Shown here: in pieces, positions 1 to 64,000 of the stretch
How the letters are laid out: each line of letters opens with the position of its first letter
Position numbering within the stretch: the stretch's first letter is position 1
Source: a virus
Direction: 5' to 3' (one strand)
Length of the DNA: 64,000 nucleotides
IMG/VR virus record: IMGVR_UViG_3300026518_000009
Location: 1-64,000 of that record
Translations under genes and position numbers: made by a program
Notes under the pieces: generated by a model
Seen by the model: the letters and a program-made list of their open reading frames with translations, nothing else
The model's database searches: none
What the model was told of the DNA's origin: nothing

Positions 1-1062
1 AGGTTTAGGAATATTGTTAATAATACCGCTGGTACTTGGTATACGCTGTATGGAAATAACAATGCTAATAGTACAGGAGTTGATTGGTCAGCCCAAAACC
101 TAACCCTTGCAGGTTCAATAACAGGGGCTACTTCAATCACTACTGGTTCAATCACCCCAACAAACCTATCAACAGGCTATCTACCTTATATGAATGGAAG
201 TTTGGTTAATAGTCCTGTTTATACCAATGGAGAATTTGTTAGTATAGGCACTTCAATTCAAATAAAAGGGGGAATGACGAGTACTCTTCCTGTTTTATCT
301 GTGTTTGGTACTTCCATTACCTTTGCTAAATATGCTGATTCTACAAGTTGTAATAATTTTCAAATAGTTAAAGGTAGGGGTACATTAACATCTCCTGTTG
401 CATCTAACTCAGGAGATTATTTAGGTACTTTTTCTTTTGCTGGTATTACTACTGCTCTAAGCTCTTCTATTGGAGCTGCAATTTACTCTTATCAAACGGG
501 AGATGCAACAAATACACAAGTACCAGCAGATTTTAGATTTTTTACTTCTGATGGAACAACTTTTGGTGAAGTTATGAGGATGACTTCCGATAAAAAAGTA
601 TTTATCGACTATACCTCCGACCCAACATCAGGAAATAAATTGGCTGTTAATGGTAATGGGTATTTTAATGGAAATCTAACCCTTGCAGGTTCAATCACGT
701 GGTCACATACAATGTCTACAACTGATGTTGGAAGATTTGCATATTCAGGGGCTAGTTCAAATGTTTTATATTCTGGGGGTATTGGAGGTTTTGGGATAAA
801 TAACCAAGCAGATTCAGTACGAATAGTTCAGGTAACTGATGATGGTAACGTCTTTATCGGCTACACTTCCGACCCTACAAGCGGAAACAAACTTGCCGTT
901 AACGGTAACGGATACTTTGCGGGTTCTTTGACGGCAACAGGTGAAGTAACAGTTGGTCCTCATACAGATGGAACAACAGAAGTTGCATCTAATGTGTTAT
1001 ATGGGACAACAGATCCTCCCACTGGTACTTTTAAAGAAGGAACAATTTATATAAAATATTAA
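1..1062 (+). CDS. Tail fibre protein, C-terminal part (5' end outside window)
   Basis: The frame is open from base 1 with no start needed, so this is the last 353 residues of a longer protein; the ATG at 190 is internal. The sequence is Gly/Ser/Thr/Asn-rich and beta-prone, as in receptor-binding fibres. A module beginning VFI(D/G)YTSDPTSGNKLAVNG occurs at residues about 200 and 284, spaced 84 residues apart, and a shorter LTLAGSIT motif recurs. A 20-base stretch is identical at 100-119 and 676-695. Base composition is less AT-rich than the rest of the window, suggesting that adsorption modules have been exchanged. The C-terminus is GTFKEGTIYIKY. A fibre role is inferred from composition, repeats and place in the tail block; no enzyme motif is visible. 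Confidence 0.7.
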   Translation, partial: RFRNIVNNTAGTWYTLYGNNNANSTGVDWSAQNLTLAGSITGATSITTGSITPTNLSTGYLPYMNGSLVNSPVYTNGEFVSIGTSIQIKGGMTSTLPVLSVFGTSITFAKYADSTSCNNFQIVKGRGTLTSPVASNSGDYLGTFSFAGITTALSSSIGAAIYSYQTGDATNTQVPADFRFFTSDGTTFGEVMRMTSDKKVFIDYTSDPTSGNKLAVNGNGYFNGNLTLAGSITWSHTMSTTDVGRFAYSGASSNVLYSGGIGGFGINNQADSVRIVQVTDDGNVFIGYTSDPTSGNKLAVNGNGYFAGSLTATGEVTVGPHTDGTTEVASNVLYGTTDPPTGTFKEGTIYIKY

Positions 1063-1064
1063 TA

Positions 1065-3110
1065 ATGGATGCTAACTATAATACATTAGATAATATTCCC
1101 CCCATATTTGATACTGAATATTGGGTTAAACAAAAATTGTTATATCTGACCAAGAACTCTACTGATTTTGATAATAATAAAATAGTTGGCATAACAAAGA
1201 ATAGTTCAACAGAAGGGCAATATCCAGGTGCATTAGTTACTAAAGTATATTCCTATGATGATATTAATAATGCTATAACTAATACTCCGGTATTAACATT
1301 AATTATGGATGAAACAAGTAGTTATATTACATCACAATCAAGTGGGGCATCTGTAACATTTAATAATGGAAATAATCCTAAAATAAAAAGGTTAACAACA
1401 CTTAATTTTTTAGTAGCAAGTATAGCGTTAAAATCAGGTTCTACTGCATTACCAAATCAAATAGGAAATGTAACTGATGATTTTTTATTAATATTTAATT
1501 TAATAGGGTGGGATAATGCTAATAATGATACAGTAGATATAAATTATACAACTGGTGGTACAGTTACTGCCGGAGCAAGTTCTGATTATGATATTGATAT
1601 TATTGACTCTAATCATTTTGTTGTAGCAACATCTGCATTAGCTGGTTTAGTTCAAATATATGAAATAAATAGTACATTTGATGGTATAACATTATTAACA
1701 CAATTATCTAATACCGATAGTACACAAAGAAGTACAGTAAACACAATCAAAGTAATAGATAGTTCTCATTTTATGGTTAGTAGGTTTATTCCTACAACTA
1801 ATGTTTCTGAACTTATTGTATATTCATTTGACACCTCATATAATATAACTGAATTAAAAAGGATAACGTTAGCAAGTGGAACAGCATTAAGGGATTTTAC
1901 ATTTGAAATAGATACTGACAATAAATACGGGGTTATATTTGGATATGACCCGGGTGCACCATCCGGGCATGCTAATATTTATAGTGGATATATTTCATAT
2001 AATAGTGATTTTTCTACAGTTAATGCATCTATACAAGAAGACCCATATTTAACTGATGGAATGAATGTTGACATATATTCATTTAATACACAGCCGGAGA
2101 TAAAACCTATATCTAATAATTATTTCTTAGTTACAACAGGCAATGGGGCGTCTATAAATTATTATCTATATAAGCAGGCCACTAATTATCCAGAATTAAT
2201 ATTAAGAAGTGGTTGGGCAACAGATGATAAGCGTAATATAACATCTATATCTAATCTGATTATTAATAAAAATATATTTATATCAAGTTGGGCAGACAGT
2301 TCATCATCTTCTGTTTGGGGGAGGATGAGTACGTTTCATGTATATGACAGGACACAACTTAATCAAAGTATTAATATGAGTGTTTATAGCAATGGTGCAT
2401 GGCAACAGGGAATACGTGGATGGATATATGAAGATGGTGGATGGAGATTAATGAAAAAAGCTGATGTATATACAAATTCAACATTAAATAATCCATTTAT
2501 TGAAAGTTATGAATTTGCTCAACCAAGTATTACATCAGTAGTATGGGGAAGTGATACTTCTACTGTAGATGTAATTATATCTTGTAGTAAAGCATGGACG
2601 GTGTCATATATGCCAAGTTGGATAACATATCAGGTTGGCATTATGCTTACTAATTATGATGCAAACCCACCAACTAAAGTATTTGAAGATTATACAAGTT
2701 TAGGAACGTTTGGTACGGGTTATATATTAAGGTTAACTCCAAGTAGTACTACAAGTGAAAGGTCTGATAATATAACTATTGCTATTGATGGTGCTGATAT
2801 ATTAACAATTCCGGTTAGTCAAGGTGTAGCCCAGTCAGACCCAACAATATCAATGAGCAATTCCGCATTTAGTGTAGTATCTCATGATGAAACGGTAACA
2901 TTAAACAGTGTTGATGTTCCATTTGATATTACGCCCTCTGCAACACAGACAAATGTGAAGTTTACATTATATAAAGATGGAACAGCATTAGATAATCAGG
3001 TAATTATTGAAGGTACTTTAGAGCAAAATACTAAATATTCAAATTCATTTACTTTAGCAAATGCTGCAACATATAATGAAACATATGAAATTAAAGTTGA
3101 ATTAATATAA
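1065..3110 (+). CDS. Tail/adsorption protein with C-terminal BACON-like domain
   Basis: A 681-aa protein starting two bases after the fibre stop. Residues about 150-330 contain recurring strands of the type IDSxHFxV, which suggests a beta-propeller or similar repeat fold. Residues about 475-590 resemble a BACON domain: an aromatic strand with WTVSYMPSWI, a later RSDNITIAI strand and a closing IPVSQG. BACON domains are typical of Bacteroidales glycan-binding proteins and occur in the p-crAssphage tail region. About 95 residues that look immunoglobulin-like follow. The likely role is binding of surface or mucin glycans during adsorption. The BACON call is by eye and a profile search would settle it; the propeller idea is weaker. 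Confidence 0.62.
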   Translation: MDANYNTLDNIPPIFDTEYWVKQKLLYLTKNSTDFDNNKIVGITKNSSTEGQYPGALVTKVYSYDDINNAITNTPVLTLIMDETSSYITSQSSGASVTFNNGNNPKIKRLTTLNFLVASIALKSGSTALPNQIGNVTDDFLLIFNLIGWDNANNDTVDINYTTGGTVTAGASSDYDIDIIDSNHFVVATSALAGLVQIYEINSTFDGITLLTQLSNTDSTQRSTVNTIKVIDSSHFMVSRFIPTTNVSELIVYSFDTSYNITELKRITLASGTALRDFTFEIDTDNKYGVIFGYDPGAPSGHANIYSGYISYNSDFSTVNASIQEDPYLTDGMNVDIYSFNTQPEIKPISNNYFLVTTGNGASINYYLYKQATNYPELILRSGWATDDKRNITSISNLIINKNIFISSWADSSSSSVWGRMSTFHVYDRTQLNQSINMSVYSNGAWQQGIRGWIYEDGGWRLMKKADVYTNSTLNNPFIESYEFAQPSITSVVWGSDTSTVDVIISCSKAWTVSYMPSWITYQVGIMLTNYDANPPTKVFEDYTSLGTFGTGYILRLTPSSTTSERSDNITIAIDGADILTIPVSQGVAQSDPTISMSNSAFSVVSHDETVTLNSVDVPFDITPSATQTNVKFTLYKDGTALDNQVIIEGTLEQNTKYSNSFTLANAATYNETYEIKVELI

Positions 3111-3116
3111 GCAATT

Positions 3117-3515
3117 ATGATTTTAGTATTAATAATTATTATTTTATTATTTATAGCATTATGGAATGCTTATGTAATACTTTGGAGAACAGATATAAAT
3201 AATGATAAAAAGTATTCTAAAATATGGCATGGTATTGGACTTATTATAAGAGTACTTATTATGATTATTCCATTTTTCTTTATTAATTCAATAATAGAAG
3301 ATATTAAATGGTTATTAGTATCTATTTCTATTGGAGGAATTGCTTATGATTTCATTATTAATGCAATTAGATACTATTATACTAAACAGCCTCCATTATG
3401 GTATGTTGATAATAAGGGTTGGAATAAATTCTTTTTAAAGTTTTTATCTGCTAAACTATATTGGATATTAAGAGGAATATTTGTATTAACAACAATTATA
3501 ATATTATTTATATAA
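3117..3515 (+). CDS. Four-helix membrane protein
   Basis: A 132-aa protein with about four hydrophobic segments (residues 2-24, 37-57, 63-85, 112-131) and basic loops. It begins six bases after the BACON-protein stop and lies between tail adsorption and muzzle genes. I do not recognise the family. Small multi-spanning proteins here could be holins or act at the membrane during DNA entry, but no lysozyme or amidase is visible in this window to support a lysis cassette. Confidence 0.6.
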   Translation: MILVLIIIILLFIALWNAYVILWRTDINNDKKYSKIWHGIGLIIRVLIMIIPFFFINSIIEDIKWLLVSISIGGIAYDFIINAIRYYYTKQPPLWYVDNKGWNKFFLKFLSAKLYWILRGIFVLTTIIILFI

Positions 3516-3554
3516 ACAATTAAACAAATTATTAACAATTAAAAATTTTAAATT

Positions 3555-3785
3555 ATGTGGTATATTATTTTATTTGTAATAGGTCTTTTGTTAGGATTTA
3601 TTACTACATTATTATTTTCAAAAAAAATAAAACGTATTGAAAATGATATTAAAGAAGATATTACTAATATTCATAATCATATTAGTAATATTGATAATAA
3701 AATCGAAACTGTGATTACTAAAGCTAGTAAAGATGTAGATAAATTTAATGGTGGAGGTTCACCTAAAACAGATAGGAAGCAATAA
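3555..3785 (+). CDS. Small membrane-anchored coiled-coil protein
   Basis: A 76-aa protein: one N-terminal membrane helix (residues 2-20) followed by SKKIKRI, a coiled-coil stretch (residues 25-62) rich in I/N/D heptads, and a polar tail GGGSPKTDRKQ. This layout is common for phage lysis accessory or membrane-tethered proteins, but no family is recognised. It sits with the preceding four-helix membrane protein, so the two may work as a pair. Confidence 0.55.
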   Translation: MWYIILFVIGLLLGFITTLLFSKKIKRIENDIKEDITNIHNHISNIDNKIETVITKASKDVDKFNGGGSPKTDRKQ

Positions 3786-3823
3786 TAAAATTAAATAATT
3801 TTTATAAACTAAATTTTAAAGTA

Positions 3824-4300
3824 ATGAAAAATAAGGATTTGTATGTAGCATTAAATAATGTTGCAGTATTAAAAGGGTTAACTGGAGCTAAATTTCTTAT
3901 TGCACTTAAAAAAGCTAGAAGAGATATGCAAAATGAAGTTGATATTATTGAATCTTTAAAAACTGATAATGATAAATATAATGAGTTTTTAAAAGAGCAG
4001 ACTGAACTTCAAGAAAAATATAGTGTAATAGAAAATGGTAAACCTAAGACAGAAACTATTTTTGATGATAATAAGCAGCCTATAGGAAAAAAATATATTA
4101 TTAAAGAGGATAAAATAGATGAATTTAATACTAAATATAATAAATTAACTAAAAAGTATGAGCATGTATTAGATGATTATATTTCAGCATTAGAATTAGA
4201 TACTAAATATAATAAGATAAAACTTGCTAGCAGATATTTACCTGATAATATATCTTTTGAACAATACGAAATAGTTGATTTATTTCTTGACATTGTATAA
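3824..4300 (+). CDS. Coiled-coil protein of unknown function
   Basis: A 158-aa, mostly helical and highly charged protein. Residues 1-60 and 90-130 look like coiled coil and a short variable insert (FDDNKQPIGKK) lies between them. No catalytic motif or membrane helix is visible. It precedes the muzzle-like gene and a host-type promoter overlaps its end. Its place in the tail block suggests an assembly factor or small structural protein; I cannot name a family. Confidence 0.6.
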   Translation: MKNKDLYVALNNVAVLKGLTGAKFLIALKKARRDMQNEVDIIESLKTDNDKYNEFLKEQTELQEKYSVIENGKPKTETIFDDNKQPIGKKYIIKEDKIDEFNTKYNKLTKKYEHVLDDYISALELDTKYNKIKLASRYLPDNISFEQYEIVDLFLDIV

Positions 4301-4317
4301 TATTTTAAGTATATTTG
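4287..4317 (+). promoter_or_regulatory. Bacteroidales-type promoter before the muzzle-like gene
   Basis: TTG at 4287-4289, 20 bases, then TATATTTG at 4310-4317 matches the Bacteroidales primary-sigma consensus (TTG, 19-21 bases, TAnnTTTG). It overlaps the end of the coiled-coil gene; the predicted start near 4324 gives a leader of about 22 bases to the ATG at 4346. It would drive the muzzle-cargo-polymerase operon with host RNA polymerase. Confidence 0.6.
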
Positions 4318-4345
4318 CTTATTAATTTTTAAATTATAATAATTA

Positions 4346-7300
4346 ATGAAACCAGTAAAAGGACAAAATAGAGATAGAGATTTTATTACCAATATACCTG
4401 ATACTATATCAGATGGCAAAAACTTTATTATTACAGATTTATTTAGTACAATAACATCTGAAAAAGGTAATATAATATTACATTCTGTTACTGGTTTCAT
4501 TAATGGAATTATATCAACTAGTGATTCAATAGTTATCTTTAGTATAGATGGTGAATTTAGTGAAATTGGAATATATAAAGATGATAAATATACTATAATA
4601 TTAAAAACAAAATATTTATCATTTGATATTAATCACCCAATAAGTGGAGAATATTATTATAATGAAAATAAAGAATTAATAATATTTTTTTATGATGATA
4701 TTAATACTTCTAAAATAATTAATATTAATAGTTTACCGTTTGAAATAGATACTAATTATGAGTTATATGATAGTAAAAAAATAAAACTATTAGAACAATT
4801 TATACCATTTAAACAACCTATTTATAAATTAATTGGAGTATATGATAATGATGGTAATCTTCCTCAAGGAGTATATTATGTATCAATTCAATATAGATTA
4901 ATAGATGGTACATATACTAATTCAACAGATTTATCAAATCCAATATTTGTTGTTAAAGAAAGTAGTGGAGAAGAATGGGAAAATTATGCTGCATATTATG
5001 AAAATATAAATACTAATAAATCTATTAATTTAGCAATAGATAATATTGATAATTTATTTTTGCAATATAGAGTAAATATTATATACAAATCATATACTGA
5101 AACATTAGCATACGTTAGTGATGATTATAACATAGATAGTTTAGCTAAAATAACAATATCTTCATTAGATAAATATAAACAAGTAAATATATCCGATATT
5201 TTAATACGAAGCATGTCTTTTTTACATATCGGTACTTCAACAGCAATTGATAATAGATTATACATTGCTAACTTAACTACAAATAATCTTATTAAATATC
5301 AAAAATATGCTAACAATATTACTATAGATTGGGTATTTAATAATCAAGTATCTATGGATGGTATTAAAGGTAGTTATAAAGATAGTGTAGTTATATTCAA
5401 TAGTCGTGGATTTATGCCAGGTGAAATATATGCTTTTTATATTAGATTTATAAATACAAATAATAATAAAACTAGTCAGGTATTTCATATAGCTGGAAGA
5501 AATCCAGATACTGGTGAAACCGATTTAAGTACTAATGTAGATGCTTTAGCAATATATCCTAATGCTAAGAAATTTCAAATTGAAAATACTTGTAGTATTA
5601 TTGACAGCACTAATGGTATTGGTAAAATGGGGTATTGGGAAAATGAAGATGAATTATATCCTAATGCTGATTTGGATAAAGATGGAGATTTTGATGGTTC
5701 TATAGATTATAATGGCATAGCAATTACAAATGGTAGAAATTTACATGGAACTCCTGTTAAACATCATAAATTTCCTACGTTAAATTATTTAGTAAATTCT
5801 TTATCTAATAAAAAAATAATATCAGATTTAGAAGATGTTGCTAATGGTAGTTATATAAGGTTTTATAATCCTATTACAGTATATAATGACATAGATACTA
5901 GAACAGAGGCAATAGCTAATTTTGAAATAGCTTCATTTATTGGTACAACTTATAATAATAAATGGATAAATACTACTAAAAATTCATTAAGTCTTACCAT
6001 TAATTATGATTTATCTGTAAATGCTAGTACATTTAATGTTCCTGAAGATGAAACTACAAGTACAACTACATGTACTATATATTTAAGATTAAATATTTAT
6101 AAAATTAATACTGATGGAACTACTACATTAATTATTGGAAACGATAATAGTACTAGTGAAGTAAATACTGTAGAATTAAAAGGAATAATTAATGAAGTTA
6201 TAAATGCTAATGAGGGAATATATATAGATGGATATGGAAATTGTTCTAATGGATTAGTTGCTAATTTTGGTGGAAGTGTATATTGTGGATTTGGATTAAC
6301 TTCAGAAGTTGAAGGAAGTATATTTGGTAGAATTCTTGGAATTAAATTGAGTAATATACATATTCCTGATTATATAAAAACAGAATATGATAGTTTTGAA
6401 ATATTATATTCTGAAAGAAATACTAGTAATATGAGTGTATTAGGTTCATCAATACTTCCTAATAATACTGATATTAATGGTAATTATGTATATAATAAGT
6501 TTTATAATTTTGATTTATTAAATAGTAAACTTTCATTAAATCCTAGTCATATAATATTTGATTATATTTATGAAGATGGAACTGATAATACATCAACAAA
6601 AACTGTAATTGATAAAGATATAAATATAATACCAATATCAAATTATATATATCCTATTAAAAAAGCTAAATATATATTAAATAATATTAGTTATAGTAAT
6701 CCTTCAAATAAGTATGGAGGAGAACATATATATTTAGAATATAAAGATACTAAAGTTCCATTAGGAATTACTGATTCTACAATATATCAATATTTAATGG
6801 GTACTTTATATTCATTTAAATCTAGTGTATATAAAAACTTTAGTAAAACTACTTTAGTTAGAACTGGAATGATAATAAATATTGATGATACTATAGATTC
6901 TAATAATAATTGTAATACTGATACTATATATGGTGGAGATACATTTCTTAGCTTACATGGAATAACTGCTTTTGGAGATGCTAAAAATCCTTTAGCAAAA
7001 GATTTTAAAGTAATATATTATTTAATTCCTGAATATGGAATAGCTAATATAGGATTAAGATATAAAGATAATAAAGTTTACAATATATTTTATCCAAAAT
7101 ATAATCTTATTAATAATATAAATGCTAAGGGAAATGTATTTATAGGTGATGTTAATACAGCAGATATAAGTGGTAATAATTATATAGGTGCTTCTACTAG
7201 TCAGTATGATAGTTTATTTACTAGTATAGTTAAAGCTTTAGATCAATATAAAAATATTGATTTTAGGCCATATAATATTACTGAATATTATGGATATAAT

Positions 7301-8563
7301 AAATTATGGAATTCACTAAATGATTTACAACCATTTATAGTATTTGATATTAATAATAATTTTATTGATAAATTTCCATATACAATATATAGAACATTAC
7401 CTATATCTACAGAAAATAATAAAATAAACTGGAGAACAATATTACCTAATGAATATGTAACAAGCGTATCAGATAGAAAAGAAATAGTTAATTTAGATAA
7501 TAATGGAAAAGATTTATTAGTTGAACATAGATATGGTTTATTTGTATATCAATTTGTAAATCAACTAAATATTGATAATAATGTTGTAAGTGGATTAGGT
7601 GATTCTGATATATTTAATAGAAAATCATTAGAAGCAATACCAAATGGTAAAGGATATGTAGGATGTCAAAGTAAATTTGCTAGTATAAAAACTAAATTTG
7701 GTAACATTATTATAGATAGAGAACAAGGTAAGATATTCATATATAATGATACTATTGATGAAATAAGTAGATATGGAATGCGTAAATTCTTTATTAACAA
7801 TTTACAATATACTAATAATAATATAGATAATCCTTTTGCAAATGATGGAATTTATACTGCTTGGGATGAAGAATATGAAAGAGTTATAGTTACTAAAAAA
7901 TCATCTGATAATAATGAATTTAGTATAGATTATTATCCTTCTATAAAAGCATGGGGATTTTTTCATAGTTTCATTCCTAACTTCATGATTAATAATAGAA
8001 AAAGTTTATATGCAATTGATTATAATACTTTATCAAAAATGAATGTTGGAGATGCTGGAAAATTCTATACTGTCTATAATTCTGCACAAACAATAAATAC
8101 ATATACATCTTATGTAGATATTATATTTACTAAAGCTAGTGTAATAAATAAAAGATTTAAATCAATATTATGGAATAGTATAGTTACTACTAATAATGGA
8201 AGTATTGATAATACTAAAACATTTGATTATATTACTATATTTAATAAAAATAAACATAGTAATATGATACAATTAATAAATAAAACATTTGGTTCAGGTA
8301 ATGTAAGATTAACTGGAGGATTATGGAAATTCAATTCATTTAGAGATGTATTATATACTAAAAATATTGAAATAGTAAATAGAAATAATATAGATGAATT
8401 ATTACTTAAAACTCTTTCTGATAATCAAATATTTAGTGATTGGTATAAACATTCATTATTCATTGATGATTATATTATAGTAAGGTTTGAATTTGGTAAT
8501 TATAATTCTAATTCAATAAAAGTTACAGATATATTTATTAACTCAGATAAAATGCAAAGATAA
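4346..8563 (+). CDS. Muzzle-like tail protein (distal tail/stabilisation protein)
   Basis: A 1405-aa, beta-rich, Asn/Ile/Tyr-rich protein with no enzyme motif. Size and position directly before the cargo-like and virion RNA polymerase genes match the muzzle protein of phiCrAss001, called a P22 gp10-like stabilisation protein in earlier crAss-like annotations; it forms the distal tail. Residues about 442-453 (DLDKDGDFDGSI) read like an Asp-rich calcium-binding loop. Its stop overlaps the next start by one base (TAATG), so the two are translationally linked. The assignment is mainly by synteny and size; a structure prediction against the phiCrAss001 tail would test it. Confidence 0.6.
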   Translation: MKPVKGQNRDRDFITNIPDTISDGKNFIITDLFSTITSEKGNIILHSVTGFINGIISTSDSIVIFSIDGEFSEIGIYKDDKYTIILKTKYLSFDINHPISGEYYYNENKELIIFFYDDINTSKIININSLPFEIDTNYELYDSKKIKLLEQFIPFKQPIYKLIGVYDNDGNLPQGVYYVSIQYRLIDGTYTNSTDLSNPIFVVKESSGEEWENYAAYYENINTNKSINLAIDNIDNLFLQYRVNIIYKSYTETLAYVSDDYNIDSLAKITISSLDKYKQVNISDILIRSMSFLHIGTSTAIDNRLYIANLTTNNLIKYQKYANNITIDWVFNNQVSMDGIKGSYKDSVVIFNSRGFMPGEIYAFYIRFINTNNNKTSQVFHIAGRNPDTGETDLSTNVDALAIYPNAKKFQIENTCSIIDSTNGIGKMGYWENEDELYPNADLDKDGDFDGSIDYNGIAITNGRNLHGTPVKHHKFPTLNYLVNSLSNKKIISDLEDVANGSYIRFYNPITVYNDIDTRTEAIANFEIASFIGTTYNNKWINTTKNSLSLTINYDLSVNASTFNVPEDETTSTTTCTIYLRLNIYKINTDGTTTLIIGNDNSTSEVNTVELKGIINEVINANEGIYIDGYGNCSNGLVANFGGSVYCGFGLTSEVEGSIFGRILGIKLSNIHIPDYIKTEYDSFEILYSERNTSNMSVLGSSILPNNTDINGNYVYNKFYNFDLLNSKLSLNPSHIIFDYIYEDGTDNTSTKTVIDKDINIIPISNYIYPIKKAKYILNNISYSNPSNKYGGEHIYLEYKDTKVPLGITDSTIYQYLMGTLYSFKSSVYKNFSKTTLVRTGMIINIDDTIDSNNNCNTDTIYGGDTFLSLHGITAFGDAKNPLAKDFKVIYYLIPEYGIANIGLRYKDNKVYNIFYPKYNLINNINAKGNVFIGDVNTADISGNNYIGASTSQYDSLFTSIVKALDQYKNIDFRPYNITEYYGYNKLWNSLNDLQPFIVFDINNNFIDKFPYTIYRTLPISTENNKINWRTILPNEYVTSVSDRKEIVNLDNNGKDLLVEHRYGLFVYQFVNQLNIDNNVVSGLGDSDIFNRKSLEAIPNGKGYVGCQSKFASIKTKFGNIIIDREQGKIFIYNDTIDEISRYGMRKFFINNLQYTNNNIDNPFANDGIYTAWDEEYERVIVTKKSSDNNEFSIDYYPSIKAWGFFHSFIPNFMINNRKSLYAIDYNTLSKMNVGDAGKFYTVYNSAQTINTYTSYVDIIFTKASVINKRFKSILWNSIVTTNNGSIDNTKTFDYITIFNKNKHSNMIQLINKTFGSGNVRLTGGLWKFNSFRDVLYTKNIEIVNRNNIDELLLKTLSDNQIFSDWYKHSLFIDDYIIVRFEFGNYNSNSIKVTDIFINSDKMQR

Positions 8564-10365
8564 TGATATATTCTAATTATAAAGGAAAAAATATAGAAAC
8601 ATATAGTACTGGTGGAATAATAGGTTCTACTTTAAGTGGCATTGGTAGTGGTGCTGGAATAGGAGCATCATTTGGACCTGAAGGAGCATTAATTGGTGCT
8701 GGTGTAGGTTTAATTGGAGGATTAGTAGAAGGATTAGTTAAAAATAGTGCTGAAAAAAAACAAGAAGAAGAAAGAGCTCGTAATGAATATGTTACTAGAG
8801 AACAAGCTAGAGCATTAGATGATGCAAATAGACTTAATAATTATTATACAAATGGTTATGATCAAGAAACTTTATATAATAAGGGTGGTATGATTAAAAA
8901 AGAACATAAAGGTAAATTTACAAGATGGGCTAAAGAACATCATATGACTTTAGCTGAAGCTACTAAAAAAGTATTAGCTAATAGAAATAAATATAGTCCT
9001 AGTGTAATTAAAATGGCTATATTTGCTAGAAACTTTGGTGGATATAATAATGGTGGAGAGATACCAACTATAAATACTAAATCTAATACTCATAAAATTG
9101 GAGATGGTATTCAAGTAACTGGAAATACTAATAAAGATAAAATTAAAGCCACAGTAGATGGAACTCCAGTTAAATTAGATAATAAAGAAATTGTTGTTCA
9201 ATATCATGGCAATCCAGTTGTTATATCTGATGATTTAGGCGAAGCTGATAAATATAGAGCAGAATTAAAAGCTGGTGGTAATCCTAAAAGAATAGCTGAT
9301 AAATATGCTATTAGAGCAATAATGTTAGAGCATAATAATAATAATCATTTAGCTGATGGTGGAATACCTATTGGAAATGATTTATATATAGATGGTACTG
9401 GAAAAATACATCATAAATATGAATATGTAACATTAACTAATCCTGAATATTATAATAGTTCTAATTATATAGGAGATAATACAAATATTATTCCTACTAC
9501 AAAAAATAACACTTTAACAAATAATAATTTAAATACTAATTATATTCCAATTGCTACTAAAACATTTGCTAATACTGTTAATAATCTTAATTATCCAACA
9601 GTAGAATCATTGAATATACCAACTAGAAATATAACTGGTAATATAAATAGAATTGGAAGTAATGATTTAAAATTAACGCCATTTAATTTTGGTGATGATA
9701 ATAATGGTAAGAATAGTTCTAATTCATTAAATATTACTGGACTTGCTCAAGGTGCTTCTGCATTAGGTAGTATTATTAGTAATATATCTGCTAATTCTAA
9801 ATTACAACATCTTAATATTCCTAGACCATATCTACCTCAATATGTCAATAGAAATATAAATGTAGATGCTCCTATTTTTGAACATCAAATTCATAGTTTA
9901 AATAGTGCCATTGGAAATCTTAGTGATAATGTATTAAATAATACTTCTAATTCTAATGTTGCATTAGCTAGATTAGGTTCATTAACTGATAAAAAAATAA
10001 GTGCTGAAAACAATATTTATTCTAACCAATTAGCTGATAGAAATAGAATTGAAAATGAGAATATTGCTCAACAAAATAGATTTAATCTAATTAATGCTAA
10101 TTTAATGAATAATTATAATAATCAACAATATCAAGCTAATATTGGTAAAATTCAATCAGATTTAGCATTAAGTGGAAGTACACTTGCAACAATTAATGGT
10201 CTTGTAAATAATATGAAACGTGATAAATATCAAAATGAATATTTACAAGCTATTGCAAAACAAGTAGGATTTAATCCTAATGGTAATTTTGACATTAATA
10301 ATTTAACTAGTATGCAGCAAGCACAGTTAACAAAATTATTAAGACAAGCTGGATTAACAAATTAA
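8563..10365 (+). CDS. Virion cargo-like protein with Gly-rich hydrophobic segment
   Basis: A 600-aa protein. Residues 17-60 are a Gly/Ala/Ile-rich hydrophobic stretch broken by GPEG, like a helical hairpin able to enter a membrane. A charged helix follows, then residues about 110-165 carry a basic module, HKGKFTRWAKEHHMTLAEAT, continuing to VIKMAIFARNFGG, which I believe recurs in crAss-like phage proteins. The rest is Asn-rich, with a helical tail. In phiCrAss001, cargo proteins encoded between muzzle and RNA polymerase are packed in the virion and ejected; position and the membrane-active segment fit that. No peptidoglycan-cleaving motif is evident. Confidence 0.58.
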   Translation: MIYSNYKGKNIETYSTGGIIGSTLSGIGSGAGIGASFGPEGALIGAGVGLIGGLVEGLVKNSAEKKQEEERARNEYVTREQARALDDANRLNNYYTNGYDQETLYNKGGMIKKEHKGKFTRWAKEHHMTLAEATKKVLANRNKYSPSVIKMAIFARNFGGYNNGGEIPTINTKSNTHKIGDGIQVTGNTNKDKIKATVDGTPVKLDNKEIVVQYHGNPVVISDDLGEADKYRAELKAGGNPKRIADKYAIRAIMLEHNNNNHLADGGIPIGNDLYIDGTGKIHHKYEYVTLTNPEYYNSSNYIGDNTNIIPTTKNNTLTNNNLNTNYIPIATKTFANTVNNLNYPTVESLNIPTRNITGNINRIGSNDLKLTPFNFGDDNNGKNSSNSLNITGLAQGASALGSIISNISANSKLQHLNIPRPYLPQYVNRNINVDAPIFEHQIHSLNSAIGNLSDNVLNNTSNSNVALARLGSLTDKKISAENNIYSNQLADRNRIENENIAQQNRFNLINANLMNNYNNQQYQANIGKIQSDLALSGSTLATINGLVNNMKRDKYQNEYLQAIAKQVGFNPNGNFDINNLTSMQQAQLTKLLRQAGLTN

Positions 10366-10375
10366 ATATAATATT

Positions 10376-12439
10376 ATGCCTGTACAACCCTATAATACAC
10401 GTTCACCATTAGCTTTTAATGTTTATCAACCTGATTTTATTGGTAAACCGATACAACAAATAGGTAATACTATGTTGTCTATGAGTAATGCAAATCATGC
10501 AATAGTTGACAATGCTAATAAATTACATATTGCATTATCTAATCTTAATATTGCTCCAATAGATCAAGATATATTGATTAAACAAAAGAATGATTTTGAT
10601 AATACAATAAATGATATTGCTAATAATGGTAATATTGAAACTGCACAAGCTAGATTAAATAAATTATATACAGATTATGCTACTAACAAAGGATTAAAAG
10701 CAGCTATTAGTAGATATGCCAGTTATAATCAACAGCGTGCAGCTATAATGAAAAATAAAAATAAATGGAATCCTAAAGATTATGCTTGGATGATGTCTAG
10801 ACCATTTACTAAAACACAAGCTGATGAGAATGGTTATTATGAGCCTTATGTATTACCAACATTATTACAAGAATATAATCCAACTAAAAATCTAGAACAT
10901 ATTGCTGATAAAACTCCATTTATTGATGTACAGGGAGGAATGCAAGAAATTAAAGATGCAAATGGTAATATTATAGGATATAAACAAATTGTTACTAAAC
11001 AAAAAGATATTAATAAATTACGTACTTCTTTATATAATGCTGTATTATCTGATGATAAGGCTGTAGCATATGCAAGACAAAGAGCTGCTATTGATAATGA
11101 ATATGGGATTAGAATGCAAGATAAAAATGGTAATATTAGACCAGTTACTGAAAATGATATTATTGATAAATGGATAACTCCATTAATACAACAATATGAT
11201 GTAAAAAGTGATGAAAGTAAATCTACATATGATTTAAAAGCTATGCAAGCTAATCAAGCTAATAATGATATTCCTCATGGAGAAAAAACAACAACTCCAG
11301 GAATGATCAGCAATAATACTTTACTTACTAAATTATCAAATTTAATTAATCCTGATTCAAATACTCCACATGGTTTACCTCAACATACTGCAGCAAATGT
11401 ATTAATGATGAGTGGATACGGAGTACCTGCATCTAGTAATAGTTTTAACGAAGTTCAAAAAGCAATAAAAAATCATGATAATGATACTAAAACTAATATA
11501 TTAAATAATATTCAATCTAATATTAATAAACTTGATCCTGCTCAAAAATCAATAATTAATGATAACATAAATAGATATTCTAGAAATACATATAATAAAG
11601 ACTTTAATTCATTATCTAACTCTGAAAAAATAAATGTTTATAAAACTATATCTACTGCATTAGAAAATAATAATAAACAAATTCATAATATTACTTATAC
11701 TAGATTCGATGTAAAAAGAGATGCTAATCAAATAAGAAACTATATTAATTTATTTACTAATAGTAGTAATGGCACAATTAAATCATCTAATGGAACTTCA
11801 TTAGTTAGTAATAATTGGGAAGGAAATAAGATATGGAATTATACAGATGGTAAATTAATGTCTAGTAGTGAAATGAAAAAATATCTTAATAAAGTACCTA
11901 AAGGAACTAGAGTAATGGTTGAAGGTAAAGTTGCAGCTAGTAATATACTAAGTAGTATCACAGGAGATTACGGATTTTCTGGTGGAATTGTTGTTAGTAT
12001 TGGTGGAAAACAATTTATTGTTGCTAGTAATATTGCTAATACTCATGAATATGGTAATCGTGGATATTCTATGGCTTATGATGCAGTTAACTCATTATCA
12101 AATAATAGAGATAGAATGTTTGATAGATATGTTCCATTAGATACTAAATATATTGTTCATGGTAAAGATTCTAAAAGTTATTTAGATAGTGTATTAGATG
12201 AACCTGCTGGAACATTTGATAGTGCAGCATATATGATGCCAGCAATTACTGGTAATGATGGTAAACCAATTATTGTTACTAATCAAAATGAATTACCATA
12301 TGCAAATCAATTAGTAATATTAGATAAAAATGGTAATATTATTAAAGATAAAAATGGTAATCCAGTAAAACCAATTAAAGCAGATAATGTAGATAAGATA
12401 TTTACTATTATAGGACAATATGCAAAAAATTCACGATAA
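10376..12439 (+). CDS. Virion protein between cargo and RNA polymerase genes (probable second cargo protein)
   Basis: A 687-aa protein. The N-terminus (PYNTRSPLAFNVYQPDF) suits a structural protein, residues about 40-140 are helical, and the middle is Asn/Lys-rich. No catalytic motif or membrane helix is visible. Spacing is 10 bases from the upstream gene and 12 from the polymerase gene, so it belongs to the same operon. By synteny it is probably packaged and ejected with the polymerase. It could instead be a chaperone for the giant polypeptide; nothing in the sequence decides this. Confidence 0.55.
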   Translation: MPVQPYNTRSPLAFNVYQPDFIGKPIQQIGNTMLSMSNANHAIVDNANKLHIALSNLNIAPIDQDILIKQKNDFDNTINDIANNGNIETAQARLNKLYTDYATNKGLKAAISRYASYNQQRAAIMKNKNKWNPKDYAWMMSRPFTKTQADENGYYEPYVLPTLLQEYNPTKNLEHIADKTPFIDVQGGMQEIKDANGNIIGYKQIVTKQKDINKLRTSLYNAVLSDDKAVAYARQRAAIDNEYGIRMQDKNGNIRPVTENDIIDKWITPLIQQYDVKSDESKSTYDLKAMQANQANNDIPHGEKTTTPGMISNNTLLTKLSNLINPDSNTPHGLPQHTAANVLMMSGYGVPASSNSFNEVQKAIKNHDNDTKTNILNNIQSNINKLDPAQKSIINDNINRYSRNTYNKDFNSLSNSEKINVYKTISTALENNNKQIHNITYTRFDVKRDANQIRNYINLFTNSSNGTIKSSNGTSLVSNNWEGNKIWNYTDGKLMSSSEMKKYLNKVPKGTRVMVEGKVAASNILSSITGDYGFSGGIVVSIGGKQFIVASNIANTHEYGNRGYSMAYDAVNSLSNNRDRMFDRYVPLDTKYIVHGKDSKSYLDSVLDEPAGTFDSAAYMMPAITGNDGKPIIVTNQNELPYANQLVILDKNGNIIKDKNGNPVKPIKADNVDKIFTIIGQYAKNSR

Positions 12440-12451
12440 TTTATTATAATT

Positions 12452-15400
12452 ATGCCAAATAATAATAACAATTCAATGTATAATGATGCAGATGCTTTAT
12501 TAAAAGATAACTCAGGAATGCATCCAAATATTACTCCAGTTAGTAAAATTGATATGGGAATAGGTGATTATAGTACATATGACCCTAATCCTGATAAATA
12601 TTCAAAAGGATTTGTACCTACTGGTAATCCTTTATCTTCTCAGGAAGGAGAACTAAGTCAATTTAAAGCTAATAATCAAACTACATTTCAAAAAATTGGT
12701 AATACATTAATTAAAGGTATATTAGAAATTCCAACTACAGCAGTAGAACCCCTTGGAACATTAGTTGATTTACCAATGTGGTTTAGTAGTGAAGAAAGAA
12801 TGAATAAGGGATATGAAAATTTCTTTACTAAGGCTATAAATAATACTAATGAAGATATTAATAAATCATTTCCTGTATATTTGCATAATGAAAATCCTAC
12901 TCCTATTACAAGTGCTGATTGGTGGTATCAAAATGGTTCTAGTGTAATTAGTATGTTAGGATTTCTTGGTACAGCTGGAGCTTTAGATAAAGCTGCTGGA
13001 ATGTTATTAGAAGGACTTGGGGATGCAATAGATGCTACTAAATTTGGAAGTGCTGTAGGTAAAACATTATCAACATTAGAAGATACTAGTATGTTTGGTG
13101 ATGCAGCTAGTGGATTAAAAACATTAAGTGAAACTGGTAAACTTAATCAATTAGGTTCAAGTTTATTATCATCCGCAGCATTAGCTCATAGTACTGGAAT
13201 GGCAGATGCAGCTCAAACATTTAAAATAGCTAAAGATAGATATACTCAATATTATAGTGAAAAATATCCTAATTTTACTCCTACTAAAATTAATGATTTA
13301 GCTAAACATGCTGCTGCTAAAGAAGCTGAAAAAACATTAAATAGACATTTAATAGATATATTATTTTATTCTGCTGGAATTGGTAATATGTTAAAAGGTG
13401 TTAAAGCTAGTAGTACATATGCAACACTAATGGGAGATGCAATGGTTAAAGATGTTGCACAAAGTACTGCTACTTTGTATGCTATGGGAGTTACTGATAA
13501 ATTTATATCTAATGAAGCATTAAGAGATATAAAAATAAATACTGGTCTTGAAAAAGATGATGGAAGTACATTAGTTGATAGATATTTAAAAGAAGCAGTT
13601 AGTAAGGAAGGACTATCTGCTGGTGCTGTTGGAGCATTAAATGCATTATTATTACAAGGATTTACTTATATGCGTACTCGTGGTGCTAGACAATTAGCAC
13701 TTGAACGTATGAAAGAAAATGCTAAGACTATTGGAGATAGTGATAAATTTGACAAACTTTCAAAACAACAATTTTTTGATTTAGTTTTAGATAATGCTGC
13801 AAAAGGTACAATGAAAAATGTATATGAAACATTAGAAAGTATTAGTAATCTTAAACCAGAAGAAGTTAATAAATTAGGATTATCTGATAATTACATGGAT
13901 AAAGCTAAAGAATATAGTGATATTGCATATAAAATTGAAGATGAGTATAATAAGTATACTGCTAAATATCCTAATCATCAAGAATTAGCAAATGAAATAG
14001 TAATCAATAGATATTTAGATAGAGATAATAGACGTGAAATTAATAAAGTAGATTTAAAGTTAAAAGAATTAAATAATACTGCTAATACTGATGAATTAAA
14101 TCATCCATTACATGATGTTAAATATAATTCTATTCAACGACAAGTTAATATATCATTAATAGATAGTTACTCATCTTTATTAGATAGATTTAAGGATAAG
14201 GATAATAATTATAGAGATATAGAAACTGGATTAACTAAAGATGAAATTCAATCTAAAATAGATAATTTAAAATTAAGAAATAGATTTATATTAGCTGAAA
14301 ATGAAAGATTAAAAACTAATTATTTAAAATCAATATTAAGTGATAATCCTACTAAAGAAGAAATTGATGCTCAAAAAGAATTAATTGATAATTACTTATA
14401 TACTATTGAAAAAGATAAGAATGGTAAAATTAATAAGAAATTAAATTTATCTGATTATGATGAAAAGTTAGCTAAATTATTACTTCAAAAAGCTGACTTA
14501 GAATCAAGTAGAGATGTTGCTAGTAAGAAAGCTTCACTATTAGATAATAGTAAAGAAGCACAAGAACAATATATAGAAGAAGCTAATAAACAATCTGAAA
14601 TATATTCTAAATTAATAAATAATACTAAAGAAGAAATAGCTAAAAATAAAACATTAACTCAATTAGATGAATATGAAAAAAATGCTAGAGAAACTGGTTC
14701 TCCTAACTTAGATAATCCTATTGTAAAAAATATGATTGATGCTCATAGAAAAGTACTAGAAAATAAAGCTAAAACTGATGCTAAGAAAGAGAAGATAATT
14801 AATTCTATTAAAAAGAGTAAAAATAAAGTTACAGAAGTTGTAGATAAATTAAAAAATAAAGAAGCTAATACTGTTGATGAAAAACCTATAAAACAAAATG
14901 AAGAGGATAAATTAAGTAATGAGTCAAATAAACAATCTGCATCATTTTCTTCTATTGGTATGCAGGATAATTCTTCTAAAAATACTAGTAAAACTCCTAC
15001 TAAAGAATCAATTAATTTACAAAATAAAATAGAGGAGTTAAAAAAGAATAATAGTAATATTGAGAAAGAATATAATATAGGTGATTATAAAAAGGTACAA
15101 AAATTAGCTAATAATTTTATAAATGGAAATCAAAATAATACTTCAGAAAATCAACAATTGTTAAATAATTATCCAAATCTCTTTGAAGAACTAATAAAAA
15201 ATACTAAAGATAATATATCTATTAATGATGAAACAGTAGCTAGTATTGAGACTAACTCAATTAAAACTGGTATAGAAGATGGTGATGCTGGAGAATTAAA
15301 TAAATCATTAGCTAATAAGTCAGATAATAAAATATCTGAAACATTAGTACAAGCTCATAATGCAATACATACTCAAGAGAATAATGGTTATAAAATATCA

Positions 15401-18400
15401 TTTACAATTAATGATGAAATTAATAGAATAGATGATAAAATTGTAGAAGGTGCTAATGCTGCTGCATATTTATCTTCTGATTATATTAGTATTGTAAAAA
15501 TATATAAAAGTGATAAGCGATCTAATAAAATAGATAGAAAAAGTATATCTAATGAATTTAAAGATGAAACTGCTAAAATTATAGCTAATACTATACAAAA
15601 AGGAGATATTGTTAAATTTGAAATTGATGCAGATTATATAAAAGAACATAATCTTGATTTAAATAATATGTCTGATGAAGATAGATTGCATAATACTCCT
15701 ATTATTGCTAAATATAAATATAATGGTAAATGGATTAAAACTTTTTATGTACATGAACCTGAATGGATTGCTAAATACACTGATAACGGATTATTAGTTC
15801 CAGATAATATAGCTGGAATTAAAATAGTAGATGGTACTCCAATTGATATTACTAAAGAACAATATGATTCTAATATTAAAATTAGGAAATATATATTAGA
15901 TAAATTAAATAATGGTGAAGAAGTAACTGCTACTATATCAGATAAGAAAAATGGTCATTTAATTGAGCATATTGCTATAGATAAAAATGGTAATTTTATA
16001 TTAAACGCAAATGGAGTTCCTAGAATTGAAAAAGGTAAAGTTAGTGAATTAATGCCTGAACATACTGAATTAGCAATAGCTGTATCTGATGACGTTATAT
16101 TAGGAAAAGGTAAATCATTAGGATTAAAATTAAATACAAATAATATTTATCCTGGAACTGTATTTAAAGTTGTTAGTACTAATGTAATTAATAATTTAAC
16201 TGGAGAAAGAGAAAAAGATATTATTCCATTAATTACTCCTAAAATTACTACACACCAACAAGTTGGATTTAATATAGAAAATTATCTAAAAATACATTTT
16301 AGTGATTATGATATTACTAAATTAAATGATGATTATAAGAAGTTTAGTAATACTACTCAAAATTTATTTGATAGAAATAATAGTAATAGTTTATTTAAGT
16401 TCTTAGATAATTATCTTCAATTAAAAAAATTTAATATAGATACTTTAATAAGAAGTCCGAAAGGAAAATATTTATTCAATGTAGATAAGGATGGTACTTT
16501 TAGTTTTGGAAGTACTACAAGTGAGGTATTGTATTCTGCAAAAATAGAAGATGGAAAATATATATTTACTAGTGAGATAGCATCAGGTATAACTAAGGAT
16601 TTAACTCTAGATGAATTTATGATTAAGTTTAATAATGCATTACATGATAAACAATCATTTATTCCATTTGCAGTTAAATATACTAAAATAAATGGACAAG
16701 ATATTTCAATACATGAACCAATTATTCATGCTCATAATCAAATAGGAATTAAAAATAGAACAAATGATGATTTTGAAATAACTAATGTAAATACATTTAA
16801 AAATTATAATAGATTTGTAGAAGATAAATTACAAACTACATTTGTTGGTACTAATAAAGATAGTGATGGAAACTATATTTATTTTACTCAACCAAATCTT
16901 CATTTTAACATTGCAGAAGAAATGAAGCCTGAAAATGTAGAACATATTAATTCAGATTTAGATAATATATTAAATAATACATCTGAAGAAGGAGTTGATT
17001 TAGATAATATACTTAATGATGAAGCTAATAATGACGGTAGACCATCAATAAATAGTGTTGAAGCAGATGATAAAGAAACTACTATATATAATAATGATGA
17101 TATTAAAACTACAAGCGATTATTATATAAAAGAGTTTGGTTCATTTACCCAACAAAAACAAATTGCTAATTCATTAATTAAACCAATTTTAAGATTATAT
17201 ACTGAACAAGTATTAAATAATAGTAGTGAATTATCAAAATTAAATCATTCAGAATATTTTAATCAAAAATATTTACAGTTAGTAAAAATTAAAGATATAC
17301 TTAGTAATATTAAAAGTAAATTTGATATTGACAAATTATCTATAAATGATAAAGATAAAAAGTTTCTAGCATCTCTTGGAATTGATTATAGATTAAACAA
17401 CGCTAATGAATTGTTATCTGATATGTTAAAATATTATGAGATAACTACAAAACCAGACATTTATAAAAAATTAGTAGAACATGCTAAATCGGAATTAAAT
17501 AATATTGGAATAAATACTAAAGGTAAAGAATTTAATTTTGAAGGATTTGAAGAAAATGAAGATGGTGAAAATAATTTATATGAAACTGCTAAATATGATG
17601 ATAAAGCTAGATTAAAATTAAACGATAAGCACATATCTAGTCCATTATTTAAAGCTTTTTTATATACTATTCCATATACAGAATCTAAAGATGGTAAAAA
17701 TATTGCTAAACGTAATGTACTTGGATTAGATATGTATGCTAATATTGATGATATATATAATAAACTTCATAGTATTTCAATGGATAAAGTTCTTACATTT
17801 GATGATATGATGAAGGTATTACGTTCTCAACAAACAGTATATCCAGTATTTAAAACTATAGCTGACAGATTAAATAATGATATAATGATACCAGTTCAAA
17901 CTGAAATGGTTAATTATATGGCTAAATATAGGCACGAATTACAAACTGCTATTGAAAGTAAATTTAATAAAGCAACATTAATAAATAATAATTCTACTAC
18001 TGGTAAATATGGTATATTTAACGATTGGAGAAATAAATTTAATATAAGTAATTATATTATTGCAAAGGATGATAATTCATTTGAATATGATATTGATAAA
18101 ATAAATGAACTTAAATCTAATTATAGTAAAGCATATGACTTATACAAAAATGATTATTTAAATCCTAAATTTCAAAATATATTTAAAAATATATTATCTA
18201 AATTTGGAATAGATTTATCTAATAGAACAATTAATACAATATTTGAATTACCAAATAGTATTGAGAAAGCTAATATAGAACAAATATTAAATCCAAAAGC
18301 ATCTAATTCATTTATTGGAATGCTATTTAGATTATCTAATTCTAAAGGTGATATAGATAAGATTAGTCCATTTAATAATAAAGCTATTTCTAAATATCTA

Positions 18401-21400
18401 TTAAATATTGCAAAAGTTGAAGATATATTTAGTGATAAAGTATTTGATAATTCTGCTATAGATGGTTCTGGTAATTTAATATTTGAGCCTCAAGATTATA
18501 ATTATCTTAAAAATACAGTAAATGATATATTAAATCCTAATGGTAATAAGCTTTCAGATCTATTAAAAGCTTCATTTAGTAAACATTCATTATGGTTGAA
18601 TGCTATTGCATCAAATTCTAATATTAGAAAGAATTTTAAAGTATCATTTTTTGATTCATATAAATTAGGAAATAATAGCAGCAATGCTACAGAACGTAAA
18701 TTATTAACTGAATCTAATCAAAATAAAATAGCATTAGATATATTTGCTAATAGTACACATGATAGAACTAATTTCTTTGGATTAACATTTGGTGAAAATT
18801 CAACATCTCCTATATTTACTACTGCTAGACAAGATATTAAATTATATTTTGATGAAGAAGGTGGTAAAATAAGAGTTGATGATAATACAGTAGAACTAGC
18901 ATTTAATCAAGCATTAAATGAAATAGAAAGAATAAAAACATTTCAAGATACTATTAAAAAAACTAAATTTAGTGACTATAATAATGGTGCAGAAACATTC
19001 TTTTTATATAGATATTTAAATAAGGATGAACTTAGTAAAATTATTAGTAAGGATGAATTAGGTGAGATATATACAGGAAATAAACTAGAAATTACTCCTA
19101 ATGGTATTAATATTATTAAAGATGTTATTAGAAGAAAGTTAGAAGAACATATTGAAAATACAATAGCTGATTTCGAAGAACATAATAATATTAAATCTAA
19201 AGAAATACAAATAAAAGATAAAAATAAGGATGAAGTTAAAACAGTAAAAATATATACTCCAGATAATCTTAGTAAACAATATAGTACTGATAAAACATTT
19301 AAACCTGTAAACATTAGTGGTAAAACTGAATATTATAAAAATAAAACTTTATTAGAGAGTGATACATTAAGAAATACTATAGCTAATTTTGCTATTCAAA
19401 GTAAATTAGCTAATGCAGAAATGTATTATATGCTAGCTGATCCTGCTATTATGACGAAAGTAGATAAGGATGGTAAAGTTGATATTGAAGCTACATTTAA
19501 AAATTTACAAAAGAGATTAAAAGGTGCATTATCTCCTCATATTACTGGTAATTGGACTACTCCTACATTTAGAAGTGTTACAGCTAAAGATAGAATTATT
19601 GATAGTAAACATTTAAATGAATATCATGATAAATTAAAAATTAATGGTTATAAAGAGTTAGAAACAACTGATGGTTTTGAACTTACTACATTAAAAGAAG
19701 ATATTGAATTTAGATTGGCTAATAATCTCATTAAACCAAATATAGCTAAATCAATATTAAACAAAATTAAAAAAGTTAGTAATACAGAAGATAGATATTT
19801 TGAATTAGATAATATTGAAAAGGATGCTATATTTAATGTAAATAAACCTATATTATATAGTAGTAAATATTACCCTGATGAAGATGTTAATATGATACAT
19901 TTTCGTAAATCTAGTGCTATGCCATTACTTCCAGAAATGACTAGAGGATTACCTTTAGATAAAATTAGAGTTGCTATGGAAAGAGATGGAGTCGATAGAG
20001 TTGGATTTAATACTACTGATAAATTAGGTAAAACTGAATTAGCTACTTTATTTGATAAAGAAGGAAATATACTAAATAATATTAGATTTAACGATAATCA
20101 AATACAAACTATTAATAGAGATGTATTTGGTATGCAACAACATATTCCAACTGATAATCATGAAGTAGCAGTTATCACACAGCTTAATTCATTAGCATTA
20201 GATGGATTATTAGATACTAAAGGTTTTAAATATAAAGATAAGACATATAATGGACATCAACTAAGAGATAAGAAGGAAGAATTAAAAATAAAATTATTTG
20301 AGTTAGGAAAACAAAGAGTATTAAATAGATTTGGAATAGAAGAATCAAATGGTGAATATAAATTTACTAATTATAGTGGACTAAAAAAATTATTATTAAA
20401 TGTAGCTAAGAAGAACAATTGGAGTGATATTGATATTCAACAATTAGGTATTACAAAAGATGGTAAAAGTTTTAAATTTCCATTAATATTTAATAATAGT
20501 TTAGATAGAATACAATCTGCTTTAGTTAGTTATTTAAATAAAGAAATTATAAAAATTAAATTTAATGGTAGTGGTGATGTTCAAGTACCAGATTTAGGAT
20601 TTGGTAAAGCTATTACTACAGACTATAATAAATTATCTGATAGTGAAAAATCTAATTTAAAGGCTAATACTATATTTATAGATGGATATAATAATAATAC
20701 TTTAGATGCATATGGAATAAATAATGATAGTAGTGTTAGACGTATGCAAGTATTAGTATCGTGGGGATTTACTGATAATACTGGTAATCTTTTAGATATT
20801 AATAAATTTACAAAAATAAATGATGATGGTAGGTTAGTAATAGATACTGATAAATTACCTAAAGAAGTATTAGAAGGTATATATACTCGTATTCCTAAAC
20901 AAAAACATGGAAGTACTGTACCATTTGAAATAGTAGGTTTTCTACCTGAAAATATGAAAAAAACTGTTGTAGTTGCAGATGGTATTACAGAACAAATGGG
21001 TTCTGACTTTGATATTGATAAGATGTATAGCTATCTTAAATATAGATATCTTGATAAAGATGGCAAATTTAATGTTGTAAGTAAAGATACCAAAGATGAT
21101 ATAGAACATAAATTAGAATTAATTAACGAATATAAAACATTACAAGAACAATTTGGTGAGTTAGTTAGTAATAATAAAGCATATGTTGAGATTGATGGTA
21201 AAAAGAAATTAACTGAAATTGGAAGAAAAATACAAGATAAAATTGATGAAATTAAAACTGAAGTTAATGATAATTTAGATGAACAATATTATAAACAATT
21301 ATTAAAAATAAACACTGAAGATAATGTTATTAAAAATGACTATGTAGATTTATTAAACTCCATTTATACTCATCCAGATGTAGCTAAAATTGCATTAACT

Positions 21401-24400
21401 CCATTAACAAATACTGATTTAGATAATGAAATATTAAGACAGAAGTTTAGTACATATTCAGATATTACTGATTGGAAATATCAAAGAGATAGTTATAATT
21501 TACAACAAAATGGTAAAGATTTAATTGGTATTATATCATTAGCTAATATTTATAATGCTCATGCTCAAGCTCACACGTTAGAACTTGGTAAGATATTAAG
21601 AGATAAAATAAAAATATTAGATGATACTGGAAATGTTTTAGATTTAAATTATTTAGGTGGAACTGCTAAATCTAAATTCATAGACGATAATAACAATGTT
21701 ATAATTAGGAGTAAATCTGATAATATTCAGACATTACAGGATGCTGCTGTAGATAATGGTGCTAATCCTAAATTGGGATACTTGGGAGTAAATGTAAATA
21801 ATATTAATTCTATTATTACTGCATTACGACTAAAAACTAATGATAATGAATCTATGAACATTAACTTTATACTTAGATTAATTAAAATACCATTAGTAAA
21901 AGAATATCTTAATAATATACTAGAGTTTAAAAATAATAATGATTTTGAACATAGAGGGTTTGAATTAAAATATGCAAATGATAAATTAGAAGAGAAGTAT
22001 AAGGATGATTTATATAAAGATAATGATAAATTATTATCTGCTAAAATGCTATTAGATGCAATAAATGATGATAATATTACTAATTCAACTGCTACTTCTG
22101 CTTTAGAATTATTCAAAAAATTATATAAACTTGGTGATGCAGAAGCTAAAGTGATGAGTACTGTTATGAGTGCTATTAGAAACGGTGCTGGTAAAAATAT
22201 ATATGAATCTATGGGTTTAGCAAACAGATTATATTCTGATGTCATTAATAATGAATATATTCCAAAAGCTTATGAATTATTAGGAGATTTAAAATATGAT
22301 AAAAATAATAGACCATACATAGATTACAAAACTGAATTAGGAAAGGCATTTGAAAATAGTGTTATATTTACCAATCAGTCATTAGGAAGATTATTAAATA
22401 TAAATACTCCTAAATTAAGAACTGTATTTAGTGAATTATACAACAATAATATCCCATTAAATGCTAAGAATATTAAAGGAGTTGTAGATGAATACAGAAC
22501 TGCTATATTATCTAGTAAATCTGGTATAGTACCTAATGATATTGTTAGACAAGAAAGATATAGATTATTATATGGTAAAACTTCATTATGGAATAGAATA
22601 CAAGATTATCTTAAAACTAATGATAATAAATTTTTAGATGAATTAAAAATTAAATCAGTACCTGGCAAAGATATTGCAAAGCGTATTGCTTATGATAATA
22701 CTAAAGGTAAGAACATAAGTGAAGTTGACAATATAAATTATATCAATGAGATGTTATATTCTGATAATCTAGAATTAAAGAGTATCGGTGAAGATTTAGT
22801 TAAATATAGTTATTTAGTTTCTCCTATATTTAATACTATAAGTTTTACTAGATTTATTAGTACCAAATATTTGGAAGAATTAGGAGTAGATAAAAATCTT
22901 AGAAATATAAATATAACAAATGTTCCTATGGATGGCAAAACTAATGTTAATACAGAAGCATTCATAGCTCAACAATATCAACATAAGCCATATTTAGCAA
23001 TTAATCTAAATACTGATGGAATTGATATAATTAAATCACATTTTGGAAGTAAAGGATTTAGAGAAGAAGTTGCTGTTAATCTAGATAAAAAAATATTTAA
23101 TGGTAAAGTTCCTAATTTTTTATCTGATAATTATAAAGATAATAATGGTAGTAGAACATGGTTATTATATGAATATATAGGAGTAAATAATAATAATGAA
23201 TATGTATATAAAAGAATTGATACTGCTGGTAATGCTAATAAGCAAGGTAAATATATAAAAGAATATAATCTTAATACTAGAAGAATTATAAGTTTATTTA
23301 ATGATAATCAACATGATTATAATTATAAAGGTATTGAAAAGATTATAAGTAGACCTACAGAAATAAATGACGAAACTCCTACTACTAACTCTTTGCCAAA
23401 TATTACAGCTGTAGATAAATACGCTAAAGATGGTAAATTAACAAGTACATTAAAAGAAATAAAATCTAATGATTATTATAGTTTAATTGCAGATACATTT
23501 AGTAAATATTTTAAACATACTACTGATGTTAATTTTGCATTTGATAATAGTTTACCAAATAATATTGCTGGTATATATAAAGATGGATTAATTAGAATGA
23601 ATGGAAACATTGATTTAGATAATCCAAAAAATATAGATACATTCGAAGCTAAGATATTACATGAATCAGCACATGCTATAACTGATAAGTTGATAGATAA
23701 TTATTTTAATAATAAATCAGCTAATACTAAAGAAGTAAATGCTATATTAGATAGACTTAATGAAGTATTTATTCATAGTAGAAATAAAATAATTAGTAAT
23801 AGTGATAAGGAAGAATATTTAAAAGATTTAATTAACAAATTTAGTAAACTAAATAAAAATGATAAATTATCTATATCCAAAGAAGATGCTAAATATTATG
23901 GATTTACTGATTTACATGAGTTTATTAGTGAAACTATAAGTAATAATAAATTTAGAGAATTACTTAATAATGTAAAATATAACAAAGATAGAACTGTACT
24001 AGATAAGATTAATGGTTTATTACAAAAAGTATATAAAACTATATTAAAATCATTCGGATTGGATGTTAAGCCAAATACTGCATTAGACTATACATTTAAT
24101 GAGATATTTAATTTAATGCACGAAAATAGTAAATATGATAATTTTGATGACTTAAAAGTTGATGGTAATGATTTTGCTAATAAAACAGTAGTTGAAAAAG
24201 CTAATGATAATATAGTAGATAAATTAAATCTAGATAAAAAAGCAATACTTACTAAAGATGAATTATCTATAATCGCTAGAAATACCGATACAAAAGAAAA
24301 TATGCTAGATAAAGACCCCTACTCAGATACTTATATTCCTACTCAAGATCCTACTAATAATAATATAGCATCAAATTATAAAGTATTTACTAAAGAAAGT

Positions 24401-27400
24401 ATTATATCAGGACTTAGAGAACGTGGAGTTATAGATAATAATGGTAAAATATTAGATAAAAATACAATATATAAACTTCAACAAAAATTAGGAGATAGAG
24501 TATTATCTATTAAAAATAATACATTAGAAATTAATGAATCTGAACTAGCTAACTATAATACTAAACTTAAAGAATATGCTGCTAATAATACTGGACAAGT
24601 ATATAGCACTCATAATTCTATAATAACTACAGAACATTCTCCAGAAATTAAAAAAATGATTAACGAGTATAATATACTTATTAGTAAATATAATTATAAG
24701 CTTACTGGAACAATGTCTAATAAAGAGAGAGCTATTATTGAAACTAGAATAGATAAATTACGAGAATTTAGAGATGAATTAATTGAAAATGATTCTATAG
24801 ATACTATTAAAACTATAGCTAATAAACAATTAGATTTAGCTCATTCTATATTAAATAAAAAAGAATTAACTCATTTAGATATTCAAGCCGCATCTGATAT
24901 AGCTAGTATGTGGAATAAAAATACTACAGATAACTATTTAACAGCAGAACAAAAATTAAATCCTGAGAATAGTGAATATAAAGTATATAGGGAATTAAAT
25001 ACAAGAGCGATTGATATAGATAATGAAGTATTATATCATGCTAGAGAATTAGCACTTGATTATATAAATAATACTATCGGATTTAATAAAGAAATTAAAT
25101 TAAAAGATTTATTAGCAATACATGATATTCCTTATTTTAAAGCTACATTTATGGATTTATTTAAAGCTAAAAGTCCATTATTACAAACTATTGGAATGGT
25201 ATTATCTATTGCTAATAATGGACCAAATGGTGTTATACTTGAAATGAATAAAACAGTAGATGATATATTTAAACCTATAGAAAATGATAAAAGTATAAAA
25301 TCAATTGTTGGTAATAATTTTGATATATTTCATAAAAAAGATTCAAAAGGAAATATTTTACTTAGTTTAGTAGAACGTACAAGTGCTAAATGGGATGAAG
25401 ATTTAGCTAATTTTAAGAATAAATTATCTTTATTAGATAATCAATTTGACAATGGTATTATTAAAGATAAAAATACTTATTTAAAAAGAAGATTTGCTGA
25501 AATTAGAAAACAGAATAAAAAACAGATATTAGTTGATATTGTAGCATTAGGTCTTACTGGTAGAGTTAATAGTAGACAAAGACCTGGGTATAAATTTGAT
25601 GACCCTAGTGAATATAAACAATATCTAGTTGATGAATTAGGAAAAAATATTGCTGAAGAAGTTATTGAAAATGCAAAAAGTGAATATCAACAATATTTAA
25701 ATGATAAAGAATATAAAACTGAACTAATTAATGATTCTGATTTAAGTAAAGAAGAAAAAGATGTAGAACTAAAAAAATGGATAAAAGATAATAATCCAGA
25801 ATTAACGTTAGATAGGATATTTACTGGAGAAGATATAGATGGTGGAAGTAATGGATTTAAATATATAGTTAAAATACCTAGAAGAAGAATTAAGCAAGGA
25901 GATAAATATATTGATACTGGATATTATGATAAAGATTTTGAGAAAATAATGGCTAATGATAAATTAAGAGAGATATATAATAAACATAATGAATTATTAA
26001 CTAAATTCTTAATTAAATTACCTAGATTAACAACTAATAATTTAGATACTAATTTCTTACCTGGAGTACTAAAATCATCTTATGATACAATGTTTAAAAG
26101 TGAAGATTCTAGAATGAATATATTAAATTCTAAATTAATAGAGTCAATAGCTTCTACTGATGTTAGAAAACTTGTTGGAGATAAAATTAAATTATATGTT
26201 AAATCAGATATACATGGTAAAATATTAAAGAGTATTCCTATACATTATGTAGAACATACTCAACCAGATTATATGTATTCAACAGATTTAAAATATAACT
26301 TGAAAAAGTTTGGAGAAATGGCATTAAATTATGAATATAAAAATGCTATGGAACCAGTATTATTTACATTACTAAAGGTATTAGATAATGCTAGAGAAAT
26401 ACAAACTACTGATAGTGGAGCAAATATATACAATGAAAATGGGGAATTACAAACTAAAGATAATGGTTTAGTAATGTCTCATAAATTGGTAGATAACTCT
26501 ATTGCAAAAATAATGTATGATGAAGGATTAAAACATAAATATAGTTCTAAGGTAATTCATAATCCTCCTAGTATGAATGAAGTAAAATTAGTTACACTTC
26601 GTAGAAAGTTAGAAAGGGGTGAGATAACTAAAGATGAATATGATTCTAAGTCTGCTATTATTAGTAAATCAGATGATAGTCAAATAACTTTATTAAATGC
26701 TAAACAACAACATATATTAAAAAGATTAGGATTACAAATAGAAAATGATTATCATAAATTAGAAAATGATTTTGAAAATAATAATATTTCAGAAGAAGAA
26801 TATAATACAAAATTAAATAGATTAGAAAAAGATTATGAAGCATTAGGTGGAAGAAATTTATCTACTACAAAAGTTGCTGATAAATTTTTATATCTAACTC
26901 AGATGAAAGGTATGGCGTTAAACTTTACTTCAGGTATGGGTAACTTTTTATATGGAATTATTGCTATGTTTACTCATGCTAATGGTAGAGTTGAATTTAA
27001 TAATAAAACAGCTTTTAAAGCAATGAATGAAGTATTATCAACTAGATTAAAATCTAAAGAAGATAATAAAGTATATAACATAATGAAGAATGGTAATATT
27101 GTATACGATACTATTGATGCTAGACATGACACTGTTAAAAGTAGTGATATGTTTAAACAAGTTCATAATTTAGATTTTTATGTATTTCAAAGTCAAACTG
27201 AGTATTTAATTCAAGCAATGTCATATATAGCTAAAATGATGCACTATAAGGTAGAAGATAAAAATGGAAATACAATAAGCTTATATGATGCATATAAGAA
27301 TGATGGAACTATTGATATTGATAAAATGGGTGAGGATTTTGCTAATAGATGGAATCATATTACAAAACCAGGAGAGGTTAATGATTTTGTTAATTTTAGA

Positions 27401-28114
27401 GAAAGTGGAATTGAGTTAAATAAAATGTTACATGGTAATTATGATCCTAGTAGTCCTAAATTAATAAATAGTACATTATTCGGTAAAGCTTTAATGCAAT
27501 TTAGAAATTGGATACCAGAAGGAATATTTAGTAGATTTAGTGATGAGTTTTATGATCGTAGATTAGGTAGAACTATAAAAGGTAGATGGACTACATATGG
27601 TGAATTAGGAATAGGTGGAAGTCTTAAAACACTATTAAAACAAATATTATATAGACCAGATGCATTTATTATTGATGGTGAAAAGATGAAAGATGTAGAT
27701 ATAGAAAATATGCGTAGAAATCTAGGTGAGTTAGCTGTTGCTGTAAGTATTCTTGGAATGATGCTTGGTCTTAAAGCTATTATTAATTGGAATAAAGATG
27801 AAAATAATGGTGGAATAGGAGCTTCTAGTGCTATGGTAGCATATAATATATTGTTTAGAGCTAATCAAGATATATACTTTTATAATAATCCTAAAACATT
27901 TTACAATATTCTTCGTTCTCCATTACCAGCAACAAAAGTATTTACTGACTTTATGAATGCTGCACATGGAAGTTATAAAGAACTTACACAAGATAATTAT
28001 AGAGGTCAAAGTTGGTATAGTAAATGGGCAAAAGTATTTCCTATATTAAATCAAGCACCTAAATGGGATTATTATGCTAATAATATGTTAAAGACTAATT
28101 ATGGTTATCAATAA
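12452..28114 (+). CDS. Giant virion RNA polymerase polypeptide (5220 aa) with embedded zincin domain
   Basis: One uninterrupted frame of about 600 kDa. Residues 2849-2859 (MGSDFDIDKMY) carry DxDxD at D2852, D2854 and D2856, the metal-binding loop of the two-barrel RNA polymerase of crAss-like phages (phi14:2 gp66). YTRIPKQ and the strand EIVGFLPE lie just upstream, as expected for the second barrel. Residues 3737-3741 (HESAH) form an HExxH zincin motif. Residues about 150-240 are Gly/Ala-rich, 430-900 strongly coiled-coil and Lys-rich, and hydrophobic helices occur near 4821 and 5091-5113. In many relatives this content is split over several large genes; here it is one. In phi14:2 the enzyme is injected and transcribes early genes. 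The zincin may process the polypeptide; that is inference. Confidence 0.88.
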   Translation: MPNNNNNSMYNDADALLKDNSGMHPNITPVSKIDMGIGDYSTYDPNPDKYSKGFVPTGNPLSSQEGELSQFKANNQTTFQKIGNTLIKGILEIPTTAVEPLGTLVDLPMWFSSEERMNKGYENFFTKAINNTNEDINKSFPVYLHNENPTPITSADWWYQNGSSVISMLGFLGTAGALDKAAGMLLEGLGDAIDATKFGSAVGKTLSTLEDTSMFGDAASGLKTLSETGKLNQLGSSLLSSAALAHSTGMADAAQTFKIAKDRYTQYYSEKYPNFTPTKINDLAKHAAAKEAEKTLNRHLIDILFYSAGIGNMLKGVKASSTYATLMGDAMVKDVAQSTATLYAMGVTDKFISNEALRDIKINTGLEKDDGSTLVDRYLKEAVSKEGLSAGAVGALNALLLQGFTYMRTRGARQLALERMKENAKTIGDSDKFDKLSKQQFFDLVLDNAAKGTMKNVYETLESISNLKPEEVNKLGLSDNYMDKAKEYSDIAYKIEDEYNKYTAKYPNHQELANEIVINRYLDRDNRREINKVDLKLKELNNTANTDELNHPLHDVKYNSIQRQVNISLIDSYSSLLDRFKDKDNNYRDIETGLTKDEIQSKIDNLKLRNRFILAENERLKTNYLKSILSDNPTKEEIDAQKELIDNYLYTIEKDKNGKINKKLNLSDYDEKLAKLLLQKADLESSRDVASKKASLLDNSKEAQEQYIEEANKQSEIYSKLINNTKEEIAKNKTLTQLDEYEKNARETGSPNLDNPIVKNMIDAHRKVLENKAKTDAKKEKIINSIKKSKNKVTEVVDKLKNKEANTVDEKPIKQNEEDKLSNESNKQSASFSSIGMQDNSSKNTSKTPTKESINLQNKIEELKKNNSNIEKEYNIGDYKKVQKLANNFINGNQNNTSENQQLLNNYPNLFEELIKNTKDNISINDETVASIETNSIKTGIEDGDAGELNKSLANKSDNKISETLVQAHNAIHTQENNGYKISFTINDEINRIDDKIVEGANAAAYLSSDYISIVKIYKSDKRSNKIDRKSISNEFKDETAKIIANTIQKGDIVKFEIDADYIKEHNLDLNNMSDEDRLHNTPIIAKYKYNGKWIKTFYVHEPEWIAKYTDNGLLVPDNIAGIKIVDGTPIDITKEQYDSNIKIRKYILDKLNNGEEVTATISDKKNGHLIEHIAIDKNGNFILNANGVPRIEKGKVSELMPEHTELAIAVSDDVILGKGKSLGLKLNTNNIYPGTVFKVVSTNVINNLTGEREKDIIPLITPKITTHQQVGFNIENYLKIHFSDYDITKLNDDYKKFSNTTQNLFDRNNSNSLFKFLDNYLQLKKFNIDTLIRSPKGKYLFNVDKDGTFSFGSTTSEVLYSAKIEDGKYIFTSEIASGITKDLTLDEFMIKFNNALHDKQSFIPFAVKYTKINGQDISIHEPIIHAHNQIGIKNRTNDDFEITNVNTFKNYNRFVEDKLQTTFVGTNKDSDGNYIYFTQPNLHFNIAEEMKPENVEHINSDLDNILNNTSEEGVDLDNILNDEANNDGRPSINSVEADDKETTIYNNDDIKTTSDYYIKEFGSFTQQKQIANSLIKPILRLYTEQVLNNSSELSKLNHSEYFNQKYLQLVKIKDILSNIKSKFDIDKLSINDKDKKFLASLGIDYRLNNANELLSDMLKYYEITTKPDIYKKLVEHAKSELNNIGINTKGKEFNFEGFEENEDGENNLYETAKYDDKARLKLNDKHISSPLFKAFLYTIPYTESKDGKNIAKRNVLGLDMYANIDDIYNKLHSISMDKVLTFDDMMKVLRSQQTVYPVFKTIADRLNNDIMIPVQTEMVNYMAKYRHELQTAIESKFNKATLINNNSTTGKYGIFNDWRNKFNISNYIIAKDDNSFEYDIDKINELKSNYSKAYDLYKNDYLNPKFQNIFKNILSKFGIDLSNRTINTIFELPNSIEKANIEQILNPKASNSFIGMLFRLSNSKGDIDKISPFNNKAISKYLLNIAKVEDIFSDKVFDNSAIDGSGNLIFEPQDYNYLKNTVNDILNPNGNKLSDLLKASFSKHSLWLNAIASNSNIRKNFKVSFFDSYKLGNNSSNATERKLLTESNQNKIALDIFANSTHDRTNFFGLTFGENSTSPIFTTARQDIKLYFDEEGGKIRVDDNTVELAFNQALNEIERIKTFQDTIKKTKFSDYNNGAETFFLYRYLNKDELSKIISKDELGEIYTGNKLEITPNGINIIKDVIRRKLEEHIENTIADFEEHNNIKSKEIQIKDKNKDEVKTVKIYTPDNLSKQYSTDKTFKPVNISGKTEYYKNKTLLESDTLRNTIANFAIQSKLANAEMYYMLADPAIMTKVDKDGKVDIEATFKNLQKRLKGALSPHITGNWTTPTFRSVTAKDRIIDSKHLNEYHDKLKINGYKELETTDGFELTTLKEDIEFRLANNLIKPNIAKSILNKIKKVSNTEDRYFELDNIEKDAIFNVNKPILYSSKYYPDEDVNMIHFRKSSAMPLLPEMTRGLPLDKIRVAMERDGVDRVGFNTTDKLGKTELATLFDKEGNILNNIRFNDNQIQTINRDVFGMQQHIPTDNHEVAVITQLNSLALDGLLDTKGFKYKDKTYNGHQLRDKKEELKIKLFELGKQRVLNRFGIEESNGEYKFTNYSGLKKLLLNVAKKNNWSDIDIQQLGITKDGKSFKFPLIFNNSLDRIQSALVSYLNKEIIKIKFNGSGDVQVPDLGFGKAITTDYNKLSDSEKSNLKANTIFIDGYNNNTLDAYGINNDSSVRRMQVLVSWGFTDNTGNLLDINKFTKINDDGRLVIDTDKLPKEVLEGIYTRIPKQKHGSTVPFEIVGFLPENMKKTVVVADGITEQMGSDFDIDKMYSYLKYRYLDKDGKFNVVSKDTKDDIEHKLELINEYKTLQEQFGELVSNNKAYVEIDGKKKLTEIGRKIQDKIDEIKTEVNDNLDEQYYKQLLKINTEDNVIKNDYVDLLNSIYTHPDVAKIALTPLTNTDLDNEILRQKFSTYSDITDWKYQRDSYNLQQNGKDLIGIISLANIYNAHAQAHTLELGKILRDKIKILDDTGNVLDLNYLGGTAKSKFIDDNNNVIIRSKSDNIQTLQDAAVDNGANPKLGYLGVNVNNINSIITALRLKTNDNESMNINFILRLIKIPLVKEYLNNILEFKNNNDFEHRGFELKYANDKLEEKYKDDLYKDNDKLLSAKMLLDAINDDNITNSTATSALELFKKLYKLGDAEAKVMSTVMSAIRNGAGKNIYESMGLANRLYSDVINNEYIPKAYELLGDLKYDKNNRPYIDYKTELGKAFENSVIFTNQSLGRLLNINTPKLRTVFSELYNNNIPLNAKNIKGVVDEYRTAILSSKSGIVPNDIVRQERYRLLYGKTSLWNRIQDYLKTNDNKFLDELKIKSVPGKDIAKRIAYDNTKGKNISEVDNINYINEMLYSDNLELKSIGEDLVKYSYLVSPIFNTISFTRFISTKYLEELGVDKNLRNINITNVPMDGKTNVNTEAFIAQQYQHKPYLAINLNTDGIDIIKSHFGSKGFREEVAVNLDKKIFNGKVPNFLSDNYKDNNGSRTWLLYEYIGVNNNNEYVYKRIDTAGNANKQGKYIKEYNLNTRRIISLFNDNQHDYNYKGIEKIISRPTEINDETPTTNSLPNITAVDKYAKDGKLTSTLKEIKSNDYYSLIADTFSKYFKHTTDVNFAFDNSLPNNIAGIYKDGLIRMNGNIDLDNPKNIDTFEAKILHESAHAITDKLIDNYFNNKSANTKEVNAILDRLNEVFIHSRNKIISNSDKEEYLKDLINKFSKLNKNDKLSISKEDAKYYGFTDLHEFISETISNNKFRELLNNVKYNKDRTVLDKINGLLQKVYKTILKSFGLDVKPNTALDYTFNEIFNLMHENSKYDNFDDLKVDGNDFANKTVVEKANDNIVDKLNLDKKAILTKDELSIIARNTDTKENMLDKDPYSDTYIPTQDPTNNNIASNYKVFTKESIISGLRERGVIDNNGKILDKNTIYKLQQKLGDRVLSIKNNTLEINESELANYNTKLKEYAANNTGQVYSTHNSIITTEHSPEIKKMINEYNILISKYNYKLTGTMSNKERAIIETRIDKLREFRDELIENDSIDTIKTIANKQLDLAHSILNKKELTHLDIQAASDIASMWNKNTTDNYLTAEQKLNPENSEYKVYRELNTRAIDIDNEVLYHARELALDYINNTIGFNKEIKLKDLLAIHDIPYFKATFMDLFKAKSPLLQTIGMVLSIANNGPNGVILEMNKTVDDIFKPIENDKSIKSIVGNNFDIFHKKDSKGNILLSLVERTSAKWDEDLANFKNKLSLLDNQFDNGIIKDKNTYLKRRFAEIRKQNKKQILVDIVALGLTGRVNSRQRPGYKFDDPSEYKQYLVDELGKNIAEEVIENAKSEYQQYLNDKEYKTELINDSDLSKEEKDVELKKWIKDNNPELTLDRIFTGEDIDGGSNGFKYIVKIPRRRIKQGDKYIDTGYYDKDFEKIMANDKLREIYNKHNELLTKFLIKLPRLTTNNLDTNFLPGVLKSSYDTMFKSEDSRMNILNSKLIESIASTDVRKLVGDKIKLYVKSDIHGKILKSIPIHYVEHTQPDYMYSTDLKYNLKKFGEMALNYEYKNAMEPVLFTLLKVLDNAREIQTTDSGANIYNENGELQTKDNGLVMSHKLVDNSIAKIMYDEGLKHKYSSKVIHNPPSMNEVKLVTLRRKLERGEITKDEYDSKSAIISKSDDSQITLLNAKQQHILKRLGLQIENDYHKLENDFENNNISEEEYNTKLNRLEKDYEALGGRNLSTTKVADKFLYLTQMKGMALNFTSGMGNFLYGIIAMFTHANGRVEFNNKTAFKAMNEVLSTRLKSKEDNKVYNIMKNGNIVYDTIDARHDTVKSSDMFKQVHNLDFYVFQSQTEYLIQAMSYIAKMMHYKVEDKNGNTISLYDAYKNDGTIDIDKMGEDFANRWNHITKPGEVNDFVNFRESGIELNKMLHGNYDPSSPKLINSTLFGKALMQFRNWIPEGIFSRFSDEFYDRRLGRTIKGRWTTYGELGIGGSLKTLLKQILYRPDAFIIDGEKMKDVDIENMRRNLGELAVAVSILGMMLGLKAIINWNKDENNGGIGASSAMVAYNILFRANQDIYFYNNPKTFYNILRSPLPATKVFTDFMNAAHGSYKELTQDNYRGQSWYSKWAKVFPILNQAPKWDYYANNMLKTNYGYQ

Positions 28115-28155
28115 AATACATATTCAACTTAAATATATATTTTCATAGTCAAGAA

Positions 28156-28190
28156 AAAGGGGTCTGATATATAACTATATCGATCCCTTT
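28156..28190. terminator. Hairpin terminator between convergent operons
   Basis: Arms 28156-28164 and 28182-28190 pair over 9 bp with one G-U, and continue after a one-base bulge as GATATA/TATATC around a TAAC loop. A-rich sequence on the left and T-rich on the right let it act for both directions: the polymerase operon on the plus strand and the replication operon ending at 28289 on the minus strand. The rest of 28115-28288 is AT-rich with nothing else recognised. Confidence 0.75.
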
Positions 28191-28288
28191 GTTATCTATT
28201 AACCTGACTAATGATTATTATTAAATTATGTCAAATTTTAATGTAATACTTTTGTGAAAATATAAATATACTTTTTTATATATGTAAT

Positions 28289-28600
28289 TTAATTAACATT
28301 AATATAATCAATATATTTAATTTCATTAAGTCTTTCATTTGTTAATCTACTTTTCCATAAATGTATAACTTTTTTAGCAGCATTAATATTAGTAAACCCA
28401 TAAGTTCTATTAATAGTTTTATATAAACTATTAATGTCATCAGTAAAATTACCATTTTTATCAACTGCTGATATTGATTTCCAATATCTTTTTCTAAATA
28501 TTCCAATAGTAGTATTTGATAATTGAGGATAATATAATTTTTTACCACTATATTGTTCTTCTACTTTAATTCTAAAAATTGGTTTAGCTTTATAAATCAT
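28289..28600 (-). CDS. Small basic protein, unknown function
   Basis: A 103-aa basic protein and the last gene of the minus-strand operon. It reads as a compact alpha/beta domain (KRYWKSISAVDKNG, then INAAKKVIHLWKSRL). No family is recognised. Position at the distal end of the replication operon is the only context. A frame on the same strand at 28342-28548 is a shadow of it. Confidence 0.6.
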   Translation of the reverse strand: MIYKAKPIFRIKVEEQYSGKKLYYPQLSNTTIGIFRKRYWKSISAVDKNGNFTDDINSLYKTINRTYGFTNINAAKKVIHLWKSRLTNERLNEIKYIDYINVN

Positions 28601-28626
28601 AATAATAATATTTAAAATCTATTTAT

Positions 28627-29034
28627 TTACTTATCCTTACTATTAGTATTAGTAATAGAATTTGAATCATCTCCTATTACAGTATTGCCATCATATGGTT
28701 TAATTAAACCATCATATGTACCAGATATATCACGTTTTTTAGTATGTAATTCATCTTGTGGGTTTAAAGCTTCTGATAATTTATCTAATTTATTATTAAT
28801 ATCTATTTGCTCTAATTCTTTGGCTTTATTAATCCACCACTGTTCTTTAGCTAAATCAATATTAATATCATCTTTCTTACCAGCTCTCATCCTATAAAAA
28901 AATGCTGTTACATAACAAACATCTATCATTTTTTCTACACCCCAAATCTTGATAGCCATGTTGATAGCTTCAATTGGATATGAATTATAATAATTAGGAT
29001 GATTAATTGTGTTTAATGTTTTATTGTTATCCAT
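28627..29034 (-). CDS. DUF3310-family protein
   Basis: A 135-aa protein. Residues 10-75 fit DUF3310 (Pfam PF11753): INHPNYYNSYPIEAINMAIK, then a helix with FFYRMRAGKKDDINIDLAKE, then WWINKAKEL, parallel to the family pattern of NHPxHY, Y.xRaGrK, DlxKAxWYL. The family is widespread in phages, sometimes annotated as nucleotide kinase, but the reaction is not firmly known. The last 60 residues are a polar tail outside the domain. It ends one base before the next start region, downstream of the dUTPase. Confidence 0.75.
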   Translation of the reverse strand: MDNNKTLNTINHPNYYNSYPIEAINMAIKIWGVEKMIDVCYVTAFFYRMRAGKKDDINIDLAKEQWWINKAKELEQIDINNKLDKLSEALNPQDELHTKKRDISGTYDGLIKPYDGNTVIGDDSNSITNTNSKDK

Positions 29035-29035
29035 A

Positions 29036-29479
29036 TTAATTGAATTTATAATAATTAAATCTATGTTTTATTGTATTTATATAATTTTTATTTATATGTT
29101 CTCTTTCACATAATGTTATTATATTAGATACAATAATATAATTTTTTATATCTATAGTTTTTAAAGTAGATAATTTATATTCTATTAATGCCATAATTGT
29201 ATTTTTAGGAATGGTATTATTATCATTAAAATTATTAATAATATTATGTATGTATATTAAAGTATCATATTCTACTTTAGCATTTTGAAAATTAATTGTT
29301 TCAAAAGTATATACACTATTTTTAACTTGATAATATGTAATGAATTTAGAACCTTTTGTAATTACCACTCTATTAAAATATACATTATTTTTATATTTAA
29401 TTAGATATACTTCCTTATTACTTAATACACTATCTGATACCAGTGTGTCCAAAGCCTCCTGTACCTCTTTCTGTCTCAT
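29036..29479 (-). CDS. Hypothetical protein overlapping the dUTPase gene
   Basis: A 147-aa protein that begins inside the last 50 bases of the dUTPase gene in another frame, where dUTPase motif V is encoded, so its first 16 residues are constrained by that motif. It is mixed alpha/beta (VYLIKYKNNVYFNRVVITKG, then helices). No family is recognised. A later TTG start within the overlap is possible. Confidence 0.55.
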   Translation of the reverse strand: MRQKEVQEALDTLVSDSVLSNKEVYLIKYKNNVYFNRVVITKGSKFITYYQVKNSVYTFETINFQNAKVEYDTLIYIHNIINNFNDNNTIPKNTIMALIEYKLSTLKTIDIKNYIIVSNIITLCEREHINKNYINTIKHRFNYYKFN

Positions 29480-29906
29480 CTAATTTATCTACTTTATTAA
29501 ATTGTATTCTACTATATTCTTGTAAAACAAATTGTCCAATTCTATCACCATTTTTTATTATGATATCTTTATTACTAGAATTATAAACCAGTAAATTACA
29601 TTCACCTCTATAATCTGAATCAATAACTCCTACTCCATTAGTTATCATCAATCCTTTTTTATAAGCTAATCCACTTCTAGCATGAACTTTAATGACATAT
29701 CCTACTGGAATACTCATATATAAACCAGTGTGAACCATAGTTCTTTGTCCTGGTTTTAATTTATAAGCATAATTATTATCTAATATACAGTTATTAGTTT
29801 CATGTGTTATATATGCTTTAACATCTACTCCAGCACTACCTAAAGTAGCGTATGTAGGAGTATCATTATTACTTTTATTTACTATTTTAACATCTATTAT
29901 TTCCAT
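29430..29906 (-). CDS. dut: dUTP diphosphatase (dUTPase)
   Basis: A 158-aa trimeric-type dUTPase converting dUTP to dUMP and pyrophosphate. All five motifs are visible: TYATLGSAGVD (residues 18-28), ARSGLA (76-81), GVGVIDSDYRGE (91-102, catalytic Asp), GDRIGQFVL (120-128) and RGTGGFGHTG (147-156). Length is normal for the family. With the uracil-DNA glycosylase at 48420 it forms a uracil-exclusion pair. It ends with TAG at 29430-29432; reading through would add only four residues before TAA. Confidence 0.96.
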   Translation of the reverse strand: MEIIDVKIVNKSNNDTPTYATLGSAGVDVKAYITHETNNCILDNNYAYKLKPGQRTMVHTGLYMSIPVGYVIKVHARSGLAYKKGLMITNGVGVIDSDYRGECNLLVYNSSNKDIIIKNGDRIGQFVLQEYSRIQFNKVDKLDETERGTGGFGHTGIR

Positions 29907-30128
29907 TTATTTATTATTTTTTAAATTATTTAATCTTTTCTTTTCATTATTTAATTTATAATCTATTATAATATCTATTATATCAAATATAGCATTTATT
30001 AAGAAATATATACCTACTATTATAATAATACTTTTTGATATTAATTCAGGAGTATAAATAAATTCTATTCCACATATAAGATACCCAATAATTTTAAATA
30101 ATTCTATTATTTTCTTTGCTTTTGTCAT
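29907..30128 (-). CDS. Small two-helix membrane protein
   Basis: A 73-aa protein with hydrophobic segments at residues about 8-24 and 28-52 and a basic C-terminus (NNEKKRLNNLKNNK). Its start lies 35 bases inside the end of the upstream gene and its stop abuts the dUTPase start. No family is recognised; it is one of several small membrane proteins in the early operon. Confidence 0.55.
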   Translation of the reverse strand: MTKAKKIIELFKIIGYLICGIEFIYTPELISKSIIIIVGIYFLINAIFDIIDIIIDYKLNNEKKRLNNLKNNK

Positions 30129-30390
30129 TATTAATTATTTTAATTATATTAGTTTTTAATTTATATCCTAATGGTTCACAATTAAAATCAGTACCAAATA
30201 TTGATAATTTATCTAGATTATTTTTAAAATAATTATCTATTTCTTCAACAGTATTATTTGGTGCTATTTCTTTATTAGGAAATAATATATCAACACTACC
30301 AATTCTAACATTAGAATCTACTTGCTTATAAACTGGTCTATTCCAATCATCAATTCCTTCAAATTTAAATTTTTTAATATTAATATTCAT
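30094..30390 (-). CDS. Hypothetical protein (98 aa)
   Basis: N-terminal beta strands (MNINIKKFKFEGIDDWNRPV) are followed by a helical region and a polar tail that overlaps the membrane-protein gene. Its start touches the stop of the preceding gene at 30390. The short strand-rich N-terminus resembles small phage proteins that take up host metabolites, but I recognise no family. Confidence 0.55.
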   Translation of the reverse strand: MNINIKKFKFEGIDDWNRPVYKQVDSNVRIGSVDILFPNKEIAPNNTVEEIDNYFKNNLDKLSIFGTDFNCEPLGYKLKTNIIKIINNDKSKENNRII

Positions 30391-30632
30391 TATTGATATT
30401 GTTTAACTTGTTTAGCAAAATCATCACAATAAGTATATAAATTACTAGGAGTTAAATATCCATTAATATTATCTATTTTAAATTGTTCATATTCAATTCT
30501 ATTTTTACATTTCCATAATTGTAATCTAGTTCCAGATATAGCACTAGGAATATCTAATCTAATTTCATCGTTAGAATTTATTGTTACAATTACATTATCA
30601 ATTACTTTTCTAGCTATTACCTTTTTTCTCAT
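30390..30632 (-). CDS. Hypothetical protein (80 aa)
   Basis: A small protein with a basic N-terminal strand pair (MRKKVIARKVIDNVIVTINS) and an aromatic C-terminus. No motif or family is recognised. It begins a short sub-block separated from the DUF932 gene by 70 bases of AT-rich DNA with no clear hairpin. Confidence 0.55.
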   Translation of the reverse strand: MRKKVIARKVIDNVIVTINSNDEIRLDIPSAISGTRLQLWKCKNRIEYEQFKIDNINGYLTPSNLYTYCDDFAKQVKQYQ

Positions 30633-30702
30633 TATTTTGTAAGCTTAATTGTAAAATCTAATTTAAATAAATTATACATAAATATTTATATAATATCTAT
30701 TT

Positions 30703-31737
30703 TTATACTAGTAGCTCCTGTGCTAATACTAATGCTTTATTATTTAGTTTATTATCACTACCTCCTAATACAAGTGACTCCATTTTTTTATCTTCACTAG
30801 TATATTTTTTTATATTAGATAAATAACCAGTAATTGCATTATATACTCCAAATCCTGTTCCAATAATATTATCTTGACCTACACCAACTTGATAATATTT
30901 CATAATATCTAATAGTATATTCTTTTTTCTAGTAGATATTACATCTGAATAATTAAGTTTAACTTTTTCTTGTTTAAATGATAAATATTCTTCTCTATTA
31001 AGAATTACTTTTGTAAAATAATCGTTAGCTTCTTTATCATCTATTTTAATATTAGTTAATTTTTTATATAATTCTTCATTTTCTTGAGTAATAGTTTTAC
31101 TAATTTGAAGAATATTACTAGCATCACTTATTTTATCATGAACATTTGTTGTATGTCTAAGATTAAATTTAAATTTAGCTTGACTATATCCATATGCTAA
31201 TGTATTTTGACATACTACTCTAATTGGAGTAAGAAATATACTAACTGATCTACTACCGTCATGAGAAATACTAACTACTAAATAATTTTCAATAGTATCA
31301 TATCCATTTAATATAATATAATATGGAAGTTTAGCTGTAATAAATACTACTTCACCATTACCTAATGCTCCAGCTGTTTCATAAATAGCTTTATCTTTTC
31401 CAACAATACTATCCATAAATTTAAATGCCTCAGTATTTTGCACTATCTCATATCTGTCACTAACAGTTCCAAATATATCTAATGTATCAGTACGATATGT
31501 AGCAAAAGTATTTTCTACTTGTTTACCTTTTATACCTGTAGTATCTTTAATATAGTTGTTAAATTTAGCATATATTGGAGCTTTATCAATAGTATAATCT
31601 AAATTAGCTAGTTTTATTGCTTCTTTACTTGTCATAGCATCATCTACAATGGTACCTAGTTTATGCCAAGCAGGTTCTTTGTGTGATACAAAACTATAAG
31701 TTCCTTTTTCTTTATTAAAATTTATATTTGCACTCAT
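30703..31737 (-). CDS. DUF932-family phage/plasmid protein
   Basis: A 344-aa protein fitting DUF932/TIGR03299: PAWHKLGTIVDDAMTSKEAI near residue 23, a middle with FATYRTDT and VSDRYEIVQNTEAFKF, and SHDGSRSV followed by PIRVVCQNTLAYG near residue 175. The family occurs widely in phages, plasmids and conjugative elements; its biochemical role is unknown but it often travels with recombination or restriction-evasion genes. Length fits the family. No nuclease signature is visible by eye. Confidence 0.82.
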   Translation of the reverse strand: MSANINFNKEKGTYSFVSHKEPAWHKLGTIVDDAMTSKEAIKLANLDYTIDKAPIYAKFNNYIKDTTGIKGKQVENTFATYRTDTLDIFGTVSDRYEIVQNTEAFKFMDSIVGKDKAIYETAGALGNGEVVFITAKLPYYIILNGYDTIENYLVVSISHDGSRSVSIFLTPIRVVCQNTLAYGYSQAKFKFNLRHTTNVHDKISDASNILQISKTITQENEELYKKLTNIKIDDKEANDYFTKVILNREEYLSFKQEKVKLNYSDVISTRKKNILLDIMKYYQVGVGQDNIIGTGFGVYNAITGYLSNIKKYTSEDKKMESLVLGGSDNKLNNKALVLAQELLV

Positions 31738-31764
31738 TTTATTTTATATTAATAATTAATTATT

Positions 31765-32043
31765 TTACTTAATATCTACATTGTATGTTCCAGTATTATA
31801 TAATAAATTACCATTTTTATTTGTACCATCAAATGTAACCCACGGATATGATGGATATGGAGGATATATCGGAGTATCTATTATTATTGGACTCATCCAT
31901 TTACTAATTACCTCTGTAATTAATGTAAAGCTTTTCCATTCCCTGTTAGGAAATAATTTATCTAATATATCAATTAATACTCCGAATTGTACATTTTCTA
32001 ATATATTTATAGTTTTATTGTCTGTATCTATTTGTAATTTCAT
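31765..32043 (-). CDS. Hypothetical protein with Pro/Tyr-rich segment
   Basis: A 92-aa protein. Residues 1-50 are alpha/beta; residues 50-75 hold IYPPYPSYPWVTFDG, a Pro/Tyr-rich stretch that might bind an aromatic-rich partner. Its start overlaps the upstream stop by four bases. No family is recognised. Confidence 0.55.
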   Translation of the reverse strand: MKLQIDTDNKTINILENVQFGVLIDILDKLFPNREWKSFTLITEVISKWMSPIIIDTPIYPPYPSYPWVTFDGTNKNGNLLYNTGTYNVDIK

Positions 32044-32354
32044 TTTACTAAGTTTTCTAAATCCTCTAATTTAATATTATCTATATTATTAATAAGAAAT
32101 TCATATTTCATTTTATTAATTAATCTATCTGGTTTAATAATCAATACTGTAGAATTATCTTTACTTCTATATATACTTTCATTTATAGAATTAAACATAT
32201 CAATATCTACATTTTGTAGATGAGTAAGTATCATTTTAAACTTACTTTCATTTGGCCATATGTTACTATCATCAGTATATAAGAAGTTATCTATAACCAT
32301 AATAACTTCTTTTCTGTCCACTTTATATGGAGTAATTAATTCACTTATTGTCAT
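32040..32354 (-). CDS. Hypothetical protein (104 aa)
   Basis: A mainly helical, acidic protein starting MTISELITPYKV. It overlaps both neighbours (14 bases upstream, 4 downstream), typical of a translationally coupled string of early phage genes. No motif is recognised. Confidence 0.55.
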   Translation of the reverse strand: MTISELITPYKVDRKEVIMVIDNFLYTDDSNIWPNESKFKMILTHLQNVDIDMFNSINESIYRSKDNSTVLIIKPDRLINKMKYEFLINNIDNIKLEDLENLVK

Positions 32355-32751
32355 CTTTTTTACAATTAATTATATTAAAATTATTTACTGTAAATATATA
32401 ACTATCATATTTAATTATGCCTTTACCATTAATATTAATATTATAATCAACATTATTGTTATATTTTAATACATATAATAAATCATTTCTAGCTTTATTA
32501 ATAATGCTAAATAATGAGTTACTCAATCCTTTGGTAATATCTATATCTGTAATAGATATATCAGATATTTTAATATAATTTAATAAAGCATATTCATTAA
32601 TAGTTAAATTATATTTAGTATTTTTTCGTTGTAATCTATGTAATTTAATACTATTTCTAGCTTTTACAGCTTTATATCTACTAATTCTAGTAGTAAGTAT
32701 TCTATTTACACGTTGTAAATGATTTATATCATTAATTATTTCTTGCTGCAT
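32341..32751 (-). CDS. Hypothetical protein with basic helical N-terminus
   Basis: A 136-aa protein whose first 55 residues are strongly basic and helical (RVNRILTTRISRYKAVKARN), suggesting nucleic-acid binding; the C-terminal half is strand-rich. The start lies 20 bases inside the upstream small gene. No family is recognised. Confidence 0.55.
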   Translation of the reverse strand: MQQEIINDINHLQRVNRILTTRISRYKAVKARNSIKLHRLQRKNTKYNLTINEYALLNYIKISDISITDIDITKGLSNSLFSIINKARNDLLYVLKYNNNVDYNININGKGIIKYDSYIFTVNNFNIINCKKDDNK

Positions 32752-32893
32752 CTCTTTCTATTCCTGTTTGAAGATTAAATATTGCGTCCTTAATATTTCC
32801 TAGCAATAATAGAATATGTATATTATTAGTTTTTTCATATTCTATCATTGCTAAGTCATATATATATTGTAATTCTTTTAATAATTCTATCAT
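32732..32893 (-). CDS. Small helical protein (53 aa)
   Basis: Start ATG at 32893 overlaps the upstream TGA as ATGA, and the frame ends with TAA at 32732, 20 bases inside the next gene. The peptide (MIELLKELQYIYDLAMIEYE at the start) is helical and amphipathic. Without it there would be an unusual 140-base gap in a tightly packed operon. No family is recognised. Confidence 0.6.
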   Translation of the reverse strand: MIELLKELQYIYDLAMIEYEKTNNIHILLLLGNIKDAIFNLQTGIERDAARNN

Positions 32894-33183
32894 CGTTCTA
32901 TATTTGGTAAATTATTAATAGATCGAATGTAGTTTATACACTCTAACATTGTGTTAGGATTAATATCTTTATAATTAGTCATAGTATATTTTATTACATC
33001 TGTAAAATTATTAATATTAGCAATTTCAATATGTGATATTTCAGCAGGATATTTAAAATTATTATATGAAATGAATGCTGTATAATTTGTAGATACTGGA
33101 ATTGCCAAATATTCATATCTAGTCATATCACCTGGTTCAGATATAATTTTATTTACTATAACTTTAGTTATTCTTCTACTCAT
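32890..33183 (-). CDS. Hypothetical protein (97 aa)
   Basis: A compact alpha/beta protein beginning MSRRITKVIVNKIISEPGDM and ending with a helix. It is coupled to the following small gene by an ATGA overlap. I recognise no family or catalytic residue. Confidence 0.55.
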   Translation of the reverse strand: MSRRITKVIVNKIISEPGDMTRYEYLAIPVSTNYTAFISYNNFKYPAEISHIEIANINNFTDVIKYTMTNYKDINPNTMLECINYIRSINNLPNIER

Positions 33184-33210
33184 AATTATTTAATTATAAT
33201 ATTATCATCT

Positions 33211-33762
33211 CTAATTAACGAAGCATTTTCTATCTCTACACCACTTTTTTAAGTCAGCTTTCAAAGCACGTTTATCAACAGTAACATTATATTTTACATC
33301 TTTTAATTTAAGTGTATTTACTATTAAATTAAAACTATCCATACTTAATAAGTCATTTAATTTATATTTCATATAATCTGCATTATAGAAATTCTCATCT
33401 ACTTTAACAACTTCATTTTTTCTAGTATAAAATTTAATAGTACCATAATCAATAACTCTATTTCCTGACTTACCAACTTCACCAAATAGCACAACTGCAT
33501 CTCTTATTGCAGTCTTTAGTCTTGTTTTAGTATTTTGTTTAACTTCTTTGAGTTTTCTAAGTCTATCAATTTCATCATCAATCATTTTAATTTCACCATC
33601 TAATTTCTTAATTACATAATAATATGATTTAAGTTTATCTTCTAAATCATCTTCTGTAATTTTAAGTTCTTTTGCATCTTCATCCTCAAGAACTCCATCA
33701 TTTTCTTCAATCTGGTTAAGAAGTTGAAGATATTTATCTTCTATGTTATATAAACTAGCCAT
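33211..33762 (-). CDS. Gp157-like coiled-coil protein
   Basis: A 183-aa protein whose first 100 residues match the layout of the siphophage Gp157 family (PF05565): an SLYNIEDKYLQLLNQIEE start, an acidic linker with a ~DLEDKLKSYYYVIKKL helix, then a coiled coil containing EIDRLRKLKEVKQNTK. The C-terminal domain (residues 100-183) is strand-rich. In streptococcal phages Gp157 is linked to phage resistance, and the family commonly neighbours recombination genes. It ends with TAG at 33211-33213. Function here is inferred only from family and context. Confidence 0.7.
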   Translation of the reverse strand: MASLYNIEDKYLQLLNQIEENDGVLEDEDAKELKITEDDLEDKLKSYYYVIKKLDGEIKMIDDEIDRLRKLKEVKQNTKTRLKTAIRDAVVLFGEVGKSGNRVIDYGTIKFYTRKNEVVKVDENFYNADYMKYKLNDLLSMDSFNLIVNTLKLKDVKYNVTVDKRALKADLKKWCRDRKCFVN

Positions 33763-33765
33763 TTG

Positions 33766-34311
33766 TTATAATTTTATATGATTAATACTTATATGATTAA
33801 TTGCAAATTTAATTGCATCTCTATTTAATTTAATTGTATCTATAAAATAAATTTTACTATCAAATTTATAATTATTTAATTGTTTAATAAGTTTAGATGG
33901 AATAATAACTTTAGTATTCTTACAAATTGACATTGTTTTATTTTTAACTATTGAAGTATTAATAATTCTGATAGTATAATAATTATTACGTTTTAATGTT
34001 CTTTTTAATTTAGTAATAATTCTTTTATCATTAACTCTAATAAATGTTATTTTACTATTTAATGATAATTTATCTAATAATATTTTAAATGTTAAATCAT
34101 TAAATTTATCAGTAATTGTAGTAACTTTATCAATCATTTTTGTTGTATTGGTATTTGTTGGACTTAATATAGTATTAAACATTTTAGATACAATATTATA
34201 TTTAATTTCATCATAATCTAATGCTCTAACATTTGGTATTTTATTTCTAATTGAATTAAGAAATAACTTATAAATATTATTATCATCACAACTAATTATA
34301 TATACTTTCAT
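33766..34311 (-). CDS. Hypothetical alpha/beta protein (181 aa)
   Basis: It begins with a hydrophobic strand (MKVYIISCDDNNIYKLFLN) as in Rossmann or P-loop proteins, but lacks a GxxxxGK(S/T) loop. The middle is basic (KRTLKRNNYYTIRIIN). Its start overlaps the DHH gene stop as ATGA. It might be a degenerate nucleotide-binding protein; no family is recognised. Confidence 0.55.
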   Translation of the reverse strand: MKVYIISCDDNNIYKLFLNSIRNKIPNVRALDYDEIKYNIVSKMFNTILSPTNTNTTKMIDKVTTITDKFNDLTFKILLDKLSLNSKITFIRVNDKRIITKLKRTLKRNNYYTIRIINTSIVKNKTMSICKNTKVIIPSKLIKQLNNYKFDSKIYFIDTIKLNRDAIKFAINHISINHIKL

Positions 34312-35312
34312 AGATTTAATAATTTAGTAAATTCATTATGTGTTTGAACAAAACCAGCAGCTCCTTTATGACCACCTCCTCCATATTGCTTAGCAATTAG
34401 ACTACAATCTATATTTCCATTATCATTATATAAACTCCAAGTCCATTTACCATTCTTAAACCAAAAACAAGCAAATCCATCATATCCATCTTTATGATAA
34501 TCTATACCAAAATTAATAGGATTAAAGCGTTCTTGATTAACTACTAAAAATTTAACTGGCTTATAAGCATATTTACCATTTATATAACCATTTTTAACAT
34601 TAACTGAAAAATTAATTTTAAATGCTTTACTATAAATTTGTTTAGCTTCTGTACAAAGATATTTATAAATATTTTTACCTATTCCCCATATAATTTGTAA
34701 ACTCATTCTACTAATTATATTATTTGTAGTTTTTAACAACCAAATATAAGCATCTTCATAATTACTTATTATTTGTCTAGCACCATATTGAAATTCTAAT
34801 ACTTTTTGTTCTTCATTAGTTCCTTTATGTCTAAAACTATCATACATACCTAATAATCTAACTATTTCAGGCATTTTATCATTAGGATAAAAATAACTCC
34901 AAGTTAATTCACAAGCTGCATAACTGGTATTACTAATTCCATCCATTGGAACATCTCCATTTCTACTTTTAGATTTAATATCATTTATAGCTGATTTATG
35001 ATGATCTATATAAATAAACTTCTTATTTAACATTTTAAATTGTTCATGTATATTAACCATTTCTAATCCACTAAAACTAACATCCACCATTATTATAGTA
35101 TCATATTTAGTTAATATATTATCTTCTGGAACTTTGTCACCATAATCATATCCATACATAGTTAGCATATCAGGAGAGAAAGTATTTATTTTATCTCCAT
35201 AATTAATAATAATTGGTACTGTTGTACTTTGTTTTTTAAACCATTTCTTAATTATTGCTGCTGACATCCAACCATCTAAATCTCTACTATGATATATACA
35301 TATTGTTTTCAT
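34308..35312 (-). CDS. DHH/DHHA1-family phosphoesterase
   Basis: A 334-aa protein. The DHH domain shows HSRDLDG (residues 8-14, metal-binding DxD), VDVSF (D77) and IDHHKS (D103-H104-H105). Near the C-terminus GGGGHKGAAGF is the DHHA1 substrate loop. This is the architecture of nanoRNases/oligoribonucleases and cyclic-dinucleotide phosphodiesterases; RecJ is larger. Possible roles are recycling of short oligonucleotides to mononucleotides or hydrolysis of a host signal nucleotide. The stop overlaps the next start (ATGA). Family assignment is strong; substrate is unknown. Confidence 0.9.
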   Translation of the reverse strand: MKTICIYHSRDLDGWMSAAIIKKWFKKQSTTVPIIINYGDKINTFSPDMLTMYGYDYGDKVPEDNILTKYDTIIMVDVSFSGLEMVNIHEQFKMLNKKFIYIDHHKSAINDIKSKSRNGDVPMDGISNTSYAACELTWSYFYPNDKMPEIVRLLGMYDSFRHKGTNEEQKVLEFQYGARQIISNYEDAYIWLLKTTNNIISRMSLQIIWGIGKNIYKYLCTEAKQIYSKAFKINFSVNVKNGYINGKYAYKPVKFLVVNQERFNPINFGIDYHKDGYDGFACFWFKNGKWTWSLYNDNGNIDCSLIAKQYGGGGHKGAAGFVQTHNEFTKLLNL

Positions 35313-35317
35313 TTTAT

Positions 35318-35506
35318 TTATCTTATTAAATTTAAATTATATAATACTTGTAGTGCAGCCAATATTTCAACTACAAAAATTATCCATAATATATTATCAT
35401 CAATATTTTTATTATATTTATCATTTATATAATCTATTAGTTTAAAAAAACTTATTGTTGTACCAATGATAATTATAATAGATATTGTTCCTATTAATAA
35501 AATCAT
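35318..35506 (-). CDS. Small two-helix membrane protein
   Basis: A 62-aa protein with hydrophobic segments at residues 2-22 and 40-58 separated by a charged loop (DYINDKYNKNIDDN). Its ATG overlaps the ligase TGA. No family is recognised. Confidence 0.55.
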   Translation of the reverse strand: MILLIGTISIIIIIGTTISFFKLIDYINDKYNKNIDDNILWIIFVVEILAALQVLYNLNLIR

Positions 35507-36819
35507 AGCTCTACTTGTAAATCATTTATATCCATATCAAAACTATCACGTATTCTACCAACTGCATGAAATGGTAATCCAGTTATTGTTCTTTCATAAT
35601 ATGTAGCAGTTACATATTTTCCAATATAATTATCTTTATTTCCTAATAATTCTTTCCTTATTTCTTCATTACCTTCAGGTGTACATTCAAACGTTTTATC
35701 ATTAATATCATTTTCAAGAATAAATGTAATGTATGTTCTAATATTATCTTCATTCTTTTTAATAATATCAATTATTTTAAATTCTCCTGATAATAATTTT
35801 TTAAGTTTAATCATATTAGTTTTTCTACCACCAAACATATATTCTGCATCAAACTCTCTTAATATTATACCTTCAAATCCACTATTTAGTGCAGATTCAA
35901 GATAATTATATACTTCATTAAGATTATATGCTATTACATGACCTACATTAATAATACTACTAGGGGTACCGCTATTTAATATAAATCTATTATATGCTGC
36001 AATATAATTTAAGTTAGTAGTTCCATGAAGTATATTATTTTTATATAATATTCTTTCTTGCTGTGACATATCAGGTATGCTTAAATCAAAACAATAAAAA
36101 CTAACCTTATTACTGTCTAATGAATGTTTACTTATTTTACCATTTTTAATTATAGGTATTCTACGTCTAATATTACTAAGTAATTCTCCATGATTGTACA
36201 ATTCTCCATCTAATACTATATTATCTTTAAATAATGATTCATTTAAATTAGTAATATGTGGAAGATTATATTCTAATCCTTCTTTAGATAATAATTTAAT
36301 TTTAGGTGTATTATTACTAAATAAATTATTATTATCTAAATCTTTTATCATTAATAATGTACTTCTAACACCATTAATTTTAGGTTGTACTATGTAAGGA
36401 AAATGAAATTTCTTTACATTTTTAAATTGTACAGCTTTCATTGGTTTTAATACATTATTAGCATCTGTTTTATTTATAGATAATCTAGTATCTAATATAT
36501 CATATAATCTACTTCCATTTAAGTCCAAAGTTGCTATATCATCACCAAGATCGGATAAATGTTTATATCCATGTTTAAGTTTATCTTTATATTTCGATTT
36601 AATTTCTTTTACAGCTTGTGTAAATGGAGTAGTAGCATTAGATTTACCTATATTTTTACCAACAATTACATTCTTTGTGATTGTTCTAATATTTCCATCT
36701 AATTGACCAGTATTAATACTAATAGTAGCAAATTCATTTCTATCAGTTACATTAGCACTCCATACTATTACTTTACCATTTATATTTTTACTATATAATT
36801 CTCCAGTATAATATTTCAT
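35503..36819 (-). CDS. ATP-dependent DNA ligase with N-terminal WGR-like domain
   Basis: A 438-aa ligase that seals nicks via an enzyme-AMP intermediate. Motif I is QPKINGVR with K147 as the adenylated lysine; the usual Asp of KxDG is Asn149. Motif III is DGELYNHGE (from 204), motif IV EGIILRE (316-322), motif V MIKLKK (336-341), and the last 90 residues fit an OB domain. Residues 1-85 (VIVWSANVTDR, INTGQLDG, GKNIGKSNATTPFTQAV) resemble a WGR domain, a nucleic-acid-binding module. It overlaps both neighbours by four bases. Ligase identity is secure; the WGR call is by eye. Confidence 0.9.
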   Translation of the reverse strand: MKYYTGELYSKNINGKVIVWSANVTDRNEFATISINTGQLDGNIRTITKNVIVGKNIGKSNATTPFTQAVKEIKSKYKDKLKHGYKHLSDLGDDIATLDLNGSRLYDILDTRLSINKTDANNVLKPMKAVQFKNVKKFHFPYIVQPKINGVRSTLLMIKDLDNNNLFSNNTPKIKLLSKEGLEYNLPHITNLNESLFKDNIVLDGELYNHGELLSNIRRRIPIIKNGKISKHSLDSNKVSFYCFDLSIPDMSQQERILYKNNILHGTTNLNYIAAYNRFILNSGTPSSIINVGHVIAYNLNEVYNYLESALNSGFEGIILREFDAEYMFGGRKTNMIKLKKLLSGEFKIIDIIKKNEDNIRTYITFILENDINDKTFECTPEGNEEIRKELLGNKDNYIGKYVTATYYERTITGLPFHAVGRIRDSFDMDINDLQVEL

Positions 36820-37271
36820 AATGTTACATTTTTAATTTCTTCTAATGTCTTATTTAATTTATGAGGAACTTTATAAATAATTACATATTTAGGATTATTA
36901 AATAATTGCATTAAACAATTCCAACTACTATGATAATCTACATGAATAGGATTTCTAGTATTTCTGGTATAATCTTTAATACTAAAACATTCATAATGCT
37001 TTACAATAGTATCTTTATTATCTACTCCTTGTAATTTAGCATCTTTAACATGAATGTATTTAATATCAATTAATTTTGATAATGTTCCAGACTTAATATT
37101 AGAAGTATCACCATATGTTATAACATCAGTTATATCAAATGGATAATTATCAAATTCTTCTTTTTTAAGATTATCTATTTTATTAACTTCTTCTTTAGAT
37201 AATACTTGTAATACATAATCAAATCCATCTTTTATTTTAAATACTCCAACTTTGCCTTCAAATTTAATCAT
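36816..37271 (-). CDS. Hypothetical protein between primase and ligase
   Basis: A 151-aa alpha/beta protein starting MIKFEGKVGVFKIKDGFDYV, with a central HVDYHSSWNCLMQLF stretch. It overlaps the primase gene by eight bases and the ligase gene by four, so co-translation with replication enzymes is likely. No catalytic signature is recognised. Confidence 0.58.
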   Translation of the reverse strand: MIKFEGKVGVFKIKDGFDYVLQVLSKEEVNKIDNLKKEEFDNYPFDITDVITYGDTSNIKSGTLSKLIDIKYIHVKDAKLQGVDNKDTIVKHYECFSIKDYTRNTRNPIHVDYHSSWNCLMQLFNNPKYVIIYKVPHKLNKTLEEIKNVTL

Positions 37272-38496
37272 TTTTAAACATTTTATTAATTAGTTTAATA
37301 CCATTACTTTTTCCATTATTAGTAAAGTATTCAAATAAATCTTTACTATTATTTGTTCCACTATTATTTTTTATATATTGCTTAAACATATCTTCATATA
37401 ATGTTATATTATTATTTATTTTCAATATTCGATTAAACATTAATCTTATTTCTCTAGATGTAAAACTATTTTTATTTAATTTATTTGTACCAATAAATAC
37501 TGTTTTAATATCATATAATATATAATGATAAAATCCATTCATTATTCCTTCTTTATCAAAATCAACATTTATTATTATATTATTATACATTCTATATAAT
37601 TCTTTTAATAAATCAGGAGTTAATCTAGCACTCTCACTATTAAAACTAGTAACACAATATTGTAATGTATATTTGCTTGAAATACCAATATGAAAAAATA
37701 TATCGTTATTTAAATTTGACTCTATATAATTTTCTATACTCTTACCATATTTATCAAATAAATTACATTCTATCACCAATTTATCTTTTCTACTTTTAGT
37801 AATTATTAATGTATCAGCATTATATAATTCATATGGAGCTTGAAATATACTTGTATTATTAGTTTTAAACTTAAATTTTCTATCTTCAAATGGATTATAT
37901 ACCTGAAGTATATCTAAATTATCTTTTTTACCTAAATAATATACATATGCAGGATTACTTGATGTATATATGTATATTGGGTCAACCATATTATTAATCC
38001 ATATAAATTGAGCTACATATACATCTCTATTATATAAATGATTAAGCGATACTCCTCCGTTATTCCAATACTCTATATTATCTATAGAGTAATTTCTAGC
38101 TTTAAATTTTATAATAGATTTAGTTCTATTTAGTTTATGAATTTGTTTAGACTTAACTGTATTACTTATTGTATTATTTTCTAATATTATATTACATATA
38201 TTTATAAATCCTGATGTATCATTGCAATCATTGTTTGATAATAAGCCAACTAACTGAAATATATCACCTGAATATGTATTATTAGCCCAATCTTTCATTA
38301 CTAATTTGCCATTATCATAAAACATAAATCCTAATGATGGATTAATATCATTTCTAAGAGGATTTCTAATTTTATTAGATGTATGTTCTAAACAATACTC
38401 TATATCTGAAATAGGTATATTTAGATATTTAGCAAATAATTGTATTTGATTGTAATTAATTAATATATGGTCTTTAATATTATTTGTTAGCTTCAT
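37264..38496 (-). CDS. DnaG-like primase (Toprim)
   Basis: A 410-aa protein. Residues 44-85 (NPLRNDINPSLGF, MKDWANN, GDIFQLV) correspond to the DnaG zinc-ribbon fold, but the zinc-binding cysteines are absent. The Toprim core shows LIITKSRKDKLVI (residues 230-242; TKSxKD replaces the classical ExxxD start, as in many phage primases) and NVDFDKEG (310-317), the DxD metal site. It makes RNA primers for the family B polymerase encoded in the same operon. No helicase domain is fused, so a separate helicase must serve. A strong terminator precedes it, so a new transcript or readthrough is needed. Confidence 0.82.
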   Translation of the reverse strand: MKLTNNIKDHILINYNQIQLFAKYLNIPISDIEYCLEHTSNKIRNPLRNDINPSLGFMFYDNGKLVMKDWANNTYSGDIFQLVGLLSNNDCNDTSGFINICNIILENNTISNTVKSKQIHKLNRTKSIIKFKARNYSIDNIEYWNNGGVSLNHLYNRDVYVAQFIWINNMVDPIYIYTSSNPAYVYYLGKKDNLDILQVYNPFEDRKFKFKTNNTSIFQAPYELYNADTLIITKSRKDKLVIECNLFDKYGKSIENYIESNLNNDIFFHIGISSKYTLQYCVTSFNSESARLTPDLLKELYRMYNNIIINVDFDKEGIMNGFYHYILYDIKTVFIGTNKLNKNSFTSREIRLMFNRILKINNNITLYEDMFKQYIKNNSGTNNSKDLFEYFTNNGKSNGIKLINKMFKND

Positions 38497-38538
38497 TTAA
38501 TATAGATTTATATTTAATTATAAAATAATTACAAAAAT

Positions 38539-38564
38539 AGGGGCAAGCTATATTACTTGCCCCT
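38539..38564 (-). terminator. Intrinsic terminator after the 251-aa gene
   Basis: Arms AGGGGCAAG (38539-38547) and CTTGCCCCT (38556-38564) pair perfectly over 9 bp around an 8-base loop; on the minus strand TATTTTTGT follows. It is one of the most GC-rich stretches in the window and ends transcription between the 251-aa gene and the primase. Confidence 0.85.
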
Positions 38565-38584
38565 GTTAAGTCCACTATTTGTTA

Positions 38585-39340
38585 TTAGGTAAGACCTAAC
38601 TTTTCAGCTAATCCTGTTGGTAAAGCAGGAGCAGCATTAGCATCTGGAACTGTATTAGCAATAGAAGCAGTTGCTCCTAATTCTACAGCTTCATTAGGTC
38701 TGAATGCTAATGTTGTTTCAATCTTTCCATTTACTATATTAACTTTCTGAATAAAACCAGTTCCAACAAAAGTAGGAAATCCTAAATATGTAAGTTTTTT
38801 ACCACTTGCAATAAGTTTTAGTAATAGTAAATCTTTAGGAGAATAAATAGGATTAGTTTTATCCTTACCAACATTAAATGCCTTAGCAAAATCGTTAAAG
38901 AATTTAGTAAACCATTTTACTCTATCATCAATACTCATATCAGTATCTACTTCTAAATCAAAACTAATCTTTTTATAATTAGCATTACCTTCAAATTGGT
39001 CATGAATATGTTTCAATCTCTTCCACAATTCAAGATACATAATTTCAAGATTCTTTTCTGTAACATTTTCTCCATTAACCTTAACATGAGAAATAGGAAG
39101 TTCACTATGAGTAAAATATCTATCTGGATCAGTAGCTTTAGCTTTATATTCTGTAAAATGAAATGATATTCTAGGAACTACTAATCCTGCATATTCCCAC
39201 TTACTATTTGCATCTATTTCACTAGTAGTAACTTCTACACTAGTTAAATATGCAGGACACATATTATTAAATTGTGGAAATGGTTTAAATGGTAAACGTG
39301 CAGTTACGTCTACATTTTTATCAACTTTAATCTTAGCCAT
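38585..39340 (-). CDS. Abundant early protein of unknown function (251 aa)
   Basis: Codon use is less AT-rich than neighbours (frequent GCA, CCT, ACC), as for highly expressed genes. The body is alpha/beta; residues 225-251 are Ala/Pro-rich and end EKLGLT. It lies between two strong hairpins and directly after the 188-aa gene, which shares this composition. Position between RecT and primase and expected abundance make a DNA-binding or replication accessory role plausible, perhaps single-strand binding, but no OB-fold or other family signature is clear. Confidence 0.6.
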   Translation of the reverse strand: MAKIKVDKNVDVTARLPFKPFPQFNNMCPAYLTSVEVTTSEIDANSKWEYAGLVVPRISFHFTEYKAKATDPDRYFTHSELPISHVKVNGENVTEKNLEIMYLELWKRLKHIHDQFEGNANYKKISFDLEVDTDMSIDDRVKWFTKFFNDFAKAFNVGKDKTNPIYSPKDLLLLKLIASGKKLTYLGFPTFVGTGFIQKVNIVNGKIETTLAFRPNEAVELGATASIANTVPDANAAPALPTGLAEKLGLT

Positions 39341-39387
39341 ATTTTTATTATTTTTAAATTATACTGTACTGTTGTTATTTTAAATTT

Positions 39388-39423
39388 AGTCTATACTAGA
39401 CATATTAATATCTAGTATAGACT
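39388..39423 (-). terminator. 13-bp perfect hairpin after the 188-aa gene
   Basis: AGTCTATACTAGA (39388-39400) and TCTAGTATAGACT (39411-39423) are perfectly complementary with a 10-base loop. It starts ten bases after the 188-aa gene stop. The T-run that follows on the minus strand is weak (AAATTTAAAAT), so it may be a partial terminator or an mRNA-stabilising 3' end rather than a full stop. Confidence 0.65.
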
Positions 39424-39433
39424 TATATAATAT

Positions 39434-40000
39434 TTATTCTTCACTACTACCTTTAGGAGTATGTTCAGAGAATTTAATATTTGTAATAAGATACAAGGTA
39501 CGTTCTACTCCTTCGGCAATTTCAATAGGTTCTCCATCGTTTACAGGAACAATATCAGCAGAACCGATTTTAGTTGCAATATAAAGAACATTCTTCTTAC
39601 CTGTTTCTTCACTAATATTTTCACGTTTAACAACAAGTCCTTTTTCTACCAAATCATCACCTGCAATTGAAGATAGTTCAAAATCATTAGCCAGCATAGT
39701 ATTGTAAATTCCACTATATCTAAAAGCACGCTGTTTACTAATTAAACTACCTTGTTCTTGTCCATCTACTTCAAATCCAGCTTTAGCAATATAATAGCGT
39801 TCATTCTGATTATCAGCACCACTATCTTTCATATCAAACATTACAACCCTATCACCAGGCATCACATCAAGAGCAGCCATAGCTTTATTATTTAGCTTAA
39901 AGTTGCTATAAGTTGAAGTAATTGTAAGTTTCGGGCTTACTTCACTAACGTTTTTAGTTCCACGTTTAACCATTCCTTTTGAAAAATTCAAATCTTTCAT
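39434..40000 (-). CDS. Abundant early protein, possible DNA-binding role (188 aa)
   Basis: A 188-aa protein with G+C-richer codons than its surroundings. Residues 30-55 (SNFKLNNKAMAALDVMPGDRVVMFD) recall the swapped-hairpin pattern of AbrB/SpoVT-like proteins, and the acidic tail PKGSSEE recalls proteins that recruit partners through a C-terminal tip. It is followed by a 13-bp hairpin and the 251-aa gene. A single-strand binding or architectural DNA-binding role would suit its place beside RecT and the primase, but this is inference. Confidence 0.6.
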   Translation of the reverse strand: MKDLNFSKGMVKRGTKNVSEVSPKLTITSTYSNFKLNNKAMAALDVMPGDRVVMFDMKDSGADNQNERYYIAKAGFEVDGQEQGSLISKQRAFRYSGIYNTMLANDFELSSIAGDDLVEKGLVVKRENISEETGKKNVLYIATKIGSADIVPVNDGEPIEIAEGVERTLYLITNIKFSEHTPKGSSEE

Positions 40001-40157
40001 GTTGTTTTAAAATTTTAAAATTACGTAATATAAATTAATTAACTATATAAATATAATATTATATATGTTCTATGTTTTAACTAACTATTCTTATTATAAT
40101 TATATCAGATAATCTCTGTTAGATTAATAGTTGTTAGTATAGCTATATATAATATTT
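40001..40157 (-). promoter_or_regulatory. Leader region of the 188-aa gene
   Basis: 157 bases without a gene. AACTATT (around 40083) can pair with AATAGTT (around 40125), enclosing AATCT/AGATT, and a palindromic AAATTTTAAAATTT run lies next to the start codon. No host-type TAnnTTTG promoter is visible on the minus strand. It probably holds the promoter and leader for the highly expressed 188-aa and 251-aa genes. Confidence 0.4.
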
Positions 40158-41120
40158 CTATTTATCAATACTTATTGTTTCTAATTCTTCTTCTGAATTA
40201 ACATCGACTATTTCCATAGCTTCTTCTTTAGAATATGCACCTTGTAACATGTCAGCTACTACTATTCTACCACCAATACTAGTAACTCTATTTCTTAGCA
40301 TTGTAGCAGGATGATTATTCCAATTATCTCTACCTTTTATATATAATGGTTTTTTAGTATTAGAATCAATTAGTGAACTATGATAACCATTATATAATCC
40401 AGCATCTGTAGCATCTTGTAATGAATAATGAAATGTTTTATCTATATTATTAGATTTTCTTATTAATCTTAATGAACTTACAAATGTAATACCATGTTTT
40501 ATTAATATAATTTTGCCATCATCATTTGCTTTTTTTACTTCATCATCAGTTGTAACTCCTTTAATATATATAAAATAATCATCTCTTAAATTATCATTAT
40601 CATCTGTAAATAACCATTTATGACCTAGATATTTACCAGTAAGTAAATCTTTATAAGTTATAGCTGGAGCATAGTCTCTTATATAATGCATTTCAGTTCC
40701 ACTATCTAAAATAGCTTTAGTTATAATTCCTACATCTAATGCTAAAATATCACTATTTTTAGTAGATATAACATATATTTTAGACATACTGGTAATAGCA
40801 TTTAATCCTAGCTCTTTACCTCTTAATACACTAAAATAACTATTTGCATTTAATTTTCTACCTAACATAATTGATGCTGCTGGACTAATTCCCATATCCC
40901 AACCTAATGTGATAGCTGCAATTATATCTCCAGTATCTACAATGACATTACCATCTTTATCTTTGTGCTCAAACGGTTTAGCCATTGTACTATGTTTAAT
41001 TTTTTCAGCAAATAGTTCTATTTGTTGTAAATTTGGAAGTACATCTTTTTGAGGAATTGTAGTAGCAGGACTGCTTACTACTTCATTTTTCTTAATTACT
41101 TTTGTGTTGTTATTTTCCAT
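40158..41120 (-). CDS. RecT-like single-strand annealing protein
   Basis: A 320-aa protein resembling the RecT/Bet superfamily: an N-terminal helix with LPNLQQIELFAEKI, then GWDMGISPAASIMLG and GLNAITSMSKIYVIS near residues 75-115, and the C-terminal RDNWNNHPATMLRNRVTSIG followed by VVADMLQGAYSKEEAME, which parallels the P..ML..RA...pD..~G.Y~~eE ending of many phage RecT-like proteins. The C-terminus is acidic. It would anneal complementary single strands during recombination; the PD-(D/E)XK nuclease at 57298 could be the partner exonuclease. It ends with TAG at 40158-40160. Confidence 0.78.
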   Translation of the reverse strand: MENNNTKVIKKNEVVSSPATTIPQKDVLPNLQQIELFAEKIKHSTMAKPFEHKDKDGNVIVDTGDIIAAITLGWDMGISPAASIMLGRKLNANSYFSVLRGKELGLNAITSMSKIYVISTKNSDILALDVGIITKAILDSGTEMHYIRDYAPAITYKDLLTGKYLGHKWLFTDDNDNLRDDYFIYIKGVTTDDEVKKANDDGKIILIKHGITFVSSLRLIRKSNNIDKTFHYSLQDATDAGLYNGYHSSLIDSNTKKPLYIKGRDNWNNHPATMLRNRVTSIGGRIVVADMLQGAYSKEEAMEIVDVNSEEELETISIDK

Positions 41121-41202
41121 TTTAAATATTAGTTTATATATACCTTATCTTTATTAAAAACGGACTGCTAAATTACAATAATAATTTATAATATCCAAAT
41201 TT

Positions 41203-42690
41203 TTACTCACTTTTTTTCATATATTTTTTAAATTCATTCATTGTGAAAGTTGCTATATATTTATTTTGTTGTCTAATCTTTAACTTAGTTTTATCTCTAC
41301 TTTTATAAAACTTACCTTTTTCATCAATAAAATCATCAAAAAATAGATTAATAATTATAGTTATTTTATTTGGATTATAATAATTAATAGTTTTACCTCT
41401 AGCAGTTCGTTGAGCATATTGAACAGGATTAGTACTACCACTAGTAGTAATAACCATATCTAATATATCTAAATCAAATCCTTCATCTACAGCATTAACA
41501 GTATTTAGCATATTATAAAACTTATATTTAAATCCTTGTTTAATATGATCTAGTTGCTTTATAGCACTAAATTTTTTAGGTTTTCCTGCTTTAGTAGTTA
41601 AAATCTTTCCAGTTATAAAATCAGTTATATATTTACTCTTAATCTTACTATGATATGATACAGCTTTTATTTTAGAAATAGTATTATTAACACTATCGGT
41701 TATTGCATCTGCCATATCAATACTCCCATTAAAGGTAATTATATTTTTATCTTTATATATAAGATATAGTTCTAATACTGCTTTTAATTTAACTTCATTA
41801 TAATTATGAATAACATTACGTTGTTGCATTGCTGTATAATATTTGGTAACATTATTTTTTATATTAATAGGATTCCAATATTTATCAATATTTTTGTTAT
41901 ATTCTGTATCTAATTTTAACGTTGTATTATATCCCATTGCTTGAGATAATGCTTCTCTAACATCATGTGATTTAACGTAAACATTATCTATCTTTTTACC
42001 AGAATAACATGCCATAATAACTTCAAAATCACTATTAAATATATATCTACCATCATTATATACTAAACGCTTATGACTATCTTTAAATATATCAAATACT
42101 TCATTCATTATATTACTATGTTTAATATATTTTTCTTTATCTTCATCTGTTAAATCTAATTTAATATTAAATTCAACAAAATTACTTATCCAATTATTTC
42201 TAATTGCTTCAGTTTCAGATATTTTATCTATTACAGGACAATATTTATTAATAGTAATATTATTATATGGATATGAACCAGTTAATCCTAATATATTATT
42301 ATATTTTATAAATTTACCAGATATAATATTAAGTCTAATATCACTAGTAAATCTATGAATTTCATCAACTATTAACAATCCAATTATATTATCAATAGTA
42401 TTGTATGTATTTATAAAATTAGTAATTGTTAATAATGTTACTAATGACTTAAAATCATTATTATATGAATAATAAGATTTATAATTATCTAGTTCTTGTT
42501 TCCATACTTCTAATATAGCAATCGAAGGAACTATTACTACTACATTACCAAAATTATTTGCAGTATAATAATCAATTATTTTTATTGCTGTTAATGTTTT
42601 ACCAAATCTCATAACATAATCTAATGCTCCTTTCATTTTACTATCAATAAATCTCTGTATTCCTATCTTTTGTCTTTCATTTTTTGTCAT
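41203..42690 (-). CDS. Superfamily 2 DNA helicase
   Basis: A 495-aa SF2 helicase. Walker A is MRFGKT (residues 27-32), then VVVIVPSIAILEVWKQEL (motif Ia), VDEIH (108-112, motif II), LGLTGSYPY (motif III), IITFNGSIDMADAI (motif IV) and QYAQRTARGK (motif VI). The single-lobe pair without large inserts fits compact phage SF2 helicases described as SNF2/DEAD-like in crAss-like phages. It could act in replication restart or recombination. It lies between polymerase and RecT. Confidence 0.88.
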   Translation of the reverse strand: MTKNERQKIGIQRFIDSKMKGALDYVMRFGKTLTAIKIIDYYTANNFGNVVVIVPSIAILEVWKQELDNYKSYYSYNNDFKSLVTLLTITNFINTYNTIDNIIGLLIVDEIHRFTSDIRLNIISGKFIKYNNILGLTGSYPYNNITINKYCPVIDKISETEAIRNNWISNFVEFNIKLDLTDEDKEKYIKHSNIMNEVFDIFKDSHKRLVYNDGRYIFNSDFEVIMACYSGKKIDNVYVKSHDVREALSQAMGYNTTLKLDTEYNKNIDKYWNPINIKNNVTKYYTAMQQRNVIHNYNEVKLKAVLELYLIYKDKNIITFNGSIDMADAITDSVNNTISKIKAVSYHSKIKSKYITDFITGKILTTKAGKPKKFSAIKQLDHIKQGFKYKFYNMLNTVNAVDEGFDLDILDMVITTSGSTNPVQYAQRTARGKTINYYNPNKITIIINLFFDDFIDEKGKFYKSRDKTKLKIRQQNKYIATFTMNEFKKYMKKSE

Positions 42691-43021
42691 TTTTAATTTT
42701 ATTTATATCAAATTTTAAAATCTCTTTTTTAGATTTATGTTTAATTTTATGTGTAACCTTAACTATATTATTTTTCTTTTTATTATTTCTATTCCATATT
42801 TTATAATATAATTTACGTTCTTCATTATCAAAAGGTTCATATTCATATGCAACATGAAAACTAGTATCATCATTAAAGAATAATACTAAATATCTAAATC
42901 CAGATTCATTAATAATAATTTTAACTTCTCTTACTATATGAGCATTTGAGTCTACATCTTTGTTTTTATTTATAACAACATCTCCAGGTTCAAATGCTAC
43001 TTTATCAAATAAATTATCCAT
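42677..43021 (-). CDS. Hypothetical protein with SH3-like N-terminus and FDINKI tail
   Basis: A 114-aa protein when started at the ATG at 43021 (MDNLFDKVAFEPGDVV), preferred over the ATG at 43048 because it overlaps the upstream stop only slightly. FEPGDVVINKNKD and following strands look like an SH3/KOW-like barrel; the C-terminus is very basic (NRNNKKKNNIVKVTHKIKHK) and ends ILKFDINKIKNDKK. The FDINK(I/L) ending recurs in two other proteins here. It overlaps the SF2 helicase by 14 bases. Confidence 0.6.
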   Translation of the reverse strand: MDNLFDKVAFEPGDVVINKNKDVDSNAHIVREVKIIINESGFRYLVLFFNDDTSFHVAYEYEPFDNEERKLYYKIWNRNNKKKNNIVKVTHKIKHKSKKEILKFDINKIKNDKK

Positions 43022-43181
43022 TATTTGAATGTTTATTATTATTTCCAAAACTTACCCATAGTAATAAAGCAATTCCTATTAATTCTCCTGTTTCAGTAAT
43101 TGTTTCATCTGTCATATCAATTGCACTTGCAAATATTATAAATAATATTATTGCAATTATAAATATTATTACTGCTTTCAT
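43014..43181 (-). CDS. Membrane micropeptide (55 aa)
   Basis: ATG at 43181 to TAA at 43014. Residues 2-22 form one hydrophobic helix (AVIIFIIAIILFIIFASA) followed by an acidic stretch and a second short hydrophobic segment (LIGIALLLWVSF). It starts three bases after the DNA polymerase stop and overlaps the next gene by eight bases, the spacing of a real operon member. Function unknown. Confidence 0.6.
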   Translation of the reverse strand: MKAVIIFIIAIILFIIFASAIDMTDETITETGELIGIALLLWVSFGNNNKHSNNG

Positions 43182-43183
43182 AA

Positions 43184-45193
43184 CTAATCAAATAATGTTC
43201 CATTATGTTTATTCATATCTTTAGTATTTATATTATATACTTTATGTATAATATCTAATACCTTTTTTTTATACCAAATATAATTAATATCATAATCGTT
43301 AGAATAATAAAATTTATTAAATATTGTAACATTATATCCTTTAATTACATTTGTAAGTTTATTAGATAGTAAATTACGTTTTAAAAATACTCCTCCGTGA
43401 TTACTTACAAAATATCTATTATCTTTTTGAAGAATTTTTATATTTAATTTACCATCTTTTATAGTATGATATTCACTTCTAAATTGTGAACCAACTTTAA
43501 TGCTTATACAATAGTCATATATATCATAATTTTTAATTATATTATCAATATCTTTATTATTATTTATAAAATATTCATATAATGTTTTTGCTATAGCTGG
43601 TGCATAATATCCCTTATCAATTTTAATATCAAATGAGAAATCACCTTTAGTTTTAATTTCATTATTATCTTTTAAAGTTATATAATCATTAACTGTAGTT
43701 CTAATATACTTTGTATATTTTGTATATACAACCCCAAAATTATATTTTTCTGCCCAAGAATTACAAATATTATAATAATCATCTAATTTATCATTATCAA
43801 TAATTGATACAATTCCATCTGTATTAGCACTAATAACATGAATGTTATTTAATTCTAAGTTTTCTATTAATGACATTAAATATAATTGACCATTTATAGT
43901 AACTTTATACATTGCTTTTAAATCATATAACCAACTGTATTCAAAACCAAGCTTACCATATATAGCATTAATTACAATTTTAAGTATTCCAGCGGTATCT
44001 TTATCACCATTTACTTTTGCTTTTAATCTAAGTTCTGTAAGATTTTTTACTAATTTAACAAATATAGAATTAACATGCTCAGGATGAATTTTAAGATTAA
44101 TCATAATACTAGGATAAAAACTATTAACATCTGCATCAATTATATTATCATACTCATTATTAGTAAATATTCCTCCACTATCTACACTATGTAATCCTCC
44201 AGTAGCAAATTGATATGCAGTTCTATTAAATATTAATAGTTCTTTAAATGTATCTCTACCAATGTTAATACTTATATTCTTTAATGAATCTAGAAAAGAT
44301 TTAAGTTTATCAGAGTTAAATGTAATATTTTTATCTATAATATCAATTAATTTAATTTTACGTCTATATGTACGCTTATTATAATATTCCCAATAAGTTA
44401 ATCCTGTAGCACTTTGATAAAACTTACTCATTAATCTATCAGCAACACTACTTCTACTACTAGATAATACATTAACTTCATACTTTTTACTAGTAACAAT
44501 TCTTTGTTTTAATTCTGACTGACTATAATTATATAGATTTAAAGTTATTAAGACATCATTAATGTTGTAATCAATGATACTAGATAAATGCTCATTAATA
44601 ACATATCTATCAAATGATTTTAAATCAGGAAATAAACCATCATAAAATTTAATACTTTCTATTTCAGTAATAGGAGGCATTGTATAATCTTCAATCTTAT
44701 AATACTTTAATGCTATTGCTACCTGTTTTAATGATATTTTACGTTTATCAAGATAATGTAAACTCATTAAATCAATACTAAACCATAAATTAGAATAAGG
44801 TATGTTATTATCTTTTCTATAATTACCTGGATAATTAATAATAGTATCATTAAAATCTTTTAATTTCTTAGTAATAATATCTGTATTATTATATTCATGT
44901 AATTTTTCTTTTATAATATAATCTAATACTATATTATCATATTTATTAATATTATATCCAACTAATACTTCTGTATGTTTATTCTTTAAGAAATCTACAA
45001 GTGCTTGTAATTGATTAGTTTCGTTAAATACAATAAATATTTTAGGATTCATTATATTTAATGCAGCTCTCTTTTCATTATCATCTTTGTTTATATCGGC
45101 TGCAATATACCTATCAACGCCTTTTGCATTGATAGGTATAAATGTAGCCGTAAAACAATTAGGAAATACTTCAATATCATATACATATGTCAT
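43184..45193 (-). CDS. Family B DNA polymerase with 3'-5' exonuclease
   Basis: A 669-aa replicative polymerase. Exonuclease motifs: YDIEVF (D6, E8), GYNINKYDN (D86) and YNINDVL (D213). Polymerase motif A is DVNSFYPS (D355), motif B KIVINAIYG (405-413) and motif C ANTDG (D459), where Asn replaces the first Asp of the usual DTD while the metal-binding Asp is kept. The short spacing between A and B leaves no room for the TPR inserts of protein-primed enzymes, so priming by the operon's DnaG-like primase is expected. It is compact for family B. Confidence 0.94.
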   Translation of the reverse strand: MTYVYDIEVFPNCFTATFIPINAKGVDRYIAADINKDDNEKRAALNIMNPKIFIVFNETNQLQALVDFLKNKHTEVLVGYNINKYDNIVLDYIIKEKLHEYNNTDIITKKLKDFNDTIINYPGNYRKDNNIPYSNLWFSIDLMSLHYLDKRKISLKQVAIALKYYKIEDYTMPPITEIESIKFYDGLFPDLKSFDRYVINEHLSSIIDYNINDVLITLNLYNYSQSELKQRIVTSKKYEVNVLSSSRSSVADRLMSKFYQSATGLTYWEYYNKRTYRRKIKLIDIIDKNITFNSDKLKSFLDSLKNISINIGRDTFKELLIFNRTAYQFATGGLHSVDSGGIFTNNEYDNIIDADVNSFYPSIMINLKIHPEHVNSIFVKLVKNLTELRLKAKVNGDKDTAGILKIVINAIYGKLGFEYSWLYDLKAMYKVTINGQLYLMSLIENLELNNIHVISANTDGIVSIIDNDKLDDYYNICNSWAEKYNFGVVYTKYTKYIRTTVNDYITLKDNNEIKTKGDFSFDIKIDKGYYAPAIAKTLYEYFINNNKDIDNIIKNYDIYDYCISIKVGSQFRSEYHTIKDGKLNIKILQKDNRYFVSNHGGVFLKRNLLSNKLTNVIKGYNVTIFNKFYYSNDYDINYIWYKKKVLDIIHKVYNINTKDMNKHNGTLFD

Positions 45194-45226
45194 ACTTATT
45201 CAAATTTAATATTAATATTATTTTTA

Positions 45227-45772
45227 TCAGTATATAATTTTATATTTAATACCAGTCTTTTCTTCAAGTAATTTTTCTGCTTTATCTTTTGAAATAGTAT
45301 TTGTATTTCTACGCCATATTAAATCACCATACTTATTTGGATTTAATATATTCCATATTGGAGCTTCATATACTTCTATAATATCAAACTCATTAGTTTC
45401 AAATGTATATTTTAAATCATTATCATAATTATCAAGTTCTAATGTACCATCTTCAGATACTAATTTAGGGATAGGAGTACTTAATGCTACAATTCTCATT
45501 CTACCATCTCTATACCTAACTCTCATAAAATCTTTTAAATCAGACTTAGTAAATGTTGAAGATGTTGTATCAAGAAATAAATCATAATTACTATCAGCAC
45601 TAATCTGAAATTTTCCTTCATCAGTATATGTTCTCTCTGTACCATCTATTGTAGCTGCATATGTATAAGGTTTATAATCAAAACTTTTTCTAAAATTAGT
45701 AGCAGATCTACCATCTCTAGTAATCAGTTTATGTCCAGCTAATGCTTTTTTTAAATTAAATTTTTGTCTCAT
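45227..45772 (-). CDS. Phage protein with KxLxGxxLxTRDGR N-terminus
   Basis: A 181-aa, strand-rich protein. The start LKKALAGHKLITRDGRSATN resembles a small conserved phage module with (A)G.pvvTRDGR followed by a Y-rich strand and a closing DLFL (present here as YDLFLDT). Such proteins occur in many tailed phages with no known function. The C-terminal half (residues 100-181) is an extra domain. It sits directly upstream of the polymerase gene, 33 bases away. Confidence 0.6.
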   Translation of the reverse strand: MRQKFNLKKALAGHKLITRDGRSATNFRKSFDYKPYTYAATIDGTERTYTDEGKFQISADSNYDLFLDTTSSTFTKSDLKDFMRVRYRDGRMRIVALSTPIPKLVSEDGTLELDNYDNDLKYTFETNEFDIIEVYEAPIWNILNPNKYGDLIWRRNTNTISKDKAEKLLEEKTGIKYKIIY

Positions 45773-45781
45773 AATATTATT

Positions 45782-46051
45782 TTATTTGTAATAAGGCCAT
45801 TTTAATTTTAAATATCCATCATATCCTACTTTAATCATATTATTACTAATAAAACTACATTTAGAATAATGTACAAGAAATAAACTATCATTCTTAGATT
45901 GAGTAAGAATGATAGTATTAAGTGTATTATTTATTTTATTACATTTATTACTTATAGTATAATTTTCATATGTAATTAAAAATACATAAATTGTCATACA
46001 TATAATAATTATTATATAATTTTTATTATTCATATTATTTAGTTTTTTCAA
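45782..46051 (-). CDS. Single-pass membrane protein
   Basis: Up to 89 aa. One hydrophobic helix near the N-terminus (YIIIIICMTIYVFLITY) is followed by a periplasmic-type domain with two cysteines that could pair. The ATG at 46033 (MNNKNYI) would remove the overlap with the upstream gene and may be the true start. No family is recognised. Confidence 0.55.
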   Translation of the reverse strand: MKKLNNMNNKNYIIIIICMTIYVFLITYENYTISNKCNKINNTLNTIILTQSKNDSLFLVHYSKCSFISNNMIKVGYDGYLKLKWPYYK

Positions 46052-46424
46052 TCATTTCATTAAATAACATAAGTCTATCTTTATAATTACAAGTAGGAAA
46101 TATATAAGAAGTTCTTCTTAAACTATCTTTATATCTATCTAAGATAGCTTTAAACTCAGGAAGTGTTTCTAATGAATTATATGTTATATATAATTTACTA
46201 AAAGAATTCATAAGATTTTTAGTTTTAGTAGAAATAAATGATTTATTAGTATCCATACATATAATAGAATTTTTAATAAATGCACACATCCCAATATTTA
46301 ATTCATTCTTTCTAGTAAAATGTATATATTTTAAATAATCATTTTTAGCATGTTTGTATATATAATTTCTAACTTTTTTTGGAAGAGTACTAAAATCAAT
46401 TATTTCTATTTCTTCGTTTTCCAT
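46035..46424 (-). CDS. Hypothetical helical protein (129 aa)
   Basis: Begins with an acidic segment (MENEEIEIIDFSTLPKKVRN), then mostly helices. It overlaps its neighbours by 29 and 17 bases. No motif is recognised. Confidence 0.55.
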   Translation of the reverse strand: MENEEIEIIDFSTLPKKVRNYIYKHAKNDYLKYIHFTRKNELNIGMCAFIKNSIICMDTNKSFISTKTKNLMNSFSKLYITYNSLETLPEFKAILDRYKDSLRRTSYIFPTCNYKDRLMLFNEMIEKTK

Positions 46425-46965
46425 CTTTTTTCATTTTAAATTTAGCATCAGGCTTAATATAATGTTTAATAGTTTTTGGTTTAACAGCAATAGTATCACC
46501 TTTATTAATAGTAATAACTTCTTTAGTTATATTATCTTTGCCTTTCTTACTTGTAGTAGTACCCCCAAGTATTGGATCAGGTTTACTAGTAAATGTTTTA
46601 CTACTATGAATATCAAATCCATAACTTTTATTAAACATTTTAACATTTCTAACAAATACCTTTTTAACTTTATCAGCAAATTTAACAAACTTGCCAGTAA
46701 CATCTTGATAATATATTTTTCTACCTTTTGTAGCTTTTCTATTATTACCATTAAATGCTATACCTTTTTTATTAACTTTCATACTAGTACCAAAATTACC
46801 AGCAGTATAATGAGGTTTATTAACTTTATTCAAATATTTTCTATATACTGATTTACTAGTATAATGCCATTCATTATTAAGTTTAACTTTCTTTAGAGCA
46901 TAAGATTTATTAACTCTCAATACTTCTCCAGTTTGTTTATTCTTAATACAAATTAGTTTTTCCAT
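46396..46965 (-). CDS. Strongly basic protein (189 aa)
   Basis: Lys/Asn-rich over its whole length, with an N-terminal strand pair (LICIKNKQTGEVLRVNKS) and a C-terminus ending KMKKDGKRRNRNN. The charge suggests nucleic-acid binding, for example to phage DNA or mRNA. Frames on the opposite strand over this gene are mirror images of its low-complexity codons. No family is recognised. Confidence 0.58.
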   Translation of the reverse strand: MEKLICIKNKQTGEVLRVNKSYALKKVKLNNEWHYTSKSVYRKYLNKVNKPHYTAGNFGTSMKVNKKGIAFNGNNRKATKGRKIYYQDVTGKFVKFADKVKKVFVRNVKMFNKSYGFDIHSSKTFTSKPDPILGGTTTSKKGKDNITKEVITINKGDTIAVKPKTIKHYIKPDAKFKMKKDGKRRNRNN

Positions 46966-46968
46966 TAT

Positions 46969-47214
46969 TTATTTTTGTTTACTTTTAAAAAATTTATTAA
47001 TTACAGGATAACACTCTTTTAATGTTGCTTTAATATCATCAATATTAAATGTATTAATATCATTATTATATCTAACTCGTATAGTTATATCATTTTCATA
47101 TATATTATATGACTCAACTACACCATTTATAATAGTAGCAATATCATGTTTGCATTTAATTATATATACTTCTTGTTTTATACTAAAAGGAAGTGTAATT
47201 ACTTTATTTTCCAT
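46969..47214 (-). CDS. Hypothetical protein (81 aa)
   Basis: A strand-rich small protein (KQEVYIIKCKHDIATIINGV, then NDITIRVRYNND), perhaps a small SH3-like barrel. It is packed between two genes with gaps of one and three bases. No family is recognised. Confidence 0.52.
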   Translation of the reverse strand: MENKVITLPFSIKQEVYIIKCKHDIATIINGVVESYNIYENDITIRVRYNNDINTFNIDDIKATLKECYPVINKFFKSKQK

Positions 47215-47215
47215 A

Positions 47216-48415
47216 TCACCAGTCTAAATTATTAATCTCAATAAACTTATGTATAATACTAGCTGTTATTGTATGACAACCAGCAATAAGAGTATATTCT
47301 TCAACTCCATTAATTTTCATCTTTTTAATAGACTTAACTTTATATACTCCAATATTAATAGATTTACCATTTGCAATAAATTCTTTATTATCAACTTCTA
47401 GTTTATTAAATATTTGAAATAATCTTTTAGCATGAGAAGTAGGAACTCTAGCTCCCATAGAAGTAACAATTTCAGATTTATCCTTATTAAATCTTAAACC
47501 AGTAATTAATGTATAATTTGGTCCATATGGTAAATATGGTATGTATATATTATGTAAATTATAAGTCATCCATTCAACTAAATCTTTATTATATGTTAAT
47601 ATTAATTCTTCATATTCCTCTTTTTTACGCTTTTCAACTTCTAATCTATAATTTTCAAATATTTGTAGTATTCTATTTTTAAGTTCAGTATTATTATATA
47701 AATCTAATTTATCTTTTATTTTAGGATAACTTAATTTAATGCCTTTACTATATAACATTTGAGGGTTAGTATGAATATATATATACCAAAATCTCTTAGC
47801 ATTATATATTTCTTTCTCTTTTTTATTATAAAAATGTCCAGTAAGAACTTGTTTATACGTTTTATTAATATCTATAATACAATCAGTTCTTGTCCAACCA
47901 TTATAACAATTATACCAATGTTTACCAATAATTTCATTAACAAATGTAAAATCAATTTTATTATAAAATCTACGTCTAATTTTTTTATATTTATTAGATA
48001 AGTCATTAATATATTGTAAATAATCCCAATTAACCATTACTCTAGAATTATGAATAACATCATATAATCTACTAAATGTTGATAGATTATTTATTACTAG
48101 TTCTTTTATATAATTTTCTATATTAACTTGTAATTCTTCATTTACATTAATAATTCTATATTTATGAATACTATTACTAAAAGCATTCAATATATGAGAT
48201 GAAGATAATCCATTTCTATATATTCCAGAAGTTATATTATTACTTACAAATAGATTATTACTAATTTTAATTGCAATTAAATTATTCCATTTATAGAATT
48301 TATTATCCTTAATTTCATAATTACCAAATTTTATATCTCCTTTTTTATGAGCAAATATATGTGGTAATTCATAAACACTTTTAACTAATATTCCTTTACT
48401 AGTTTTTTTCTTCAT
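47216..48415 (-). CDS. Conserved-looking protein of unknown function (399 aa)
   Basis: The largest unassigned gene of the replication block. Residues 1-90 are strand-rich, 100-200 basic and helical (KYKKIRRRFYNK), and the C-terminal 110 residues contain TSMGARVPTSHAKRLFQIF and a closing LIAGCHTITASIIHKF. No nuclease, helicase or nucleotide-binding motif is apparent. Its distinctive C-terminal motif would make it easy to find in related phages. Confidence 0.6.
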   Translation of the reverse strand: MKKKTSKGILVKSVYELPHIFAHKKGDIKFGNYEIKDNKFYKWNNLIAIKISNNLFVSNNITSGIYRNGLSSSHILNAFSNSIHKYRIINVNEELQVNIENYIKELVINNLSTFSRLYDVIHNSRVMVNWDYLQYINDLSNKYKKIRRRFYNKIDFTFVNEIIGKHWYNCYNGWTRTDCIIDINKTYKQVLTGHFYNKKEKEIYNAKRFWYIYIHTNPQMLYSKGIKLSYPKIKDKLDLYNNTELKNRILQIFENYRLEVEKRKKEEYEELILTYNKDLVEWMTYNLHNIYIPYLPYGPNYTLITGLRFNKDKSEIVTSMGARVPTSHAKRLFQIFNKLEVDNKEFIANGKSINIGVYKVKSIKKMKINGVEEYTLIAGCHTITASIIHKFIEINNLDW

Positions 48416-48419
48416 ATTA

Positions 48420-48989
48420 TTAAAAATTAAATGTTATAAAGGGATTTACGTATCTTTTATACATCAATCCAATATTAATAAAATCATTAGTATAACTTTT
48501 TATTAAATTATCATTACTCTTGTTATATAACACATAAGCAGGATGATATGTAGCTATAATAATTTTATTATTAATTGGTATTATATATCCACGAAAATCA
48601 CTTATTTTTAAATTATTTTTATTAAAATATACATTTAAAGCAATATTTCCTAATAATACTATAATTTTAGGATTATATAATATTAATTCTTGCTTTAAAT
48701 ATGGTAAACAATTATTAATTTCTCTTATTAGAGGACTTCTATTGTTAGGTGGCCTACATTTTATAATGTTAGTGGTGTATACATTATTTCTAGTTAATCC
48801 TATTAATTTTAATAGATTATTAAATAATATACCAGAATTACCAATAAATGGTACTCCATATTTATCTTCATAGTAACCAGGTGCTTCTCCAATAAACATT
48901 AAACCATTTTTATTTGTATTTCCATTACCACTAACAATAGTCTTACGTGATAAGCTAATATCACATTTATTACATGTGTTTATATTCAT
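48420..48989 (-). CDS. udg: Uracil-DNA glycosylase, family 4 type with Fe-S cluster
   Basis: A 189-aa enzyme that removes uracil from DNA. GEAPGYYED followed by GVPFIGNSG (residues 34-53) is motif A of family 4/5 enzymes, and YHPAYVL (148-154) is the second active-site motif. Cysteines 6, 9, 78 and 94 have the spacing of the [4Fe-4S] ligands. Length is normal. Together with the dUTPase at 29430 it keeps uracil out of the phage genome, which also argues against a uracil-substituted genome. Confidence 0.93.
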   Translation of the reverse strand: MNINTCNKCDISLSRKTIVSGNGNTNKNGLMFIGEAPGYYEDKYGVPFIGNSGILFNNLLKLIGLTRNNVYTTNIIKCRPPNNRSPLIREINNCLPYLKQELILYNPKIIVLLGNIALNVYFNKNNLKISDFRGYIIPINNKIIIATYHPAYVLYNKSNDNLIKSYTNDFINIGLMYKRYVNPFITFNF

Positions 48990-48997
48990 AAATTAAA

Positions 48998-49339
48998 TTA
49001 CTTCATAGTTAAATTGTATTTATCTACTAATATCTTTAAATTAGTTAATGATAATAAAATATATAAAAAGTATTTATCTCCTATTATAGTATAACCTACT
49101 TCGCCTTTATAATCATCATTATATTGTATACTTCTATCTATACAAAAATTATAATAATCTTTATTACAATTATCTATCATGTCTTTTATAGTATAATCTT
49201 GAGTACTTCGTCTACTATGTGAGATATTAAGGTCTAATTTATCAATATGAGTATTATAAGATAACATTACTGCATCTTTAAAAAACTCTTTTAATATATT
49301 AGTATTTAGTATATTGATGTTATAAAATCCAGTTTTCAT
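48998..49339 (-). CDS. Hypothetical protein (113 aa)
   Basis: A mixed alpha/beta protein starting MKTGFYNINILNTNILKEFF and ending with hydrophobic helices (YFLYILLSLTNLKILVDKY). It is eight bases upstream of the glycosylase gene. No family is recognised. Confidence 0.53.
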   Translation of the reverse strand: MKTGFYNINILNTNILKEFFKDAVMLSYNTHIDKLDLNISHSRRSTQDYTIKDMIDNCNKDYYNFCIDRSIQYNDDYKGEVGYTIIGDKYFLYILLSLTNLKILVDKYNLTMK

Positions 49340-49357
49340 CTTATAATTTAATTAGTA

Positions 49358-49567
49358 TTAATTTAATATTGGTAAATTATTAAGAAAACCAACATAAAAG
49401 AAATATGAATTTAGATAACATTTATCATTATCAATAGTAAATTTTTCTGTCTGTAAATACTTAATATTTCTAGATGTTCTAAATACTAGTTCTTTTTTAT
49501 TGGTTATACCATATAAAAATAAACAATTATTTGGACTAGTCCATACCATTCTTATTGATTTTCCCAT
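49358..49567 (-). CDS. Hypothetical protein (69 aa)
   Basis: A small protein starting MGKSIRMVWTSPNNCLFLYG with aromatic strands at the end. It follows the Dda-like helicase gene by 11 bases. No family is recognised. Confidence 0.5.
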   Translation of the reverse strand: MGKSIRMVWTSPNNCLFLYGITNKKELVFRTSRNIKYLQTEKFTIDNDKCYLNSYFFYVGFLNNLPILN

Positions 49568-49578
49568 AATATTCAGTT

Positions 49579-51009
49579 TTAATATAAAATTATTGCTTTA
49601 CTTTTAGCTCTACTTAATCCTGTATATAATAATCTATTTCTAGTTTCTATTACATTAGGATTATTATTTGTATTAGTTCTTGGTGAACGTTTATTTCCAT
49701 TATAATATATTATATCTAAACTATCTATAAATACTGTATCTATACTACTACCTTGAGCTTTATGAGTAGTTATAGCATATCCATAATCAAGTTCTTTTTT
49801 AACAAACGCAACTTTTTGTTTACGATTATTAAATAACTCAAAATCAATCATAGTTAAATATAGATGTTTAAAATTATAATACATTTTCCATAATTCACCT
49901 TTTTTAATTAAATCACCATATAATGCATTATGATGTAGTTGATATAATTTATTATAATAATTAACAAATGTTTTACTATTATGGTCAACTACATTAACCG
50001 TATGAATGAAACCAGTATCTAAATCTTTTAATGTTGCAACAAACATATCAAATTTATAATCAGATGTCTTTTTATATACATCTATAACAATATAATCATT
50101 ACTATTTATTATTATAGGTGATATAAATTCATCAACAATAGTTTGATAACCAGTTAATATATCATTTTTAACCAATATATCTTTACTTTCTGTTAATTTA
50201 CCTCTAATATATCTATTCCAACTGTTTATTCTATCATTAGTATATGCACATAACTTATAACTATTAACATCTTTTTTATATTTATCACTTTTAAAAGCAT
50301 CTACAACTAGTTTAGAAAATATAATTCCATCTACCATTTCATACCCGACATTATTATTTATATTTGTTTTATGAGACTTAATGTAATTTATAAATTTTGC
50401 AGTATTATGTTCAACATCATATCTTAATAATTCAAATAGTTTATGTAATGGATTATTTAAACTTTGTCTAACAACATCTACTAATTCAGTGCCATATTCA
50501 TTATTAAAAACAGGCGAAAGCTTAATACTATGATTCATTACAGGTGGTAATTGAAGTTTATCACCAATATATATAATTTTAGTATTATATTGTATTGATC
50601 TAATATCATTTAACTTTTTTAAATCAGGTGAAATCATACTAGCTTCATCTACTATAATAATATTAAAATTTATAAATTTATTACTACCTAATGTTTCAAA
50701 TTTTAATTTATCAATATTAAAATTTTCTAATGCAAAATTAGGTCTAAGTCCATGTAAACTATGTAATGTATGTCCTTTAACTCCAGTAAATTTTTCAATT
50801 ACTCTTACTGCTTTATGAGTCGGAGCAGATACACATATCCTTTTATTTTTAAATAATTCTTTTATAATATATTTAACTATAAATGATTTACCAGTTCCAG
50901 CTTCTCCACTAATTGTATATGAAAGACTTTTATTATTATTATACCAATCTTTTATATCTTCTAATAATCTTTTTTGACTATTAGTAAATGTTACTTTTGT
51001 ATTTTTCAT
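49579..51009 (-). CDS. Dda/RecD2-like superfamily 1B helicase
   Basis: A 476-aa 5'-3' helicase. Walker A is GEAGTGKS (residues 35-42), motif Ia SAPTHKAVRV (61-70), then HTLHSLHG, motif II VDEASM (120-125), motif III GDKLQLPPV (149-157), motif IV VVRQSLNNP, motif V TTHKAQGSS and motif VI YTGLSRAKS. Size and the SAPTHKAV and GDKLQLPPV forms resemble T4 Dda. It may remodel proteins on DNA and help initiate replication; no DnaB-type replicative helicase is seen in this window, so it or the SF2 helicase may fill that role. Confidence 0.92.
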   Translation of the reverse strand: MKNTKVTFTNSQKRLLEDIKDWYNNNKSLSYTISGEAGTGKSFIVKYIIKELFKNKRICVSAPTHKAVRVIEKFTGVKGHTLHSLHGLRPNFALENFNIDKLKFETLGSNKFINFNIIIVDEASMISPDLKKLNDIRSIQYNTKIIYIGDKLQLPPVMNHSIKLSPVFNNEYGTELVDVVRQSLNNPLHKLFELLRYDVEHNTAKFINYIKSHKTNINNNVGYEMVDGIIFSKLVVDAFKSDKYKKDVNSYKLCAYTNDRINSWNRYIRGKLTESKDILVKNDILTGYQTIVDEFISPIIINSNDYIVIDVYKKTSDYKFDMFVATLKDLDTGFIHTVNVVDHNSKTFVNYYNKLYQLHHNALYGDLIKKGELWKMYYNFKHLYLTMIDFELFNNRKQKVAFVKKELDYGYAITTHKAQGSSIDTVFIDSLDIIYYNGNKRSPRTNTNNNPNVIETRNRLLYTGLSRAKSKAIILY

Positions 51010-51329
51010 TAGAATGTTAATTTATTAATATCAAATACTCTTAATATTGCAACAGCATATACATTATCTATATTATCATTCTTAAAATACATTGTATTAA
51101 ATATACTCATATTTTTATCAACTAATGATATTTGATTATCATCTGCTAATATAAATGTATCATATTTATCTCTTACATATTTTAAAAATGTATATAATTG
51201 TAAATTAAGAGATAGACTTATAAACGCTTTGGCATCTAATCCACCTACATAATTTACTTTGTACCATTTTATGAAATCTGTTAATTCTTTTTGGTATGAT
51301 TCTACCAAAATTGTTATTAATTCGTTCAT
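51009..51329 (-). CDS. Hypothetical protein ending FDINKLTF (106 aa)
   Basis: A helical N-terminus (ELTDFIKWYKVNYVGGLDAK) is followed by an alpha/beta half ending AVAILRVFDINKLTF. Its stop overlaps the helicase start by one base (TAATG), so the two are coupled. The upstream frame overlaps it by 125 bases. The C-terminal FDINK motif recurs in two other window proteins. Confidence 0.58.
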   Translation of the reverse strand: MNELITILVESYQKELTDFIKWYKVNYVGGLDAKAFISLSLNLQLYTFLKYVRDKYDTFILADDNQISLVDKNMSIFNTMYFKNDNIDNVYAVAILRVFDINKLTF

Positions 51330-51465
51330 ATTTATAATGTTTTATTTCACTAAATTTATCTTTAATACTATTAATAATTATATTTAATGTAACTAAATTT
51401 ATATCGCTTGTAATTACAGTAATAAATATTTTATCTTTAGTATAGAAATATATTTTAAATCTCAT
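51205..51465 (-). CDS. Hypothetical protein overlapping the next gene by 125 bases
   Basis: An 86-aa frame. The first 50 residues (MRFKIYFYTKDKIFITVITS, then a helix) have the codon pattern of a real gene; the last 35 (basic, with RWIRCQ) are read out of frame over the 106-aa gene. Either the proteins truly overlap or a frameshift, real or sequencing error, has separated one protein of about 155 aa. The unique N-terminal part is credible. Confidence 0.45.
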   Translation of the reverse strand: MRFKIYFYTKDKIFITVITSDINLVTLNIIINSIKDKFSEIKHYKYERINNNFGRIIPKRINRFHKMVQSKLCRWIRCQSVYKSIS

Positions 51466-51485
51466 AATATTTATATTTTATTAAA

Positions 51486-51722
51486 TTATTCATAAAACTC
51501 ATTTATTGTAATATAATTACCAAATCTATATTCAAATAAATAATTTTTATTATACCAATATCCTTGTTTTTTATTATATTTAAAACCATATTCTTTCATA
51601 GTTTTAAATGCTTCTGCTTTAGTATTAAATAACATACAAGTTCGGCTATATCCATTATATATTTTAACTATTGTATATACTTTTTTATAACATCCTGTAT
51701 GTTCAGTTTTTTTACAATTCAT
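51486..51722 (-). CDS. Hypothetical protein (78 aa)
   Basis: A compact aromatic protein with three N-terminal cysteines (MNCKKTEHTGC) and a repeated Tyr-rich stretch (YNKKQGYWYNKNYLFEY). It may be a small metal or nucleic-acid binding domain. No family is recognised. Confidence 0.53.
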   Translation of the reverse strand: MNCKKTEHTGCYKKVYTIVKIYNGYSRTCMLFNTKAEAFKTMKEYGFKYNKKQGYWYNKNYLFEYRFGNYITINEFYE

Positions 51723-51795
51723 AATATTATTTTTTAATTATGCTATAAATACCAATATAAAAGAAAATGCCGAATTATTATTTGTATTATCTTTT

Positions 51796-52131
51796 CTACA
51801 TTATTTTCTTTATAATAAACTTATTGTTTTCTATTATACCTTTTATCTTTTGACCATGTTTAACTACACTCCAATATTGTGTTATTATATTACATTTAGT
51901 ACAATTACCTTTATTATTCCTCTTTGTCCAAGCAATATGTTTATTATTTTCAGGTTTAGAATATAAATATTTATATAATTTATTATTATTTATATCTAAA
52001 TTATCTATATATAACTCAACTTCATTAGATAATATAGCAGTAAATTTACCATTATAATATTTAATTCTAGCAATTCTAAGATTATCTCTAACCTTAGAAT
52101 TGCTATTAATTAATCCATCCTTAAAATTCAT
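51796..52131 (-). CDS. Hypothetical protein with one CxxC knuckle (111 aa)
   Basis: Residues 1-65 are strand-rich; residues 70-95 (TKRNNKGNCTKCNIITQYWS) include a single CxxC that could be half of a zinc site, followed by KHGQKIKG. It ends with TAA at 51796. No family is recognised. Confidence 0.53.
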   Translation of the reverse strand: MNFKDGLINSNSKVRDNLRIARIKYYNGKFTAILSNEVELYIDNLDINNNKLYKYLYSKPENNKHIAWTKRNNKGNCTKCNIITQYWSVVKHGQKIKGIIENNKFIIKKIM

Positions 52132-52134
52132 ATT

Positions 52135-52629
52135 TTATTTTGTTATTATTGTACAAATTACTCTTTTATCAGGTCTAGATATAATTTTAAATCTATGTCG
52201 TCTAACATCTTCAATATCTTCTCCATTAATATTAACAGTATATTTTCTACCATTAATATTAGTTATAACTCCTTGTTGAGATTTAAAATTATATTTTGCA
52301 AGATTATGTAATAAAGGTTTAAATACTACAACAATATCTCCTATTTCAACTTTATTAGGAATTATTTGTCTTGTATATTCAAATTTATCACCATCATGTA
52401 CTAAATTATATTGTTGATAGTTTAATTCACCTTTAATATTATTATTAACAACATAATATTTCATCAGTTTACAATCTGTCTTATTAACTATAACATTATT
52501 AGTTAAAGTTAATCGTACTTTACCTACTTTCTTTACCGTATAAAATAAATTATTATATTTAATTATACAACCTTTTACAAAATGTAATGTAGGATTTAAT
52601 ACTGGAAAAAGTTTTATTATACCTTTCAT
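52135..52629 (-). CDS. Strand-rich protein with SH3/KOW-like repeats (164 aa)
   Basis: Three segments have the rhythm of small barrels: VKGCIIKYNNLFYTVKKVGK, EIGDIVVVFKP, and QQGVITNINGRKYTVNINGE. Such folds bind RNA or proteins. The C-terminus is basic. No exact family is recognised. Confidence 0.55.
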   Translation of the reverse strand: MKGIIKLFPVLNPTLHFVKGCIIKYNNLFYTVKKVGKVRLTLTNNVIVNKTDCKLMKYYVVNNNIKGELNYQQYNLVHDGDKFEYTRQIIPNKVEIGDIVVVFKPLLHNLAKYNFKSQQGVITNINGRKYTVNINGEDIEDVRRHRFKIISRPDKRVICTIITK

Positions 52630-52635
52630 AATATT

Positions 52636-52740
52636 TTAAATTATTTTAATTAATAAATATATTGCAGCAATAATAAGTATACTTATTAGAAATATAACTA
52701 TTATATTACCTGCAATGATTAATATTTTATCTGTTTTCAT
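52636..52740 (-). CDS. Membrane micropeptide (34 aa)
   Basis: ATG at 52740, TAA at 52636. MKTDK is followed by one long hydrophobic helix (ILIIAGNIIVIFLISILI...) and a terminal KII. Its ATG overlaps the preceding TGA as ATGA, the same coupling used by larger genes in this operon, which supports it as real. Confidence 0.55.
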   Translation of the reverse strand: MKTDKILIIAGNIIVIFLISILIIAAIYLLIKII

Positions 52741-52856
52741 AATATAGATATTAAATTACTAATAATTATATAAAATCCATATATAGCAATAGCAATAGCT
52801 CCAATTAATGTTAATGTTGAACCTACTACTACTATAAAATTTACAATAGTTTTCAT
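52737..52856 (-). CDS. Membrane micropeptide (39 aa)
   Basis: ATG at 52856, TGA at 52737. MKTIVN is followed by hydrophobic residues to the end with a Gly/Ser break. It is coupled to the next micropeptide by ATGA and lies directly after the folded element at 52874-52936. The pair may form a membrane complex; function unknown. Confidence 0.55.
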   Translation of the reverse strand: MKTIVNFIVVVGSTLTLIGAIAIAIYGFYIIISNLISIL

Positions 52857-52873
52857 TTTATTATGTTTTAAAA

Positions 52874-52936
52874 AGAGTGTGCAACCGTGTATTATCCATC
52901 TCCTCTGCCCCACTTTCGGTAATTGTTACACACTCT
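52874..52936 (-). ncRNA. Folded leader D before the micropeptide pair
   Basis: AGAGTGTG (52874-52881) and CACACTCT (52929-52936) pair perfectly over 8 bp; inside, ACCG (52884-52887) pairs with CGGT (52917-52920), closing a 29-base loop that on the minus strand is purine-rich (GTGGGGCAGAGGAGATGG). On the minus strand TTTTT follows directly, so the element looks like a terminator whose stem encloses a sizeable domain, as in attenuators. It is 18 bases upstream of the micropeptide start at 52856. Too short between arms for a tRNA. Confidence 0.55.
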
Positions 52937-52941
52937 ACTAT

Positions 52942-53202
52942 TTAATTATATTTAAAAGTTAAACATGGATATAAATTATCAATGCTTACATTATGTAATT
53001 CATCAATAATTTCAATTATTGCTGTATTATCATCATTATTAACTTCTACAACAACTCCTAAATAACGTTCTTCACCAAGATAATATATTATTTTATCACC
53101 TGGTTTTAAATTAGATTTCATTCTCTTTGTTTGTGTTTCTATATACCATACATATCTAACACCTAATAATAATAATATTATTATTCCTATTTTAAGTATC
53201 AT
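52942..53202 (-). CDS. YajC-like single-pass membrane protein
   Basis: An 86-aa protein: one N-terminal membrane helix (ILKIGIIILLLLGVRYVWYI), a basic juxtamembrane stretch (TQTKRMKSN), then a small barrel (LKPGDKIIYYLG, YLGVVVEVNNDD, TAIIEIIDE). This order is that of YajC, an accessory subunit of the Sec translocon. It could be an interfering YajC mimic at the inner membrane or simply a convergent small barrel. A structured leader (53237-53500) precedes it. Confidence 0.5.
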   Translation of the reverse strand: MILKIGIIILLLLGVRYVWYIETQTKRMKSNLKPGDKIIYYLGEERYLGVVVEVNNDDNTAIIEIIDELHNVSIDNLYPCLTFKYN

Positions 53203-53209
53203 TGTTTTT

Positions 53210-53228
53210 ATTATTTATGATTAATAAA
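53210..53228 (-). repeat. 19-base leader repeat, copy 1
   Basis: attatttatgattaataaa (plus-strand text) is identical at 53210-53228 and 53840-53858, in both cases just upstream of the start codon of a membrane-associated early gene on the minus strand (8 and 10 bases away). On the minus strand it can form a small hairpin (ATTTAT/ATAAAT in copy 1). It may be a ribosome-loading or regulatory sequence. Confidence 0.6.
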
Positions 53229-53236
53229 TATATTTA

Positions 53237-53500
53237 AACACTATGCTTACTCATAGTGTTAAGGAACTTAATTAATACTAAATATATTAATCGACCTTAC
53301 ATCTAAATCGTTGACAGTAAGATTACTTGTTCCACTTATAACTTATCTAGAATTTATAAGGTATCTTTACAATTAGTTGAACAAGTTTAACTCTAATTGC
53401 AGTCCTCACTAATGTAGAGCAACTATCACTTTCTTAAATGCTATTATATCTCTAACCTTATATCTCAATTGAGTATATAAGTAACTTGATTATAGCTGTC
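53237..53500 (-). ncRNA. Structured RNA region C (multi-stem with pseudoknot) before the YajC-like gene
   Basis: 304 bases (53203-53506) lack a gene but are dense in perfect inverted repeats: AACACTATG/CATAGTGTT (53237-53245, 53252-53260); CTTAC/GTAAG (53296, 53317); ACTTGTTC/GAACAAGT (53325-53332, 53379-53386) enclosing CTTATAA/TTATAAG (53335, 53354); CAATTAG/CTAATTG (53370-53376, 53393-53399), whose loop contains GAACAAGT, making a pseudoknot; CTTATAT/ATATAAG (53457, 53475). GACAG (53313) can pair with CTGTC (53496), closing the whole. It may be a riboswitch-like leader or a free small RNA ending at the 9-bp hairpin. No known RNA family is recognised. Confidence 0.5.
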
Positions 53501-53506
53501 ATATAG

Positions 53507-53830
53507 TTAGTTATTAAATAATAAACCTCCTATTGCAGCTCCTAACATTAATGTTAATATTAAAAATGTAAGTAACCAACCAATTGTTAGATTATTTACA
53601 TTATCAGTACCAGATACTATTATTGCTTTATAATATTTATTATTTTGTTTAATAATAATATTATTTTTAATATTACCAATATTTGAAACATGTACCATCA
53701 ATACTGTATCAGCTTTATTAGCATTAAATATTTTCATTGCAGATAATGGAATACTATTTACTTGCTTTACTGTTGTACTACATGCAGAAACTAACATTAT
53801 TGTAAATAGAATAATAATTAATTTTTTCAT
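53507..53830 (-). CDS. Phage lipoprotein with C-terminal membrane helix
   Basis: A 107-aa protein. The signal MKKLIIILFTIMLVSAC ends in a lipobox (VSAC, Cys17). The residues after Cys (STTVKQ) lack the acidic export signal of surface-exposed Bacteroides lipoproteins, so it should face the periplasm. A strand-rich region (about 60 residues) is followed by a C-terminal membrane helix (about residues 80-105, WLLTFLILTLMLGAAIGGLL). Lipid anchor plus C-terminal helix is the u-spanin layout (T1 gp11), although the span is short; a superinfection-exclusion lipoprotein is the other option. It is preceded by a pseudoknot. Confidence 0.62.
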   Translation of the reverse strand: MKKLIIILFTIMLVSACSTTVKQVNSIPLSAMKIFNANKADTVLMVHVSNIGNIKNNIIIKQNNKYYKAIIVSGTDNVNNLTIGWLLTFLILTLMLGAAIGGLLFNN

Positions 53831-53839
53831 TATTTTAAT

Positions 53840-53858
53840 ATTATTTATGATTAATAAA
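53840..53858 (-). repeat. 19-base leader repeat, copy 2
   Basis: Identical to the repeat at 53210-53228 and placed ten bases upstream of the lipoprotein start codon, immediately downstream of the pseudoknot. Sequence beyond the 19 bases differs, so this is conservation of a short element rather than a recent large duplication. Confidence 0.6.
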
Positions 53859-53860
53859 AT

Positions 53861-53915
53861 TACTACCTTTAAAACTATTTCTAGTAAAACTTGGTAGTAT
53901 CGAAATTAGTTTTAA
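53861..53915 (-). ncRNA. H-type pseudoknot leader B before the lipoprotein gene
   Basis: Stem 1 is TACTACC (53861-53867) with GGTAGTA (53893-53899). Stem 2 is TTAAAACTATTTC (53869-53881) with GAAATTAGTTTTAA (53902-53915), 13 bp with one bulged base. The arms interleave (1a, 2a, 1b, 2b), the definition of an H-type pseudoknot; if the stems exclude each other it would be a two-state switch. On the minus strand it lies about 30 bases before the lipoprotein start, where it could control translation. Confidence 0.6.
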
Positions 53916-54400
53916 TTATTGTGGCATCTCACCACTTTACACTAATATTAAGTGTGGCTGTTGTAACTAGCTTAACCGGTCTATTTTTTATAATATTTTA
54001 TTTTTGTACTTTTTTACATTACATTATATAAACAAATTATATATTATTAATAAAATATAGTAAAATGTTTATTATTTACTAAATGTTGATTATTATTGAT
54101 TAATGCTTATTGCATGATTTATAGATAGTTATTAAATAGTGATTAATAAGTATGTAATAATGATTAGAAAATTACATTATATAATAAGGGGAAAATAGAG
54201 AGAGTTATGGTGAGAAGTAAAGAGGGAAGAAGGGATAGTTCCACACTTCATTCTTTATCTTTACATTAATTACATTTATGTATTATCCTTCATTTTATCT
54301 TTCACAAAATATTTATTATTTTCTTGTTATTTATAATTTATAATTCTATTTATTACTTTATTACATCATTTATCTATATCTTGATAGTATATGTTTGTAT
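53916..54400. other. Intergenic region with folded and repeated DNA
   Basis: 485 bases without a credible gene. Nearest the pseudoknot, CCAC and GTGG copies (53923-53958) can pair in two exclusive ways. Then come ACCGGT (53976), AT-rich DNA with TGATTAAT at 54097 and 54140, a 14-base repeat ATTACATTATATAA (54018, 54171), and a purine-rich plus-strand stretch (54188-54237, pyrimidine-rich on the minus strand) next to GTTCCACACT (54238-54247). A 24-codon minus-strand frame from 54251 is not convincing. Probably promoter and leader of the lipoprotein gene. Confidence 0.5.
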
Positions 54401-54625
54401 TTAAGATATTGGTTCTTCAATTAAAGAATCATCTATTTCAACTGTTTCTATTGCAACTATTTTAAATATAGGTATATATTTATTAGAAGAAAAATAATTA
54501 TAACCTAATACTTCATATGCAATTTTAATAACATTAATACCAAGTTTTTCAACTTTACTATTATTTGTAGCAAGATATTCTTTTACTACATTTCCTTCTT
54601 CTGCATAAATTTTATTAAAAATCAT
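54401..54625 (-). CDS. Hypothetical protein with acidic tail (74 aa)
   Basis: Starts MIFNKIYAEEGNVVKEYLAT and ends with an acidic strand (AIETVEIDDSLIEEPIS). It lies alone between the terminator of the preceding gene and a 570-base intergenic region, so it may have its own promoter or depend on readthrough. No family is recognised. Confidence 0.52.
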   Translation of the reverse strand: MIFNKIYAEEGNVVKEYLATNNSKVEKLGINVIKIAYEVLGYNYFSSNKYIPIFKIVAIETVEIDDSLIEEPIS

Positions 54626-54657
54626 TATCTTAAATTTTTATTTTATTATATAAAAAA

Positions 54658-54685
54658 AGCAACAGGATATTTCTACCCTGCTGCT
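54658..54685 (-). terminator. Intrinsic terminator of the first early gene
   Basis: AGCAACAGG (54658-54666) and CCTGCTGCT (54677-54685): as minus-strand RNA the arms pair over 9 bp with one G-U, around a 10-base loop, followed by seven U. A textbook intrinsic terminator eight bases after the 131-aa gene. Confidence 0.88.
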
Positions 54686-54693
54686 ATGTTGTT

Positions 54694-55089
54694 TTATGAT
54701 TCTGTTGATACAGCTTCTTCTTGTTGAGCTTTAACAATTTCATCACCAATCAAGACATCATCAACGATATTAACATCACCAATCAAAGATGTAGCCTGAA
54801 TAATCTCAATAGGTGAAGAAATTTCACCAAGATTTGTTACAGACCAAACTTTAGATATACCATTTCTTCCATCGTGTGTCTGATATTCATGGCGACGATT
54901 GGTATCATTTACAGAAATTGCATAAGTTTTACCAACTTCAAATCCATACATTTCTGCGGATGTTCCAGCCATTACTATCATACTACGTGGATATGCTCCA
55001 GCAATTGGAGAACAAAATACAGGCATCTTACCTTGTTTATCAGGAACAGTACTTCCCTGATATTCACTAATTTTTACTACTGCGTTCAT
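54694..55089 (-). CDS. First early gene; probable abundant protein (131 aa)
   Basis: Codon use is markedly richer in G+C than its neighbours, like the genes at 38585 and 39434. The protein is strand-rich (MNAVVKISEYQGSTVPDK, FEVGKTYAISVND, ISKVWSVTNLGEI) with an acidic C-terminus (VKAQQEEAVSTES), a layout seen in small DNA-binding proteins and in phage proteins that capture host enzymes. It is a single-gene unit: a kissing-loop leader before it and a strong terminator after it. No family is recognised; the start is fixed by the leader and by codon pattern. Confidence 0.62.
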   Translation of the reverse strand: MNAVVKISEYQGSTVPDKQGKMPVFCSPIAGAYPRSMIVMAGTSAEMYGFEVGKTYAISVNDTNRRHEYQTHDGRNGISKVWSVTNLGEISSPIEIIQATSLIGDVNIVDDVLIGDEIVKAQQEEAVSTES

Positions 55090-55105
55090 AGCTATAAATT
55101 TTTGT

Positions 55106-55179
55106 GCAATAGTCCTGAGCTATTGCGGTTATTGTTAAATCTGTATCCAGGAAATACAGATACCAACGGGGATACCGCA
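55106..55179 (-). ncRNA. Kissing-loop leader A before the first early gene
   Basis: Two perfect hairpins: GCAATAG/CTATTGC (55106-55112, 55120-55126) with loop TCCTGAG, and ATCTGTAT/ATACAGAT (55139-55146, 55154-55161) with loop CCAGGAA. The loops contain TCCTG and CAGGA, exact complements, so they can kiss. TGCGGT (55124-55129) and ACCGCA (55174-55179) close the second hairpin and share three bases with the first, offering an alternative fold. G+C is far above the surroundings. On the minus strand it ends 16 bases before the ATG at 55089. It looks like a regulatory leader; no known riboswitch class is recognised. Confidence 0.6.
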
Positions 55180-55226
55180 GGCTGAATTTTAGTATGGGGT
55201 CTAAGAATAAGGTGTTCCACACTCTC

Positions 55227-55346
55227 ATTAACATTAACATTAACATAAAAAATTAATATCAACATTAATATAAATATCAATATCAACGTTAACATTAGCA
55301 TTAATACTTTCACTAATACTAATATTAACATTAATCTTATTACTAT
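55227..55346. repeat. Degenerate hexamer repeat tract (ATTAAC-like)
   Basis: About 120 bases of imperfect six-base units (ATTAAC, ATTAAT, ATCAAC, ACTAAT). It is perfect at first (three ATTAAC units from 55227) and decays rightward. It lies upstream of the first early gene in the divergent control region and may be a protein-binding array or part of an origin. The minus-strand frame through it (55092-55352) is a repeat artefact. Confidence 0.6.
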
Positions 55347-55349
55347 AAT

Positions 55350-56042
55350 CAATATTTATCTTAATATAAACATTTATATTATTTATAATTCCTATATAAT
55401 CTATAATATAATATTAATTTTTATTAACATTTATTATAGTTATATATTATAAATGATATATATTTTAATAATTGTATTTATATAATATTAGGAATATTAT
55501 TACTAAGCGGGGATATAAATATAATATATATAGTAGTGGGGTATTTATATAAAAGTAAAGTAGGAATAGTATTACAATAACATTACTGTATTTTATTTCT
55601 ATTGGTATTTATATTTTGTAATATAGTTTTAGTGTAGTTTTAATATATGTATTAATAAGTATTATATTAAAAGTAATATTAAGAGTATTATAATTATTAA
55701 TATTAAGAGTATTATTATTTATTAATATTTGTTTATTTATATTTGCTTTGCTAAGATTATTTGGCAAAGTTATAATATTTTTTTAATATATTCAAGTATT
55801 TTAACATTTTTTAACTTATGAATATATAATTATATATAATATAGTTATATATATTAATATTAATGTAAATTACTATTTATTAATAAGTTATTAATATACA
55901 TTATAATATAGTTACTATCCTATACTTTATTATATATATTACACAAGAATAAATATTAATTATTTTTACATTATAGCTTGATTTTTGAAAATATTTGATT
56001 ATTTTTGCATATAAATAATGATTATGATTTATTTTTAATTTA
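55350..56042. other. Very AT-rich divergent intergenic region, candidate origin
   Basis: About 700 bases with no credible gene between the minus-strand and plus-strand blocks (whole gap 55090-56163). It is almost pure A/T with many short palindromes (for example around 55820-55870), apart from an isolated GCGGGG at 55507. CTTTGC/GCAAAG (55746, 55764) can form a hairpin. Divergent transcription, easily melted DNA and the flanking hexamer tract fit an origin, but no defined origin motif is recognised. Confidence 0.4.
55765..55795 (-). promoter_or_regulatory. Host-type promoter for the minus-strand early block
   Basis: On the minus strand, TTG at 55795-55793, 20 bases, then TAACTTTG at 55772-55765 matches the Bacteroidales consensus. 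The start would be near 55757, giving a leader of about 670 bases to the ATG at 55089, which would include the hexamer tract and the kissing-loop element. The match is good but the long leader lowers confidence. Confidence 0.42.
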
Positions 56043-56050
56043 TACTTTTG
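56021..56050 (+). promoter_or_regulatory. Probable host-type promoter before the plus-strand block
   Basis: TACTTTTG at 56043-56050 matches the TAnnTTTG element. The expected upstream TTG is replaced by TTATG-like sequence near 56022, so the match is partial. A start near 56057 would place the hairpin at 56069-56104 close to the 5' end of the mRNA. Confidence 0.42.
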
Positions 56051-56068
56051 TGTGTTGTTATGGTGAAT

Positions 56069-56104
56069 ATAAGTTAGGGGAGTTTAATTATTCCTCTAAC
56101 TTAT
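56069..56104 (+). promoter_or_regulatory. 13-bp leader hairpin before the GroES-like gene
   Basis: ATAAGTTAGGGGA (56069-56081) pairs with TCCTCTAACTTAT (56092-56104) with one G-U and a 10-base loop. It is 60 bases before the ATG at 56164 and just after the putative transcription start. No U-run follows, so a 5' mRNA-protecting stem or protein-binding leader is more likely than a terminator. Confidence 0.6.
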
Positions 56105-56163
56105 TTAATAAGAATAATAATAATTTAATTAATATATTTAATAACAGTTTAAATTTATAACTT

Positions 56164-56562
56164 ATGAATGAAGTAAAAGAAGAATTTAAAACAGAAACAA
56201 AGTATCAACCAGTAAATGGTAGAATGCTAATTAAAGTAGTAACAGAAGATTTTCCTACAATGAATATTATGACAGGAGCAAAGCCTAATACTATGGGTTC
56301 TATAAAAATGTTTATTGCTGGAACTAGTATTTCTGGATATAATCTAGGAGATGAAGTATTAGTAGAACCACGAGAGATTGCTAATCCTGATAATAAAATA
56401 TTTGATGATGATAATGAAAGAAGTTATTCTAGTATTAAAGCTCATATAAATAGTTTAAAGAAAAGTGAGTATGATGAGTTTGTTAAAAAGAATCCTAGAT
56501 TATCTATTGTTGAATATGTAATTATTCATAATAATTTTATAATCGCTAAAGTTGTTAAATAA
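56164..56562 (+). CDS. Possible GroES-like co-chaperonin or small barrel protein (132 aa)
   Basis: First gene of the plus-strand block. The layout YQPVNGRMLIKVV (residues 14-26), a mobile-loop-like stretch (NIMTGAKPNTMGSIKM), GYNLGDEVLVEP, then YVIIHNNFIIAKVVK at the very end resembles the GroES/gp31 fold, where the chain starts and ends in the same barrel. Capsid folding by a phage co-chaperonin would suit a block leading to terminase and portal. The resemblance is by eye and may be superficial. Confidence 0.45.
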   Translation: MNEVKEEFKTETKYQPVNGRMLIKVVTEDFPTMNIMTGAKPNTMGSIKMFIAGTSISGYNLGDEVLVEPREIANPDNKIFDDDNERSYSSIKAHINSLKKSEYDEFVKKNPRLSIVEYVIIHNNFIIAKVVK

Positions 56563-56564
56563 TA

Positions 56565-57050
56565 ATGGGTATAGTTAATGATTCATCAAATAATTTAATT
56601 AATAATATTAATAATATATTATTAGGAACGACAAAATATGATGATTATATATTATTAGAAGATGATGATAAATTAATAGTTATTCAATTAATGAAATTAG
56701 CATTTAAACATGTATTTAAAAAATTAGTTGAATCTAAATTACCAGTACATTTACCATATATAGGAACATTAAAAATAAAAGAAATAAATAAAATAGCATT
56801 GAGAGTTAAAGATGAAGTTGCTATTGAATTTGGATATGAATCATTTAATAATATACCTAGTGATATAGATAAAGATAAATTATTAGAAATAAAAAATATT
56901 ATTTCAAAAAGAATAATTATTGAAAATAACAATAGAAAAGAGTTACAAAATAGTATCAAAGCAAAATTAAAATTAGAAAAAGAAAAGAATAGACGGTTAT
57001 CTAATAACAAGATATTAACCTTTGATATTAATAAAATAAACAAAAAATAA
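56565..57050 (+). CDS. HU/IHF-like DNA-binding protein with basic tail (161 aa)
   Basis: Residues 40-115 resemble an HU/IHF half: helices (LIVIQLMKLAFKHVFKKLVE) then VHLPYIGTLKIKEIN, parallel to the v.lpg.Gtf.v strand of the family. IHF-like subunits are known in crAss-like phages. Unlike those short proteins it has an extra helical, basic C-terminus (KLKLEKEKNRRLSNNK) ending ILTFDINKINKK. It starts two bases after the previous stop. It may organise phage DNA; the assignment is moderate. Confidence 0.5.
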   Translation: MGIVNDSSNNLINNINNILLGTTKYDDYILLEDDDKLIVIQLMKLAFKHVFKKLVESKLPVHLPYIGTLKIKEINKIALRVKDEVAIEFGYESFNNIPSDIDKDKLLEIKNIISKRIIIENNNRKELQNSIKAKLKLEKEKNRRLSNNKILTFDINKINKK

Positions 57051-57061
57051 TGTATAAACAC

Positions 57062-57091
57062 TTGACTTTATAATATTTTTGTGTATCTTTG
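57062..57091 (+). promoter_or_regulatory. Consensus Bacteroidales promoter before the packaging block
   Basis: TTG (57062-57064, within TTGAC), 19 bases, TATCTTTG (57084-57091) is the best match in the window to the Bacteroidales primary-sigma promoter. The start would be near 57098, about 17 bases before the ATG at 57115. It would drive the small basic protein, the nuclease and the genes leading to terminase and portal with host RNA polymerase. Confidence 0.75.
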
Positions 57092-57114
57092 CAATGTATT
57101 TAAAATATAGGGCT

Positions 57115-57285
57115 ATGAAACAGATTACAATTTCAGAACGAGTACACAAATTATTTACTAACAAACAAATTGATACTTCATATAAAGAAGTTAAGAAATT
57201 AAAAAATATTAAAGTTGGTAAAACTGGTAAATTAAAAGGTGGTTTACATTATGTACTTATGAAAAATGGTTTTTTACTATTTTAA
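57115..57285 (+). CDS. Small basic protein (56 aa)
   Basis: The start is set at the ATG at 57115; the frame extends upstream to a TTG at 57079, but that falls inside the promoter. The peptide (MKQITISERVHKLFTNKQID, then KKLKNIKVGKTGKLKGG) is basic, possibly nucleic-acid binding. It is the first gene after the consensus promoter. No family is recognised. Confidence 0.6.
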   Translation: MKQITISERVHKLFTNKQIDTSYKEVKKLKNIKVGKTGKLKGGLHYVLMKNGFLLF

Positions 57286-57297
57286 ATAATAATAATA

Positions 57298-58275
57298 ATG
57301 AAATTATATTTTAATGAAAAAGCACATAAATATACTGATGAATTTGGTAATAAATATATAAGTGCTACAACACTAATAGGAAATTATACAAATAAATTTA
57401 GTGATAAGGAAAAAGATATTGCTAAAGCTTGTGCTAGAATAGGTAAAAATCCTAGACATCCTAAATATTTACGTTATAAAGATAAATCTGCTAAACAAAT
57501 ATTAGCAGAATGGAAAGCCATTAGAGATAATGCTTGTAATATAGGTAATAATAAACATAGTTACCTTGAGCATGCTGTTAAAGACTCTAATGGTTTTTTT
57601 AATGTATTTAAGACAAAATATAATACTAAGGATAACAATGGAAATGTAAAATTATTTACAGTTGAAGATTTATCAAATAATATTAATATAGGTGAATTAA
57701 ATATAGATTATTTCATTGATACTGGTATTAAAGATAAATATCCAAAGATATATGAAATAATAAAATTATTAGTAAATGATGGATGGAAGATATATAGTGA
57801 AATAGGAGTATTTGATTCATCTACCTTAATATCTGGATTAATAGATATATTATTTATAAAAGATAAAGACTTTATTATATTAGATTGGAAAACTAATAAA
57901 GATACTATTAAGTTTGAATCTGGATATTGGGATAAAGATAATAATGGAAAAACCACTAATTATGTATTTACAGATAAAAGATTTAAACCTCCTTTAGATC
58001 ATTTACCTCAAAGTGTTGGTAATAAATATACACTTCAATTAAGTTTATATGATTATTTAGTAGAACTGTTTGGTTTTAATTTTGTTACAAATATATTATG
58101 TCATATTAAGCATGATGTATATACTTATGAAGATGAAGAGGTTGTAGATGATATTACATTACTAGGAAAGAATAAGGTAGAAATATTATCTATTAAATAT
58201 CTTAAACAAGATATTATTAATATGGTAAATCATTATATTAATGTAAGAAGTAATGGACAATTAACTATTATATAA
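57298..58275 (+). CDS. PD-(D/E)XK nuclease (RecB/Cas4-like)
   Basis: A 325-aa nuclease. GNNKHSYLE (residues 83-91) matches the GxxxHxxxE helix of RecB-type nucleases; E168, then SGLIDILF (D183) and LDWKTNK (D196, K198) form the PD-(D/E)XK core. No four-cysteine cluster of Cas4/AddB type is visible. Such nucleases accompany RecT-like annealing proteins (5'-3' exonuclease role), though the gene lies in the plus-strand block near terminase and might process packaging substrates. PD-(D/E)XK nucleases are known in crAss-like phages. Confidence 0.86.
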   Translation: MKLYFNEKAHKYTDEFGNKYISATTLIGNYTNKFSDKEKDIAKACARIGKNPRHPKYLRYKDKSAKQILAEWKAIRDNACNIGNNKHSYLEHAVKDSNGFFNVFKTKYNTKDNNGNVKLFTVEDLSNNINIGELNIDYFIDTGIKDKYPKIYEIIKLLVNDGWKIYSEIGVFDSSTLISGLIDILFIKDKDFIILDWKTNKDTIKFESGYWDKDNNGKTTNYVFTDKRFKPPLDHLPQSVGNKYTLQLSLYDYLVELFGFNFVTNILCHIKHDVYTYEDEEVVDDITLLGKNKVEILSIKYLKQDIINMVNHYINVRSNGQLTII

Positions 58276-58277
58276 TT

Positions 58278-58475
58278 ATGAATGTAAGTATTAGATTAAA
58301 ATATAATAAGTTTGATAAAGTATATCATATAACTCCTAATAGTAATGATTTAATCATATTAGATGCTAGAATTTATATGGATGGCTCTGTTCAATATTTA
58401 GTTACATCTGGAATTGATAATTATGTATGGATTAACGAAGAAGAATTAACTAAAGAGAAAATAATACAATTATGA
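58278..58475 (+). CDS. Hypothetical small barrel protein (65 aa)
   Basis: A strand-rich small protein (NVSIRLKYNKFDKVYHITPN, VQYLVTSGIDNYVWINEEEL), resembling an SH3-like fold with Asn/Tyr turns. Its stop overlaps the next ATG by four bases (ATGA). No family is recognised. Confidence 0.55.
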   Translation: MNVSIRLKYNKFDKVYHITPNSNDLIILDARIYMDGSVQYLVTSGIDNYVWINEEELTKEKIIQL

Positions 58476-59086
58476 AATTATTTACAATAGTAAATGGTGA
58501 TATAGTTATCAATAAGATAGAATTATTAACTATTACTGAATTTAAATCTATATTAAAACGTACTAAGCATAATGAAACTCCTGCTAAAAAAAGAGATAGA
58601 ATATTTAGTGAGTTAGCTTACATTTATCATATAGCTGATAGTAAGAGTTTACCAAATACTAAAGGTTATGATGATAAAGAAGCACATATATATGCTATTG
58701 AAAAAGCAGGATTAGATAAAGATTGGAAACCTGATGAATTAATATTAAAAGCAATAGAATTATATAAAGAAGAAAATAGTAGTGTTGCTAAAGACACAAT
58801 TAATGAATTATTAAAAACTTTTAGATTTACTAATAAAGTTATAATAAAAGTTAGAAAAGCTATTGAAGATATACTTGATACAGACAAATTAAATAAAGAA
58901 CAAGCTGCTGAGGTATTAGGTCTTATTGAAACTAGTATAAAATTTGGTAGAGATATACCAAAATTAAGTAGAGAATTAAATACTGCAATAAATGAATTAT
59001 ATGAAGATGAAAATGATGATGTAGTATTATTACGTGGTAGTAAAGAACCAGTTCCTATGAGTGCTGATCCAGATACTGATTTTTAA
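58472..59086 (+). CDS. Helical protein upstream of terminase (204 aa)
   Basis: Residues 1-25 are strand, the rest helical with charged helices (KPDELILKAIELYKEENSS, LNKEQAAEVLGLIETSIKFG). The acidic tail ends PMSADPDTDF. The position, three genes before the large terminase, is where a packaging or small terminase subunit could be expected, but no DNA-binding motif is clear. Unassigned. Confidence 0.58.
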   Translation: MKLFTIVNGDIVINKIELLTITEFKSILKRTKHNETPAKKRDRIFSELAYIYHIADSKSLPNTKGYDDKEAHIYAIEKAGLDKDWKPDELILKAIELYKEENSSVAKDTINELLKTFRFTNKVIIKVRKAIEDILDTDKLNKEQAAEVLGLIETSIKFGRDIPKLSRELNTAINELYEDENDDVVLLRGSKEPVPMSADPDTDF

Positions 59087-59104
59087 TAACTAAATATAAT
59101 AGAA

Positions 59105-59419
59105 ATGAAAACAGAAAATTTATTAATTAAATGTATTAATATAGAATTAGAAGCTAATGATCAAAATATAGCTGATAATTATCCTAATAGTGGATTCTAT
59201 ATTATTGAAAATAGTAAAGTTGAAGGTTTATTTTATGTTAGTAAAGAGAATAACACTGTAATATATATAGATACTATTGCTCAAATTAAGTCATATATTA
59301 CTAAAACTAAAAATAAAAATGATGTAGCTAAAATTGATAATAGTATTATTACAGGAGATGTATTACTTAAAACTATTGCTATGATAGTAAACAATGAAAA
59401 TTATAAATCATTAAAATAA
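59105..59419 (+). CDS. Hypothetical protein (104 aa)
   Basis: An alpha/beta protein starting MKTENLLIKCINIELEANDQ with a strand pair (YYVSKENNTVIYI-like) and helical C-terminus. It sits between two other small genes upstream of terminase. No family is recognised. Confidence 0.55.
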   Translation: MKTENLLIKCINIELEANDQNIADNYPNSGFYIIENSKVEGLFYVSKENNTVIYIDTIAQIKSYITKTKNKNDVAKIDNSIITGDVLLKTIAMIVNNENYKSLK

Positions 59420-59425
59420 TATATT

Positions 59426-59542
59426 ATGGGTAATATTCCAATTATAGATATGAATGACTCTAATTTTAATAGTAAATTAGATTTTATGTTAAATACGGAT
59501 GGTATTCCTACTATTGATGAATTAATGAATGAATTAAAATAA
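59426..59542 (+). CDS. Micropeptide directly before terminase (38 aa)
   Basis: ATG at 59426, TAA at 59542, one base before the terminase ATG. Sequence starts MGNIPIIDMNDSNFNSKLDF; it is acidic and probably unstructured with a terminal helix (IDELMNELK). Six bases after the previous stop. Packing and codon pattern support it; function unknown. Confidence 0.55.
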   Translation: MGNIPIIDMNDSNFNSKLDFMLNTDGIPTIDELMNELK

Positions 59543-59543
59543 T

Positions 59544-61856
59544 ATGGTTGATAGTTCACATAAAACTTTACCATTTATTGAATATGTACATAGTGATAAA
59601 TCTATGTATCCTAAAGCTAGTGAAACATTAAATACTAGATTAGGAGTTAATTATATAGATAAAGATAATGATTTTCTTATCGGTAATAGTGGTGGGTTTT
59701 TAATGAATTGGAATTTTAAGTTTATTGATACTTATATATTTAGTGAAGCAGCAAGAGCATATGAAGAAAATAGACATAATCCTGATATAGTTAATTGGGT
59801 TAATAGTATTACTATTAGTAAAAGTGAAAATAGAAATAAGTATTATTATTGTCCTCATAGATTTGGTACTGAAGAATATAATAAATTTTGGAGAAGAGAA
59901 ACATATCGTAGAAGAAATGGTATGACAGCTAAATGTAAATTATTATCTACTGGTAAGATAGTTAATTTACATATTACAGGTGATCATTATAATTATCTTA
60001 ATTATAGTAGAATTAATAGAACTCCAACTAAAGATGAATTTGAAGAATTACATAAAAAAGGTGATTATAAAACAACTCTTATACAAGGATTTCCTAGATT
60101 TTGGGATGGAGATTACTGGAATTTTAAGATAGATTTCTTTATAGCAAATAATGGATTTCATTTAGCTAAAGGTAAAGCTCGTGGTAAAGGATACAGTAAT
60201 AAACGTGGAAGTCAAGCGGCAAATACATTAAATTTAATTCCAAGAGCTACTGTTGTATTAGCTGCAGATTTAATAGATTACTTAACTGATGCTGATGCAA
60301 CTGCTGGAATGGTTAAAACTAATCTTGATTGGTTAGAAAATAATACTCATTGGAGAAGATTTTATTTAAGTGAAGACTTAGAAGAACTTGAATTAGGATA
60401 TAAAACAAGTACTGGTGGAAATACTAAATATGGATATAGAAGTAAATTATATAGTGTTAGTATTCATGTTAATGAAAGTGCTGCGATTGGCAAGAAAGCA
60501 ATAGAAATAGATTTTGAAGAAGCTGGTAAATGTCCTAATCTTGAAAAAGCATTAAGTGTAACATTAAGTAGTACTGAAGTTGGTGCAGGCAATATTGGTA
60601 CAATTAGAGTATATGGAACTGCTGGCACTAAAGCTGCTAACTGGATACCTTTTTCTAATGTATTTTTTAATCCTTCTAGATATAAAATGATGCCATTTGA
60701 AAATGTGTGGGATTACGATGCTAGAAATAAAGTATGTGGCTTCTTTCATCCTCAAGTTCTTAATATGGAACCATTTATGGATAAATATGGTAATAGTTTA
60801 CTAGAAGAAGCATATGAATATGATAAAAAAGATAAGAAGTTACAAGAGAAAGAATTAACAATATCTCAATATATTACTTACGTTGGACAAAGAGCTAATA
60901 CTCCTGAAGAAGCTTTTAAACAAGGTGGTGAAAATATATTTAGTAGTATTGAATTAAGTACTCATATTGCTAGAGTATTATCTGATGATAGTATTGCATA
61001 TTATAGAGATGGAATGATTGTATCTACTGAAAAAGGATTAGAATTTAAAACTAATTTAGAATTAAAAGCTGCTGGTATAACAACTCATCCATATATAACT
61101 GATGTTCCATTTTCTGTCAAAGATGATATATATGGTTGTATTAGAGAATATTATCCTCCTTATTTAGTAGATGGAAAAGTTCCCTCTGATCTATATTATG
61201 TAACATATGATACAGTTGGAATAGATAAAAATAGGAAATATATTACAAATAAACATTCTCTAAATTCAATGCAAGTAATAATGTATCCAAATAATTATAC
61301 TAATACTAGAGGTGATATTATAGTAGCTAGTTATGCTGGAAGACCAGATAGAATGGAAGAAGCTGATAAAATATTTCTTAATTTATGTAAAAGATATAAT
61401 ACTATAGGTGGTGGAGTAGTTGAACGTGATAGAGGAGAAACAATTAGTAATTTTAGAAAATGGAAAGAAACTAAATGGTTATCTACTGATCCAACTATAA
61501 TATTATCTAATAAACGTAAAATGGTAGACGCTGTATTATATGGTATTTCAATTGGTTCTGGGGATAATGCTATGCGTGGTTTAGAAATGCTTAGAGATTG
61601 GTTATATACTAAAGTTGGGGATGATGAAAATGGAAATCCAATATATGTGTTCCATTATATAAACGACTTACCCTTTTTAAAAGAGTTGTCTATGTTTAAT
61701 TTTAATGATAATTTTGACCGTATAAGTTCTATGAGAGTAGGAATGTTTAAATTAAATGCAATGAAAGTAAAACATAAGTCTGATATGATTGCAGCATCTA
61801 AATTTCATAGTGCTAGTGTATATAGTCAAATTGGTTTATATGGATATAATAATTAA
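59544..61856 (+). CDS. terL: Large terminase subunit (ATPase-nuclease)
   Basis: A 770-aa packaging motor. The ATPase has a Walker A of the form GKARGKGYS (residues 210-218, K215) and Walker B IEIDFEEAG (320-328). The RNase H-like nuclease begins with VTYDTVGID (D556), with further acidic positions downstream (VVERDRGET). Length is typical of crAss-like TerL. Start fixed by one-base spacing from the micropeptide. The portal gene follows four bases later, the usual crAss-like order. Confidence 0.93.
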   Translation: MVDSSHKTLPFIEYVHSDKSMYPKASETLNTRLGVNYIDKDNDFLIGNSGGFLMNWNFKFIDTYIFSEAARAYEENRHNPDIVNWVNSITISKSENRNKYYYCPHRFGTEEYNKFWRRETYRRRNGMTAKCKLLSTGKIVNLHITGDHYNYLNYSRINRTPTKDEFEELHKKGDYKTTLIQGFPRFWDGDYWNFKIDFFIANNGFHLAKGKARGKGYSNKRGSQAANTLNLIPRATVVLAADLIDYLTDADATAGMVKTNLDWLENNTHWRRFYLSEDLEELELGYKTSTGGNTKYGYRSKLYSVSIHVNESAAIGKKAIEIDFEEAGKCPNLEKALSVTLSSTEVGAGNIGTIRVYGTAGTKAANWIPFSNVFFNPSRYKMMPFENVWDYDARNKVCGFFHPQVLNMEPFMDKYGNSLLEEAYEYDKKDKKLQEKELTISQYITYVGQRANTPEEAFKQGGENIFSSIELSTHIARVLSDDSIAYYRDGMIVSTEKGLEFKTNLELKAAGITTHPYITDVPFSVKDDIYGCIREYYPPYLVDGKVPSDLYYVTYDTVGIDKNRKYITNKHSLNSMQVIMYPNNYTNTRGDIIVASYAGRPDRMEEADKIFLNLCKRYNTIGGGVVERDRGETISNFRKWKETKWLSTDPTIILSNKRKMVDAVLYGISIGSGDNAMRGLEMLRDWLYTKVGDDENGNPIYVFHYINDLPFLKELSMFNFNDNFDRISSMRVGMFKLNAMKVKHKSDMIAASKFHSASVYSQIGLYGYNN

Positions 61857-61859
61857 TAT

Positions 61860-64000
61860 ATGATAAGTACTAGACAAGACCAACGTGTTTCAGTCGCTAA
61901 AAAACAGAGTGAAGGATGGTATATGCCAAATATTCATTATTATATTGGTATGGCTACTGCATTAAATAATAAAAACAATACACAAGAAAATCTTAATGCT
62001 GCTAATGGAATAATAGATACTACTACGTATAATTATGTATTGAATCCTATACAATTTGATGGTAATATACTAAGAAAACTTCCAGGAGAAATAAGGGATG
62101 TTGATTTTATTAATCCAATTAGGGAAAAGAATATAGGTGAATATTTAGAATTACCACATAATTATACTGTAAAAGTTGATGACCCTAATACTTCATTGTT
62201 AAGAAATAAACAAGTTGCTGATGAATTAACTCCAATATTACAGCAAGCAGTAATAAATTTAATTAATAATGAAAAAAATAATCCTAATGGATTACAACAA
62301 CAATTAAATAATCAACAAAATCAGCAGGAGCAACAACAAAATCAACAAGACATAAGTCAGCAAAATCAACAACCTCAACAAAATCAACAAGTAGAATCCC
62401 AAATTCCTATAAGTGGAGTTCCATCTGCGGATATTAAAGATATTAAAGCTGTAATAAAAGAAGCTACTGATAACTGGTTTGATAGTAGAGCTGAAAGAGT
62501 TAGTAATCTTATTCAATGGATATGTGATAATAATGATTCAGAAAATAAAAGATTAACACTCTTTAATTATTGGTGGAGTACAGAAGAATGTTATATTCGT
62601 ACATATATTAATAATAATGAAGTATTATATGAAATTATCAGTCCATTAGAAGGTTATCCTATTGATAATAGTTATGAGTTTGTAGATGACCATGAGGCAT
62701 TTGTTATAATGCGATATATTAGTATTAATACTATATATGAAAGATATGAAGATAAATTATCTAAAGCTGATATAGAATATCTAAAAGAATTACAAAATAG
62801 AACTAATTCTACTGGTTTATGTACTATTACTGCTCAATTAGTAACTGATATTTATGGAAGAAAAGTATTTGATGAAAATAATAATGCTGTTCCTGGAAAT
62901 ACCTCTTATAATATTTCTAAAAATGGAATGATTAGAGAAGTTATATTATATTTTAAAACTAGTACTAAACGTAGAATACTATATAAATATAATCAATTAG
63001 GTACTGTTGTATCAGAGGTAATTCAAGATAAAAATTTTGTATTTGATACATCCAAAGGCCATATTAGTATAGAGAATGAATGGATTACTGAAACTTGGGA
63101 ACAAGTATTGTTAGGAGAATATTATATTGGTATATATTTAAAGCCAGAACCAATTCCAGTACAAATATATGATGCTAATGGTCATAATAAACTTCCTATA
63201 ATTGGTAAGAAAGGTCTTATTAATGGAGTATATATTAATCCTATTCCTCATAGAATTGCACCTAATTTAGCATTATATAGAATAATTACATTACAAATAG
63301 AACGACAGTTTGCAAAATACAAAGGTAGTATGGAGCTTATTCCTAAATCTATGCTATTAGGTGATAATGGTGATATAAAAGGTAATATGTTTTATCGTAT
63401 TGCTGATGGTACTATTATATATGATGATCAAGCTGTAGATTTTAATACTGCTGCTCAAGGATATAGAATAGTTGGTAATGATGCTGCAACTAACTATATT
63501 AAAGCTTTAATTGATTTTAGAGATATGATTAAAGCTGAGGCATGGGATATGGCAAATATGAATGAAAGTAGATATGGAAATGCTCCTGCAAGTGCTACAG
63601 TTACAAATAATAATCAAAATATATTTAGAGCTAAATTAGGTAGTGTATTAATGATTACTACATTTAATAGTATATTATTAAGATTATATCGACAATTGGT
63701 TGAATATGCTAAAGTAGCTTATGTTAATGGAGTATCTGGTGCAATCAGAGATGATGCTGAAAATAAGATTACTTATTTTAATATAGATAGTGGAGAATTA
63801 ACTGAAAATAATTATGGTATATTTATGTCTAATGCTGTATTAGATTTAAATAAATTAGAAGAATATAAAAAATTAGCATTTAGTGCTAGTCAGAATGGTG
63901 ATTTTGATATTGCTATGGAAGCTATTGATTCTGATAATATTAGTAGGATTAGAAAACATATTAAAGAATTAGTTAAAGCTAATAAAGAATATCAACGTGA
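61860..64000 (+). CDS. Portal protein (3' end outside window)
   Basis: ATG at 61860; 713 residues are visible and the frame is still open at the window end. The N-terminal 90 residues are followed by a Gln-rich insert (residues about 144-180, for example NQQNQQEQQQNQQD), then the portal body with YINPIPHRIAPNLALYRI and a long helical clip/wing (LVEYAKVAYVNG). Position after terminase and absence of enzymatic motifs fit the 12-subunit head gatekeeper. The Gln-rich insert is unusual for a portal and probably lies on a surface. Confidence 0.82.
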   Translation, partial: MISTRQDQRVSVAKKQSEGWYMPNIHYYIGMATALNNKNNTQENLNAANGIIDTTTYNYVLNPIQFDGNILRKLPGEIRDVDFINPIREKNIGEYLELPHNYTVKVDDPNTSLLRNKQVADELTPILQQAVINLINNEKNNPNGLQQQLNNQQNQQEQQQNQQDISQQNQQPQQNQQVESQIPISGVPSADIKDIKAVIKEATDNWFDSRAERVSNLIQWICDNNDSENKRLTLFNYWWSTEECYIRTYINNNEVLYEIISPLEGYPIDNSYEFVDDHEAFVIMRYISINTIYERYEDKLSKADIEYLKELQNRTNSTGLCTITAQLVTDIYGRKVFDENNNAVPGNTSYNISKNGMIREVILYFKTSTKRRILYKYNQLGTVVSEVIQDKNFVFDTSKGHISIENEWITETWEQVLLGEYYIGIYLKPEPIPVQIYDANGHNKLPIIGKKGLINGVYINPIPHRIAPNLALYRIITLQIERQFAKYKGSMELIPKSMLLGDNGDIKGNMFYRIADGTIIYDDQAVDFNTAAQGYRIVGNDAATNYIKALIDFRDMIKAEAWDMANMNESRYGNAPASATVTNNNQNIFRAKLGSVLMITTFNSILLRLYRQLVEYAKVAYVNGVSGAIRDDAENKITYFNIDSGELTENNYGIFMSNAVLDLNKLEEYKKLAFSASQNGDFDIAMEAIDSDNISRIRKHIKELVKANKEYQR

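Follow-up and report, generated by a model that had tools for sequence, protein, structure and literature searches.

How does a phage store proteins of several hundred kilodaltons and eject them in sequence when its tail is narrower than the folded proteins? This question is raised by one gene in the window, the stretch of 64,000 nucleotides analyzed here. The fused gene, together with the cysteine pairs at the chain ends of its split relatives, suggests one answer, a single covalent thread. We consider it likely that the complete transcription cargo that a crAss-like phage packs in advance is encoded here as one N-R-C polypeptide, which would be ejected as one thread.

The gene for this fused virion RNA polymerase cargo was called at 12452–28114 of the plus strand, on which all features given below also lie. 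Its 5220 codons (translation table 11) begin with an ATG directly after a co-directional gene and specify a chain with a computed mass of 597.1 kDa that contains 90 methionines and no cysteine. The initial annotation had described one open frame of 5220 residues, filling almost a quarter of the window and encoding a chain of about 600 kDa. This description holds, with the gene occupying 24.5% of the window and about one fifth of a probable circle of ~78 kb. In a random frame of such composition, ~496 stops are expected and the probability of meeting none is ~1e-226. Codon usage trained on the other genes of the window favored frame 1 in 102/102 sliding segments; no frameshifted or non-coding stretch was therefore seen, and the frame is coding throughout. 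The virus record from which the window comes has 80,246 bases, and its ends overlap at 95–96% identity, so that a nearly complete circle of ~78 kb is probable. The overlap is inexact and lies within tail-fibre-like genes (window 1–2301 and L103 14264–16246), with strain mixture, duplication, or imperfect closure as candidate readings.

The giant gene is the last of a plus-strand block and is followed by an early block on the opposite strand. The plus-strand block includes a 1405-aa tail protein in the muzzle/stabilization position (4346–8563; six cysteines), identified by sequence comparison as a relative of the cr127_1 and Fpv1 proteins and showing 27.7% identity to its named Crassvirales relative. 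Two cysteine-free proteins follow in the gp45 and gp46 positions. Both are probable ejected cargo proteins, the first of 600 aa (8563–10365) by gene order and the second of 687 aa (10376–12439) by gene order and composition. The large terminase subunit (59544–61856) was 46.7% identical to that of cr127_1 (Crevaviridae), which, as far as sequence comparison indicates, places the phage in or next to the Crassvirales; both the terminase and the tail protein agree with membership in this order. The phage infects gut-type bacteria.

Profiles of three modules, designated N, R, and C, were derived from relatives and used to map about 80 loci. When rebuilt without the window, they matched its chain with E-values of 2.2e-22 (N), 2.3e-87 (R), and 1.6e-52 (C), and none of them matched the reversed chain or 50 shuffled chains. 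The N module (residues 18–228; 12503–13135) is homologous to the N-terminus of the cargo protein of the phi14:2 gp67/crAss001 gp47 type; it was found only with the family profiles, and N-terminal tblastn and pattern searches returned no relative. The R module (residues 2319–3153; 19406–21910), recognized by profile and model, is the core of a two-barrel RNA polymerase of the phi14:2 gp66 type. The C module (residues 4789–5215; 26816–28096), recognized by profile and tblastn, is homologous to phi14:2 gp65 and crAss001 gp49. In tblastn, the middle of the chain matched phi14:2 gp66, Fpv1, and many crAss-like phages, and its end matched the crAss001 "RNA-polymerase subunit" and others. The N-R-C order was constant across the about 80 loci, except for crAss001 with N on the other strand. 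The window carries all three cargo modules in this order; they follow tail and cargo genes and face the opposite-strand early block. A composition scan located the only strongly hydrophobic 19-residue stretch of the chain at residues 5094–5112 (27731–27787).

The catalytic motif DFDID was found where the initial annotation had placed it, at residues 2852–2856 (21005–21019), in the conserved context GSDFDIDKMY (residues 2850–2859) of a DxDxD motif. DFDID is invariant in alignment A1, but the 65 sequences of A1 were retrieved by that motif and its invariance there is by selection; R was found independently by profile. Residues 2400–3500 (19649–22951) were modelled by AlphaFold2 without templates, with the phi14:2 sequence present in the alignment (pLDDT 81.6, pTM 0.84). 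Foldseek matched this model to 6vr4, the structure of phi14:2 gp66, with E 2.4e-32 and TMq 0.71, the next-best match having E 0.047. According to this model, in which the barrels were not delimited by hand, the chain contains a gp66-fold RNA polymerase with two double-psi barrels, as had been expected for the region around residue 2850. Together with the N, R, and C profiles, the fold match supports the original reading of a virion-type RNA polymerase in one chain with its partner proteins, and we confirmed that these are separate genes in phi14:2 (gp67/gp66/gp65) and in crAss001 (gp47, apart from gp50 and gp49). A PDB profile match obtained with A1 was discarded as circular, because A1 contains phi14:2 (L041), and was replaced by the leave-out profiles and the fold comparison. 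No Pfam family scored above the cut-offs for the giant chain, and a single-sequence PDB search with it did not find gp66. The R module is of the two-barrel gp66 kind and not a T7-like domain of the N4 type; no N4 vRNAP was among the matches listed for the R profile. The model of residues 3600–4780 was poor (pLDDT 56.9), and no fold search was made from it.

Cysteine is absent from the 5220 residues of the window chain and from all six complete fused chains (32,479 residues). The probability of no cysteine in 5220 residues is ~2e-17 at the rate of the early genes of the window and ~3e-5 at that of its other left-hand plus-strand genes. The cargo chains of split relatives contain 0.06–0.14% cysteine vs. 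0.78% in other genes, and in most split lineages these residues are confined to the chain ends: N has one at −1 to −4 from its C-terminus, R starts with M(A/S)C and ends with a cysteine, and C again starts with M(A/S)C. The ends of the N, R, and C genes were surveyed in loci L003–L102 and L112–L185. Cysteines stood on both facing ends at 93/93 R/C splits (62/62, then 31/31) and at 44/47 N/R splits (38/40, then 6/7), where the second figures come from 41 loci fetched after the rule was stated, one assignment accepts an alternative start codon, and the junctions are not independent samples because the phages are related. The exceptions were L075 (broken frame), L053 (cysteine at −18), and L133 (cysteine at −32). 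No cysteine was found at the outer ends, either at the start of N (0/71) or at the end of C (0/104). Among control ORFs of at least 500 aa on the same contigs, a cysteine near an end occurred in only 4/68 and 16/86 cases.

Partial fusions followed the same rule. In low-cysteine lineages, N+R fusions had only the C-terminal cysteine left, at the end facing C, and R+C fusions only the N-terminal one, at the end facing N. The window itself has neither a split nor a cysteine and appears, from this comparison, to be the fused counterpart of the split cargo with cysteines at facing ends and none at outer ends; the fused giant completes a series that exposes a regular cysteine rule. The crAss001 gp47 keeps its terminal cysteine although its gene lies on the opposite strand from gp50, so the signal lies in the protein. 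A nucleic-acid reason for the terminal cysteines was rejected, since their positions vary and crAss001 keeps them on opposite strands. The proteins directly upstream of N had no cysteine in 38/38 loci (20,881 residues). N4 gp50, gp51, and gp52, all of them ejected, also have none, and the absence of cysteine in N4-like vRNAPs has been linked to passage through the tail and periplasm (PMC3715699, PMC2784036, PMC3915230). Descriptions of paired terminal cysteines were not found in the literature searched, which comprised openly licensed papers. The rule provides a cheap marker of ejected virion proteins and of true gene splits. Cysteine exclusion is, however, not universal: the Intestiviridae keep the end cysteines yet tolerate internal ones, and many internal cysteines were observed in the cargo chains of that family and of L042, L049, L056, L072, and L074, with the end cysteines retained also in L042, L049, L056, and L072. 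In these lineages the exclusion is possibly relaxed in strictly anaerobic settings. In the cyanobacterial Leptolyngbya phage Lbo-JY46 (L080), N and the C-bearing module had the same terminal cysteine pair, and R was not recognized by the profile.

The presence of cysteines in pairs at splits, their pairwise loss at fusions, and their absence from outer ends point to an end-to-end link between neighboring chains, most likely a disulfide. On balance we lean towards the view that in Crassvirales a single covalent thread may hold the transcription machinery during loading and ejection, with disulfides at splits, peptide bonds at fusions, and all cysteines purged when the chain is fused. The N-R-C chain would be packaged in the head and threaded, partly unfolded, through the tail and the cell envelope; in the host the ejected chain would refold, and R would transcribe the early genes, which here form the opposite-strand block. 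Where the cargo is split, disulfides between adjacent chain ends would form in the oxidizing virion or periplasm. The bacterial cytoplasm is reducing, and there the couplers would be undone, freeing the polymerase. In the window phage, peptide bonds would replace the couplers at both joints, so that R would either work still tethered to N and C, as the N4 vRNAP works as one chain, or be released later by a zincin at the R/C joint. Fused or split, the cargo would arrive as the same object, which would explain the free fusing and splitting among relatives (17 changes on a 44-row tree). The literature searched, again openly licensed papers, did not contain such a redox-released "train coupling" for protein ejection, as this would be. 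The crAss001 proteins gp45, gp46, gp47, gp49, and gp50 are virion proteins, the cargo of this phage can pass constrictions under 50 Å only in a partly unfolded state, and its virions contain disulfides in the tail (PMC10172136).

We infer the disulfides, like the uncut ejection and the refolding, from sequence, and the terminal cysteines of split chains could instead dock by metal or serve another purpose. They may be docking or metal-binding tails, or belong to an unrelated step such as packaging, and a fused chain would then need none. This reading is unlikely but deserves serious weight, as the disulfides have sequence support only and the cytoplasm is reducing; the pairwise loss on fusion, the lack of cysteines at outer ends, the near exclusion of all other cysteines, and the occurrence of disulfides elsewhere in the crAss001 virion speak against it and for the covalent thread.

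The initial annotation held that the chain must be packaged and ejected or else be cut first; this is a genuine choice, in which the cysteine pattern favors one thread. The chain may also be cut, which is possible because a zincin stands intact at the R/C joint. This zincin-type metallopeptidase domain (residues 3663–3836; 23438–23959) was recognized by a PHROG match, its motif, and alignment A2. It contains HESAH at 3737–3741 and a downstream glutamate, within EFISE, that is nearly invariant in A2, and its strands and helices are visible in the low-confidence model of residues 3600–4780. The domain has the features of a polyvalent-protein zincin (MPTase), namely the HExxH helix, the third-ligand glutamate, and the three-strand core, and it may act on its own chain. 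It matched PHROG 2206, "virion RNA polymerase," with E 2e-7. This is the N4-like virion RNA polymerase family, and the match falls directly behind the T7-like domain, the place given to the HExxH domain in the published N4 structure (PMC12633501). The zincin link to N4 rests on the PHROG match and this published work, the Z2 profile having matched the N4 vRNAP alone weakly (5.8 bits). Weak resemblance of the window zincin to the ejection protein gp48 (8vb2) and to internal virion proteins of Pectobacterium phages was also observed, and as a side reading it may be a domain shared among ejected proteins.

Two types of zincin occur among the relatives. Each belongs to one joint, R/C or N/R, and phages differ in the side of the gene split on which it stands: a zincin of the R/C type stands near the start of phi14:2 gp65, equivalent to that of the window, and a zincin is found at the end of crAss001 gp47. 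No zincin was seen at the N/R joint of the window chain. In four fused chains (L050, L059, L067, and L069), the relative of the N/R zincin has lost both histidines (YHEAFH to YWEAFR), an observation drawn from these four and from L038, L040, L044, L046, and L058. No HExxH occurs anywhere in the four chains, and full fusion therefore does not generally require an in-chain zincin.

The chain could be a polyprotein from which the zincin at 3663–3836, or another protease, releases N, R, and C before the cargo is packaged or while this happens. The position of an intact HExxH...E zincin exactly at the R/C joint fits this well, as does the second type at the N/R joint of many relatives, and autoprocessing by such domains has been proposed earlier (PMC5512222). 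We nevertheless judge it improbable, for zincins are also present where the chains are already separate (phi14:2 gp65, crAss001 gp47), the other fused clade has only a dead zincin, the window has none at the N/R joint, and the N4 vRNAP, which has a zincin of its own, enters the virion unprocessed (PMC5512222). Tethered work or late cutting of the thread is favored over cutting before packaging.

Internal translation starts that yield separate R or C proteins in addition are very improbable: the 90 methionines of the chain provide many in-frame ATGs, but nothing in the comparison requires such starts, and no start of the M(A/S)C type exists inside the chain, since it has no cysteine. The probability that the giant frame is an assembly artefact, three genes merged by lost stop codons or a mis-join, is practically negligible: the record is of the metagenome type and its ends overlap imperfectly, but the codon phase is intact along the whole frame, an artefact would require the simultaneous disappearance of two start/stop pairs and four terminal cysteine tails, and similar single frames occur on independent contigs (L050, 5636 aa; L069, 5639 aa; L067, 5520 aa; L059, 5472 aa; L115, 4992 aa).

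Among described phages, phi14:2 (Steigviridae) has the same three modules in the same order, the same DFDID, and the same fold (6vr4) in gp67, gp66, and gp65, but in three genes with a lone cysteine at each of four facing ends, in contrast to the one gene without cysteine of the window. The homologous modules of crAss001 (Kehishuvirus primarius) gp47, gp50, and gp49 were shown in virions by mass spectrometry (PMC10172136); unlike the window, crAss001 has three genes with gp47 on the other strand, terminal cysteines, and the zincin at the gp47 end. In p-crAssphage (Carjivirus communis; gp45 and gp44), cr110_1, cr271_1, ctbg_1, and cr127_1, R+C form one chain of 4070–4620 aa and N is encoded apart, with paired cysteines where N and R are split, whereas in the window both joints are fused. 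Flavobacterium phage Fpv1 (4401 + 1596 aa) and L132 belong to the window's own clade in the R tree; R lies there within a long upstream extension, so N+R are probably fused, but C is separate and couplers are present (..IKNCN facing MACT.. and ..VKCRK facing MSKKC..), whereas the window has no split. Complete N+R+C fusion without cysteine, as in the window, was found in L115 and in the L050/L059/L067/L069 clade. L115, with HEMVH at 3717, is nearest to the window in architecture; the other clade has the dead zincin at the N/R joint. The vRNAP gp50 of coliphage N4 (Schitoviridae) is likewise a giant single-chain ejected polymerase without cysteine, with an N-domain/RNAP/zincin/large helical C-domain layout similar to that of the window, but it has 3500 aa and its RNAP is of the unrelated T7 type. 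Thermus phage P23-45 gp96 (5002 aa) is also a giant virion protein with a fused two-barrel RNAP, located at its N-terminus and fused to the tape measure protein of a long tail (PMC10770324).

Four architectures were thus distinguished. N, R, and C are split in phi14:2, cr111_1, Dulem virus 41, and crAss001 (N on the other strand). N+R with separate C occurs in cr1_1 and cr4_1 (by size and position), in many IMG/VR contigs, and probably in Fpv1; N with R+C occurs in p-crAssphage, cr110_1, cr271_1, ctbg_1, cr127_1, L009, and L013. Complete N+R+C fusions occur in the window and, beyond it, in five or more complete IMG/VR chains (L050, L067, L069, L115, and, by length, L059, in which N was not detected), and none was annotated in any reference genome examined. 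Partial giant crAss RNAP fusions and giant RNAP genes were described earlier (PMC10136315, PMC7886860, PMC10770324), including giant proteins of "up to ~6000 aa" (PMC10136315), and the 4070-aa R+C protein of p-crAssphage is annotated as "RNAP catalytic subunit fused to unknown RNAP subunit." The giant crAss RNAP fusion is therefore known in part already, and relative to the references and papers examined the complete fusion and the cysteine rule are new.

According to our R tree, the window belongs to a clade (100/97) with the fused L115/L116 and with L132 and Fpv1, in which C is separate; the other fused group (L050/L059/L067/L069) forms a separate 100/100 clade. Full fusion required three changes on the last R tree; an AU test with a smaller set and a simpler model did not reject a single fused clade (p 0.112). 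One row of the 44-row tree, on which the 17 architecture changes were counted, was labelled from a frameshifted contig. L116 had been a candidate for a split sister of L115 with a terminal cysteine; it was rejected because of a frameshift in its contig and left out of the counts. A search for nearer relatives using Fpv1 returned only near-copies of Fpv1. A fragment of a crAss-like DFDID polymerase was also observed between runs of N in a Candidatus Aenigmatarchaeota MAG (L113; CP070801.1), and its presence in this archaeal chromosome is most likely a scaffolding or binning error.
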